Below, one piece after another: positions 1 to 64,000 of a stretch of DNA of 64,000 nucleotides. A model generated the notes under the pieces. The model was not told where the DNA came from and did no database searches. It saw nothing but the letters and a program-made list of their open reading frames with translations. Each line of letters opens with the position of its first letter. The stretch's first letter is position 1. Origin of the DNA: Medicago truncatula (taxonomy: Eukaryota; Streptophyta; Magnoliopsida; Fabales; Fabaceae); NCBI RefSeq assembly GCF_003473485.1, contig NC_053044.1:37762091-37826090 (forward strand), written 5' to 3'. The position numbers were made by a program, and so were the translations under genes.

Positions 1-2160
1 ACGTTTTGTATGTAGGTGCGCACACAGTTCATGAAACAAATCATTATATTACTTTTTCATGATGACGTTTCAAACCATGGTACTCATGCGCTACATCCCA
101 ATATTTAAATACTTTTAGTTGACTTTAATTTTATAATCAGATCGTCGTATAAAGAATAAGAGAGATTTATCAATTAATACTTTTAGAAACTTCATGCACC
201 TATGCAATCTCATTCCCTGATGTGATCCTTGTTATAAGTTCATATATGAAGTATCGCATTGTATTTATCGGAATCATGGTGGCTCAGTGTAATTTTGAAG
301 AGAAAAAAAATTGACAACTAAAAGGGAATGAAAGAAGTATTTAAGGAATGGGCAATACTTAGGTGCCATAGTTTTTTGGTGTTATTGGTGACATAGGTTC
401 ATTTTAGAGATAACACTAAACTTACCTCTAAAAAGACTAATGGGTCAATAGATATCATCAGTTTTGTGTTAATGTTTTTGTTTAGTTTACTGTCTGAATG
501 TAACTATTAGTTTAATGCTGCAAGCCTAAAATATCAGACCCAATCATCCAATGGGTCATCAAATATCAAGGTTAAAAAAAAAATAAGACAAAAAGGCTCG
601 TATGATAAGTCAAGACAAGGTCCATCGAGGTAAGCATCAAGATAGGACACATGGCTTGATAAAGGAACCAACCTCCTAAACGACCTTGTTAGCAATGCCA
701 TCTCAAGTGATGTGTAAGACAGGATAACGACCTCAACAACATATATAATAAGAGCCACCTTGTATATAAACATAGGACCTACACACTCTGCTGCCTCAAA
801 GCGTGACCAACATTTGCATATCTACCTATTCGTTCCTAACTACACAGGCTTCACCCAAACCGGATTGTACTTCCATCTACCTCGGGTTCCGTTACACTGA
901 CCATATCCTCATATTATCTTATATGCCCCAGTCGTTAGTACTTATAAGGGACTCACTTAAACCGATATATGTTCTCGCATATATGGGGTGTTAGTTACTC
1001 CTATATTCACAAGCTTGATTAAACGTAAGGAGAGAATACAACAATCATGATAAGTGCCAAAATTATGTTAATTTTCATAACACTTGTTAACTTGTTTTTG
1101 AATGTAATATTTATGCAAGTAAGTTACTATTACCTAGTTTCCATCACATTTAGTAGGTTTCTAATTTGATTTTCAAAGCAACAAAGAATCTGAGTACAAG
1201 TCAATTCATTGGGAGAGCCACGACAAATTTGATGCGAGAAAAGTCAGAAAAGTTCAAGTTTTTATGGGCTAGAATATTTTCTAGGCAAGTAGGAGTGAGC
1301 TGAAAGCGAGGAGTTCCAGGGAGGAAGCAAGAGCATATTAACTAACGAGCAACATTTCACCTAGCAAAGACTGGTTGACATTTTCCTCCATCTGAAGAAA
1401 CCTGGATTCGTTGATCGAGCAAGAAATCATCAAATGAAACTGCACTAATTTTCTGTCACTTATAAATAGACTTGTAAATAAGAATTATTTATCATTGTAC
1501 ACATACCTAAGCTCCCTTTAGAGGGAGAAACATAAGGAGAAGTTGTTCTTCACCATTGGAAGCCATTTGGAGCTTGGATTCAAGCTTTTAGATGTTCTTC
1601 CTTCTCCAATCTTCATATTTGTATTAGTTACTTTATCAGGAATATGTTTTGTTAGATAGGAACACAATGTAATACTCTTGATCGAGTGATTATATATAAT
1701 CTGTTATTCTTATGTCTTTGGTTTTTAATTATGTTCTTAATGCTTTTTCTGACGTGTAATTTGAAAATAAATTTTTTATTTAGAAAGTGCAAGACATCAA
1801 CTTTTCATCTAAGGAATTTGAATTAAATCACGTGTATATACTAATGCTTAGACATATGGTTAGGTTTGCATTTACATACACTGCTAGGTCATATGTCATT
1901 GAATCAATTGAATATTTTTCTTGGCAGCAAAAGCCAAACGATACAATATGGATTTTATGTCATTTTCCAGATATAGAAACATACAATGAGGGACATGTAG
2001 ATATATAATTGAATCATAAAAAGTATATAATTGGCCAAGAGGATACATTGAATGAATAAATGACGATATCTGATCTCAACACAAGTTTTTACCCGTATTT
2101 AGAACTATTTTCATAAATTGTTTCTAAAGTAACATTTTACAACCATTGATTTAGAACAGT
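1..2160. other. AT-rich intergenic DNA, no gene supported
   Basis: I see no ORF with recognisable domains, no convincing splice structure and no RNA gene here. Short ORFs (for example 534-773 and 1787-2008) have biased composition and no motif I know. The 1440-1700 part has a TATA-like string followed by a mildly GC-richer stretch, which would suit an old LTR, but I could not pair it with a second copy. Confidence 0.4.
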
Positions 2161-2216
2161 GAAAAAATTGAACGGTCAAAGTTATGTCACAATCTTTGTA
2201 GGTTCAATATTTATTT

Positions 2217-2268
2217 TTGATAAAAAAAAATCAGAAAGCTCAAAGTTATATCGCAACCTTTGTAGGTC

Positions 2269-2304
<36 letters not shown>

Positions 2305-2498
2305 AAAAAACCAGCATACTTACTGGTGTGTTTTTGGGGAACACTTTATGTGATTTAGGGGCAAGCATCAACATGATGACAATTGAAATATTTGAAAAGA
2401 TCGAAGGACTAGAGATGGTACCAGCTGAAAAGCTAGTGAGGGTAGCTGATAGAGCTGAAGAAGAATCAGAGAGAGTAGTGTTTAATGTGCAGGCTGCT
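2217..2498 (+). pseudogene. Ty3/gypsy retropepsin fragment (retrotransposon relic)
   Basis: After a poly-T run (about 2274-2300) the frame encodes LCDLGASINMM, matching the D-[LT]-G-A-S active-site region of plant Ty3/gypsy aspartic proteases, followed by a typical VRVADRA segment. The homology stops around 2487 and no gag, reverse transcriptase or integrase is attached, so this is a broken remnant. It was part of an LTR retrotransposon polyprotein and is not a host gene. The downstream motifs at 2940-3070 and 4340-4400 fit the same kind of element. Confidence 0.7.
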
Positions 2499-2550
2499 CA
2501 GGACCGTCCCTGTGAAATTGGAGGCCCGACTCTCTTAATAAAAATAGGCC
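2499..2550 (+). repeat. Possible hAT-like element terminus interrupting the gypsy relic
   Basis: The retropepsin homology ends at CAGGACCGTCCCTG. This resembles the left terminus of the complete hAT-like element at 18880 (CAGGGCCGTCC), followed in both by GGAGGC. I found no matching right end, so the element is truncated or the likeness is limited to the terminus. Confidence 0.35.
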
Positions 2551-2932
2551 CCTAAAATATACAATTTAAAAAAATAAAAAAAAACTTATCATGTTTTATT
2601 TTATTCTATTTTATTAAAGAATAATTGTAATGTTTGTTGTTAAAACTTTTCGATTTATACAACAAGTACATGCCAAAAATTACATGTAATCTAAGAATAA
2701 GTAATATTATACTTTTACTTGTAAGTAAGTAATTAGAAGTAGAAGAAGAAGAAGAAAATATTGATGAAATATAGACCTCAAAGAAAACAAAGAAGTTATG
2801 ATATAGGATGAAGTCATGTGGTTAACGTATGTTGATCTAAGTGGAATCAAGCTGATGGAGTATCATGTAGGAGAAGAGGAACCTCCTCCAAAGAGGTTCA
2901 AGTTCTGAAAACAACACTCATACATATTCATC

Positions 2933-3080
2933 AGGCTTGGGGCGCTAAACACGCGCGGAATAGGAGGCAACCTATTTCGTCAAGCTAATGACTCAAAAGT
3001 AGCGTTGAATAGGAGGCAGCCTATTGACCGTCGGGACTCAGATGTTAAAGAAGCGCTGAATGGGAGGCAACCCATTATAT
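2933..3080 (+). repeat. Three copies of a GGAGGCA motif, gypsy-type 3' noncoding region
   Basis: Three spaced copies of a motif of the form GAATRGGAGGCARCCTATT or CCCATT lie about 60 bp apart. Such AGCG...GGGAGGCAACCCA motifs are, from my knowledge, typical of the 3' noncoding region of Athila/Cyclops-type gypsy elements in legumes. They support a retrotransposon relic running from about 2.2 to 4.9 kb. Confidence 0.5.
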
Positions 3081-4339
3081 TTATTTTTTGCTAAGCTGAG
3101 ATGATCTAACTAATTAATTTCTTTTCTTTTTCTATTGCTTATCTTTCAAGTATTATCTAATAAAATTTTATTTCTTTTGCATTACATTTACAACCTTTCC
3201 TTTTATGCTTAAATTTGTTTTAGTCTTAGGTATTCATTGCTAGTTTATCCATACATTCAAGAGCACAATTTCCTTCTTCCGCCAAATGAGGTAGATTTTT
3301 GGGACTTGCTAATAAATGTACTTATAAGATCACCATCTCTTTTCTGAATAGCATAACCGGTGAGATTCAGAGCCAAATATTTCCATATCCATTCTAGGTT
3401 GTTAGATACTTAAAAACTTCCAATTTATATCATGAGTGTTCCATATGAATGCTATTTTTGCTTGAATTTGCGGTCATTCTTTACGGACGATTGATTAGGT
3501 TATTATACACACATGACAATTTTTTTGGGACCTTGAACCTTTCAAGCCACCCTTTTATATTCTTATTATCCTTTGTGAAACCACTTTGAGCCTCCAGACG
3601 AAAATTTTCTTTCTTTATTAGTGACGAATCATGTCACAGTCCTCTACACTTTAAATGCACTCTGTTCGATTTCACTTGGAGTTAGATAGGTATTATTATG
3701 ATTGCACATGCTTTGACACTAAGTAGCAACATTATAATGTTTGAGGCGGGGTAACAGTAGAATAAATTTGTCACAAAAGAAAAAAAATAGATAAAAATCA
3801 AGAGCCAAAAAAATGGTCTCTTAAAAAAAAAAGTTTAAGTCAAAAATAAAAAGACAAATAGTTCTACTGTTTTATCCATCTTGTTTGAATCAAGGAAGAA
3901 AGGATGATAGTGTATTAATGTTTAGTAGGAATCCCTAGGTTAGTGAACTAACTCTAAGTTCTTTTGCTACCCTACTTTCCCAAAATATATCCCCCCTTGA
4001 CCTAAGCCAAGTTATAACCCTCAATGTCCTCTAAGTGTTTAAATAATCTGATTTTGACTGTCTGTTTAGAATTGTTTCAAATTTATAGCAAGGTACATTC
4101 ATGTGATGTCTGGAGTGGGCAAATGTCGTGACCTATCTTACTAGCTTTAGCAGATACATACATGTATCATGGAAAAGAGTATGACTGAGAATATATGTTA
4201 CTTTTACCAAGCCAGACCCGCTTGAATGTACTGTGGTAAGTTAGTTGTTGCTCTACTGTAAATGCGATGAATGATGTCCCAAGCACAACTCCCAGAAATA
4301 TATGTTTTTCCTGAAAAATGCAAAGAATAAAATGCTTTT

Positions 4340-4870
4340 CTTTCGTTACTTGAGGACAAGCAACAATTTAAGCTTGAGGCTGTGATGACAGGTCATTTTA
4401 CGTTATTCTTAGCATATTTTTCAGTCATTTTCAGTAGGTTTTAGCAGCAAAAAGGAGGAGTATTATAACGATTGCCTATGATTTTGGGACTTTTGTAATA
4501 TTTTCTATATTTTGAGTCTGTAATTCTAGTTTTCCCAAAACACAACAATTTTAAGGGGGTTTTTGAAGTAATTCACGAAAAAATCATGCAAATCGGCAAA
4601 TCAATAACATATGAAGAATTGTCAAGACTGTGGGAAGACCAAGAATGAAGAGTCAAGAGGCCTCAGGAGACTTTACAGTGGGAGGAATTCTGTTCCCAAG
4701 TTCCGAGACAAGTTATTTGAAGACGAAGACCTAAAAACAACGAAAATCGGAAAAACCGGGCCAAGGAAGTAAAACCATTCCCATTGAGCACATGCCATGC
4801 GACTTGGGCATGTCAAAGCTTAACCATGCGCCTTGGGATGCCGATCTCATCAATCTCATGAATATTTAGT
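4340..4870 (+). mobile_element. Polypurine-tract region and probable start of a 3' LTR (gypsy relic)
   Basis: ACTTGAGGACAAGCAA followed by TTAAGCTTGAGGC and TGTGATGACAGG has the layout of the conserved tract just before the 3' LTR of Athila-like gypsy elements, with the LTR starting near TGTGATGACA at about 4381. I could not find a second LTR copy or a clear right border, so the end is approximate. Confidence 0.45.
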
Positions 4871-5250
4871 TTTAAAAAAATACCATTAAAATAGATTGGA
4901 TGTTGAATTGTGGTACACGATGTGTTAAGTTTAGATTCAAAAGGTTTATGTTTAAAAAAATATGCTAACTAATGCTTGATTCAAGTGAAGGATAAACATT
5001 CTTCAAAAAAAAAAAAAGTGAAGGATAAACATAAAAAAAATTAACCATGAAATAATTCTTTGGTATGATAATATAGTACATGACATCTCATTGAGAAGAA
5101 GATGAGTCTCTTTTAGGAAACAAGATCATTTTTAGGAAAGAAAAATATTGAATGTCCACATTATGATTTTATTGAATAGAATATGGCCTTTGGATTAAGA
5201 GTAGTGAACGTTTGAGATTTGGTGTCAACCGATCCTAACTCATATATATA

Positions 5251-5378
5251 ACTTGCTAAAATACTTCAACGTAAAAATTAGTAGGTGTGTTCTAGCAAAT
5301 CCAAAACTTAAAACATTGAGGTTTGTAAACAAAAAAATGAAAATAAAACATAAAGGTAAAAAAATCTGAATAAACTAA

Positions 5379-5459
<81 letters not shown>

Positions 5460-5510
5460 ATTTTCTAGAACACACCCACTAGTTTTTATGTGGAGTGTTT
5501 TAGCAAGTTG
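5251..5510. repeat. Inverted repeat around a (TA)n microsatellite
   Basis: About 52 bp at 5251-5302 (AACTTGCTAAAA...) recur inverted at 5459-5510, with few mismatches. Between them lies an uninterrupted TA run at 5381-5457 (77 bp). The arms share the string GGTGTGTTCTAG. The likely origin is a foldback miniature element whose loop expanded into a microsatellite. Confidence 0.75.
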
Positions 5511-5561
5511 TAATACCTTGAGGTGTATGTTGTTATAACACATATTTTTAAAAATAAGTGG

Positions 5562-5720
5562 GTGTATGTTAGCAACTCCTATAGACGTTTGTAGAATACA
5601 CCCACTTATTTTTTAGAAGGAGTATTTTAGCAAACGATAACTAAAAAAATGGTTAAATACACTCTAAGGTGTAGTTTGCTAAAACATTCATACATAAAAA
5701 CTAATGTTCTAGCAAATCTT
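5562..5720. repeat. Further diverged copies of the GCTAAAACA / ACACCCACT arm
   Basis: The arm sequence of the neighbouring inverted repeat recurs at least three more times in both orientations (around 5565, 5600-5640 and 5670-5715), each with GTGGGTGTAT or its complement close to TTTTAGCAAA. The block looks like clustered or nested insertions of one miniature family. Confidence 0.55.
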
Positions 5721-6788
5721 TTAAGTTTTTATCATACTTTAATAATTTCTAGTATATGTTTATTTACTTCTAAAGGTATTGCGATCAACTTTTGAGAATA
5801 CAAGAATGTTAAAAATCATCAAATGAGAGCATTACCTTTTATGTGGTCATGCCACAATAACCATTAAATCATAAAAAAAAGATTGGACTTCATTATATCA
5901 TATATATCTTAAGAGTTGTTTGATGGACAATAATTAGATAATTATATCATATCATATCTCAATCTAATGTGATTATACAATATAATATGATAAGTTAATA
6001 CTGGAATTTATCGTGTCCTACCTTTGTAGTTATAATTCTCATCTTAAATATGATTTGAGTTGGAAACCAACATGGCAAGATAAGAAAATGAATTACTGAA
6101 ATTTGATAGTTAAGATAATAATTCAAATATTGATATGATAGTAATAGTGAAGGATATAATTCATATTCCACCTTGTTTCTTAATAAGCTAGTTCAAAGAT
6201 CGGTTTGTGTCAGTGTACAATTTTTGTTTAAGGTTGAAGGGGAAGTATGAAGTTGTGGTGATTTTGATGGAGGGAGGAAGTTCAATAACAAAAGGCCCAG
6301 CTATGCTTGGAGAAGCATACACTATGCAAAATGGGTGATTACTGAAGGATCAAGGATGCCTAGTTATATTTTTTTAAACGATCGCTAAAAGTTGGAAAGT
6401 AAGGAGGATTTTGGAGAAGCATACTATTAGTTTCAACCAATTTTTTTAAAAGATCACATATTTGTTTTTTACGATCAAGCATCCCTAATCTAGTTGGGCA
6501 AAACTCACTTAGATAAAACTTTACAAATATAATCAGTTTCACTTTATTAAAACTAGAGAATAATGAGGTCCTCACGTCGATAGCGAGAGCAATATATTGC
6601 TGAAAGTATAGAAGAGTGATATAAAAAGAAAAAACTTTCTCAAAACAAAAGGAAAAAAAAGTAGGAAATAAACAAAAGGAATTTTATCCTGTGTATTTTT
6701 AAGAAACCAAAATTAAAATTAAAAATAAAATATTGAAAATTGTGTATTTTTTATTTTGAAAGCTTTAAATTTTATCTTATTTATTTTA
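5721..6788. other. AT-rich stretch without recognised feature
   Basis: I see no gene, no RNA and no clear transposon border here. The only ORF (6360-6575, minus) has no recognised motif. Confidence 0.4.
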
Positions 6789-8030
6789 GAGAGGTGATAG
6801 GTAAACATCCCCATGTGGCAAACCCCTCTATACATCCCTATGTGGCAAATATTTTGCATTAATAAATAATAAATGTTAATATTTGATATTACTAAATGGG
6901 AAATTCTTTGTTACCCATCTCACTATGGTGGGTATTTGTACCCATGACATTTTAAGTCGGTTAAAATGTTAACTGACGTCATAAGATTTTTTTTTTTTTT
7001 AGAAACGAGATTTTCTTTGACACCAGAGTTTTAGCAGAGTGCGGAAGACTTTTTCTATAGAAAAAATTTAAATTCTTTTGTCCAGTTTTTCGAGTTGTAG
7101 AGACAACTTGAGCTTTGTAATTTATTTATCTCTTTTTGTTCTGAGATTTCAAGTTATCTCTACAACTCGAAAAACTAAACAAAAGAATTTAAATTTGTTT
7201 ATAGAAAAAGTCTTCCGCACTCTGCTAAAACTCTGGTATCAGAGAAAACCTTGTTCCTAAATTAAAAAAATCTTATGACGTCAGTTAACATTTTAACTGA
7301 CTTAAAAGGTCATGGGTACACAAGTTTTCACCTTAATAAATAATAAATGTTCCATTTGAGAATTAAAAAAAAAATGAAAAGGAAAAAATGTCTCAGTTCT
7401 TCCCTCATGCTCTCTCTTCCGCCAAACAGTCCCCTCTCTCCTCCACCACCGCCACCAGCCCACTTCCGTTCCCGGTGATGGCAGCGGCGGCTACCAAATC
7501 CCCACTGTTTTCATCTCTCTCATCCCTGTTCCCTCTCGTCCTCCCCCTCTCAGATCTACCGCCTCCCCCGTCGTCGGCCCTCACGTGTTATCGGCAACGG
7601 CGACGACTCCATCTTCTCCGTTTCACTCCAGCCTATCTGTCACTGCCTCCTGCTCGTCCCCTCTGTCCTCCTATTATCACCGCCCTCCCACCACCACTAC
7701 GAGCATTTCAGATCTGACCAACACAGACTCGTCTCCTCCGTCATTCACGCATCCCGCCACCACAATGCATAAACACTCAGATCCCCACGGCGTCGACGGC
7801 AGCAGTAAGGCTAGAAAGAGAAGAGGAAGAGGAGAAGGTGGATTTGTGTGTTTGTGAATAGAGAAGAGAGATGAGTATGTTAGAAGAGAGGGGCATGTGA
7901 AATCTCATTTTTACCCTTAACTTTTTAACAATACTACAAAATTGCCATCCACATGGGCATGTGTATAAAAGAGGTGTAGAAAAGGGTGTGTCTATGAATC
8001 ATTTCCCTTTATTTTATTATAACAAAAAAA
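6789..8030. mobile_element. 1.24-kb insertion bounded by 16-bp direct repeats, GC-rich core
   Basis: TATCTTATTTATTTTA occurs at 6773-6788 and again at 8031-8046, directly flanking this block. The block has a different makeup from its surroundings. A foldback lies at 6936-7322. A GC-rich core at about 7390-7860 is rich in TCC/CCG codons and open in two overlapping frames. The right end finishes in a short A run. The direct repeat would fit a target-site duplication, but its low complexity leaves chance possible. The core encodes Ser/Pro-rich strings without a domain I recognise and may be captured host exon sequence. Confidence 0.5.
6936..7322. repeat. Long foldback (about 180-bp arms)
   Basis: The left arm from TTTGTACCCATGACATTTTA is mirrored by the right arm ending in GTCATGGGTACACAAG. 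Pairing continues inward through GACGTCATAAGATT, AGAGTGCGGAAGACTTTTTC and TTTTTCGAGTTGTAGAGA, leaving a short loop near 7115-7145. Matching is close to perfect along most of the arm. This is the shape of a foldback miniature transposon, and any transcript through it would form a long double-stranded RNA. Confidence 0.85.
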
Positions 8031-8067
8031 TATCTTATTTATTTTATGGTGGCAACTAGGCTATCCA

Positions 8068-8201
8068 TGAAAGAATGATGGGTAATTTACCCCAACCAAT
8101 ACACATTAGCCACATAAGCACATATTCATGAACTATCTTGACCCCACAAATAAATTGCTCATTTTCATTGGTTGGTGGGTAAATTACCCACCATTCTTCA
8201 A
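8068..8201. repeat. Short inverted repeat upstream of the Jagunal-like gene
   Basis: TGAAAGAATGATGGGTAATT at the left pairs with AATTACCCACCATTCTTCA at the right, with CCAACCAAT on the inner side of both. It is a small MITE-like element about 200 bp upstream of the next gene's start codon. Confidence 0.7.
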
Positions 8202-8401
8202 AGGTAATTTAGAAAAAACCTTATTTTATTGATTAATTTTTCTTAAGTTCTTAATTACCCTTAAAACACAAGTTAGCATGAGCCGAGATTCGACGCCAAA
8301 CGCACAAGACACTCACACAACCCCTTTCTGTTGGAACTTCCGTTTCATTAGAAGTTTTCAGTTTCTTGGCTGAAAAGTGAAATCAAAGAAGAAGAAGAAC
8401 A

Positions 8402-11400
8402 ATGCAACAAAGAAAATCACCGTTGGGAAGACCTTCAGGGACCGACGGTTCTGATTATTCCTACCGTATGGTCGTTGATTCAAGTCAGTTCTTCCATTCT
8501 CCAAAACCCCTAATTAATCCATTTTTTCTATCAAATTTTCCTTAATTCGTTTTTATCTTTTGTTAATTAGGGTATCAACTTGTTGCAAAGGGGAAGAAAC
8601 GTCTCTCTGTGTTATTTACCATCGAGGTACCATTGATTTTTTATTTAATTTTTCTTTTAAATTATTGGGTTAGACTCCGACAATGTGGCGAAACAATGTC
8701 TGTATCCTGGATGGGAGAGATATCCACATATAGTGTCCGACGGGATTACCTCCGACAGAAGGAAAAAAAAAAAAAAACTCTACTTGATTTCTGATAAAAT
8801 ACATGGAGACATACTTGGTCCCTAAGAAATGAATAATATATATTTGGTCATTAAGAATCTTAAATTACAGGGACAAAGTGTTGGACAGTAAACGAGGATA
8901 TTGCTTTGGATGTTATATTATTTTTAAGATTAAAAATACAGTAATCACATGCATTAATTTATCATTATCTAAAAAACCAATCTTTTAATTTTTTTGAAAG
9001 ATTTCTCCATTTTCCCTCATATTTTCCACCCCTCAAAGCCTTCCCTTCCCCACCCCTCCAAACTCACAAACAAAGCCTAAAAGTTATCTTTAAAAATTAT
9101 GATAGTTTGATCCTTATTTGAGATTCTTAAGGACCAAATTGATATTTTTTACATTTTTCAGGAACCAAACAGGTCTCTGTATTTTTTCCGAGATCATTTT
9201 CAGTATTTAGTGTTATTTATTACATTAGCCTGTTATTAGACAGTGTTAAGTACTTCTAGCGGATGTTACTGGGCTGGACAGGACAGGTCTTTATTGGTTC
9301 ATTAGGTTCCTTCCCTTTCAAGAAAACATGTAAAAACTTATTAATTGGTTTTGTCTTTTTCTTGTGCTACAACAACTATACAATACATGTTTATTTTCTT
9401 GCATTCGAATATACTTGACATCTTTGCGAAGACAAGATAGTACTAATTGGATTAAATCAAATACTTGTTGGTTGGTTATATTCAACGAATAATGGTTACA
9501 AGTTATTATAAAAAGTTCAATATGGTTTAACTATTTGGTGCTGCTCCTCAAGCTACATTTAACTGCATATAACGAATTGTCGTACTAAGGGAGTTTCGGT
9601 GGCCAGCTAGAAGTAGTTTTGTGTTATAATATTCTTGATTTTGTAAATGTTGTAGTCTCTTTGTTTGTTTGATGTTCATAGTAATGCAATAATGTTATTT
9701 TTAGCTTTTAGAATTTATGACGGCAAAGACTGAATCTGTATACTGTATCTGCTGCCATCTTTATTTTTATCTGATATGGATTTGAAATTTTAAATTGTGA
9801 ATGCAGGCTTTGTTTCTGTTAACAGGAGTGATATTTGCATTTTTACCAGGAACAAAAGAGGATACACCAAATAGAGTTGCCATTTCTTCTGTTATTGCTA
9901 GTGTTGTTTTGCTGATCATTGCCGATATAGGTTGCTAAACCTGGAAATTTATTATTTTTTGAGTTTTTTTTATATGATTCTTTAAATTGAGCTATCTCTG
10001 CCAATATTGTGAAAGGTAGAAGACGAAGCCGGTCGAGTTTATTGAGATTATATGCCGTTCTATCTTCCCTAGCATTGCTTCTCTTCACTGCTACTCTTGC
10101 TAACCGGTATTCCCTGCTGAAGGTAAATATGTCAATAATTCACTGAAGATTTATAAGAAAATGCTTTATAAACTTTCAGTAGAAACATGACTAAGAAAGC
10201 ATCTGAAACAATTTTTCAGTATGATTTTTGAAGTCATGAACAAATGAGGTTTTATGATTGTTTTTTTTTTTTGCTGCATTAGAATTCTTATTCTTATTCT
10301 TATTCTTATTCTTATTTAATATTAATCATGTTTCACCTTGCTATGTTTCTTCACCCTCTCACGTGAGATCTCTTGGTTGGAAGTTCCTACTTCGACCATG
10401 AGGTACTCGGTTCGATCCCAGTGAAGGGTGTGTACTATTCTTGTAAAGATACCTTGCTATGTATCTATTTTTTCCTTCTTTGGTAGCATGCTCCTTTGCC
10501 TCTTAGCTTATTCTAGTTCTCTTCCAGTGTAAAAATAAAAAGTGTTTGATACTCCCTCCTTTCAGTAAAGCTTCCTTTTACAGGATATGCGAGATCAATC
10601 ATAGAAGTGTTTTTTTGTTTTGTTTTTCTCTTTATACTTTTACCATGCCTTCTACTCTCTAAAGTGTTCCTTGCATTTCAAACAACCCAAATCCCACAAC
10701 AACAAAGCTGATATAAACGTGCAATCAGCGTAGCTGCTGACCTCAAAGCACTATAGTGGGATAGTGCAAAACGGGAAAATCGCTCACTTTTTTATGCATA
10801 TTAAATAATTAATATTATATATACAAATGCTGAAAAATTAAAAGATTAATCAAAATTAATGAAGCGAGTGAGCTTAAACATGCAAACCCGAAAAAATGGA
10901 TATTAAAACAAGTTTTTTTATAAGCATTTAGCAGCCAGTCGCGATCGCAAATGACGACGATTTGGGCCTCTATAGTGGACACATACAGCTGCCACAGCAA
11001 ACGCTCAACTACAAACTTCCAGTAGCGGCCATTGACCATTCACTATAGCGTATTGTTCGCAACATGTCAAAACCTGTGGTCAAACCATTAACATTTTCAT
11101 GCCCTCATTACTATACAGGCATATACTACAGCAGATGCAATTCATTAGTGTACTGATGTACTCGCCTGTAATATGATTAGATTAGACCTGTTCATGGTTT
11201 AGTTTTCCTCATAAACCAAACCGAACCAAACTGTCAAAAAGGTTCAGTAAAACCGAACTGAACCATTAATTTGTTCCAAACCGAACTGTGTTTACGGTTG
11301 GGTGCACCAGATTCTGTTTTTCCAAACTGAACTGTTGCATCTTTGAAACCTTTCTGAACCGAATAAACTGTCAACCTTTAGAAAAAAATATGGCAAATCT

Positions 11401-12581
11401 AGTTCCTGGGGGCTGTTACAGTATTTACAGAAAAATAAAAAAAATGGAAAATCTAATGCAGCACATGGGTGATGGAAAGTAATGCAATTTGAAGAAACAA
11501 AGAAATGTAGAAACGAGTTCAACGAAAAAACGAAGATGCAGAAATTAGTTCAACGAAGAAATTAAGATGGAAAAACGAGTTCAACAAAGAAACGAAGATG
11601 CAAAAACAAGTTCAACAAAGACGCTTAAACGAAGTATCAGTTAATAGTAGAAACGCGTAAGCGGGATCTGAAATTTGTAAATGGTGTGGTTGCAGAAACG
11701 AGTTCCCAAATGAAATGGAGGTGCAGTTGCAAAAACGAGTTGGTGACTTGATGAATGAGTTTGTGGTGCTTTTGCAGAACTTTGTAAATGTAGTGCAATT
11801 GCGGAACTTCGTAAATGGAGGCTGATTTTATAACTTGATTTAGGGTTCAAACTTGATGACGGGTCACACAATTTAGAAATGAGTTCTTAACTTGGAGAAT
11901 GATTCCTGAAGATGATTGTGAAGAGTAGATGGTTCATACCATTTAGGACTCTTGAAAATGAGAAATATGATTAGTAATGTGATTTAGTTTTGAAAATGAA
12001 CTGTTGATGAAAGTTGAAAATAATTTAGTGTTATGCAGTTCAAGTACTGTTATTTGGGTTCAGTTCAGGTTAGCGAACTGTGTTCGAAACATAGGTTCGG
12101 TTCATCACTCACGGAAATGGTTCAGTTAATTTTAGTACAGTTTGATTAACTTTTGCGGTTTGGTTCACTTTTTAAGTTTTTTGAACAGTTCTAGCTATCC
12201 GAAACTATATGTCTTCATTGTAGTTCAGCTACAACATATGCATTGCTACATAAGTTTATTGTTGATAGTTCATTGTTTCCTCAGAAATGCCCTTATGATT
12301 GTATGGAATCTCTTCTGTAGGTTATCCAATATTTTAGTAATCGAGGAACAAGCAGTTTTGATGTCGATTTTCCTAGTCTTCAAACTGGTAATGATTTCTT
12401 TCAAATTCTAAATATTTTGTTCATGTACAAATTAGTGTCGTAACATTTCTGTAATAACTCGACTTTATGTCGTACAGGTTTGTTGGTATATATTCTCACT
12501 TTTTCGCTGTTCAAGATCAGTACCATCAAAGCAGTTGTATTCCTTCTTTTTAACATGACGCCTCCCAAGAAAGCCTCTTAG
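8402..12581 (+). CDS. Jagunal-like ER membrane protein, 6 exons
   Basis: Six exons join in frame at GT-AG borders: 8402-8483, 8571-8626, 9807-9930, 10016-10122, 12321-12387 and 12478-12581, giving 179 residues. The N-terminus contains GTDGSDYSYRMVVDSRYQ (about 13-30), which I recognise as the conserved GTDGSD...H/SRYQ motif of the Jagunal family, whose animal members organise the ER and vesicle traffic. Four hydrophobic segments follow, at about 47-60, 69-88, 100-115 and 145-168, and the tail ends in a lysine signal (PPKKAS) suited to ER residence. Intron 2 holds an inverted-repeat element. The 2.2-kb intron 4 holds a SINE and a 1-kb inverted-repeat element. The start is the first ATG in a frame that splices cleanly. 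The gene structure is firm. The family name rests on one motif plus topology. Confidence 0.85.
8797..9185. repeat. Terminal inverted repeat element in intron 2 of the Jagunal-like gene
   Basis: The left arm (AAAATACATGGAGACATACT then TTGGTCATTAAGAATCTTA) is mirrored at the right (AAGGACCAAATTGA...GGTCTCTGTATTTT). The interior ends with CCAAACTCACAAACAAAGCC, the right terminus of the Harbinger-type family seen at 12854, 34348 and 51877, so one element may have landed in another. I could not fix a target-site duplication. Confidence 0.65.
10285..10314 (+). repeat. (TTCTTA)5 microsatellite
   Basis: Five perfect tandem copies of TTCTTA lie within intron 4 of the Jagunal-like gene, preceded by a poly-T run. 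Confidence 0.9.
10351..10450 (+). mobile_element. tRNA-derived SINE (family 1) with 16-bp target duplication
   Basis: A 100-bp element carries GAGATCTCTTGGTTGGA (A-box side) and the pol III B-box GGTTCGATCCC. ACCTTGCTATGTTTCT at 10335-10350 recurs as ACCTTGCTATGTATCT at 10451-10466, a 16-bp target duplication with one mismatch. It sits in intron 4 in the sense direction. The same family occurs inverted at 46150-46251. It is probably inactive by itself and depends on a LINE for movement. Confidence 0.8.
11187..12190. mobile_element. 1-kb inverted-repeat element rich in GGTTCGGTT, with internal tandem repeats
   Basis: AACCAAACCGAACC-type strings at 11215-11285 are mirrored by GGTTCGGTTC and GGTTTGGTTC at 12090-12170, and CTGTTCA marks both ends. 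Inside, 11511-11623 is a tandem array of about four 31-bp units around ACGAGTTCAACGAAGAAACG. No transposase is visible, so it is non-autonomous. The superfamily is uncertain because no target duplication stands out. Confidence 0.55.
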
Positions 12582-12853
12582 CCTCATGGATTTCCTTTCC
12601 CCTGGATGTGTATGAATCTATCTTCTTTGAGTGATTGAGGGAATCTGACTTAAGCTCATGTGATTGAGGGACTCTGACTTAAGTTTGTGGATTTCACTGC
12701 AAATCGTTTTGAAGACATTTTTTTTTTAAATGCAAATTTTTGTTTTTTGTATTTGAGTTATCAGCAAAGTCCAGAGCTCCTATTGAACTGTTACATCATA
12801 TAAACACAAACTGTTGTTGTAGGCTTGTATTGAACTAGTGATGATATTTATTA

Positions 12854-13072
12854 TGGTATGTTTGGATAGAGTTTCGGAGGGGAAAATTTCTTTTCTCTTT
12901 TAAATTACGACACTATCAAATGTTTTTTAAATTATTTAAATGTGATTGAAGCATTATATGATCATTAATCATGTTGTTCTTTGAAGTTTTTAAAATATTA
13001 AATATATTATAAAATATAATAGACTTATCCCTCGAAAACCCTAGCCTTCAAAAACCCCTCCCAAACAAAGCC
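12854..13072. mobile_element. Harbinger/Tourist-like MITE, TTA target duplication
   Basis: The ends are GGTATGTTTGG and CCAAACAAAGCC, bounded by TTA on both sides (12851-12853, 13073-13075). The inner arms hold GGAGGGGAAA and ACCCCTCCC. The left end has one extra T before the terminal GG. The same family is seen at 34348-35188 and 51877-52092. Confidence 0.65.
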
Positions 13073-13644
13073 TTAGACATTGAGCCATCCCTTTCTCTCC
13101 TACTTCGTTCTCAACTAACCAAAAAGACTAATCTCTAATGTTGAATATATTTGTGCATTTACTTCCCATTTATGTAAAATTTCTCATGTTTGTCCTTATT
13201 GATCTGTAATATGTAACAATATGGGTGAGATAAAATATTAGAAAAAATAACTTTCTTCGAGAGACCAACTTAGGAAGAGCTGAGTTTTATTTTGGTGCAA
13301 CACCTTAATCATAACATCTCAATCATGAAAAACAGTTAGCCTGTTGATTGAATACGAAGAAAAAGTGTCTGGTTTAATAAAAAATAGGATTTGGCAGCGT
13401 ATTCATTCTTGGAAGAATAGAAGTTTGTCAATGGTAGGTAGGTAGATAAATACTTGATTAAATCTGCCACTCAAGCTATTCCAACTTATTGTATGACTAT
13501 GCATCTTATTCCTCGATATTTAGGGGATGACATTGAAAACATGCTTAACTCGTTTTGGTGGGGTGAAAAATGAAATGAATCAAAATAAATACTGTCCCCC
13601 ATGATTTTTATCAGATTTTACTATGTATCACTTTAATATTTTCA

Positions 13645-13814
13645 GGGTGTTGTTGGCGAGTGTCCTTAGGGCACTCTTTAAGGCTTCCCAATTAAAAAAT
13701 ATATTCTTTAAAAAAGTTTAACACTTCAACTTCCATTAAATGCACAAATTTTTATAAAAATTTACTATTTAAAGTTATTAAAGAGTACCCTTAGAGCACT
13801 CGTTAACATTTCCC
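13645..13814. repeat. Inverted repeat (GCGAGTGTCCTTAGGGCACTC family)
   Basis: The left arm has GTTGGCGAGTGTCCTTAGGG and the right has TACCCTTAGAGCACTCGTTAAC. A single arm of the same family is seen near 16142 inside the pectate lyase intron (AACGAGTGCCCTTA) and near 62640. Confidence 0.6.
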
Positions 13815-15744
13815 ATATTTTTATTAAATTCTACTATGTATCTCTTCAATAATTATGAATAAAATGAGTTGATATACTTTCTTCAACAAAAAAAAAAAGT
13901 GGAATCGACTTACAAAATTTATAAAGATGAGTTAAGTCCATCCCAAATAACAACAAGACTATCACACATGCTTTAAGTTTTAACAAATAACAACAATGCC
14001 ACATAACCATACAATTATATACTTGTGTCACTGTCCCATTTGAAATACCTCCTATCCTAACTAAGTTTTTGTCAAACCTCCTCATAATCACACTTCTTTT
14101 TTTGGTTCAAGCCTAAACAAGGCACCATTCAAGGATACCCTACTTGATATATACCATAAACGAATACACTAAGGCAAAAATATCAATTTATATAACCTAG
14201 TCCCGCTTCTTCCTTTCCAAATGTGAAACTTTGTCAAAGAAACCTTCACACATAATAACTACTATCACATCAAGTACCACCATAAAAAGAAGATCCACTA
14301 CCCATATGCTTTTTTTTATCTTTTTTCACCCTTCCGCCTAATTTTGTCTAGTTAAGTGCTCAGTGGCCTCATCACCTAACTTTACCACCCTATTCAATTA
14401 CACACGAAAAGAAAGGTTATTGGTAAAATCGACCACCAGGGACCAGTGTCTATTTTTTAATCTAGCTGATAGAGAAGTATGCCTATTTTTAATCATATAC
14501 TAACTAACCAACCATTGTGGTTTTATATTGTTATTCATCTTAATTTACCTCTTCTGATAGGAAATAGCAACATTCAAATGCGAAATATATTGGCTGATTG
14601 GCTGATTCTGTAGTAAAAATATAATTGGTGATGGTGACATCAAAATTGTAATTGATCATAAATATAATGCAGTTAGTTAAGTTAAGTGGCCTTCTACTCA
14701 GATTGTACCTTCTTTTGTCCAGTTATAACAGTTACTTGGGTAGTTGAGCTTGATCACTAGTATGAACAAGATTGATGGGATTGCATGGTTTTCTTTGTTT
14801 TTGATTGGAATTTTCTATGATTGTGCAGGTACGTGTCTTTACTTTATTTGGTTCGATGTCCTAGTCAAACAATATATTAATTTGTGTCTCTGCATGTGTC
14901 GGTCTCTCATGATAAAGAAAGAAACAAAAGAAGAACATGCGTGGGGATATAACGGTAGGAGAAATACTTCTATTTATGTAAAAAAAAATTATTGTTGAAT
15001 TGTTTTCTATTGTAAGTTTCTAAAGAAATTATATCCGGGATTGTAACTACATAAGTTTTCCTCGAAATCAGATTCATTGCAGCTACAATTTTCTCGCTTT
15101 TACGCAGTTAAGATATTAATGACCGTTCAATCTTTATCAGACAATCTAGAAAAAATATATTTAGTTGTTAGTTTATAATTCTAAAATATCAAACTTTAAG
15201 GAGAATCGTCTGATCTTGATCGAACGATCACATAAGAATGATTGTGTGATTGCATATGTGTCATCTTATTGACTACCGATCATGATCTATGTTCTTAATG
15301 ATGGTAGAGTGATAAAGATTTGTAAAATTGAATTTCTCATGCGAACATAAAATTAACCAGAATGGTTTAAAAAAGAACAAGCTTAAATATATATAATTTT
15401 TTAAAATTATATTATATTACAAAAATAATAAATATATATCAACACTTGGGCACTTGTTTTTCTCTTGAATTGATCTGTTTTCTAAGAGTGACAAGTGGAG
15501 GTTGAAATCATAAGCAAACTAAAAAGAAAAATAAAAAGACAAACAACAGAAAAAATCTAAAAATATATATAATTAAGAAAAAAGAAAAAGGAGAGGTGAA
15601 GGAAAAGTAAATTTAAAGGTACTAGAGATAGAGCACATATATAATAATCTAGGTCTTTTAAATACTTTTTTGTCCCAATTAATATAGCCTCTCCTCCTTT
15701 TTTGCAATGGTAGCTAGCTTGAATGGTCCTTATCATGCAAGTAG
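13815..15744. other. Intergenic stretch without recognised feature
   Basis: Only composition-driven ORFs are seen. The ORF at 14744-14998 has a hydrophobic start but no family likeness, no promoter and no splice partner I could support. Confidence 0.4.
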
Positions 15745-17995
15745 CTAGCAAGGAGAACCTTTCTTACAATTAAGTGTTCCAGCACCAATTGTAATGGAAC
15801 CAACAATAGAAGATGGTCTTGCACTTAAGCTTGAAGCTCTTGCATAGCTAGATGATGCTCCACCACCTGATTTAGTGAAAAATGCACCATTTACCATTAA
15901 GTCTCCTTCTGACCTCCAATTCCAATGCTTCCATTCACTCTCTGCTGCATCTTCATACTTTGTCACCTCTTTGCTGAATCTGTTATTAGGTGCAACAAAT
16001 CTGTTTCCTTGACTGTTAATGGTTGGATTTGCACTTCCTCCAATAGCATACATTTCCCAGTGAGTGTAGTCATTGTTCACCACATGGAAATATCCAAGCC
16101 TACACCTGTAAAAAAAAATTCATAAATTCTTTTAGATTCTGCTAACGAGTGCCCTTACTTGTTAAACAATTTAAAAGTAGAAATTTTATATTGAAAATAA
16201 CATTTTTTTTAACTTTTAAAGTATCGATAACACAAGTTCGAATAAATAATTACTATATTTGCTTTTTTGACAAATACCTTAAATTACTATTACGACACTT
16301 GTTAGCATTTTTCTATACTTTTAATTTCACTTAGAGCAATAATATTGGTCCCACAAACTAACTAATAGACAATTAATCAAGTGAATTGACAAAAAGTGAC
16401 ACATTTAGCCCCACATAGATTTTGTGCATCTTTCAATTAGCATGAGTTTGCCGCAATTAGGGTATGTCACTAAAGTTGCAATAAAATTTTCAACAAAATT
16501 AAGTGATTTCGTCAAATTAACCATCACTCAAAAAATATGTTGTCATTTTCACTTTCCCTTATGAAATTGCATGTTAATATTTTGGAGAGCTTAATGAATA
16601 TAATCAATTTTATTACCTTGGCATTCTTTGAACGAGTCCTTCACCAAAGTGGTTAAAAGCAATTGTGACTTGCATGTTCTTATCATGAGTATAAGAGTCG
16701 CTATGACCTAACAACATGACCTTATCATGGTGTGTCATGTAATTGTTAGAGATCGTTATAGCGGTAGAACCATAAATAGCATCAATCAAACCATCTTCAC
16801 AATTAGACAAAGAACAATGATCAACCCAAACATGACTTCCACCAAAGATAGACACTCCATCACCGTCCGATATAGTCCTCCACCCGAAATGTCGTGGGGA
16901 GTCCCTCACCATAGCATTCCCACCTTGTTTACAATCATGTATATGTATCCCATGGATAATAATGTTTGTGACATATTGTATAGTAATGCATGGACCACCA
17001 GCAATGTGCACACTAGCTCCTCTACCATCAATTGTTTTGAAAGAGTTCATTATTAACTCTTCTTTTAATTTGATCACCATGTCTCTGGCAAAAATTATCC
17101 ATAACGGTTCCACTTGGATCACGGCGTGGCGGAGTGTTCCAGGCTTTGGGGTCACCGGATTGTCATCGCTCGCATCGGTTACAACGTAAATCTTACCGTT
17201 CTTTCCACCAATGGCATTCTTGCCGAACCCAATTGCACAATCTGCTAGCCTTTGCCTATTCTTTTCCCAATTGGAGTCACACCTCCAGCAATCATCTATT
17301 GGGTTTCCACTCCCACAGGATAGGTAACCTAAATTCCTCCTAGCTGAAGAGGCATTGATTTTCCTACAATATAAACCAAATTTATATAGGTGTGCCAACA
17401 TTAATTAATTGCATACAAAAAGTCTAATGCAAGCCATGTTGTGTAAGTTGGGTGTGTCAAATGTGAGTAAGAGTTCCACGTGGGATGGAAAAGTGGATAT
17501 TGTGCAAGATATAAGTAAGAGATCCATATACGTAATATTGTCTATAAGATCTTGAGTGTATAGACTCAGTATCCAATTGTATATGTTTGGTTTATCTTAG
17601 CACAATGTGACCGGCTCCCTCACCTAACATTTCTAACATATGGTTGTAAAATTAGAGTTGAATTATAATTTATTTTACTCTAAATTTTATTAAATATATA
17701 TATATTATAGTGAACATGACTCTGAAGCATCTAGTAAGATGTGATTGTATGTTTGTATAACTTTTTACAATTATAGTGCACATATAATGGATGATCATCA
17801 CACTACTGAAAATGCACACATAATGTAAGTCTCTAGCATATATATATATATATGGATTAGTGGTGTTTGTTTGATTAATTACCTGTTTACCTCTTGGACT
17901 ACCAATTCAGGATTTTGAACAAGTGAAGAGGAAATGAGGGTAGGCATGAAAAAAGAGAAGAACAATAAAACCAAAGAGAAAGGTGTGTTTGTCAT
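15745..17995 (-). CDS. Pectate lyase (polysaccharide lyase family 1), 3 exons
   Basis: Exons on the minus strand are 17995-17883, 17363-16617 and 16105-15745, joined in frame into 406 residues, a usual length for plant pectate lyases. Residues 1-24 form a signal peptide (hydrophobic LVLLFFSFF). Then come the CWRCD Cys region, IDGRG, the calcium-binding [16 protein letters not shown] (about 218-233) and VQRMPRCR with the catalytic arginine (about 284-287). The enzyme cleaves de-esterified pectin in the cell wall by beta-elimination, acting outside the cell in pollen growth, ripening or wall loosening. The donor of exon 1 was chosen so that V-N-R-K-I joins. Using the GT eight bases earlier would break the frame. 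Intron 2 carries a single arm of a miniature element. All expected active-site residues are present, so it should be functional. Confidence 0.95.
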
Positions 17996-18061
17996 GTTGG
18001 ACAGGCTTTCTATAGAGAAAATGAAAGAAGGAGGTGAGAAGTAGTGTAAGTAAGAGGGGGT

Positions 18062-18069
18062 GTATATAA
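18062..18069 (-). promoter_or_regulatory. TATA box of the pectate lyase gene
   Basis: On the minus strand TTTATATACA lies about 70 bp upstream of the ATG, a normal plant core-promoter distance allowing for a short leader. Confidence 0.55.
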
Positions 18070-18879
18070 AGAGATTTTAAGGCGAGCTAAATAGCGTGAT
18101 TAAACTAAACATGTGGGACCCAAATGCTTCCTGATTTCCGGTTTCACGGGTTACTTTCTTGGTGGTTTAGTTTTGGCCGTTAAGGGAGGCCTAAATGATG
18201 GTGGGAAGATTAAAACAGACAAAACAAATATCATAAAATATATAGGATATACAGTGAAACCATGTTACCTTCTTCATTAACTAGGAATTAAATTAATGAA
18301 TTTAATTTGTATACATTCTTTTTCTAGAAAAATAAAATTTAGAATAGGGGGATGATGTCCTGTCTAAGACAACAAAAACATTTATACGTAGAATATTTCC
18401 TCCGATAGCAGTGCTTGAGTTTGAGATCTCTAAATCCAAAACAAAACATATCTTTATAACAATAGACCAAACTCCTCGAGTTATTTACTTATGGGGTGTA
18501 TTGGATTGGGATTTCAAAAGATTATTTTGGCAAATAAAATCCTGCAGATTTTAAAAGACTTTGTGTGATTGTATTGATTTTATGGGATTTTAAAAGACTT
18601 TTTTAAAATGATTTTTTACAATCAGAATTTTTAACACAAGATTTTAATGGATTTATAACACAGATTTGTAAAGATTTCAATAGACTTTACGAAAAATTCA
18701 AAATTACAAGAGGGAATTAAAAAAATTATAAACTTAAAATATGAAATTGACTAATAATAATTATAATAATAACAAGTTACTACTATCAATATTTTTTACT
18801 CAAAATAAACATAAAATAAAAATATTAATATTACTAATAATAATAACAAAACGTTACAAAGTAATGTATGGTATACAGA

Positions 18880-19266
18880 CAGGGCCGTCCTTAAGAATTC
18901 GGAGGCTCGGCTCTGGGAATGAAAAGAAGTCAGTGATAAAATCAAAACGTATTTTTTTTTAAAAAAACAATGTTCTATTTATATTTTTTAAAAGATAAAT
19001 ATAAGGTGCCGTATATATGCGGTACACCCAAAGGTGAAAATGACTACCGTATATATGAGGAACCCCCACCTAACACCAAAAACAAGAGGACCTAATTCTA
19101 ATAGGCCTAAAAGGCTAAAACAAGGGGACATAAAATGGTTGGGGGTATTAAAAAAAAAAATTGGAGGGCAGTAGTACTAGTGGATATTAAAAAAAAAAAT
19201 TGAGGCCCATGCCTGAGGGAGGCCCAACTCTGTTGAGCTGTTTGCACCCCCTCAGGGTCGGGCCTG
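18880..19266. mobile_element. hAT-like MITE with 8-bp target duplication
   Basis: The termini CAGGGCCGTCC and GGGTCGGGCCTG are imperfect inverted repeats of the CAG...CTG type. TATACAGA occurs immediately outside both ends (18872-18879 and 19267-19274), the 8-bp duplication expected for the hAT superfamily. Subterminal GGAGGC and GGGAGGCCC repeats are seen. At 387 bp it is non-autonomous. It is nested in the element 18492-20918. Confidence 0.85.
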
Positions 19267-19408
19267 TATACAGAGAACAACAAAACACTATGATAAATTA
19301 GAAGAAAAAAAATTGACTTACAAAAACATAAAACTTAAAAATCTGTAACGTTTACAAGAAAAAAGCTTGTAAATAATCATGGTGAAAAGGGAATAACAGT
19401 AGAATAAT

Positions 19409-20505
19409 CATGGTGAAAAGGGAGACCGTGTGTCAGATGGTGGACATGATGCTTCCTATTGGTGGCGTTTTATCGCTGCTCTTCGTAGGGAGGGGTGGTT
19501 TAGTAATCATGTCAGTCGGGTGGTGGGAGATGGTAAATCAACATTGTTTTGGTCAGATGTTTGGGTTGGTGGAGTTGCTTTTAGGGACAGGTTTAGCAGA
19601 CTGTTTGACTTGTCGTTGTATAAAGAGGTGTTTGTGCTTGTTATGAGTCAGTTGGGGTGGGGGGAGGGTGGAGAGGCGTGGAGGTGGAGGCGGGGGCTGT
19701 TTGTGTGGGAGAAGGAGCTGTTGGGGGAACTCTGTTTATTACTTCATAATGTGAATTTGCAGGTTGATAAAGAGGACAAGTGGTTGGGGCGTTTGGAATC
19801 GAGTACTGTTTTTACTGTTAGGAGCGCTTATAAACTGCTGGTTAATCAGAATAACACGTTCACAACAGTTTCTCCGAAGGATCTTTGGCACAAAGATATT
19901 CCTCTTAAGGTCGTTCTTTTTGCTTGGCGCCTGATTCATGACAGGTTGCCGACTAAAGATAACTTGCTTCGTCGTAGAATTATAGGTCCAGATGATGGCT
20001 GGTGTGTGGGTGGTTGTGGTATGTTTGAAACTTCCCCTCGTCTATTTTTACATTGTCAATTCTTTGGAAAAATTTGGCACTTTATTCATCTTTGGTTGGG
20101 GGTCTGCTCGGTCATCCCTAATTTGCCAACGGATTACCTCAACCAGTTTGGCTTTGTTGGTGGCTTTTGTTCCAAGAGGCGGTTGTCTATTATGCAGTTG
20201 ATTTGGTATGTGACGGTGTGGGAAATTTGGAAGGAAAGAAATAACATGATTTTTAAAGGAAAAGAATGTTCAACATATCAGATTGTCGACAAAATTAAGT
20301 CTCTTAATTTTGCGTGGTTGAAGGCGAAAATTCCAAATCTCTCTTTCAACTACCATGTTTGGTGGCTTAGTCCGTTCAATATGTTGGGCATTGGTTAATG
20401 CTTTTTCTTTCTCTGTAATTTTATTTTTGTTTGTCTTTTCTTTTCCTTTGTTCATATGATTGTGACTTTGTTCTTCCTAGCACACCTTCAAAAAAAAAAA
20501 AAAAA
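19409..20505 (+). mobile_element. 5'-truncated L1-type LINE with 14-bp target duplication
   Basis: The body encodes the C-terminal end of a plant LINE ORF2, open from about 19430 to 20398 (322 codons from the first ATG). It includes the zinc-binding reverse-transcriptase module (IPLKVVLFAWRLIHDRLPTK, then a C-x3-C-G...H-C pattern) and the WWLSP...LGIG end. A 3' tail and poly-A (20490-20505) follow. AACAGTAGAATAAT flanks the insertion perfectly (19395-19408 and 20506-20519). The RT catalytic domain is missing, so it cannot move by itself. An intact frame and perfect duplication point to a fairly recent event. Confidence 0.9.
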
Positions 20506-21104
20506 AACAGTAGAATAATAGTCATGAGGGCATATGAATAATAACAAGAAAAAGGTATAAGTGTGGTATGAGACAAAAACAAAACAAATATTATGGGAGT
20601 CTTTAAAAGTCTCAAGATATTTGTGAGATTGTTGAATGAGCATCTTATGTGTATTTTTAGTTAAAAAATCTCACAAAATCCACTCCATAAAAGAATCCTT
20701 TAAAATCTATATACTTTTGAATACAAACGGACATTTTTTAAGTCAGCCAAAATCTCATTTGAATACCACCGAATTTCGTTGCCCTGAATAAAAAGTCATG
20801 ATTGAATACCACAAAATTTATTAAAATTCAATAAAAATCTTGATTGAATACTACAAGATTTTTTTATTTTTAAAAAATCTTTTAAAATTCCATGATATCC
20901 CAATTCAATACACCCTCCTTAATATATGTTGTCAAAGTTTTACACTATTCAAAAATAATATTAATCAATCAAAAGAATAACTTTAATAATAGTTATATAA
21001 TCGAACTTTTTTAATACTCTAATAATTATGATTTATTGATAGTGCAAAACATCTTTAGTGCGTACAATTTAAATCTTAAATTAAAATAATGTTTGGATGT
21101 ATGG

Positions 21105-21240
21105 GTGCACATGCACATATTGTGCGTGCATGTGTGTATACATACACACATATATAGATATATACACGTACGTATGTATATACATATGTGTATACACATA
21201 CATACATATGTGTATATATGTATGCATACATACGTACAAA
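21105..21240. repeat. Compound (TA/CA/TACA) microsatellite
   Basis: Alternating purine-pyrimidine DNA composed of ATACA, TATATA, CACATA and GTATGTA units. Much of it is self-complementary, so both strands show short false ORFs. Confidence 0.85.
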
Positions 21241-22163
21241 GACTAATGTGTAAAGAAAGTCATACAAATTTACAACTATGGGAGATTAGTTAATTAGGTT
21301 GCCCAAATATCAATATTTTTGTCATTAAAAAAGAGTTTTACCGAACATTGTTTTCATATTGCCATTGATGCAAAGTATTTATTGACTTTGTTAATATTAG
21401 ATGCGAGAATGACTTATTAGATGTATCATAAGTCTATTTGTAAGGTATGATATGACTTTTTGTAAAAGTCTAATGAAGTCTAAAATGTTTGTTTGAAAAG
21501 CATGCATGCTTCACTATTTTTTTAACGAAATCCTACACCATGAGTTATGTGGGGTAAACACTTTCGTAAATCGACTAACAAACTAATAATGAATGGAATG
21601 ATAAAAGTCAATAAAATCAAGTTTTATTTTGAGATAGAACATGACTGTTTAGAGAATCTAACTTTAAATTACATCATATTTTAAATTTTATTTTATAAAA
21701 TATTTTTAAACATGTCAAAAATTAATGTAGATTATTATGTTTAAATTACATTGGCAAATTGGTGACTTTATACACTATACAATTTAATATAATAACAGTA
21801 ATAAAAATATTATTTATTTATTTAAGGAAACCAGTCAGATAAATTTGAAAGGTTTTTTCATTAGTAAGTAGCCTAACTTTTTAGCTTTATAAATTTCTAA
21901 AAAAAAAAAGGACTTCTCTGTTTTTAAAAATAAAAATAAAAATCTAACATGGCTTGGAGCTGACGTGAGCTAGGAGACCATAATTTCTTATCAGTCGATC
22001 TGATCTATTTTCAACCCTGTACATGACCAATGATGAGAATAATGAAACCATTCAAGAATGTGTAATGGATGGCAGTAGCCTCCGCTAGCCAGGCATCGTG
22101 CACTTAATGAACTCTTCCTCCACCACCCATTTTGATATATATTTCATCAGTTTATTTTTAGTT

Positions 22164-22542
22164 GGGGTAATAGTCATTTTTGTTCCTGAAGGTGTAATGA
22201 GTAGTTGCAATAGTCCTTAATGTATCAAAATTAAAAAACGGCCATTGATTATGCATTATGTTAGATAAAATAGGCACTTACAATAAAATACTTCGTTAAT
22301 ATTGTCATATTAATCAACCCAATTTGGTTCGTCTGATGGTGCTAACTCGAGACCTTCAACATACCTACTTATTGACATATAAGTCTCTATAAATATTTTA
22401 CTTAGTGTCATATCAATCCCTATAAGTCAGACTATTTTGACTAACAAAGTGCACAATCATATACTATTTTAAGATTTTGATACACTGAGATATTGTTGTA
22501 GTTACTCGTTACACATTTAAGGATCAAAATGACTATTATCCC
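22164..22542. mobile_element. Inverted-repeat element, probable Mutator-like MITE
   Basis: GGGGTAATAGTCATTTTTGT at the left is mirrored by GATCAAAATGACTATTATCC at the right, with GTAATGAGTAGTTGCAA / TTGTAGTTACTCGTTAC further in (about 60-bp arms). Flanks TTTTTAGTT and ATTTTAATT match at 7 of 9 positions, which fits an eroded 9-bp duplication. Confidence 0.65.
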
Positions 22543-22566
22543 ATTTTAATTATTATTTTAAGGTTT

Positions 22567-22787
22567 CACTCTTTGTGGTGGTTAAAGGCTAATAATGCCT
22601 TGTTTGTGCATGGCACTCAGATATGGTGGTCGAACCCTATCTTATGTTTGGGTATCGACTGACTGAACTTGTGTAAATATTTTTTGTCTGTTCTCTTTAT
22701 GGGGTGACCCTTTAGTACATCTTGTGTTGAAGTTGTTTTACCGTCGTTGTTAATATAATCCATTTTTATTTCTTCAAAAAAAAAAAA
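22567..22787 (+). mobile_element. Very short LINE 3' end with 10-bp target duplication
   Basis: The 221-bp body starts in SLWWLKANNA and ends the ORF at LCLGID-stop, then a 3' tail and an A run. TTTAAGGTTT flanks it on both sides (22557-22566, 22788-22797). The coding end and tail closely match the LINE at 60097-61814, so both come from the same family. Severe 5' truncation is normal for LINEs. Confidence 0.85.
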
Positions 22788-23754
22788 TTTAAGGTTTTTT
22801 TTTGTTGTCGAGAAATTGTCATTTTAAGCTTATTTACACATATTAAAAAAACTAATAAATTTTATCATATTTGATGAAAATATTTGTCTTTTTTCTGTAA
22901 TAACTTTAATAATTTGCTATCTTATCTTATTTTATACATTTCTCCTTTTACGATAAACACTTGAGGACTTTTTTGACAAAACAATAATCAATCCAGGGTC
23001 CCTTAGAAAAAATAAAAAAATTTCAATCCAGGGTGTTACATGAACTTTAAAAATAACATATAAAAATAGGAACAAATTTTTTTGCTTAAAAACCAACCGG
23101 TAAAAAGGAACTGAGAGAGTTCTTAAATCCTACATCAACTGATAAAAAAAACGAAATTGTTAACTCAAACTTTATGATTGGAGTTTAAACCTTAGATCCT
23201 CTATTTAAATGTGTGAATTTTCAACTATTATTGTCTTTTTATCTATTGAAAAAGGAAAAAGGAACCGAGGAAACACTTGTGCTAGCTCTTCATATTTTGA
23301 TCTGGATTGAGATGTCTATTGACATTGTTAGAAATTAAAGCTTTTATGTAAAAATAGAAGAAGAAAGAAATAAAGCTTTACCAAGTGGGAAATATTGACT
23401 TATTGGCTTAAATGGGTCCATATCTTATTTTAATCCAAGATGAATCTTCTTAAAATAACTAGTTTTGATTTTTTAAATTTGATAAAAAAAAATGTAGAAA
23501 GAAAAATGTATATATGGCAATTTAGAGAGAAAATGTATAGATGGAATTTTTACTAAGTTTTAATTTTTTTTATAAGCAAATGTGAATATATTACTACTGA
23601 ATTAGTTGCTTATGTTATGTAAAAAAAAAAGTTGCTTATGTTAATTTGAATTCAAAACCTCATAATTAATACTTTTGTGTGTTACTTTAAAAAAACCCAT
23701 ATTTCTCTGATCAATTAAATATATAATGTCTTGAATCAAAACCGCATAAACACG

Positions 23755-24640
23755 AAATTTTAAGGAGGTATCTTTGATGAAGTTGATATATGTAAAGAAT
23801 CATAACAGCAAAATAGGTTGGTAATACCCATATCTTTAGTTAGCAAGACACCATGATAGAATGCATATAACTCGTCATACATAATGTCAGAAGAATTTAA
23901 AATGTAGTCAGAAAATCCTGACAAGTTGAAACCTGCATCATTTCTTAAAATTCCACCATAGCCAGCTCTTGTTTGGGAGTCAAGACAATTGCCATCAACA
24001 TTTGAGAATGACACCTGAGTGGTTTGCGTTGTTCCCCTTGATAGATATAGTTTATGGGCGCTGTGTTAGTGTATGTAGTGTAACAAGAGTTTAGAGTATG
24101 TATCATGCCATGAATGTTGAGAGAAAGACAGATAGTGGATCAATTTTCATTGCCTAAACACGTCATGTTTATGTTTCTCCATGTCTACCAAATCGTAGAA
24201 GCAAAGAGGAAAGAGAGAGGCCCAATGGAGCCAACTTTGAGCAAATCATGAGTCGCTTCATTCGAGAAGAAATGTAGTTGATTGAAACCGACATGCTGCC
24301 ATAAATTTCGAGAATGGTTACAATCTCGAACACAATGAAGAAAAGTCTCATTTTGAAGGTCGCACCTTGTACATATATATTGTAGATTGAGCCATCATTC
24401 TGTTGTTGAGCAAGGAAAGAGTAGGCGCCGAGTCAAGCCAACCAAAAGAGGAATTTAATATTTTCTGAAAACCGAAGCTTCCAAATTCAAGTCCAAGAAA
24501 GAGGAGAATTAGGAATGTCGACGTGTTCCATGTGAGAAATCAACCAAGAATACTCACTTTTAATTGTGTAAGTGTCGTTTATGTTATGATTCTAGATGAA
24601 AGTATCTTCTAAGGAGGCATTGGACTTGATGTTCGTATGT
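23755..24640 (-). pseudogene. RNase H-type LINE relic (zinc-binding plus RNase H module)
   Basis: Read on the minus strand, 24480-24170 holds scattered pieces of the RT zinc-binding module (SENIKFLFWLAW, then ETFLHCVRDC, ATHDL and IWWTWRN). 24014-23760 holds an RNase H N-terminal half (RAGYGGILRNDAG, DELYAFYHG, CCYDSLH). Frames shift several times and the domain stops after the second acidic position, so this is a dead fragment of a plant non-LTR element or an RNase H-like gene derived from one. Confidence 0.7.
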
Positions 24641-24666
24641 GTGTGTATGTGTAGACACACACACAT

Positions 24667-25008
24667 GCTAAAGTGCACTCCTCCTAAGTTTGAAAAAAGT
24701 TGCGATTTTGGTCCCCTATGAAAAAAAAATGAAAATTTTACCCCTTAATTTTACAAAATGTTGAAAAGCTACTGAGAAGACGTCACGTGTTCCAAAACAG
24801 GGAGCCAAAATTGCAACTTTTTTGAAAGATAAAGAGTTAAGAGAGCTTATTTCCCTAAAGATAAAGGGTCAAAAGAGCATATTTCCATAAAGTTAGAGGG
24901 TCAAAAGAGCATATTTCCCTAAAGATAAAGGACAAAATTTTCATTTTTTTAATAGGGGGTCGAAATTGCAAAATTTTGAAACTTAGGAAGGAAAAGTGCA
25001 CTTTATGC
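24667..25008. mobile_element. Inverted-repeat MITE with internal 32-bp tandem repeats
   Basis: GCTAAAGTGCACTCCTCCTA at the left is mirrored by TAGGAAGGAAAAGTGCACTT at the right. Inside, 24834-24930 is about three units of GGTCAAAAGAGCATATTTCC plus CTAAAGATAAAG. A lone left arm of the same family lies near 47672 (GGCTAAAGTGTATTTTTCAC). Confidence 0.7.
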
Positions 25009-25184
25009 TTTTATTTTACTTCAAGAATTTGTATGGATTATGAAAGAATCATGAATTTCTACGAATTATGTATGATTTATGAAATTTTGAATGGATTATA
25101 TATGGATATTTAAAAGTTGAAGTTTTTTGGTAATTAAAAAAATATTATTCATTGCACCAAAAAATAAATAAATTAAAAAATTCA

Positions 25185-25325
25185 TGGGTACCAATGAATA
25201 CCCATGGATACCACAGTATCCGTGGGTACCCACGAGGGTACGGGGCGAGCACGGGTATCATATTTATTCAACGGGGCGGAGACGGATATCATACCGTCTG
25301 TACCCGTGGGTACCCATAGATACCC
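25185..25325. repeat. Cluster of GGTACC/GGTATC palindromes
   Basis: GGGTACC, GGGTATC and their complements recur about a dozen times within 140 bp, giving a repetitive YPWVP-like reading. The cluster resembles subterminal repeats of a DNA transposon. I could not find borders. Confidence 0.5.
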
Positions 25326-25810
25326 TTATCGAGTTGATTGTCGGTTCGAGTTTTAAAACTATGATTTAATTCAATAAAGTGATATAGAAAAATGCTATTG
25401 AAAAACATAAAGTGACATTTTGTTTTTGTACCAAAAAAAAAAAAAAACATAAAGTGACATCAATACGGGACATTTATACCATTGTGTTTTTGCCACTTTC
25501 TCTTTCTTAACATAGAGGAGAATTTTTGGAACACAAGTTGTATCATTAATCAATTTCACTATTTAGCTAACCACATAAATGTACGTTGTTAACCACTTTT
25601 TAACAAATAGCTCATTAACCACAAAATGCAAAGTATTAATCTCTTATTTTACATAAATCTACATATATACTTTAGTCATTTTTTAGCAAAGGCGAGATTA
25701 CTGTATTTCATTCATAATAAGAGAGTACATAGTAGTTTATTAAAAAAATAGAGTAAATAATAGTAGATACATCATAGAAAACAAAGGGGTGAAGATGAGA
25801 TAAGGCGGCT

Positions 25811-26200
25811 CTAACAATAATATGAGCAAACCTTATTTACTTGCCTCCTAACAAACGACATCATAAAGTCGTGATTACTTGACAAAATATTTTTACACCG
25901 AATCACAAAGTCTTCAAATTCATTGAGGAGAGTAGTAGTAGTGTAGAGTGCATTCACTAAAGATCTACTGTCAGTTTCAAAGATAACATCATGCATACCA
26001 TTGAAAACTGCCATCTTCATTTCTTCTAGCCATCCAATGGTTTCCACTTCAAGAACAGTAGCGGAAATTTGCAAGTAATATGATTTTCCAAGTAAAAACT
26101 GTCTTAGTGAATCTCTAAAGCACATACCATATCCTAAGATAGAATGTTGTTGAAAATAGAAGCCTCCATGTTGCACTTGATCGTATCATTTAGAGGTTTC
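25811..26200 (-). pseudogene. RNase H domain fragment (LINE-derived)
   Basis: The minus-strand frame reads KCNMEASIFN (start of an RNase H domain), then LEVETIGWLEEMKMA, ETDSRSLVNAL and MSFVRRQVNKV, matching the order of the plant RNase H-like family (first acidic strand, E helix, D in ETDS, VRR..N). The first part is frameshifted relative to the rest and the C-terminal AH motif is lost. It is a second independent relic, about 1.2 kb from the one at 23755-24640. Confidence 0.65.
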
Positions 26201-29200
26201 GTCCATGAGAGCTCCACTTGCGGCCTCCACGTCCCCCTTTTGCATGCAGCTCCACTCGCGGTGAACATCATTTTTATTGTTAGTGACTTACATTTTTATG
26301 GTAAATGAAGTAATCAAAATGATTGAATTTATGTTAAAAAGTGGTTAACAACATTCATTTTGTTATTAATATATATTTGAAATTAGTTAATGACACAATT
26401 CAAATTTGATGTTATAAAAATCCTCCTCTATATTAATTTTATTTATTTATTAAAAAGCATTGTTCATCATATAAATACAACACTGCATGTGTCCTGTGAA
26501 ATAAAATCTCAAGTGAAACGAAATACAACCTCGGGTGAAATAAGTTCACACCAAATCAAAATTACAGTAGAATTATAACAAAATAGTTATACATGTATCA
26601 ATCAATCAAAACATGTATTAGTAGCATCTCACATTAATTTTTTTTAATATCATCTTAAAAAAAAAATTGAGTATCATCTTCTTTACAATTTTTTGCTGCA
26701 AAATCAATAATAATTTTTTTATAATCAATATTATTAAAAAATTATTTTCAATTAAAATTGAAGGCAAAATTATTTAATCTATTTTGTGGTATTGTAAATT
26801 GTAAATATGATGATTTTTTTAAAAATTTTAAGTTATGCAAGCATAATGAATCCTAAAAGACTCCTTAGAATATTTCTTTATCAAAATTTAATATTTTTGA
26901 GTAAACAAACATTCCATTTCATTTACAATCATATCAACTCCACCAATACCATTTGCAAAATCAAATTCTCTCTATTTTTAAAGTGATTAATCAAACCTTT
27001 ACTATTGTATATCCACATCAATATGCATGATTCAGATTTTATAGCGACTTATCTACATACATGTGACCACATCGTGGTCCTCGTCATCAAATTATGAAGA
27101 TTATGACAATGATGACATTAATGAGTATTGATTCTATTGCATTTGGATTTTATAGCGACTAATTATCTATATACTTGTGACCACATCGTGTCTAAAATTT
27201 TCGTATGACTCAGATAATTAGTCGCTATGTTTACATTTTATTATGACTCAGTAATTTATTTATTACTGCAATTTATTTATGACCAAGTTTTGTTAACTTA
27301 CATAACTTAAAAGATAAATTGACCAATTTTAAAGTTAAGGGATCAAACTGAACTTTAAAATATGCTAAGGATCAAAGTTAAATTAAATTTTTAAAATAAG
27401 TTAAGTGACCAACATTAATTATAGCAAAAAACTAATATAGATTTTAACATTATAATTTGGAGAAGGAAAAAAATGATTATTTTGGTAAAAAATAAGAGAG
27501 AAATATTATATATAACAAATTTTTTTTTTTTTTTGTGAAGAATATAACAAAATGATATTAGAATCATTAAATTTTTTCAAAATATAAATGGATTAGTAAC
27601 TAATTGGAGCTTCTTTTCCTATAAAAAAAATAAAAAAATAAAAAAAATTGGAGCCTTTTAATCATAGAATAATATCATATATGTAAATTTAGTTGCGATA
27701 TTTCTGCTACATAAAATATTAGAAATTCAATAAAAATTTAAATAAAATATTGGGTTTAGGGTTTAGTAAACTTTTTTCTTATTTCTTTTTTGACAGATTT
27801 TAAATATTTAATATAGCTAACTATGCATAATCCTCATTGATAATAAGAACATGCACCGCCACCAATGAGTAATAATCAAGACATGGATAACCTCATGGCT
27901 TTTCTATGTGCTATATAGGAGGATATTTCATTTCGTTTCCTTCACCATGTTTTCCTGCTGTTACCCATTTAATTATCTAATAGACTAGCTTGCATATATA
28001 AAGAAAAAAAAAAATCATCATACTACTATTTTTATATAGTGTTTTGCTTCAACTTTAAGTCATTAGCTAGTGGAAATCTATAATTAAGAAAGGGACGCCA
28101 ATAATAAGGACACTAATAGAGACAAACTTCCATCTCGATCGCTAGATTATTGCATGTTGGATCAATGATATTATCTGGATTTCATGGGGTCTCAAAACAA
28201 ATGATTTTAGCTCGTTGATCTCTCTTTCCCGACAAGTGTCTTATTGGACCAGATCTTCCCTGAAAGTCCAACATGTCAATTTTGCTGGATTTAAAAGAAG
28301 GGTCATGCTAACCGGTGTTTTCGAGAAACTGATTAAAGATGTTGAAATATTTTATTATTTTATTATTTTTCGATATCATTACGTGGGCAAACATCATAAT
28401 AATAATTATATTAACTATTTATCAATTGTGAGAATTAATTGATTAGTAATTGAATTAAGTAATAAGACTATTAAATTTTTAATTGGATAATTAATTAAAT
28501 ATTTAATTAATTGATATGAACTCAAGTAGAAAACAATGAAATATGTGATTATTTAGATGATGACTAAAATTATTAAAAGAATTCCGCAAAAATTTCTGAA
28601 TTATCTAGGTATCAATTATGAGTGGATGGATGTCTCGATGATCCATTAACAAAATAATGGAAAACCTTAATGGTAAAACTCTCTCATCTCCTCGTATGAA
28701 GAGAACTTGAGGCATGAAAGTACCGGTTGAAGAATAACCAAATAAGTCGCCGCTAACCCGTTCTTGTGTTTTCATAACAAATCACCTCCTCTGTGTTTCT
28801 GACTGTTGCTGTTGAGAGGGTTGCCATGAAAGCTTAATTCAGGTATTCCTAATACCCTAATTCTTAATATCCTTTATAAATCAAATATGTCGTAGATCCG
28901 ATCATAATCATGTTCAATGTTTTGTTTGCTTCCGCTAAAGATAAATCTATCATATTTAAGACCCAAATTCCCAACAAAAGGATACAAAAAACGGAAGTTA
29001 TTACTAAAAAAGAAACTTTGTTGACTTTTTATGAATTGATTACACAACTTTCAATGTAATAACTACTGTATAATTTCATTTTTTATTATCCTTAACCAGT
29101 GCCTTGGAGACATCGGTTAACATTTCCCTTAAAAGATAGAGTGCGGTTTGTTTGTAGATATTTTCAAAGGATTATCAACACGTATTCTTGAAAATTGAAA

Positions 29201-29280
29201 GTTAAGAAGAAAAAAAATTAACGTAGGATCTATGTATAAGAAATGGAAGCCTTTGGCTCCACTAAGATTTCAATAATATA
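26201..29280. other. Intergenic DNA without recognised gene
   Basis: No ORF here shows a domain. The only structure I see is the repeat at 27034-27235. Confidence 0.4.
27034..27235. repeat. Duplicated and inverted ATAGCGACT units
   Basis: GATTTTATAGCGACT followed by GTGACCACATCGTG occurs at 27036-27076 and again at 27146-27190. A reversed copy (AGATAATTAGTCGCTAT) follows at about 27213-27229, so a small inverted-repeat element carries a partial internal duplication. Confidence 0.6.
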
Positions 29281-29400
29281 CTCCATCTGTTTCAAAATAT
29301 AAGTAAATTTTATTTTATAGGTTCATTTAATTAATGATGTATCTGGTTCATATCATAAAATTTAAAAAATAAAATTTACTTATATTTTGAGACGAAGGAG
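29281..29400. mobile_element. Stowaway-like MITE
   Basis: A 120-bp element with ends CTCCATCTGTTTCAAAATAT and ATATTTTGAGACGAAGGAG, flanked by TA on both sides, as expected of Tc1/mariner-type Stowaway elements. The arms run to ATAAGTAAATTTTATTTTAT. Confidence 0.85.
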
Positions 29401-29696
29401 TATTTCATTGCAATTAGGAATCTCGACCATTCTTTTTCTTCCGCTTGAATTTTGTTTCAATGGTCGAAAGCGGAAGTTTGTTAGTTCTTAACTTGAGTGG
29501 TTGCCTAGCATATGCTCAAATTCAATACTTAGATCGATATATAAGATGCTAGACATTTGTTAATAGACTAAAAAAAAATTATCTTAAAAATTGTGTATTT
29601 GACTTATAGAAATACCAAAAAGTAATTTTTTTCTACATAAAATTTAACAATTTTTTCCTTTTTTTGAATCCTTAACTAATACCCTTATCATAACCA

Positions 29697-29895
29697 TATT
29701 AATGACGTGATAGTATGATAAGAGAGATATTGGATGAATGTATGAAATTTAGAGTTGTTTATTTATCATTGTTGTATAGAGTCAACCACATGCATATTTT
29801 TTTTAATTCTATACAAATATGATAAATAAACAAACAACTCTAAATTTCATACACTCATCCAACATCTCTCTTATCATACTATCACGTCATTAATA
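29697..29895. mobile_element. Inverted-repeat MITE with about 75-bp arms
   Basis: TATTAATGACGTGATAGTAT at the left and its complement at the right are almost perfect. Pairing continues through GATAAGAGAGAT, GTATGAAATTTAGAGTTGTT and TTTATCAT. TA-rich flanks (TATT/AATA) would suit a Tc1/mariner-type or similar element. The near identity of the arms suggests a recent insertion. Confidence 0.8.
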
Positions 29896-30548
29896 TATTT
29901 TTCCTCTTTGTTTCAAGCTGTAAACACCCACATGTGTGTAGTACACAAAACATTTCCAATTCCGGAAATGGTGGGACTAAAAGTATTTAATGAGAAAATC
30001 CAAGGGAGACAAGGATATGATTAGGAATGAATTCCGTGGTATTAAGTATAGGAGAAGGCACTGAAAATTTTCCACGCTTGAATTTGACAAATCATAGTGT
30101 GACCACCCACTACAAACCAAATACGTACCAATCACCTACTACAAACAAATTCCACACATCACAAGCAGAATGATCAATTAAAACACCCTCCAATTTTCAA
30201 CATCACTTTATTTAATGTTTTTGCCAATATTAAATTTTTCCAACCATAAAATTCACCTTAATTTCACAATGAAAAATGAACCATATTCCATCCTGCTAGG
30301 GCAAAATCACGATGACAAGTACAAAACCGTGTTTCACAAGTAATAACCATTTTCTTCAAAATTTGCGACTCACACATGTGTTGGCTGTTGCCATTAAATT
30401 AAGATATCATGTACTATGTCACACGATTTATCTCCCAAGCAAAAAATATTATAACAGAATTGAAACCAGTATTTAATGCATTCCTTCTTAATTAAACTCT
30501 CATATAACTTGATTTCGTTGCACATGCAGGAAAGAATGGGTGTTACTA

Positions 30549-30798
30549 GCTCCTCCGTCTCAATTTAATTGTTACATTTGAACTATATGCGTTTTTGAGA
30601 AATCGATTAGTTTGGTTGTTTTTAACGTTAAAACTAATATCATTCACTAAAACACTCTTAGTCAAGGGAGTGAAATTCAATAAATAACAATATATGTGTG
30701 GAAAATATAATAAATGTTTGCATTGATATTCTAATATAACAACTATTTTGAGATAAAAAAATGCAACTGTAACAATTTTTATTTTAAGAGAGAGGAAG
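30549..30798. mobile_element. Stowaway-like MITE, diverged
   Basis: GCTCCTCCGTCTCAATTTAA...TTGTTAC at the left pairs with GTAACAATTTTTATTTTAAG...AGGAAG at the right, with TA outside each end. It is longer and more diverged than the copy at 29281. Confidence 0.65.
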
Positions 30799-30800
30799 TA

Positions 30801-31440
30801 GCATATATTTTACATCTTTCATTAATGAGAAAGGATTGGTAGTAACATTTTTTGTTTGTTTGTAGATCGATGACGTGACAAACATCACATAAAATCCAAA
30901 CACACAATCACAAGGTCTTGGGTTTAAATTGGGTGAGATATTGTGAGAGAAACATCCAAAATATAAAATGTTTGACTATTGTAGAGACCTTTAACCGAAA
31001 TGATGTAATGGTTGACTATTGAAGCAATGTAACCATTGTGTCTATTTATGAAGAAACTCTTCTAAATGGTTTTTTCTCTTCACCTAAAGGACATGCTCCA
31101 AATAGTGGAGTTGGATGTTGACTTCAAGCGTGAAACTTGTGTATTTGGATGGAGAGCATCGACATGCTCCAAAGAGAATGTGATTGCTTAGTTGATTGGT
31201 ATGAAATATCCCACCTTCTTTGTTGACCCTTTTTTATTAACCTTTTTTGGAGGTGGACACACGTAGGTTGTTTCCGGTAAAACAAACTGTCAAAACCGTG
31301 CTTTGATATGCATATTTATATTGTAATCAACAACTGTAAATCATGTCTGCAATGTATAATCATATTTTAGGATCATGGTAAAAACATGGGTATGCATTAT
31401 GTTATATTATTGGGGCCTTTCAAATTATATAATCCAAACA
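30801..31440. other. Intergenic DNA without recognised feature
   Basis: No coding or repeat structure found. It lies directly downstream, in the transposase direction, of the MULE relic at 31450. Confidence 0.4.
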
Positions 31441-31449
31441 AATCTAGCG

Positions 31450-32240
31450 CATTTCAAATTATAAATTTGGCCTTAGCAAGATTGTAATCCTCGAACCACA
31501 ACATCTTCCAATAAATGTGAATTTCATCCAAACAAATGGGCGCATTGAGCTTTATCTTCTTGGCAATTGTACTTGCATACGAAAATCTACATGTTACCCT
31601 AATTACTTGAATTTATCCTTACCACAAGTCAATGCTTGATCTACCTTGTCTTCAATAAAATGCAATGTGTTCCTTGATATGTTTCTAACCAACTTTAACC
31701 ACAACACATTTACTTTGAATTGGTGTTCCATTTAAATTATGTTCATATGAAACGAGGATTGTATCTGAGTATGCCACAACTTTATCATGTTGTTAATGGA
31801 AGCCCACTTTTTACATATGCCAGCCATACTATTACCCATATGCTTTTTCAATCAAGTGTGACACAGTTAGTCTAAAACCTTACAACTTTCTCCATTACTA
31901 GTCCGAAAATAGTAGTTACCACGTATTCCAATTTTTTTGGAAAGTTTATGCAGTTGCATACAATTTTGAACAAACGACAATCATCAACATACACTTACTC
32001 TGTATCAGATTGCACTATAGCTTCCCATGCATCCATGACTGTCTTTCGTACATCTTTAGATTTGATCTCTTTCCCATCTTTCAATTTAAGATCCTTATCT
32101 TTGCAATCTATCATACATTTTGCTCAGACATTTTTGTAAATGTGATTCTGACACAACATAACAATTCACTTTAGGAAAACTGTTTAAACAACATTCATCA
32201 AAGCAATGGCCCGATTAGTGACAATATTTTGTAAGAAAAG
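31450..32240 (-). pseudogene. MULE-type transposase relic (Mutator superfamily)
   Basis: On the minus strand, pieces in all three frames line up with a plant MULE/FAR1-like transposase. First comes NIVTNRAIALMNVV near 32220-32180 (the VTDRE..L region), then VMDAWEAIVQSDTEY near 32040-32000. After that come FPKKLEYVV and FGLVMEKVV near 31940-31880, HTQIQSSFH and MEHQFKVNVLWLKLVRNISR near 31775-31690, and LTCGKDKF near 31640. Many frameshifts and stops interrupt it, so it is not functional. It shows that autonomous Mutator-like elements have lived in this locus. Confidence 0.7.
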
Positions 32241-32746
32241 TGCAAAAATGCTAAAGAAAGGGCACCAAAATGAAAGGAGGGTCAAAATTGAAATTTATGA
32301 AGAAATATCCAAATAGAGTTGGGCCACAATCTCAATTGGGTTTTCCTCTAACCAGGTGCTATTTAAACCTTTATCACCATTAACATCTTCCATATTGTTC
32401 TTTCTTTCAAAAAAAATAATCTTCCATATTGTACTTTTTTTTGGGTACAATAATATTTTTTTTGGTAACATCTTTATTAACATTTAATTTCTTTCATATT
32501 GTATTTTTCCGAATAAAAAATATATACATACAGACACATTTATAGAAAAAGATAATGTTTTTTTGGTTAAATAAAAAATAGATAAATATATTCTGTAATA
32601 TTTTTATTGATTTTTTTAATGAAAATCTCAATTGTTAAAAAAATTCCCAAATTAAATTTTTTTAAGGGAAAAAAATCTCCAAATTTAATGTTTATTTGCA
32701 ATTATCTTCTTATATCTTATTTTCAATTTCTTGGCTCATTGTCCCC

Positions 32747-32754
32747 TATATAAA
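32747..32754 (+). promoter_or_regulatory. TATA box of the F-box gene
   Basis: TATATAAA in the context CCCCTATATAAAGAGG lies about 85 bp upstream of the ATG at 32838. Confidence 0.65.
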
Positions 32755-32837
32755 GAGGTTACCAATATTTAATTTAATAAATCATACTTTGAAGAAAAGG
32801 AAAATAAAAAATAAAAAAACAAAAAAAGTTTATTCTC

Positions 32838-33590
32838 ATGGCTTTGTCAAGTGTCAAGAAAGAAATCAACGAGACAGCCATTATAAGCCTTGTAGAGGCT
32901 CTACCAGACGAGTTATTGGCAAATATAGTGGGAAAGGTTGCAACTTTCTCAATGGCTGATTTATTCAAAACCACATTGAGTTGCAAAGATTTTTGTAAAG
33001 CTTTAGAAGATCCTCATGTTTATCAACATGCAGCACTAGATAAATTTGCATTGATTCCACTTGCATGGTTCACCAGTGAAAAGGAAACCATGTTCTTGAG
33101 TCGTTGTAGGGAAATGGGTAATTTGGAGATTATTTACCGTGAAGGAATGGTGCAATATTTTAGCACTTTGATGGTGAATTTAGGTTTTGACAATCTGAAA
33201 AATGCTGCATTAGGGGGTCATCATGAAGCTAAATATGTATATTCTATGCTTTTGATGGCTAATGCTGAAAATGGAGAAGAAAGAAAATTAGGGTTTGATC
33301 TCTTTGGTGAACTGAAAAATTCATCGTGCATTAGTCTTGTGAGTTGCAGGAAGAGAGTGCAGTCATTTATTAAAAGCATGTGGTTGAGAAATTCGGTGGT
33401 GGTTCAAAATCAAGAATTGTCTTTGTGTTGTTCTAGCACATGTCAGAGCGGTGGTGGGACAGAAAAGGTGGTGAAAAAACATTCACTATGGAGGCAAATT
33501 GATGAATTTGATAATGATGTTAGTTTTTCATGCAAATATTGCGACGGGAATCATGAATTGGGTTTATTTTGTAAGTTGTTTCAAGTCTAA
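32838..33590 (+). CDS. F-box protein (At1g67623-like type), single exon
   Basis: An uninterrupted 250-residue frame. Residues about 15-60 (SLVEALPDELLANIVGKVAT...DLFKTTLSCKDF) form an F-box, starting with the LP-D-LL core that binds SKP1 in SCF ubiquitin ligases. Then come helical repeats (NLEIIYREGMVQYF, AALGGHHEAKYVYSMLL) resembling Sel1-type helices, as in the small plant F-box family around At1g67623 and At2g35280. The C-terminus has a CX2C...C pattern (SFSCKYCDGNHELGLFC). The likely role is substrate selection for ubiquitination in nucleus or cytoplasm; the substrate is unknown. A well-placed TATA box and a clean stop support a real gene. Such genes duplicate often, so expression is not guaranteed. 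Confidence 0.85.
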   Translation: MALSSVKKEINETAIISLVEALPDELLANIVGKVATFSMADLFKTTLSCKDFCKALEDPHVYQHAALDKFALIPLAWFTSEKETMFLSRCREMGNLEIIYREGMVQYFSTLMVNLGFDNLKNAALGGHHEAKYVYSMLLMANAENGEERKLGFDLFGELKNSSCISLVSCRKRVQSFIKSMWLRNSVVVQNQELSLCCSSTCQSGGGTEKVVKKHSLWRQIDEFDNDVSFSCKYCDGNHELGLFCKLFQV

Positions 33591-34073
33591 TTAATATTCT
33601 TGGTTAAAGTTGTTTTCTGTTCCTCAATTTTTGATTCAATATTAACATTGTAGAACCTCAAAAAATGAAGTTTAGTTATTATTCTTGGTTCAACTTGTTT
33701 TTATTTATGTTTAGTTGTTATTTCCCTCCAAAAAAGTTGTTATTCTTCCTTTGTGTTTCTACAAATAAGAATGAAACCAATTTCATGGCTCATGCAACTT
33801 TACTTCATAATAACTAAATCCTTCTATATATTTTTTTTATACTGCATGTATATTTATTTATATGAAAGTATCGTAGATTGGTCATAGATTTTTTTGGGGT
33901 TTAAAGCTTAATATTTTATTTATTTAAGAAAAATGCTGGTTGAAAACAAATTAGGGAAAGCAAGATTAGAACGATTTTGAAGCACACAATTGCAAGAGAG
34001 AATAGGAAGTTGACAGAGAAATGAGAAGCAGCACAATGAAGAAAATGCCATACATATAAAGAGAGTGCCTTAA
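33591..34073. other. Downstream intergenic DNA
   Basis: No gene seen. A phrase of the form ATTCTTGGTT(A/C)AA.TTGTTTT occurs twice (33595 and 33680), a small local duplication in the presumed 3' region of the F-box gene. Confidence 0.4.
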
Positions 34074-34270
34074 CGGCTTAACGGGTTGCACTTCGGTGAC
34101 TTTGAGTTCGGTGACTTTTGCTTCTATCTCTTCCTAACAAATAAGCCTCTCTCATCAAAATAATATATTTTAATCACTCATCTATCATTCTCTCTCATCT
34201 AAAATACTCTAAAGCCATCAAAATCACCGAACTCAATGTCACTGAAATGCTACTCCAGCTTAACCACCGG
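34074..34270. repeat. Inverted repeat (TTCGGTGACTTT family)
   Basis: CTTCGGTGACTTTGAGTTCG at the left is mirrored by GAACTCAATGTCACTGAAAT at the right, with CGGCTTAACGGG / TTAACCACCGG outside. It is MITE-sized (about 200 bp). Confidence 0.6.
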
Positions 34271-34347
34271 AACGGGGTACCACTTCGTCCAAAGGATAAT
34301 GAAACATCGACTTAAATATTTTGGAGTGACACACAAGAGAAGCCTAA

Positions 34348-35188
34348 GGCTTTGTTTGGGAGTTTGGAGGGGGAGGGGAGGGGAGGGTTTTGGAAAAAGG
34401 AAGGAGCAAGTGGAAGAAATAGAAGACATTGGGAGGAGAGGGCTTTGGAGGTTAATTTTTTACTCATGATAAAAAATCCCCCTCATTTAGGGGCAGTGGC
34501 GTTGCCAGGACCCTAGAGCAGGGGGTTCAATTTTTTAACTTCGATAAATAAATTTCATTTCATTAATCAAGGTCCAAACGCACATAGTAAGCAACTCTAT
34601 ACCCACCACATATCAAGGGTTGCAGAGAACTCACTCAATCATGTGTTCAAAGTAAGGATAAAAACAATGCAATAAAAGCTTATTCGAGGATTAAGTCCAA
34701 AACGAACACCTGATGGGCAAGCGAGGCGAAATATAATATAGGCCAAGACAACAAAAAAGTAGACAAAAGAGGATTAGCCGTTTATCCATAAAATAGAGTG
34801 AGTTGAAAGTGTAAATAAAGGTTGAGGGTATGCAATAAAAAAAACTAAGGGGGTTCATAGTGCAAAAAAATTGGATTATTGGTGTATTTTTCAAAAGTTG
34901 AGAGGATGCATGTGCATCCCCTGACTTGTACGTGGCTCCGCCACTGTTTAGGGGAACTCAAAAATTGTATTGGGGGAGGGTTTTGGAGGGTTTATATGAA
35001 TTTTTCAAATTCAATCTATGTTGTTATAATATTCTTAAAATTAAAGTATATTAATCATAAATATTAGTTTATCATTCTATAAAAAACTGTTATTTCAAAA
35101 AATCTGAATTTTTTGTCAATTTTTCTATATATTTCCAACCCCCCAAAACCCTCCACTCCCTTCCCCTCCATACTCCCAAAAGAGAGCC
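34348..35188. mobile_element. Harbinger-like MITE with a hAT-like MITE nested inside
   Basis: GGCTTTGTTTGGGAG...GGAGGG at the left is mirrored by CCCTTCCCCTCC...CTCCCAAAAGAGAGCC at the right. TAA lies outside each end (34345-34347 and 35189-35191), the 3-bp duplication of the PIF/Harbinger superfamily. Without the nested 453-bp element the host is about 380 bp. Confidence 0.8.
34494..34946. mobile_element. hAT-like MITE nested in a Harbinger-like MITE
   Basis: The ends CAGTGGCGTTGCCA and TGGCTCCGCCACTG are imperfect inverted repeats of the common CAGTGGCGGAGCCA type. TTTAGGGG occurs perfectly on both sides (34486-34493, 34947-34954), the 8-bp hAT-type duplication. No transposase. Confidence 0.88.
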
Positions 35189-35191
35189 TAA

Positions 35192-36030
35192 ATATTTATA
35201 ACATTACTGCATTGTTTAGCTTAAGACTCACCTAAAAGAGGCCTAAAATGCAGGTGTTTTGCTAGGAAGGCCATGCAAAGGAATATAGCTCGGATAAATC
35301 TACACCGATCTTACAATTTCAACATCATGATAACTCATGAGGATAAAAAGAACCTAAACTCAGTTCCATTATCAACAACATATAGGGCTCAAGCATTTAC
35401 CTTTACATGCATCATGCATGAGGAGTTGTGGACCGACATACACTTGAATCATATACTCGACCCTTAATATATTAGAACCATAGGCCTATATCACTAAATA
35501 CTACATTCTTTTAAACAATGGATAAAAATGTTTTTTATATTGCAATAATTGTAACCCCTAAAATTATATTTTGATGTCTCTTTAAATACCCTCTAGTTTT
35601 TCAAATATAATAATTTAAAAAAATAACTATTGTTAATTATTAAAACATCTTGTGCAAAACTTTGCTTTAAAACATTGGTCTGATCGGGCCAAGGTCCGGT
35701 TTGTTTGTGTTTATGGTAAATAAAGGATGGATCTAGGGTGTTGCCTTTACAATATGAGCAATGTTATTTGAACAATCCTTTCTTGTGACAACTTATTGGA
35801 CAACCAAATTATACAAAGAAATTTAGGTAGTGATACAAAAACCAAAGCAATAGAAAGAGAAAGTAGAAGAACAATGTGAGTATGAAAGAGAAAGTTGTCA
35901 TAAAAATTGTCAAAAAATTGTTGTTTAAATATCATTTCTCTTACAATATATATAGATAGATGGGAGATATTGACTGATTCCACGTTGTGGCCCATATCTT
36001 GACCACTTAACTCCGACAACCTGTACCATG
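35192..36030. other. Intergenic DNA without recognised feature
   Basis: Short ORFs on both strands show no domain. I saw no repeat border. Confidence 0.4.
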
Positions 36031-36042
36031 ATGGCTCTCTAT

Positions 36043-36223
36043 CTATGAAGCACATAAATTTATTGGATTAGGCGTGTCTCAGTATCGAAGACGTGTCGTG
36101 TCCGACACCGACACGACACTTATAATTACACTGAAATATGTGATTTTCTCAAATTATTAGCGGTGTCAGCGTGTTCGTGTCTGTGTCATGTCCGGTGTTC
36201 GTGTCCGTATCCATGCTTCATAG
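36043..36223. mobile_element. MITE with CTATGAAGCA ends and 8-bp duplication
   Basis: A 181-bp element starting CTATGAAGCACA and ending TGCTTCATAG, full of GTGTCGGTGTC / GACACCGACAC inverted units. CTCTCTAT repeats directly outside both ends (36035-36042, 36224-36231). It resembles an abundant legume repeat with GTGTC-type interior, from memory. Confidence 0.75.
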
Positions 36224-36316
36224 CTCTCTATCCTAATCGGGCATTGATATGTTTGACTGATTATAAATGCACGCGCGAGCTAGTACATCGTGTGACTTTT
36301 TCTTACTTCAATCATA

Positions 36317-36464
36317 CTTCCTCCGGTCCTAAATGTAAGAGAAGATTCATTTTTTAGGTTCATTGAATAAATGATATATTTAGTTTATATTATAGTCCAA
36401 ATTCATTAATAATTTAATGAACCTAAAAAAAAGATTCTTCTTTTATATTTAGGACCGGAGGGAG
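36317..36464. mobile_element. Stowaway-like MITE
   Basis: CTTCCTCCGGTCCTAAATGT and ATATTTAGGACCGGAGGGAG are the terminal repeats, bounded by TA on each side. Inner arms pair AGGTTCATT with AATGAACCT. 148 bp. Confidence 0.88.
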
Positions 36465-36466
36465 TA

Positions 36467-38600
36467 TTCACTTATAAAAATAAAATAGAAAAAAAAAAAC
36501 CTTTTTCATATAACGAAAGAAAATATGTCAAAAACTTGATGTGATTTGCTCGAGTAGTCCTTTGGATTTATGTGTCAAAGAGAAGTTATGCTACATATTG
36601 ACCTCACACACAAGGTTAGATAGATAATTAATAATAGAGAAACTTTGCCCCTTAGTTTTTTCAACCGTAATTTTATTCGCTTCAAGTGATTAACACCGAA
36701 GAGGAACTTTGCCCCTCAGTTTTAGTTTGCCTAACTTCTCGAGTTGCGTGTTAGGTATAACTATTTTTGGGTTTGAGGTACACCAAGAAATACATAAATA
36801 AAAGCAAAAAGATACAAGGATAAAATTGCAAAAATAAGTTTGTTTGGATGTTAATTACAATGTATGAACATAATATTTAGTGTGGCTATTATCTATTAGC
36901 CAAACAATATGACCTACATTGCTTAACATCTATTTGGCTAATTTTCGTGGGTTTGCATAATAGCTCCCTTTGTAGCGGGATTGTGGTGCCCCACGTTCAT
37001 CTTCTGTGTCCTCTCTTTGGCATGATTTGTTTGACAATGTCCCTTTCTGCAAAGGTCCATATTATATCTTGTCTTCCCCCTCAAACTTCAAAACAATTAT
37101 TAGTGTTGAGAGCAAAGCTCGTAGGTTTCACGTCATTGTCCAATCCCATTATGTTTTTTACTCAATTTTTGGCCCTTAACGACACATATATTAAGTTGGT
37201 GGCCTAGAGAAAGAATCATTTTCCTAGCTTGATTGCCCTAGCATCGTTTATCCTTTACTCAACTAAGGAGCCTCCTCACCTGATTGATTGCTCAATCACA
37301 TATTTTTTTCGACTAATAAGATAATTATTTTTTGGTGTAAACAATTACATTCTTTAATGCATAAATAGAGTGCATGTGCATCTAACCAATTGGTTGGTGG
37401 TTTTGTAAAATTTGGTCTTAATCTCCGCTCTGATTTTAGTATTGTTAAATGTTAAAGTATGTTCCAAGTTTAGGTTTTTTTGGAGTTTTTTTTTTTTTGT
37501 TCTTTTTTGTTTGTGGGGCTTGCCCCTTTATTTAAAGAAAGTCAAATATTTATACGTTAATTTTTGCCCCTAATAAATAATCATTTTGAAAAAGAAAAAT
37601 TATATTTACTTGTTATATCATTTCGTCAGAAAATGAAGATAAAAATTCAAATTTGTTCAATTTTTTTATGAAGTTAAATTAATCAACTGAAATTGACATC
37701 AGAAATAATCGAATGTAAACGTTGAGATGAACTCAAATCTTTTTCATATAATGTTATTTATAACAATATTTTTTTGGAGTTTTTTATAACAATGTATTAG
37801 AAAATATTCAACATCGTTATTCAATGACCAATCTTTGTTGAAAAAAATCTTTTAAACACATACGATGAATTCTCTAAAGTTAAATCAAAGTTTTCTTTGT
37901 ATGTAAAAGTTATAGATCAAATTTCTAACCACCACTTATTCAAAGTGTCCGGGTTTTTTTTACAACTATTGTATCAATACAATTTACTTAGAATCTTTTT
38001 GTATATTGTAACAAAAAAAAAAAGAATCTTATCGTATTGATACCACTTATTAAAGTTGGTCTACAAAATGATACTCCCTCCATATTTTTTTAGGGGATAC
38101 TCTTCTGTATTTTATTTTATGTTAGTTTGGAGAAAATTTGTGACAAATTATAAATAATTTTATAATACTAATAAAATATTGATGTTATTTTTTTTATCAT
38201 ACCGTTTATTAATTGTTCATATGACACAATAAAAGAGAAATTGTGTAAGCCAAATGTTCAAACTTTTTTTATTTGGTTTAACCGCTATTATTGGTATTAT
38301 TATTATTTTATTAATTAATAATTTTTTGAGAGATTTTATTTATTTATTTGATGAATGAGAGATTTTTAACTATTTGTGCAATTTTTTACAAAATGTATCA
38401 TCTAAATATGGTGAAAGTAGAAGGATGAATGACATTTATAATTTTCCCTTGCATCTCTAAAGTCCAAAATAGATCGGTAAACTATTGATAGCCTCAAAAG
38501 AATGTGAAAATGAACCCAACCAATATTATAAGCATAATTCATTTTTATGTTTCTTTACCGGTCAAAGAAAACGGTTATGGCTAGAAATAATTAAATTCAA
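36467..38600. other. Intergenic DNA upstream of the methionine sulfoxide reductase gene
   Basis: No gene supported. The ORF at 36947-37207 is slightly GC-richer but has no family likeness. 38070-38430 contains a worn Stowaway-like pair (ACTCCCTCCATATTTTT and a distant complement). A probable TATA string (TCTATATAG) lies about 40 bp upstream of the 38645 ATG. Confidence 0.4.
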
Positions 38601-38644
38601 TTTCTATATAGTTAACACCTCAGCGTCACAAACTAACTACTACA

Positions 38645-39308
38645 ATGGCTACAAGTGAAGGCGGAAACGGGAACCACAACACTGCCTTTGACCCGGATTT
38701 GGATATTCCGGATAACCCGGATGACGAGTTTGCTGAGTTTGGTGCGGGTTGTTTCTGGGGTGTGGAGCTTGCTTTTCAGCGAGTTCCGGGAGTGGTGAAG
38801 ACTGAGGTCGGATATACACAGGGTCATACACCGGATCCTAATTACAAACTGGTTTGTACTGGAACTACCAATCATGTGGAAGTTGTTCGGGTTCAGTTTG
38901 ACCCGAAACTGTGTCCTTACACGAATCTATTGGATCTGTTTTGGTCACGACATGACCCCACTACCCTGAATCGTCAGGTATTCAATTATCTTAGATATTA
39001 TTAATTTGGTTTAGTTGAAAATTCAGTTTATATAATATGTGTATTGTTAGGGAGGTGATGTAGGTGCACAATATAGATCAGGAATATATTACTACAATGA
39101 AACACAGTCTCGTTTAGCCCAAGAATCAAAAGAAGCTAAACAATTGGAACATAAGGACAAGATTGTAACTGAAATTCTTCCAGCAAAGAGGTTTTATAGA
39201 GCTGAGGAATATCATCAGCAGTATTTGGAAAAGGGTGGAGGCAAAGGCCGAGGTCACGGTCAGTCTGCTCAAAAGGGCTGTAATCATCCCATAAGGTGCT
39301 ATGGATGA
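38645..39308 (+). CDS. MSRA: Peptide methionine sulfoxide reductase A, cytosolic type, 2 exons
   Basis: Exons 38645-38977 and 39051-39308 join in frame (GT-AG) into 196 residues. The catalytic motif GAGCFWG (Cys36) is followed by the family signatures [47 protein letters not shown] and [13 protein letters not shown]. The end, [11 protein letters not shown], carries the resolving cysteines of the plant enzyme. It reduces methionine-S-sulfoxide in oxidised proteins, recycling through thioredoxin. No transit peptide is seen before the domain, only a short acidic leader, so a cytosolic place is likely. The ATG lies at the expected distance from the Cys motif. It converges with the cysteine protease gene, with about 300 bp between stops. 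Confidence 0.96.
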
Positions 39309-39611
39309 TCATCTATTTTGTTTTTATATTTTGCTGGTTAAGGATTGAAAATTTTATATTTTGAATAAATGACAACGATTTATAGTCATTGTTTGCATGA
39401 ATGAGGGAAGTTACATGATAAATTGCTAACAGTTAAATCAAATTGAAACATTTATTTCTTTTTGAAATACAAGCATAACTATCCAAACCATACATTGCCA
39501 TCAAATCTAAGATTCAAATATTTAAAGTTCATAAGGTAATGATGTAATTTTCAACACATACTAGAAAACAACATCAAACATTGATGAAAGCTAAATTTTG
39601 ATGTAAAACAT

Positions 39612-41273
39612 TCAAAGCTCATCCTTGGTAGATGATAAAGGTCCTGCTGGATTTTTGGAGGAGTTTTTAACTGGGTAGGAAGCTTCCATAGCTATGCCAC
39701 AAAGTCCTTCCTTGTTAGATACATTCCTTTTCATTCTTATGTAACCTTGTTCACCCCATTCCGCTCCCCATGAGTTCCTCACAATCCAATAATTAGTTCC
39801 ATCAACTGTTGTTCCATATCCTACTATCGCTACACCGTGATTTAGCTCTTTACCACAATCGCCAGTAAATACTCCCTGTAATAGGTGTTTACAAAATTAA
39901 GATACACATTAGTTTCAAAATTGAATGCTAATAATAGCATATTTCTTCCATCTCTTTTTTTATTTTTTTTATTTTGAAGGTTTAGATTTCACTATTCTCT
40001 TGTGTTAATAGAGAGGATTCATTCTCATATTTACCTCTGAGTAAAACTGGAAATCAGATCCTCCGGCATCTATGGCTACGGATACAGGTTGGTTGGCAAC
40101 AGCTTTGAGCAAAGCATCTTCATCATTAGCCGGAACAGTCTCATGACCATCAATCGACACTGCTGGGACATTTTCCTGCAACATGAATCATTTTTGAATC
40201 TTAGGTTCCTAAAGTTGCATGTCAATTATATTAAAAAATTTCAATAGAAGTTTAGCATCGCTTACTCACTTTTGTTGCATCACATGATCCGTCATTTGCT
40301 GTGTAAGGGTAATAGCTTTCTGTTGTTATGCCACCTTTTTGCTTGATGTACTCAAAAGCATATTCCATTAGCCCACCATTGCATCCTTGATTTTCTTGAT
40401 TGTCACAATCTATAAGCTCTTGTTCAGACAAAGGCACTAGCCTATTTGTCTTTATTTGGTTGATGCCTTCAACAGCTACAACAGTTGAAAAAGCCCAGCA
40501 ACTACCTATACAAGACATTAATCACAAACAACAATGTTATAAAAAGCTATGTTGCAGAATAGTGGAAAAATATAATATATGACCTAGGTTAAGCTCAAGG
40601 AATATGATTAATAATGTCTGGTATAACTATTTGAAAATGGATTGACCTGCAGTCACAAATCATATGTATTTACGTACTCGGAAACTCATGAATTAAATGT
40701 ATAAATATTTAAAAAGTTTGCTCGTAATACAAGTCATCCGATCTTTGATCAGATGGTGTCAAACTGTTGACTGTGTAAATGCAAGGGGATGGTAAAGAAT
40801 CTAAATAGTAACTTTTTTATCTTACCACATTGGCCTTGATCCTTGACATCAGTGACAGCACCTTTCTTTCTCCAATCAACAGAAGCAGGAGCTTTGGTAA
40901 AATTCTCATACATGAATGTTCCACTTACACGTGGCGTGCCTCGGAACATTCTGTGGTGATTAACCTTTGATCCAGCATAGGTAGTCTTAAATTCATGGTT
41001 GGTCATGTCGGCAAACTTGTTAAGTTTCAACTTGTAAGGCTTATCCATTTTGTTAGTGTTGTGGACATGCATCACATTTGATTTGAACACGTTAAAGCGC
41101 TTTTGTTTCTCGTTGAGGTTCCGAGAAACCGTGTGATGACTCCTCCATCTCTCGTATAAGTCCCACAAGCTTTCGTCGGAGGACACATCTTTGTCGTGGA
41201 AATCAAAGCTCTCGGATACTACAAGAACCAAAGCAATGGACAGAACAATCAACAATAGTTTCTTAGTTGTCAT
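39612..41273 (-). CDS. KDEL-tailed papain-like cysteine endopeptidase (vignain/CEP type), 4 exons
   Basis: Exons 41273-40826, 40505-40270, 40175-40035 and 39875-39612 join in frame into 362 residues. A signal peptide ([15 protein letters not shown]) is followed by an inhibitor prodomain with a complete EX3RX3FX2NX3VX3N motif (55-74). The mature enzyme starts near APASVDWR (about 128). The active site is complete: Gln146, Cys152 in GSCWAF, His288 in LNHG and Asn309 in NSWG. The chain ends in KDEL, the ER-retention signal of plant CEP/vignain proteases. These are stored in ER-derived ricinosomes and released during programmed cell death and reserve mobilisation. A good TATA box lies 85 bp upstream of the ATG. 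All features are intact, so a working gene is expected. Confidence 0.97.
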
Positions 41274-41357
41274 GTTTATTTGTTTGGAAGCAATTCACTT
41301 GTTTTTAATGTATTAATTGAATGAAAGTTGGATGGAAAGGGAAAGAGCAAGGGATGG

Positions 41358-41365
41358 TTTATATA
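41358..41365 (-). promoter_or_regulatory. TATA box of the cysteine endopeptidase gene
   Basis: Minus-strand TATATAAA in the context CCTCTATATAAACC, about 85 bp upstream of the ATG at 41273. Confidence 0.7.
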
Positions 41366-44081
41366 GAGGATTGGAGAATGGAAACACTAAAAAATATGAG
41401 GAAGGTAAAGGTTTCTTAAGGGGATGAACAATGCACAATGATGGAGATGATAAAATAGGATAAGTTTGTGTTGTTCAAGTATGGAAGCAAAGGATTCAAT
41501 GAGTGGAAATGGAAATTTGAGAGATTTATATTTTGTATTTTAATGTGAGTTGATAAGTGATAACTGTGTCATTTTGTTTCTGTGGCATGCTTTCTGTTAT
41601 TGTATGCTTCAAGAATCATCTTTCTTTTGCATGCTTATTACGCTATTGCATTAAGGAGTAACATGGTGAAGGGGTGGTGAATGTGAAATGTGGTTGCGTT
41701 CAGTTTTGAGCCACTTTGTGCTGCAAATAATGTAGTGGAACTGTTGTTTTTATCTATACTATAACAAAGACACAAAATTGAAAGTGGTGTGGCACCACGC
41801 ACAAAAAGTGCATCAAATCTATTTTCTTTTTTTAATATTGAAACTTATCATTCCATGTTTAGATAGAAGTTTATGAGGTAAGAGTTTTTGTCTTCAAGTA
41901 TAAGTTTAATTTTTTTCAGTTACAAAATATAAGTTTAATTAGAAGTAAGCAAAAGTAGTTTTTGCGTTTGATTAAAAAATAAATTACGGAAAGTTTTTGC
42001 GTTAAATATGACACAAGTGGTAGATGTTTGGATTTCTTAACTACTTGTGGGAGTTTGGTCGGTGTGTATGAAAAATCTTATGTTGGAAGAAATAAGTTCA
42101 TTAATGAATATCAGTTATCTCATAAATTAGTCTTCACAGTTACGGGCATGATATAATGTTTTGATTAAATGTATACTAAATTTTGAATGGAACTGTTTTT
42201 AGAGGAAAAAAAACTCATACACAAGATAATTTATTTTGAATTCAATATGTAATTGATTTTAGAAAATCATCCAAACAACGTTTTTGGTGATAATAACCGA
42301 TAAGGGTAAACTGATCTCACTTATTGAACATTTAATTTTGGCTTATGTAAAACATACGACACATTTACTAGTTTATTACCTTATGTACATACACCCCTTA
42401 TGTTTTTCCAAACTTAATTCAATCTACATAAATGTGTTTTTTCAGAAATAATTGTATTAATTGAGCAGAACAGAAGTGGGTGAGCTATATAATTTGAGTT
42501 GGCAAAGCCGCAAAGGCCTAGAATTTGCTAACATATTGTTTCTCAATTTGGCAAGGAAAGATGCCATTTATTATTATTATTCAGTAGCTATTATTTGACT
42601 CTAGAGTCCAACGTGACGTTCTTGCTTGTTTTAAAGGATTTCCATGGCGTAATGTTTTGGGTACCATCCATTAATTATTATTATTATTTAAAAAAAAAAA
42701 ATTGTTTCTTGTTGCCTTTTGGCTGAAGTATTGTCATTCTATCTCTTATGTTTTCATGAGAACAATGAGTTACGTTGCGTACCTTCCTTGCATTCTTATG
42801 AATCACCAATTAATAGGTCGAATCAGGATATTACAAAATAATCTAAAAATTTAAAACTGTAAATTTTATACTTAAATAATGAATGATCAATTGCTAAAAT
42901 TATGAACAAAAACAAATGTATATGTGATTATTCATTTGATTACATCTTATAAGCTTTCTTGAAGGAAAAAAATCAGGCGTTTTCAAAAACATTTTCTTCG
43001 AATCTTCCTAATTTCCTTACAAGATATTTCAAGTTATCTGTCTCACATGTTACATCTGAAGATAGGTCATTCAAAAACAGGAAGGGGATAAATTAGTCTT
43101 CACATGGACCTTCATGAATTTTGACTGTACAAAATCGATGATATGGCAGGGAGTAAGTCGAAATTTGCTCAAATTAACAGGGGAGAAAACCGGAAATGAC
43201 TTATATTACAGGTGGGTAAAACACTATTAACCCTAACCTTTGTCAGTAAGCCACGTCAATAGCCCCCAAAAAGAAAAGCTAGTAATGTTTGTTTGCTCAG
43301 AAACCTATTTCAGAGACCTCACAAAGCACTAGGGTTTGAACATTGAAGGCAGATTTATTAGATGCAATGGAGATAAAAATCACACTTAAAGTTTTGTCTA
43401 AATGCAACAACATTAGGAATTTTGGAATTTAAAGAATTTCAAATCTGTCACAGAACATAGAGAGAAAAGAGAGGAAAATTGAATGGTTTTGTCAAGATAT
43501 TATGATGGAACTTGATTGAGAGAAATAACCAATGTTCATCTTTTTTTGTGTATTTTCATCCATCACCCATGTGGATTGACAATAAATTTCACATTTTGGT
43601 GAGAACTAATTTCCATATTCCCCCCATGCTCACTTAACAATATTTTACTTAAGGATAAAACGAAGAAGAGTTAACAATGCAATTACAAAAGATATTTGCA
43701 CATAGCATGTGTGGTGATGTATGCAGAAGAGAAGTTACAATAAAACAAAGGACTAATCCAATGACACAGGAAGAGTAAAAGTAAAAGATAATCCAATGTA
43801 TTAATCCTCATCCATTTTTACATTAATTACAGTATGAGACTTGATTTAACAAATTTTTCCATTTAGAGACTAGTGGATCATAAACTTTTCATTGCAGTTG
43901 ATTTACTAGAGGGTAGCAGTAGCACAACTGTTTTTCTGTTAAAAATGAATATCTAAATTGGTCCTAATTTAAAGTGTAACTATTTACTGAAGTAAATCAT
44001 TCATTAAATCTGAACCTGAGCAAATGAGCATCACCGTACTTTCTCCAAACCAGCTAGTATATTCAAAGAAAAAGAGCTTCC
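41366..44081. other. 2.7-kb intergenic DNA between the protease promoter and the ATG16 3' end
   Basis: No ORF with a domain, no tRNA and no clear transposon borders were found. The part next to 41366 should hold the upstream regulatory DNA of the minus-strand protease. 43300-44081 should include the 3' UTR of ATG16. Confidence 0.4.
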
Positions 44082-46588
44082 TTAGGTCCAGATACAAACA
44101 ACTCCATTCTTGTCAGCTGAAGCTAAGGGTCTTCCGAGGCCACTCCATGTACAACAAAGGATAGAAGAAGTATGTTCCTTCAGAGTACCGACTATATCAG
44201 CTTTAGATGCTGACCAAACATAGACAGATCCATCTGATGATCCGGCAGCAACATTTTTATCATCCGGGCTAATACACGAGCGACTCCAATTGGAGGCCAC
44301 TCTATTTCCGGCGGCTTTCAGTGTGCCACTAACTTCTAGAGATCGCATGTCAAACAAATTGTGCAAATTGTCCCTTCCACTGGTTAGTACAACATTTCCA
44401 TTTCGAGAAAGAGATATTGATGTGACAGCAAGTGAGTGTGCTGCAACCTCGCTGAGTAGTTTTCCGCTTTTAATATCCCATAGTCGAAGATTTCCGTCAA
44501 CATGTCCAGAAAGTATGGTCTGTCCATCCGTGCTGAAGGAAAGAGCATTGCAGTTGCTGTGGAAAATGATTGTGTTAATGCAATAGCCTTTAAGCAAGTC
44601 CCAAACTTTTATAGTGCCGTCGTAAGCTGAACTGACGACGTGACGGCTGGAAACCTTGCTGACGTCAACGGCACAGACTTTATCCGTGTGGCCAGTAAGG
44701 GTATGATGGACACGACCCAAGTTGAGATCCCATGCATACAAGTTGTTTGAGCTGCTAGCAGCAATAACAGATCTATTATCGTTGGTGATTGCGAGATCTA
44801 ATACAGAGCCAAGGCAGCCATGAAGATTGGAAATTAAGGATCCTGAATCGGTATCCCACACTTTAACTGCTCGATCCTGTCCCCCGGTTATCAATTTATT
44901 AGAATTACACTCAAACAATATGGCAGCACAACCACCTTCGTGTGCTTGGAGCCTGTGTTTACATGTGGATGGGACAATTGACTGCAAAATGACATCGGCG
45001 TATTCTTCACCTTGGCGAACTATGCCATCTATCTGCTGTCTTGCAAGTTTTTCTAAACCACTGGCCTTTAGCTGCTTGATCATGTCATCATACAGTTGGT
45101 TTGCCTAAATTGATGGGAAATATATTAGTTAAAGCAGACCAATGAAACATTGAGAATCCATGCAGCTAATTATTAGATTTAAAAATATCAGTGTAATTTG
45201 TGAGGGTGCTACATGTAAAAAAAACTTGGATTACTTTGCAACAGTCACAAGATCATTTGACTCTGCATACAATCCAAATTTCACGCAATCAGAAAACAAG
45301 CTCGAAACTTGATGCAGTAGTGGTAGTAAAATGTAGCATAGTCAGGTAACTGACATCTACACCGAAGACGGTGACACCAATAGCAGATAGGAAGCAAGTG
45401 AACTAACTAAATTGTAATCTTATTATTAGCTGCTTTAACTTCATTACATGCCCTAGCCTAATTCATTCTCATATATTAAGTTTGTACAAATGACTGCTTT
45501 ATTTCAAATGTTCATATGGTGAATGTACATATATTATACCTCATTTAGTTGTTCAGCATTCTTCATTTTTTCTAACATCATGCGATCCACCAATGTCTTA
45601 TGTTCAATTTCAGCACTCTTGGCTCTAATAGTCATTTCCTCCAATTGTGTTTTAAGCTCTGTATTCTCACTTAGAATGATTTCATGAGCATTAATTTTGT
45701 CTTCTAAGTCCTTTTTCATTTGCTTGCACTCATCCCTGTAAATTTCAAGTCCCTCTATAAGTAAAATGCAGTAACTTCAAAGAAATAAAGGCACCTAACT
45801 TTTGGAATTAAAAACATAAAAAGGAAAATAAGCAACCTCATTGAAGTCAACTCTTTTTGCAAATCATCAACTGCAGTTTCTTTCTCTTGAATCACAGATT
45901 TCAAAGTTCTAGATTCAGCTATTTCCACAACAAGCTGCTCAGATACTCGGGATTGAGCTTTGTAGCATTGCTGAAGTTCCATTTCCAGACTCTCTGCTTT
46001 CTCTTTCCATTCAGAGGCCTATAATGACACAAATACAACATTTAACTCGGTAAAAGCATTCCAATATTTAGATACAGATTGTGATCCAAGTAACAACAAT
46101 AACACTGACAATAAGCAGCATCCGCAACTATTAATACACTTGCCAATTTTTTGTTTCCAAGAACAGTATACCCTTATCTGGGCTTGAACCGAGTACCTCA
46201 CGATTGGAGTATAAATATCCAACCAAGAGATCTCACATGAGCGGTTATACGCTTACCAATTTGCAATAAGAAACATGTAACAACGACAATTAGGCTATGT
46301 TTTGATAAACGGCTCAATTAAGTGACTATAGCATAAGCGCTTATGGTATCAGTGCTCAAGTATAAGCTATTTCTATAACAAAATATAAAATAAAGTCAAA
46401 TTTTGATCAATTTCAAAAAAAAAAAAAAAAAACTCTAAAACAAAGCACATAAAAGATACCTGAGAAACAATAGGTCTAGAAAGAGCAGCAAAAGCAGCAG
46501 CATGAGCTCCTTCTTCGTTCAAATGCCGCTTTCTCAGAGCCCTGAAAGCATGCTTGATAGCTTGATTTGCAATTTCTTCCTTCGCCAT
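44082..46588 (-). CDS. ATG16: Autophagy-related protein 16 (coiled coil plus WD40), 4 exons
   Basis: Exons 46588-46460, 46018-45837, 45735-45540 and 45104-44082 join in frame into 509 residues, the usual plant ATG16 length. The N-terminal helix (KHAFRALRKRHLNEEGAHAA) is the ATG5-binding region. Residues about 45-175 form the dimerising coiled coil (KAESLEMELQQCYKAQS onward). About 220-509 hold seven WD40 repeats ending in KVWD, AWD, KVWD, RLWD, NLFD, YVWS and CIWT. ATG16 binds ATG5-ATG12 and directs ATG8 lipidation on growing autophagosomes. An in-frame ATG three codons upstream (46597) is possible. I chose the second because plant homologues start close to the EEIA motif. A SINE sits inverted in intron 1. 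The four exons include one very large WD40 exon. Confidence 0.96.
46150..46251 (-). mobile_element. tRNA-derived SINE (family 1) in ATG16 intron 1
   Basis: Read on the minus strand it contains GAGATCTCTTGGTTGGATAT and the B-box-like GGTTCAAGCCC, matching the SINE at 10351-10450. CTTGCCAATTT (46139-46149) and CTTACCAATTT (46252-46262) are an 11-bp target duplication with one mismatch. It lies in the sense direction of ATG16 transcription. Confidence 0.75.
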
Positions 46589-46599
46589 GCAACACAAAC

Positions 46600-48700
46600 C
46601 AATCCAATCACCAAACCGCCAAATTCACCTGTTTGATTGCCAAGAAAATGAAAATCAAAGGGTGCCCAGAATTTTAACAGCGTTAAAGATTGAAACTTTG
46701 AATAAAAAATTGACCTTTATGACAGTTTGGAATTTTGGTATTTGCTGTTAATGATTCTTCATGCTTTGACCAAAACGATAATTACCACAATTTACATAAG
46801 ATGAGGAAGTGGAATTCAGTATGAAACTTTAGGATCTGTAAGCTTTAAAGAAATGTTAGAATTTGCATTAACTTCAATTTCACGTCAGTGACATTTCCAA
46901 ACTCCGATGAATGAAAGCTTAACTGTATTTTTGGCCTTCACATGTTTTTTTTTTTTTTTAACAATTTTACCGTTATATTTTTTCATTTGTGATTTGTTGC
47001 TCCTTTTCCCCATTTTCTCTAAAATTTTGGTATGGGACATTATTTGTTCCATTTTGGTTAGTCCAGTTAGTTTGAGACCTTAAAATGTGTCTCTTTTATC
47101 AATTTCGTTGAGATAGTTTGATTTCTTCAAACAAAAAAATATATCAAAAATCAATTTAGATGCTAACAAAATTCTTTATTAAAGTTTTGAAGTTGAGATA
47201 TTTAGACGTTTTAAATGTTTAATTATAAAAAAATCACCCTGACAAAAGTTGAGTGTCACGTCAAGAATTGTTTTTTTTTTTTTATGTGTAAATTTTGGAG
47301 AAATTAAGAGGGAATTACTAAATCAGAAATGGAGAAAACATAAAGGGTTAAAACTGCTATAAAAATATAGAAATTCAAAATCTTAGAATGGCAATACTTG
47401 AACGGTCAAATTATGAAAATTATATCATCAAAACTGTGTTGTTTGGTCATTTTTTTCCTCACAAGCTTATAGAATTTTTTTTACTAATTTATGGTGTTTC
47501 TTTTTAAAAGTTACTTCAAGTAACTTTTGAGCTTAAAGCTTATAATTTATAGCATGTCAATTTTGCTCTTGGTTTTGACCCTATTATCTTAATTGAAAAA
47601 TTAAATATTAATTAAAAGTATATTTTTATATCGTTTTAAATTTATTAACTAATTAAACTACTAATTTAATTAAGGCTAAAGTGTATTTTTCACCCCTTAA
47701 GTTTTGAAAAGTGCAGTTTAGCCTTTAATCAAACATTATAACTTTAGTCATTTATCTTTCTCCGCAACAGCTATCTTATTTGATATAAATTCATGTTATC
47801 AACTAACTGTTATCCGCTATTTTTTTATCAAACTGACTATATAAATTATTCACTATCAGCTAATTCATTAGCTATAATTTGATCCATTGTCATGTATGTA
47901 TATATATGTGTGTTTTTTTTTTTTATAAAAATCAATGTTATGTGCTTTGTCTGCACCCACACATAATAAAAAAGTTTATTTACTCGGGTCAAGCAGAGGT
48001 TGTTAGGGTGCATGATGTGTGAGTGTTGCAGAACCATGTAAAACCAAGTTTATATTCTGATTTTTTTATTAAGAAAAACTAATAATTTCATCTAAGATTA
48101 AGGATTCAGCACATGTTGGAATAAAAGAAAACATTGAGAACATGAATTACAAATGACAACATTAGCTAATGAATGATTTAACCATGTTAGTGTTTATTCT
48201 AAATATATACTCGATAAGAGAGTTGTAATTTGTAACAGAAAGAAAACAATAACATATGAAACATTCTAATATCGGTCCGGTGATTGAGATTCTGTAAAGC
48301 ATTTTAAGTGTAAACAATATGGATCAATGATTTTGATTAAATGCAGTCAAAGTACACCAAAGTCATTGTCGTCAGCATATTCTGATAATTGGATTAAAGA
48401 TCTAACCAATAGCCAGTCATCACACAGAAGGATTCCTTTTTAAATTTTATTCATTTATTTTTTATCACAAAATTGGAAGGTTGGTCAAACTGTAAAGATA
48501 TGAAATGAAAAGATCAAAGTCTTTGTGCATGTCAGATGAAGATTGCTGCATTAAAAGATTAACGAACTGACATTGGATTTTAGAGTCTATCATAGATAAC
48601 TGAGTTTAGTTAAAGACCATCGAAAGAAGTTTTATGTTGAAACTTACCCTTTGTAAGTTTTTGAATAATTGACTACACAACTTCGAATGCAATACTACTG
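46600..48700. other. Upstream region of ATG16 and intergenic DNA
   Basis: 46600-46950 probably holds the ATG16 leader and promoter. No distinct TATA string is evident. Around 47672 lies one arm of the miniature family seen at 24667. No coding region supported. Confidence 0.4.
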
Positions 48701-48701
48701 C

Positions 48702-48709
48702 TATAAATA
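48702..48709 (+). promoter_or_regulatory. TATA box of the candidate small gene
   Basis: TATAAATA in ACTGCTATAAATAAGTC lies 72-79 bp upstream of the ATG at 48781, the same spacing as for the F-box and protease genes in this window. Confidence 0.5.
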
Positions 48710-48764
48710 AGTCAAAGTTTTTGAGTCTTGCTTGTGTTTTTTCTTTCTTCTAATCGATCCAAGG

Positions 48765-48770
48765 ATGTGA
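48765..48770 (+). promoter_or_regulatory. Minimal start-stop upstream ORF (ATGTGA)
   Basis: ATG followed at once by TGA, ending ten bases before the ATG of the 59-codon ORF. If the predicted transcript exists, ribosomes starting here would stop immediately, an arrangement known to tune translation or mRNA stability in some plant genes. Confidence 0.4.
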
Positions 48771-48780
48771 AGAGAACATA

Positions 48781-48960
48781 ATGAACTGTGTTGCTTCCAA
48801 TACTCATCATTACAAGAAAGCAAGAGTGGTGCACTTTGTGGAAGCTATACCAAAGTCACCTTCTGTTCTGAATCATAGAGAAGATGGTGGAAAAGATGAA
48901 GAAAAATTCCCAAACAAAGTCCAACACTTTCTAAAATCACTAGCAAAAAATGTAATGTGA
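48781..48960 (+). CDS. Candidate small protein gene, 59 residues, unknown function
   Basis: An intact 60-codon frame with balanced codon use in an otherwise stop-rich region. It is preceded at normal distance by a TATA box and a CT-rich leader. The product is hydrophilic and basic at the start (HYKKARVVHFVEAIPKSP), acidic in the middle (REDGGKDEE) and ends in FPNKVQHFLKSLAKNVM. FPNKVQHF recalls the F-x3-V-Q-x-F start of the plant VQ motif, but the following T-G is absent (LK instead), so I do not assign the family. There is no signal peptide or membrane segment. It converges with the hydrolase gene, about 510 bp away. It was short enough to be skipped by usual gene finders, and may also be chance. 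Confidence 0.45.
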   Translation: MNCVASNTHHYKKARVVHFVEAIPKSPSVLNHREDGGKDEEKFPNKVQHFLKSLAKNVM

Positions 48961-49469
48961 TTTTGATGGCTCATATTTCACCATCTAGTATCAGTGTTGC
49001 ACAACTGCTTGGTGATGACTGATTTGACTCTTTTTTTTGTTTTGCTAATAACATGTTGAAATTAGTGTTTGAGAACAAAATTTGATAATTATATTTGTGC
49101 TCTTGATAACTACTATAACTGAAGCAAGGTTAGACTCGCATCAATTGAAAATTAAAAAACTAAGAATATCTAGTCCCCCAACATATCCAAATCAAATGTT
49201 ACAATGCAATGGAAGTATGAAACTAATACAAGGTTAGAGTCACATCAATCGAAAATAATATTAATAATGGAAAACTAAGAATATCGTGTTCTGCAACATA
49301 TCCGAAATGTAATAATACAATGGAAGTATGAAACTGCAATAGCAACATATGCATTCTGCAAACCATAAGTTAAACACCCAGTGTAAATAACTGTGTCTGT
49401 CGTATCTTTGTACTTTTTCCCCTCCCGCCTAGCAAACCCAGTTCCAATATTACAGATGCTTCAAGAAGC
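48961..49469. other. Convergent 3' intergenic DNA
   Basis: Nothing coding is seen. A roughly 110-bp imperfect direct duplication is present: GAAGCAAGGTTAGACTCGCATCAATTG (given here in parts: GAAGCAAGGTTAGA, CGCATCAATTGAAAAT) at about 49120-49210 recurs as ATACAAGGTTAGAG, CACATCAATCGAAAAT at about 49228-49330, including AAAACTAAGAATATC and ACATATCC. Confidence 0.5.
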
Positions 49470-52400
49470 TCAACTAGCTCGAATTCTATCCAGCCAGTCG
49501 ATGCTCTTCCGCGGTCTCTCAAACTGAACATCGACACTTCTTCTGGATTTCTCTTGGAATTCAATGCTTCTAGATTTGTCATTGTACTCTACGCTTCTTC
49601 TTGACCGCTCCGTCTGGTCAAATTGGACTCTTAACTTCTCTAATTTCTCAGGATTGTTGAATTTGAATTCATGATATTTCAGTTTTTCTGACTTATCAGT
49701 ACTTCTTGGTGGTTTGTCTCTGTGATCTGTGCTCTTCCTTGGCTTTTCTGAGCAATCAGTACTTCCTCTGGATTGTTCAACCCTATCCACACTTCTTCTA
49801 AAACTCAGTCTTTGGGATGGTGACTTTTCTACCGTTGATATGAATTTTCTTAGATGTCTAAGGTATTCTGGATAGAGCTCCAAGTTACAGTGGTTTCCAT
49901 CTTTGAGCCATAAAGGTTCATATTTCTGTTGGCATAGCTCCCATAAATGCTTTCCATGAGAGCAATCAACAACCTCATCAGCAGTTCCCTGGAGAAAATG
50001 CAAGAATGATGCCAAATTAGTGAACCAATATGAAATGCTCTGTACCCAAAAAACAACCTAGAGAAAAGCAATATTTGCTGAGTTACATAATTCACAAGAA
50101 TACAACTGAGGAAGTTTATATTGGAAAAATTAGACATAGAATTAAGATTAAATAATAAATTCAGAATAGATATCAACACAAATAAATTGACTCTAAATAA
50201 AACGAATTGAGTATAAGAAACTTATCGATCTTAATGAGTGAGGCATGTGGGCTTAAGAGTATTTTGCCGCCACGGATTAGTTATCCGGTGCAAGAGTATT
50301 AGCTGTGAGGCCAACTGCTCCGGATGACTAATCCATGGCGGCAAAATACTCTTAAGCCCAATGCTCTTTGCACGCCTCAGTAAGATCGATAAGTTTCTCA
50401 TACTAAATTCATTTTATTTAGAGTCAATTTATCTGTGTTAATATTTATTCTGAATTTATTATTTAATGATAATTATATGTCTAATTTTTCCAACAATCTT
50501 AAAAGTATTGACAGAATTATTATTATAAAGAATACATAATACTTGTTATTAATTCTTATTTCAGAATTCTTTATACTGTTGAATGAGAATTTATGAGCAC
50601 TAACCCGTTGGGACTATTTTGATGAAAAACTACGAGGGATGCACCAGGAGTTTAATTAAAGAAATTGATTTTATATATAATGGAGGTTAACTTTCTGAAA
50701 GCCATATGTTTACTCTTATATCTAATTATGTTTTATCTTGGTGAATTGGAGGATGCTTGTCAAATCTAATTTTTCCAACAGTTTAATCAGCAACAAAGGC
50801 TGTTTCTTTTCAACTTTGATGCTGTAAAACCAGCCACAATCAACAGGTTCCCACTTGTGAAAACTAGCTTATTTAAGAAAAATGACGTTCTATATTTATC
50901 AACCTTAAAATCAGCATTTCTCTTGCAGAAATATGCAATGAAAATCAGCATTTCTCCTGCAGAAATATGCAATGAAAATTATGAAAATTATCAACCTTAT
51001 CATAATTTTCATTGCATATTTCTGCAGGAGAAATGCTGATTTTAAACAACAATGTGCAGGTTGCTTGTATAGAAGAGATTATATTTATCAGTATGAACAC
51101 TAAGCTAGCGTACTGAGTAAGCACCAAATTAAAGACCACAACCATTATCAAATCAGTTAATTGGATACCATTACATGCTGACAGCAACAACATAAATTAC
51201 AGTGACAAAATATTAGACGGTGGAAAATCGAACAAAATAAACATGAAATACTTACATGAATCACTAGCACTGGACACTTCACCAACGGAATTTTATCAAT
51301 GTTCTACACCACAACACAGAATGAAATTCAGTTACATAATACATGATTCTCAAAGCAAAGGACATCAAATACATAGGATGGTGAAAAATCTAACCTTATA
51401 GATGTCAAACCAGTATGTCCTTTTCACCGGATACATCACTCTCAACCCCGATAGTATAGGACTATGGAGAACAACAGCCCTCAGTCGGGGTAATCGAGCA
51501 GCAAGATCCAAAGTAGGACCACTCCCAACAGATTGACCATAAAGGATTATATCTTCCTGCTTAGCACCATAGTTCTCTTCGAGACACTTATATACAGCTT
51601 CAATGTCAGCATACGTATTATGCTCACTTGGCTGTGAAAATATCCGTTTTTCATTATGCTTCTCCTTGCTAAGAACAAAAGAATGAAATAAACCAGAAAG
51701 AAGCATATAAGGCAGTTACCTTCCCTGACGACTGTCCATAGCCAGAGTAATCGTATCTGCATGCATAGAAACAAGATGCTTGAAAACATAATTAACATAC
51801 ACCATATAATTTTTTATAACAAACACAACACAACAGATATATGATAAGCAAGCAACCTATTTTAAAGGGGTCTTTAGGGTATGTTTGGATGAGGGTTTTG
51901 GAGGAGAGGGGAGGACTTTTCTTTATTAAATTAAGGACACTGTAAAATGTTTTCAAAAATAAATTGAGTGTAATTAGAGTATTGTACGGATCATTTATCA
52001 TGTTTTTTCAAGAAAAAATATCAAATATATTTCAAAATACAGATTATCCCTCCAAAGCCCTCCCATCCAAAACTCAACTCCCAAGCATACCCTTAGATTG
52101 ATTCTAAAAGGTGAGGATCTAACGAGTACGGTCTCCAACATTACTCTTACTCGTGAACTCCCTTATCTGTGCCTCAATACACTATTTTTTGCATGTTAAA
52201 GTTTCTTTTACCATCCTTTCAAAAAAAAGTTTCTTTTACCATATGAAAGTAACATTCAAGAGAAAAAATAAGACTCAAATTAAAGGCAGAATGTGAATAT
52301 GTGAACTCTGCATGTTTGGATGTGCATCCTCGGTATATCAAGAATCCAAAGTGTTAGTAATACTTAGTACGGAAACAAAGTTTACAGTTTCATCTGTTAT

Positions 52401-53862
52401 TGAGTTATTGGGCATCTAAGGTGTAACCGCAAGCCCTAAATTGAATGTAACCGCTCACAAAGCATGGAATTAAAGAAAATGGTTTGATGGAGCTATTTGT
52501 GAAGTTTAGAAGCTAGCAATTCAACTACACTAACCGATTTAAATATTATTCCTAGCAGCACAAAGATCAGCAAATATTAAGGCTAAAACTTAAGTTTTGG
52601 TCACACTGCAGACCATGAACCATATGCACTTCCTGCAGAACGAAAAAACGCACCATTGAGCTTAACTAATGTCACAAATCAATTTCTGAATGAAACTGAC
52701 CATCTAATTACCAACTTTATGGTCTTTTACAGTTTTCCTTATTATGTAGTAAATGTACTTAACTCATGCTTTCTAAAATTTCAGTTAAAGAAAAAATGAA
52801 AACCTATCTAAAATCTGAAAATGAGAACAAAAGAAAAGGAGCTATGATGTGTTGCATTGAAATTGAAACCTCCCAAGTCCTGTAGGTAAATGGCCATTTC
52901 ATTCATATCCCTTAAATCCCTACAGTAAATTTTTCAGATCTAACCAACATCCAAGCCTTATCCCACTAAGTTCGGGGTTTGCTAGAGTAAACTTTTCGGA
53001 TAATCAGCTAAATTCCAACATCACAATCAGCACATTAAAATACGAAAACGATGGAATTTAGCTAAATTCCAATATCTCTCAATCACCACATTCTAATACA
53101 TCGATCTCATTAAAACACGAAAACGATGGAACACTAATTCGACACTGCCACCTTAAAATCCTTATCTTCTAACCACATAAGAACCACAAAAATTAAAATT
53201 AAAATATAATACATGACTCACCCTTCATATCATAAACTAATGAGGACCAAAAAGTCCCCATCTTTGACTAAATCAAACCTAACTAACAACTAAACAAGTG
53301 AATTATTTACCCTAAAAAACACATCAAAATCAAATCCATAAAACAATTAACCTAGTCACTACAATCAAGCTTCTTTAAACAAGTAAATTACCAGGACTGA
53401 GTCAACTCAACTCAACACAAAATCAGCAAACAAATTCAACTAAAAAGCAAAAAAAAGAAAAGAAAAAAAAACCATTTGATAATTCAGTTACAAAACTAGA
53501 AAAGCGTTACAAAAATTGAAATTTAAAGAAAAAAGATTGAAAATTGAAGAAAATACGGACCCAATGAGATTAACCCGCAGGTGAATACTAAGCTCCACAA
53601 AAAGCTCATACATCTGACCAATATCAGCAGCATTTCCATGAGAGTACAGCACAGTGGTTTTCGCCATTGGATGACGAACATACATAGCAACGATCTCAAT
53701 TCCACGTCGATTAGGAAATTTCAAAACTTCAACATTTTCACGGTGTGGGAATGGTTCCATCAACAATAAACCTGTTGCTTCTTCTTTGATGAGTTTGTAT
53801 GATGGTGGGTTTGGTGGAAAGAATGCTAATTTCGCTGCCATTGATGACGTCACTCCTCCCAT
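49470..53862 (-). CDS. ABHD17-like alpha/beta hydrolase with repetitive C-terminal tail, 5 exons
   Basis: Exons 53862-53561, 51756-51720, 51631-51395, 51303-51256 and 49988-49470 join in frame into 380 residues. The hydrolase core shows the oxyanion-side [20 protein letters not shown], nucleophile Ser147 in GQSVG, Asp212 in HGTADEVVD and His241 in GNHC, a complete triad. It matches the ABHD17 family, whose animal members remove palmitate from proteins. The start MGGVTSS has Gly2 and Ser6, suited to N-myristoylation and membrane anchoring. Residues about 270-380 form a charged tail with eight R/S-rich repeats (RRSVD, RGSTD, RKSTD, PRSTD, RRSVE, SRSIE, RRSVD, RKSID), possible phosphorylation sites. 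The exon 1 donor (GTCCGT) is weak but the only one that keeps frame. Long introns 1 and 4 carry miniature elements and large hairpins. Confidence 0.93.
50120..50494. repeat. 375-bp foldback in intron 4 of the hydrolase gene
   Basis: TTGGAAAAATTAGACATA at the left is mirrored by ATATGTCTAATTTTTCCAA at the right. Pairing continues through AAATAATAAATTCAGAATA, ATTGACTCTAAATAAAA, AGAAACTTATCGATCTTA and AAGAGTATTTTGCCGCCA to a small loop near 50295-50325. Arms of about 170 bp match nearly perfectly. This is a foldback element, or a duplication made inverted, inside a transcribed intron. Confidence 0.9.
50941..51043. repeat. Perfect 44-bp hairpin in the hydrolase intron
   Basis: 50941-50984 (starting AAAATCAGCATTTCTCCTGC) is the exact reverse complement of 51000-51043, with a 15-base loop. 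The first part of the arm also repeats directly just upstream (50907-50940, with CTTG in place of CCTG), so the unit appears three times, twice direct and once inverted. Confidence 0.92.
51877..52092. mobile_element. Harbinger-like MITE in intron 1 of the hydrolase gene
   Basis: GGGTATGTTTGGATGAGGGT at the left is mirrored by CCAAGCATACCC at the right, with GGAGGAGAGGGGAGG / CCTCCAAAGCCCTCCC inside. TTA lies at both borders (51874-51876, 52093-52095). 216 bp. Confidence 0.85.
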
Positions 53863-55829
53863 TGCTTACGTACTTCTTCTTCTTCCTCTTCTTCACATTC
53901 CTTTTTCTTGTCTTTGTGAAGTGAAACTGAACTGAACTTTCTCTCAGGGTTTTATTTATTTTTTATTTTATATTGTATTCTTATTTTATTTTTTGGTTAT
54001 TTTTCTATTGAGTTTATTACACACTCCTTTTTTCTGTATTTCATTCATTCATTCACACCTATTAATTAGTTGTCTCTTTCTCTATTACACGTGTTGTCCT
54101 TCTGTCCAGAAATTTCTCTCATCCTGTGCTACATGTTTTTTTGTAATTAATAATAATTAATACTATTTAATCCAATAATTATTCAGAATTTCAAAGAATA
54201 TATTGGATTAAAAGCTTTTTAATTTTTGTTTTCCATAATGTTAGAAGTATTGTAGTTGAATCCAAAAAAAATTTGACTGGACTTACTCCCACAATGTAAA
54301 AAATACATTTTTTTTTTGGTGCCGAACATTGCATATATTATGCATTGTCCATACCAACTGAATTAAGTTCACGAGAACAAAATATATATATCTTAAATAA
54401 ACGGAAAATATGTCAAATTAACATGTTTTTATATCTTCAATCTTACTTTAATCATCTTATTTTAATTTTATCTCAAAATTTCTATTATGTGCATTACTCA
54501 TAACTTTAATATTTCACTGTATTTTTTTTGATAGAATTGTGTTTTTTTATTGTTGGAATCATATTTTACTTTGTATCGGGAGTCCTTGTCAACAAATTTT
54601 TTTTGGTGTATTTCGAATACTGATTTGTTAAATAGCTAGTATGTGGACTCATGTCAAGTACGAGTTAGAATTTCTTCATACTTGAGAGCAATAATATGTT
54701 GTGATTTATCAAGTGTAGATTACGGTCTAACATTGAATAGAACATTGAAAGTCGAATAACATATAAATGCGAAAACTCTTACGTTTGTGTGGTTACTCTT
54801 TGTCCAACGAGTCGACCCACATCAATGTTGACTTCTTTAGAAGGTCTGACGGTGGTATCATAACCTGATTCAACTTTGTGGGAAGGTGGCATTGGTTCAT
54901 GATAGTGGAATCGTATTTTACTATGTATTGGGAGTCCTTGTCAATAAAAAATTGTATATTTGGAATACTTTTTTTTTGTTGACAAAAGTGTATTTGGAAT
55001 ACTGATTTGTTAAATAATTAATATTAGAGAAATGATATTAAGGTTTTGCTTTTAACAATTTTCCTATTTTCATTTTTTACTTCAAAAACTAAATAATACA
55101 CAATTAAATTTCTTATTATCTTAAAAGAAAATATTTAATATTTGTATCATAGATAACTGTATGTGTCAGGATAAGCAATTGTACAAAAATAAAATAGTGT
55201 TAGCATTGGCTGTTTTAGCAATCCAAAACAAAATTGGAAATTGGTATGATTAGGGTGGAGTTAAATAAAATAAACGAGTGGAGTGCAGAGAGGCAAAGAA
55301 AAATGAGTAAAAAGAAGAAGCAAAGGTTGAGTAAAAAACACATAAAAGTACAAGAGTATGAATTAGTTAAATGATTTCTTGGAGCAATAACAGGTTGTCC
55401 CATGTTGATGTCAACAAGTTCAGGCCTGCATGCTTCATCACCATGATTTCCCTCTCAAAGCCATACACCCTTTCGGTATCGTGTTTTTGGGCAATGGGAC
55501 CTTACCTTACAAACAATGACATATTTGTAGGGAATGTCCTATGTATATATCTTTCCAATGTCATGTTACTTAACAAATAATTCATCATCATAGAACTTTC
55601 TCTCTCTTTTATTTTATTAAATTCAGAACTTGGAAGGATCCTTGTAGGGGAATATTTGAACATGGTTCCTTGTTTAGGGTAATTATAAGTCCCATCAACG
55701 GCTCCAATTGTCTTGAGCCACATAATCTAAGCCAGAAGTTCAAGATTGGGGTCCATTTTGCTTGGATACAATAGTAGTATTTGTTTCATTATCCATGCTA
55801 TCAACTTGGGGTTCAACCATAGAGACATA
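53863..55829. other. Promoter side of the hydrolase gene and intergenic DNA
   Basis: 53868-53905 is a CT/TTC-rich leader as read from the gene. 54570-54620 and 54920-54970 share a phrase (GGGAGTCCTTGTCAA...TATTTGGAATACTGATTTGT), a diverged direct duplication. No coding region is supported. 55370-55740 reads on the minus strand with scattered phrases that hint at an old transposon but not enough to name one. Confidence 0.4.
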
Positions 55830-55983
55830 CACCCTCTGATCATTATTATTATAAGTAAAATTTTGTATTTTATATTTATTTAATTAATGATGTATATGAT
55901 TTTGATTATAAATCATATACATCATTTAATGAATGAATCTAAAATGTTAATTTTTGTTTATAATAATGATCGGAGGGAGGGTG
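55830..55983. mobile_element. Stowaway-like MITE
   Basis: CACCCTCTGATCATTATTAT at the left and ATAATAATGATCGGAGGGAG...GTG at the right, TA outside both ends. Inner arms pair TTAATGATGTATATGATTT with AATCATATACATCATTTAA. 154 bp. Confidence 0.8.
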
Positions 55984-56352
55984 TACCCGACAAAGAATTG
56001 AGTGTTGGTTTATCTTTTGGGAAAATGTTATTACGATAAAAAAAAATTAATAAAAAAATAATTTAATATTTTGAAGAAAAAGGTTTTTTATTCATATATG
56101 ACCAAACATTGTTCATTCATGTTTGTGTTCATACCAGAATGTTTATATCTTTTAGCTCTATTTAAGTCGTTCGAAGAAAAAAAATCAAATACATATTGAT
56201 TTATATCTCTAGTCTTTAATTAATATATGATAAAAATTACAAAAACCAAAAACTTATTTAATGTTAAAAACATAAATTTTATGAGATTTATGTAGGATTT
56301 CACTCTCATTAAAGATTGGCCATGGCTATGGATTGTATTTTTTTTAGAGAGA

Positions 56353-56706
56353 ATGATTTGTATTTTCATTGTGTTGATTCTGAAAATGGGTAATCCTAAA
56401 AAACATAATGACTTGAAGTCTATCTCTTTGATTAGCTGTGTATATAAAGTGTTAGTTAAAGTGTTGGTAAATAGACGAAAATGGGTCATGTTATTTCGGA
56501 ATTTCAATTTGTATTTGTTAAATGTAGATAAATTTTGGATGGTGTTGTCATTGCTAATGGGGTTATAGATAAAGTTAAGAAGAGAAAGAAATAACATATT
56601 TTATTTAAAGTTGATTTTGCAAAAGCTTATAATTTAGTCTATTAGAGATACTTGGATTCAATGATGAAGAGCAATAACATCTAGTGTTGAAGATGGAACT
56701 TGGTGT
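56353..56706 (+). pseudogene. Decayed LINE reverse transcriptase, part 1
   Basis: Across frames the sequence reads ILKMGNPKKHNDLKSISLIS, CVYKVLVKVLVNRRKW, VISEFQFVFVKCR-stop, ILDGVVIANGVIDKVKKRKK, LFKVDFAKAYNLVY and RYLDSMM, in the exact order of the plant L1-type RT domain (fingers to palm). Several frameshifts and stops are present. It runs up to the border of the Mutator-like element at 56716. Confidence 0.85.
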
Positions 56707-56715
56707 GTGTTAATT

Positions 56716-57524
56716 GAGTTCATCTTTGTTCCATTTAGGTTTGCTCCATTTACTCCGTTTACCATAATAGATGTGTGACATGTGGTAAAATAGAAAATCA
56801 AAGGCTGAGATTAAAAGTGTTAGAAAAAACACCTGTTTTATCAAAAACAAGGCTACGCGCGTTTCTCTATCAGATCATGCACGCTCTTCTTCTTCCTCTC
56901 ACCACATCACTTCACGGCTTCTCTCTCTCCTCCGCCTCCTCCCAACCTAACTTCGCCGTCCTCCGTCTCGTCGTCGAACCCTCCATCTCCGATCAGATCC
57001 AGCAAGCCGCCGCCGTCAACTTCAAAAATGGCCTTTGTCTTCAATGGTATTCTCAGTACCGCGAATTCAATTTTTAAGAAATTTCGTTTTCAGTATAAAA
57101 CTTATTATTTACCGCTTGATTTGAAATATTGTTTGGATAATTTTGCTACTCCTTTGCTTGAGATATTTCTCAAAATTAGAGGGTGAAATTAAATGATGAT
57201 GAGATCTGAAGAGAGAGTTATGGATGACGTTACCACCACAATGATAAGCAGCAACCTACGAAGATTGAGTTTGATAATTAATGATAGAAATGGAAAATGA
57301 AATAATAAAAAGAGTGATGAAAGTCTGATCCGTTCTTTGCCGGAGAAGTAACCCTGGATAGATATGAGAGAGAAACGTGTGTAGCTTGTTTTTGATAAAA
57401 CAAGTGCTCTTTCCAACACTTTTAATTTATCACAGCTCTTGGTTTTCTATTTTGTCACATGTCACACATCCATGATAGTAAATGGAGTAAATTGAGCAAA
57501 AATAAATGAAGCAAAGATGGACTC
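56716..57524. mobile_element. Pack-MULE A: Mutator-like element with captured gene fragment
   Basis: Long terminal inverted repeats (about 160 bp, starting GAGTTCATCTTTG and ending CAAAGATGGACTC) are flanked by a 9-bp duplication, GTGTTAATT (56707-56715) and GTGTTAGTT (57525-57533), one mismatch. There is no transposase. The interior is GC-richer host-type coding DNA (56860-57180). 9-bp duplications and long TIRs with gene cargo define Pack-MULEs. Element B at 57686-58514 shares the same TIR family. Confidence 0.85.
56860..57180 (+). pseudogene. Captured exportin-2 (CAS/CSE1) fragment inside Pack-MULE A
   Basis: 56943-57030 encodes [18 protein letters not shown] then [11 protein letters not shown], which matches the N-terminal HEAT-repeat region of plant exportin-2, the nuclear exporter of importin alpha. 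From 57030 another frame reads [20 protein letters not shown] then [10 protein letters not shown] and PLLEIFLK, which in the parent lies roughly 80-90 residues further on. So two parent segments are fused with an internal deletion and a frameshift. It cannot make exportin. A short Ser/Pro-rich protein from ATG 56775 would be possible. Confidence 0.8.
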
Positions 57525-57685
57525 GTGTTAGTTAAGTCAATGTAGTGAACAACTTTTGAGACTGTTTGTTAATGGAGGAAAATTACATTAAAAAGGACTA
57601 AAAGCTACACTAGACTATTCTTATAACAAACTAATTTCTTCATTCATTCCATTTCATAATGATCACAATGACCAATCACTTATTT

Positions 57686-58514
57686 GAGTTCATCTTTGCT
57701 CCATTTAGGCGTGCTCAATTTATCCCATTCCAAGACATAGATGTATGTCATGTGGCAAAAACAAATTCAAGGGTTGAGATTAAAATGTTAAAATAGAGAA
57801 TGATCCATGGGATTCTTCTTCCTTCCTCAAATTAACTCCATCGCTACCTTTCTCTCGCTGCCCCTTACCTTCCATCCCAACCATTCTCTCGCTGCCCCTT
57901 ACCTTCCATCCCAACCACCAGAGATCAGTTGCTGGAAAAAAAAATATACCAGAAAGAGAACCCAATGTTTTAAGAACAAATCAACATCATGGTTTTCCAA
58001 TTATTTATTTTTTCTGTTTTTTCTTCTGTTTTCATTTTCTGGAATTTATTTCCCTTTTTATCAATTTAGGCCAATTCATTCCAAGTGAAGAGAGTTCCAA
58101 TTCAACAAAAATTCCAATTAATTTCATTCTGATCCATTCAAATTTATCAATTTCACAGTGAGAGGTTGGTTGTTTTCATTCACCCAAATTTCAAAACTAG
58201 ATTACGACAGAGAAGAAAAGGGGAAGATGGGGAAGAGAGTCATGCTGGGCGGGAGGAAAGGGGGCGCCGGTGATGGTGACGGTGATAGTGACAGTGCCGG
58301 CGAGGAGAAGGACAGGGGCAGCTATGATCATAGAGAGGAAGATGGAAGGGTACGTTACACAGAGAAAGAGAAGAGTGTTTTTTGTTTTTACTAAATAAAG
58401 TATAATTTTTTACTATTTAATCTCAACCCTTGAATTTGTCTTTGCCACATGTCATACATCTATGCCTTGGAATGGGATCAATTGAGCACACCTAAATGGA
58501 GCAAAGATGAACTC
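57686..58514. mobile_element. Pack-MULE B: related Mutator-like element, perfect 9-bp duplication
   Basis: The left end GAGTTCATCTTTGCTCCATT is mirrored by the right end AATGGAGCAAAGATGAACTC. CACTTATTT lies perfectly on both sides (57677-57685 and 58515-58523). The TIR family is the same as element A. The interior has a 34-bp tandem duplication (57851-57884 and 57885-57918, one mismatch) and a GC-rich coding-like part at about 58230-58350 (GGAGDGDGDSDSAGEEKD). I do not recognise the source gene. No transposase. Confidence 0.85.
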
Positions 58515-58739
58515 CACTTATTTATAGCATTGACATTCTAACAACTTAATCAATGACTCACAATCACTATGATAGATTTCTCTAGATCATTCTATAAAAC
58601 TATGACTCACCTCTAAAATATCTAATACAACTAATTCATCATAATCTTTACCTATTTGAACTTTTCTATTATATTTGACCTATTTTGGGTCATTACAGTC
58701 AATGTCCAAAGAGTCCTGCTCAATAATTTTCTCTTAATG

Positions 58740-59005
58740 TAGAATCATCATCTTTCTCCTTCTCCATTTTTAATAGTTATTGAGAGCCTTAACTCTGTTA
58801 AAGTGGTTGTAAAAGGTGGTAGATTCTTGGGCGTTCCTGTTGGTGTAGAGAGCAAGTTTAGAGTGTATTATCACCTTTAGTTTGCTAATGATCATGATAC
58901 TTTGATTTCAAGTAAAAATGTTGGGCTAATATCAAAGCTATTAAGGTGGTATTGTTGTTACATTTTAAAATGATCTCAGACCAAAAATAAATTTCCGTGT
59001 GTTTC
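58740..59005 (+). pseudogene. Decayed LINE reverse transcriptase, part 2 (FADD-like region)
   Basis: Frames give LSPSPFLIVIESLNSVKVVV, KGGRFLGVPVGVES, a broken FAND-DTLISSKNVG (the [FY]ADD catalytic turn) and then ISDQK-ISVCF. This continues the RT domain of the fragment at 56353-56706. Between the two lie Pack-MULE A, Pack-MULE B and an unidentified AT-rich stretch. Together they suggest one old LINE cut apart by later insertions. Confidence 0.75.
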
Positions 59006-59096
59006 ACAATATACAAAGAAAAAAATTGAAGAAATTTGTAATACTTGTTAGTATTTTTGTTCATAAATAATACTTGTACAAGAATAATAAAATTTA

Positions 59097-59581
59097 GGGT
59101 TAAATATGTTTTTGTTCCTTATAAATATACAAACTTTTCGTTTTAATTCCTCCAAAATTTTCTTTCAACTTTTAATCCCTATAAAACTTTCAATCACTAC
59201 TTTTGGTCTCTCTTTTAAAGTAAACTCATATGTAAAATTTATATTTTAAATAAAAAAATTTAGAAAAATTCTTAATATTATAAGAATAGCTCCCTAAAAA
59301 AATTAATTTTTTTTAACAAAACTTGAATTTAATATGAATTTTTACATTTTTTATGGTTAAAAGTTCATATTAAATTTGTGTTTTGTTAAAAAATTCTAAC
59401 TTTTTTGTGTTTTTTTTTACAATATTCTACACATTTCTGCACAATTTCATTAAAAAAATATAAAAAATAACTTAAAAATAGGGACTGAAAATTTTATAGA
59501 GACTAAAAGTTGAAGGAAAATTTTAAAAGAAATAAAACGAAAAGATGGTATATTTATAGAGACTAAAAACATATTTAACTC
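59097..59581. mobile_element. Mutator-like MITE, 9-bp duplication
   Basis: GGGTTAAATATGTTTTTGTT at the left is mirrored by AAAACATATTTAACTC at the right, with arms of about 100 bp (ATAAATATAC, CTTTCAACTTTTAATCCCT). TAAAATTTA lies on both sides (59088-59096, 59582-59590). The TTAAATATGTTTTTRGTCCC end is, to my knowledge, very common in legume genomes. Confidence 0.8.
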
Positions 59582-60096
59582 TAAAATTTATAATTTCGGG
59601 TATCTGACGACAGCCGGTCCACATAACTGGATTAACTTCTTTTAAAAAAAAATAAAAAATCAACATTCAAACAAAGGTGAATGAATTTTCAACATTATTT
59701 TACAGTTATTTTTTAGTTCAGACAATTAATTTTTAAAAGCCAGTGCAAAGCCTGTTGGCGTACGTACGAGTGTGGTCACAAAAACACACGAGTCCCTTGT
59801 CCATCTCTTTCAAGTTGCAAATTGCAATATTATCAACAAAAAAAAACTGAAATAGTCTGTCTAAATGTTTGGTTCCACTTCTACATAAGGCAAAATTGAT
59901 TATGAAGATGAAAAATTAATTCTAACATATTTGATTGCTTTTAAGTAAAATTGATTTTATCTTTAGAATTAATTACCTCTGAAGTTAAGATTTAAGATTT
60001 GTAGTTTTTTATCAATTGATTTTTAGACATAAAGTTAAAATTCAATTCACTTTTATATAAATGTATTCAAACACAAATTACTTTATCTTCAACTTA

Positions 60097-61814
60097 TTGG
60101 AAATAAAAGTTGGGCTAATGTGCGGGCGCTGAGGGCTGGTCTTGTTTTGTTTGAAGCTATGTTGGGATTGAAAGTAAACTTTCATAAGAGTTCTCTGGTA
60201 GGGGTTAATATTAATGATTCGTGGTTGTCAGAAGCGGCTTCTGTGTTGGGTTGCAAAGTAGGTAAAATCCCGTTTCTCTATTTGGGGCTCTCGATTGGGT
60301 GTGATCCGCGTCGACTTTTGTTTTGGGAACCTGTTGTGAATCGTATTAAATCTAGATTGTCTGGTTGGCAAAGTCGGTTCCTTTCTTTCGGTGGTCGTTT
60401 GATTCTACTAAAGTCTGTCCTGACTGCTCTACCTGTCTATGCACTTTCCTTTTTTAAAGCTCCGTCAGGTATAATCTCTTCCATTGAATCTTTGTTTAAT
60501 AAATTTTTTTGGGGAGGGGGTGAGAAAAAAAGAAAAATATCTTGGGTTAGATGGGATACTTTGAGTATGAGGAAGGAGTATGGAGGGTTGGGGGTTACGA
60601 GGTTGAGAGAGTTTAACATTGCTTTGTTGGGTAAATGGTGTTGGCGGTTGTTATTGGAGAGGGAGGCTTTGTGGAGAAAGGTGTTAGTGGCTAGGTATGG
60701 TGTGGCGGATGGAGGTTTGGAGGATGGGGGCGGGAGTTGTTCTTCGTGGTGGAGGGAGATAGTGAGGATTAGAGATGGGATAGGTGAGGGTGGAGAGGGA
60801 TGGTTTGGGACGTGTGTTAGGAGGAGGGTGGGAGATGGTGCAGACTCAGATTTTTGGCGTGATCGTTGGTGTGGAAATGTTCCACTGTGTGTCCGGTTTA
60901 GGCGCCTTTTTGACTTGAATGTTATCAAATCAATCTCAGTTAGGAATATGTTCTTGTTGGGGGTGGACATGGGTGGGGAGGCGTTGCGGTGGCGTAGGCG
61001 GTTGTGGGCTTGGGAGGAGGAGTTGGTAGAGGAGTGTAGGGTTTTATTACTAACAGTTTCTTTGCAGGAATCAGTGTCAGACAGATGGCTTTGGTTACCT
61101 AATCAGGATGGTGGGTATTATGTACGTGGAGCCTATGACATGCTGACATCACAGGAGCAGCCCCAGTTACATCATAATATGGAGTTAATTTGGCATAAAC
61201 AGGTTCCTCTCAAAGTATCTATCCTTGCTTGGCAACTTCTGAGAGATCGATTACCTACAAAAAATAATTTGGCAAACCGTGGCATTTTACCTTTGGAGGC
61301 GCGGTTGTGTGTTTCTGGATGTGGGAACGTTGAAGATGTTAATCATTTGTTTTTGTCTTGTGTAACTTTTAGTGCATTATGGCCAATGGTGCGGGCATGG
61401 CTAGGAGTGGTAGGGGTCGACTCTCAATCAACTTCAAATCATTTTTTGCAATTTATTAATTACGCAGGTTGTTCGAGAGGGCGACGGTCTTTCTTCCACT
61501 TGATTTGGTTGCTTTGTGTTTCGGTGTTGTGGAATGAAAGGAATGATAGGATTTTTAGAAATAGACAAAGTATTTTGCCACAAATGCTAGATAAAGTGAA
61601 ATCAACTTCTTTGTGGTGGTTAAAGGCTAACAATGTTGTATTTAGTTTTGGTACTCATCAGTGGTGGTCGAGCCCGCTTTTATGTCTGGGTATTGACTGA
61701 TTTGGTTGTAATTTTGTTTGGACCTTGACATTTTCGTGATTGTTTGGCACGCCTTGTGCGGTAACAATTACGGTGTCCGTGTTAATATATCTCATTTTTG
61801 CTTGTTCAAAAAAA
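60097..61814 (+). mobile_element. 5'-truncated L1-type LINE with 17-bp target duplication
   Basis: An unbroken coding frame runs from the left border (KSWANVRALRAG...) to 61700 (LCLGID-stop; 526 codons from the first ATG). It begins just after the catalytic FADD turn of the RT, then thumb (LKVNFHKS, FLYLGLSIG, LSGWQSRFLSFGGRLILLKS), FFWGG, and the zinc-binding module (HKQVPLKVSILAWQLLRDRL, CGNVEDVNHLFLSC). A 3' tail and A8 follow. ACTTTATCTTCAACTTA is repeated perfectly at 60080-60096 and 61815-61831. An intact frame plus perfect duplication mark a recent insertion. Lacking endonuclease and RT core, it is dead on arrival. Confidence 0.93.
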
Positions 61815-62398
61815 ACTTTATCTTCAACTTACTTTTAATCATAATTAATTCTCTTAAAATCAAATTTTTCTCACCACATAACCAAACATACGCTATAACA
61901 TGGTTATAACCCTGAAAAACACTGTTTTGCAACCCACAAATATCCATGTCTCATGTGCAAGGTTGGTACTTTCACCTTACATATGTTAATAAAATTCTTT
62001 TTTTTTTTCTTTTCAAAATTGTGCAATTTATCTTTAACTTAATTTCAAGTAACACTTCGATTTAATCTTTTATGTTATAAAATGTCAATATCATATCATT
62101 TTTATGGAATTTTTCAATGAAATCTGGATTTATAGGTTTGTATGATGAAGAGTTGAGTTTGTTTATGAGTTTGATGAGTTTTATTGAGTTTTTGATTTTT
62201 TTTTATATAAAAAAGGATAACAATTTTCATATTTTATAACATACATGATTAAGTCGGATAGAAAATATAAACAATGAAAGTGTCACCTGAAATTAAGTTA
62301 ATATGTAAATTGTGTAATTTCATCTTATGTTTTTATGACTATATTTATATAATTTTTAATATGGAAATACTAATGAGTGTATCAATGACATTCTTTAA

Positions 62399-62474
62399 TC
62401 CTCGTGAGTTTAGCTTAGTTGATATAGATAATACATAATATATGTCAGATCCGTGTTCGAATCTCAGACACCAC
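62399..62474 (+). mobile_element. tRNA-derived SINE-like element (family 2), 16-bp target duplication
   Basis: A 76-bp body with A-box TTTAGCTTAGTTGATA and B-box GTTCGAATCT. CAATGACATTCTTTAA (62383-62398) and CAACGACATTCTTTAA (62475-62490) flank it, one mismatch. Its length equals a tRNA, but the arms do not fold into a proper cloverleaf, so it is a retroposed copy rather than a working tRNA gene. A truncated relative is visible at about 62955 (CTCGAGTTAGCTTTACTGAT). Confidence 0.75.
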
Positions 62475-62490
62475 CAACGACATTCTTTAA

Positions 62491-63057
62491 ACATCTAAAA
62501 TAGTAAATTAATGATCTTAAAACTTTGGAAATTGTGTATTCAATGTATTTTTTTTTTTAAGAATGTATTCAATGTACTAGAAATTGAATTATTTGACTTT
62601 TTAGTAAATAATTTTCGAATTGCGAGTTCTTAGAGAGTGTTCTTATGATACTCGTTAGAAGAACCCTTTTTAATAGTCATCTTTCAATTTTCTATTTAGT
62701 TTTTCAAATTTTCTCCACTTTTTCATCCATTTTCCTTAATAGTTTACTATATATGTAAATATATTTTTATTAAATATAAATATTTATGATATATTTTGTC
62801 AAAAAAATTATTTATGATTATTTAATGATTGTATAATACATTCCTCCAAGTAAAAATTTGAATTTTACAAAAAATGGGAGGTATTCATTTATTTATTAAA
62901 AGGAGGGGGTGATATGACTATGCGTAGGGTATCAAAAATATTTTGGTCCTTTAATCCTCTCGAGTTAGCTTTACTGATTGACCCAAAAAGAAAAACTAAG
63001 AAAAGCATATGTCATCAGGGCAAGATGAGCCTCTCTTACTTTCAAATTTTAGAACTA
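62491..63057. other. AT-rich intergenic DNA
   Basis: No gene seen; a single arm of the AACGAGT miniature family near 62636-62665. Confidence 0.4.
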
Positions 63058-63537
63058 TGAATTTTAAACCTTTAAAGTTGGTTGATAGACACTTCATTTT
63101 TGTTATTTGATCAGGTCGTAACTTCCAATCAACAATTTTTGTGTGTAAAATCTGATTCGAAACATACTCTCAATAAGTTTTTTTTTCCAACCAAAAACAA
63201 ATACTGTAAGAAATACAATATGATATCAATCTACTATCTTTTAAGTTTCAATTACATTTTAAAACTACGGGATCTTTAAATCATAAAGTTGATCATACAC
63301 CTCATTTTTACTATCTGATCAGGTTGTAACTCTCGATCAATAATTTTTCTGGGTAAAATCTAATTGAAACGTAATTTCCAATCAGTTTTTGTCAAACCAA
63401 ATTACCAATTTTCAGGTGCTTATTAAGCCACCATCATAAAACTTTCTTCCAAAATCCATTATAAGACATACAATATGATATCAATCAACTCTCTTTCAAG
63501 TTTCAATTCCACAAAAGTTACAAAGCTCTGATCGTAA
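63058..63537. repeat. Imperfect tandem duplication (about 210-250 bp unit)
   Basis: TTTAAAGTTGGTTGATAGAC...ATTTGATCAGGTCGTAACTTCC at 63069-63130 recurs as TTTAAATCATAAAGTTGATC...ATCTGATCAGGTTGTAACTC at 63276-63336. Both are followed by ATACAATATGATATCAATC and TCAAGTTTCAATT. Two diverged units lie head to tail. Function unknown. Confidence 0.7.
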
Positions 63538-64000
63538 ATAAAATTTACAAGCTTGCATAGCTAATTACACTAATCCAACAATTAAACCATATAAGGTAAA
63601 TCAATACACTCAACAACAACAACAAAAAATATACAATGTAAGCTAAAAAAACAAAATCTAATGGATATATATTGTCAAAGAAAAGAGCATGTGATTGAAT
63701 TGTTTCATTCGATGGATCACAAAACAAATACAAAAAAAAAAACCTTCAATTGGTAGATCAATATAACAATCGGTATATCACCATTTCAATTGTTCAATAG
63801 CAGTTCCAACTTGAAAGATTGAATATTTTTTATTTTTTTGGTACAAACCAATTTGAAGCATTGAATCTAAAGGATAATAATAAAATTAACAATGACCAAC
63901 AACATAGATCTATTTATTCATGAAACCCAGTTTGAATCATTAACCATATATGTGAATCAATCTATAACAATCTAAGGCCTAGGCAAAGATGAAGGTGATT
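63538..64000. other. Window end, no feature recognised
   Basis: AT-rich sequence with no supported gene. Confidence 0.4.

Follow-up and report, generated by a model that had tools for sequence, protein, structure and literature searches.

A putative Pack-MULE carrying an internally deleted exportin-2 fragment in Medicago truncatula

Within a 64-kb stretch of Medicago truncatula DNA, called the window here, we identified an element (element 1) that is very probably a non-autonomous Mutator-like transposon, or Pack-MULE, with a captured and internally deleted fragment from the 5′ coding part of a plant exportin-2 gene (Table 1). Element 1 has long inverted ends, a flanking target duplication and a cargo that is exportin-2 in identity, in parental order and in two reading frames. 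An earlier note on this DNA had described it as a Pack-MULE with a rearranged exportin-2 fragment; its termini, its target duplication, its length and its cargo all support that description, and the bounds that it gave for the element are exact. We consider element 1 to be real but ordinary, gene captures by such elements being common in plants.

Table 1 Coordinates of element 1, its sister element and other features of the window
Feature	Position	Strand	Remark
Element 1 (candidate Pack-MULE)	56716-57524		809 bp; sequence read directly
Left terminal inverted repeat	56716..56876	+	161 bp; pairs with 57361-57524
Right terminal inverted repeat	57361..57524	-	164 bp; pairs with 56716-56876
Target site duplication, left copy, GTGTTAATT	56707..56715	.	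8/9 identical to right copy
Target site duplication, right copy, GTGTTAGTT	57525..57533	.	8/9 identical to left copy
Exportin-2 piece 1, importin-beta N-terminal domain region	56922..57047	+	Residues 32-75 of the presumed Arabidopsis exportin-2 probe; frame of ATG 56877
AATGG, common to both pieces, likely short-homology deletion junction	57043..57047	+	Overlap of two tblastn matches
Exportin-2 piece 2	57043..57174	+	Residues 153-196 of the presumed Arabidopsis exportin-2 probe; frame of ATG 57028
Interior between cargo and right end	57187..57360	.	One stretch scanned, no Pfam match
Element 2, related non-autonomous element	57686..58514	.	829 bp; related ends, other interior, perfect 9-bp duplication
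Element 2 duplication, CACTTATTT	57677-57685 and 58515-58523	.	9/9
Palindromic stretches	6937-7320, 50121-50493, 59083-59595, 29696-29896, 36314-36467, 55832-55977, 29267-29414, 50941-51043, 5550-5613
WD40 beta-propeller coding stretch	44085-45104	-
Pectate lyase coding stretch	16613-17404	-
Plant TPR_27 protein coding stretch	32838-33590	+

Terminal inverted repeats and target site duplications

The two arms of element 1 align with 82.4% identity over 165 columns (E 2e-40 in a self-comparison of the window), or 85% with gap columns excluded. Their alignment scores 109, whereas none of 200 mononucleotide shuffles exceeded 18. Both ends are directly bordered by copies of a 9-bp duplication, GTGTTAATT on the left and GTGTTAGTT on the right, which differ by one mismatch; in 200,000 random place pairs from this window, at least 8/9 identity at a fixed boundary was seen at a frequency of 3.6e-4. 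The long inverted ends and the imperfect 9-bp duplication had both been reported in the earlier note, and both hold.

An excerpt of PMC3310237 describes Mutator-like elements as having duplications of 9-11 bp and ends of typically 100-500 bp, and Pack-MULEs as non-autonomous Mutator-like elements with genes or gene fragments. The duplications of element 1 and of its sister element fall in the first range, the ends of element 1 (161 and 164 bp) fall in the second, and the fragment of a non-transposon gene inside element 1 is that of exportin-2. Its non-autonomous nature is indicated by a length of 809 bp and by longest stop-to-stop frames touching the element of 112 and 120 aa, and no transposase family was among the Pfam matches of three scanned stretches of element 1. 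As no transposase was found and the family assignment is based on the lengths of the ends, of the duplication and of the whole element, a transposon of some other superfamily that also has long inverted ends and makes 9-bp duplications would suit as well. We regard this as extremely improbable, since ~160-bp ends with a 9-bp duplication fit the Mutator-like definition in the excerpt of PMC3310237, and since the 9-bp duplication of the sister element is exact.

The sister element (element 2) is separated from element 1 by 161 bp. Its own ends show 92.6% identity over 108 columns, or 88% when aligned globally over a greater length. The left ends of the two elements share 81% identity over 111 columns. 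A 9/9 duplication such as CACTTATTT is expected by chance at a frequency of 3.5e-5 (random place pairs, this window). The interior is unlike that of element 1 and contains a 34-bp tandem repeat at 57837-57917. Related ends combined with an exact 9-bp duplication constitute independent evidence of a mobile family with such ends, and the adjacent sister element strengthens the Pack-MULE reading of element 1.

We also considered a composite of both elements spanning 56716-58514, and rejected it on account of the mismatch between the outer duplications, GTGTTAATT and CACTTATTT. With no match between the duplications at the outermost pair of ends (56716/58514), the two elements are separate units. 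End candidates at 47043/47347 and 48445/49137 were likewise discarded, with pairing of 17 and 20 versus shuffle maxima of 28 and 26; two members of the end family in the window remain after the shuffle test. An exact search of viral contigs with a 24-base stretch of the element 2 left end gave 0 matches. CpG decay was tried as an age signal for the ends and set aside, as no clear pattern emerged: between the two ends of element 1 there are 18 transitions, only 3 of them in CG context, and 6 transversions, and between those of element 2 there are 4 and 10, respectively.

The exportin-2 cargo

To place the cargo on its parent protein, we searched the 64-kb window by tblastn with a 263-residue N-terminal sequence that we take to be that of Arabidopsis exportin-2 (CAS/XPO2/Cse1) and that underlies the residue numbering used here. 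Piece 2 matches with 73% identity over 44 positions (68.2 bits, E 1.5e-15 in this window) and piece 1 with 57% identity over 44 positions (47.0 bits, E 1.4e-8 in this window), the latter with a two-residue gap. Among the matches listed, these are the best two in the window, with 20.0 bits in third place, and 200 shuffled exportin-2 probes reached at most 27.3 bits. The earlier note had described two separated exportin-2 stretches in two frames and had made its reading depend on a significant match of the cargo to exportin-2; these scores bear out both points, the stretches being longer than it wrote (42 and 44 protein letters).

Domain and structure databases point to the same protein. IBN_N was the sole Pfam family for 56880-57047 (E 0.0056, 17.1 bits, under the curated cutoff of 21) and Cse1 the sole family for 57028-57183 (E 1.5e-6, 27.8 bits, over the cutoff of 22). 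A PDB sequence search with piece 2 matched solely yeast Cse1 (1wa5_C and 1z3h_A, residues 141-182, E ~0.004), and the same search with piece 1, run twice, gave zero matches. The exportin-2 identity therefore follows from three routes, namely Pfam, PDB sequences (piece 2) and tblastn with a shuffled control. The two pieces keep parental order and orientation, on one strand and in different frames. Two neighbouring parts of one protein, ordered and on the same strand, make chance untenable as a cause, though piece 1 alone is a modest match.

Exportin homology in 56880-56921, suspected by eye as parental sequence with CpG decay, was dropped: a frameshift-aware alignment for exportin upstream of 56922 scored 17, a value equalled or bettered by 181 of 200 shuffles (mean 20.5, maximum 35). 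Within piece 1, R-to-C and R-to-Q changes relative to the presumed parent fit C-to-T decay.

The tblastn matches of the two pieces overlap by 5 bases, AATGG, and residues 76-152 of the presumed Arabidopsis protein are absent between them. Assuming a parent of equal length in this region, ~236 coding bases would have been lost at AATGG, and since this number is not a multiple of three, the frame changes between the pieces. The simplest account is a deletion between short motifs that the two sides had in common, with the homologous bases presumed to exist in the parent; the deletion may predate capture, for example if the source was a pseudogene. The frame of ATG 56877 runs for 66 codons and that of ATG 57028 for 52 codons, each closed by a stop. 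Of the earlier claim that the cargo was internally deleted and frameshifted, the frameshift is directly visible in the frames and stops, whereas the deletion is deduced from the gap against the presumed Arabidopsis protein.

Between the cargo and the right end, Pfam gave no match on 57193-57297. A weak 73% match links 57257-57311 to 32760-32817 (E 0.001, low-complexity filter off), a resemblance that may be due to chance; the second of these stretches sits just ahead of the TPR_27 coding stretch. For a second captured gene, in this interior or in element 2, there was no Pfam match in the three stretches scanned, one from element 1 and two from element 2.

The DNA around the two elements contains traces of reverse transcriptases. 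In the upstream flank, 56475-56681 matches RVT_1 in Pfam (E 0.0015, 18.7 bits, under the cutoff of 29.6), and 56389-56481, directly ahead of it, has no Pfam match. Further along, 58743-58925 shows reverse-transcriptase-like remains by eye, with no Pfam match, and 60039-61697 encodes a zf-RVT domain (E 5.3e-17). Elements 1 and 2 probably lie within or next to LINE remnants. Among the tblastn matches listed, strong exportin matches are confined to element 1, with none in the flanks.

These flanks bear on whether the cargo could be an exportin-2 pseudogene, processed or broken, that lies by chance between transposon ends or is enclosed by nested insertions. A frameshifted cargo and two related sets of ends within 1.8 kb are what such an origin might leave. 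Set against them are the 9-bp duplication directly abutting both ends of element 1, the outermost pair of ends whose duplications do not match, and an upstream flank that resembles reverse transcriptase, if weakly, in surroundings free of strong exportin matches among those listed. We therefore consider a pseudogene caught between transposon ends to be very improbable, and retain capture by a Pack-MULE.

Elsewhere in the window, a second zf-RVT frame is present at 19403-20395. Nine palindromic stretches of ~60-510 bp are 70-91% identical to their own reverse complement and are probably foldback or MITE-type elements, and inverted-repeat pairs at 25507-26436 (107 columns, 77%) and 22163-22543 (112 columns, 72%) may be other transposons. 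The leading sequence of the WD40 coding stretch presumably resembles the autophagy protein ATG16.

Predicted fold and possible use of the cargo

As the earlier note suggested, Pack-MULE cargo in general can yield chimeric transcripts, or small RNAs directed at the parent. The plus strand of element 1 has a predicted folding energy of -269.8 kcal/mol, compared to -171.9 kcal/mol (sd 7.0) for shuffled sequences (z -14.0), and 0 of 20 shuffles were as low. In the predicted fold, the right end is the pairing partner of 145 of the 161 left-end bases, whilst 0 of the 253 exportin bases are joined to either end. A read-through transcript would form a hairpin with the transposon ends as its stem and the exportin pieces in its loop. 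Since no exportin base is paired to the ends, dicing of such a hairpin would occur chiefly in the ends, and the silencing RNAs from it would mainly concern the transposon family. The modeled fold is mild evidence against the production of exportin small RNAs from a hairpin, which we consider unlikely; to regulate the parent, the element would more probably depend on antisense transcription.

Excerpts of two papers report Pack-MULE transcription and small RNAs in rice: 40% of Pack-MULEs are given as transcribed (PMC8277862), and 24-nt small RNAs cover the ends and interiors of related elements (PMC4858842). Such transcription and small RNAs, and the position of the Cse1 piece within an ATG-initiated frame, could be taken to mean that the exportin pieces are used, with small RNAs or the 52-codon peptide from ATG 57028 acting on the parent, either the gene or what it encodes. 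The cargo is short and frameshifted, however, and the predicted fold joins none of its exportin bases to the ends, so that we give use of the cargo only a slim chance. Its specific forms, in which antisense transcription from the right end would produce small RNAs against the exportin-2 messenger, or the Cse1-region peptide would hinder importin-alpha export, seem slimmer still. Most likely, element 1 does nothing for the host now.

Origin of element 1 and comparison with known systems

We propose that an exportin-2 5′ coding fragment was copied between inverted ends, probably by gap repair with a template switch; gap filling has been proposed as a capture route in an excerpt of PMC8277862. 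The ~236 coding bases would then have been lost at a shared motif of at most 5 bases, leaving the pieces out of frame. Insertion at the present site, by a transposase supplied from elsewhere, would have generated the 9-bp duplication, and the element would have decayed afterwards.

In the set of open-access papers searched, there was no report of an exportin-2 Pack-MULE. In the excerpts concerned, the co-mentions with Pack-MULEs were unrelated and came down to a mention of exportin-5/HASTY and to the word 'importing'. Likewise, no report was found in that set for Mutator-like elements together with 'cellular apoptosis susceptibility'. Element 1 offers a clean, checkable case of plant gene-fragment capture with later internal deletion, and shows two neighbouring sister elements whose ends are related but whose interiors differ. 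Excerpts of PMC4858842 and PMC10004981 already report more than 3000 Pack-MULEs in rice, so the general picture is unchanged.

Element 1 shares with Pack-MULEs the long ends, the 9-bp duplication, a size of ~0.8 kb with no room for a transposase, and a host gene fragment inside, and its sister element joins related ends to another interior. Nothing essential sets it apart from them; the cargo here is an internally deleted exportin-2 fragment. The animal Pack-TIRs described in the excerpt of PMC8277862 also hold captured sequence between inverted ends, with short shared motifs at the breakpoints. In contrast to these, element 1 is a plant element of Mutator type, and its shared motif was observed at the likely internal deletion, not at the capture breakpoints. 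Multi-TIR MULEs, as presented in the excerpt of PMC3310237, similarly have several related end copies close together, whereas the four ends found here belong to two complete elements, 161 bp apart, each with its own duplication.
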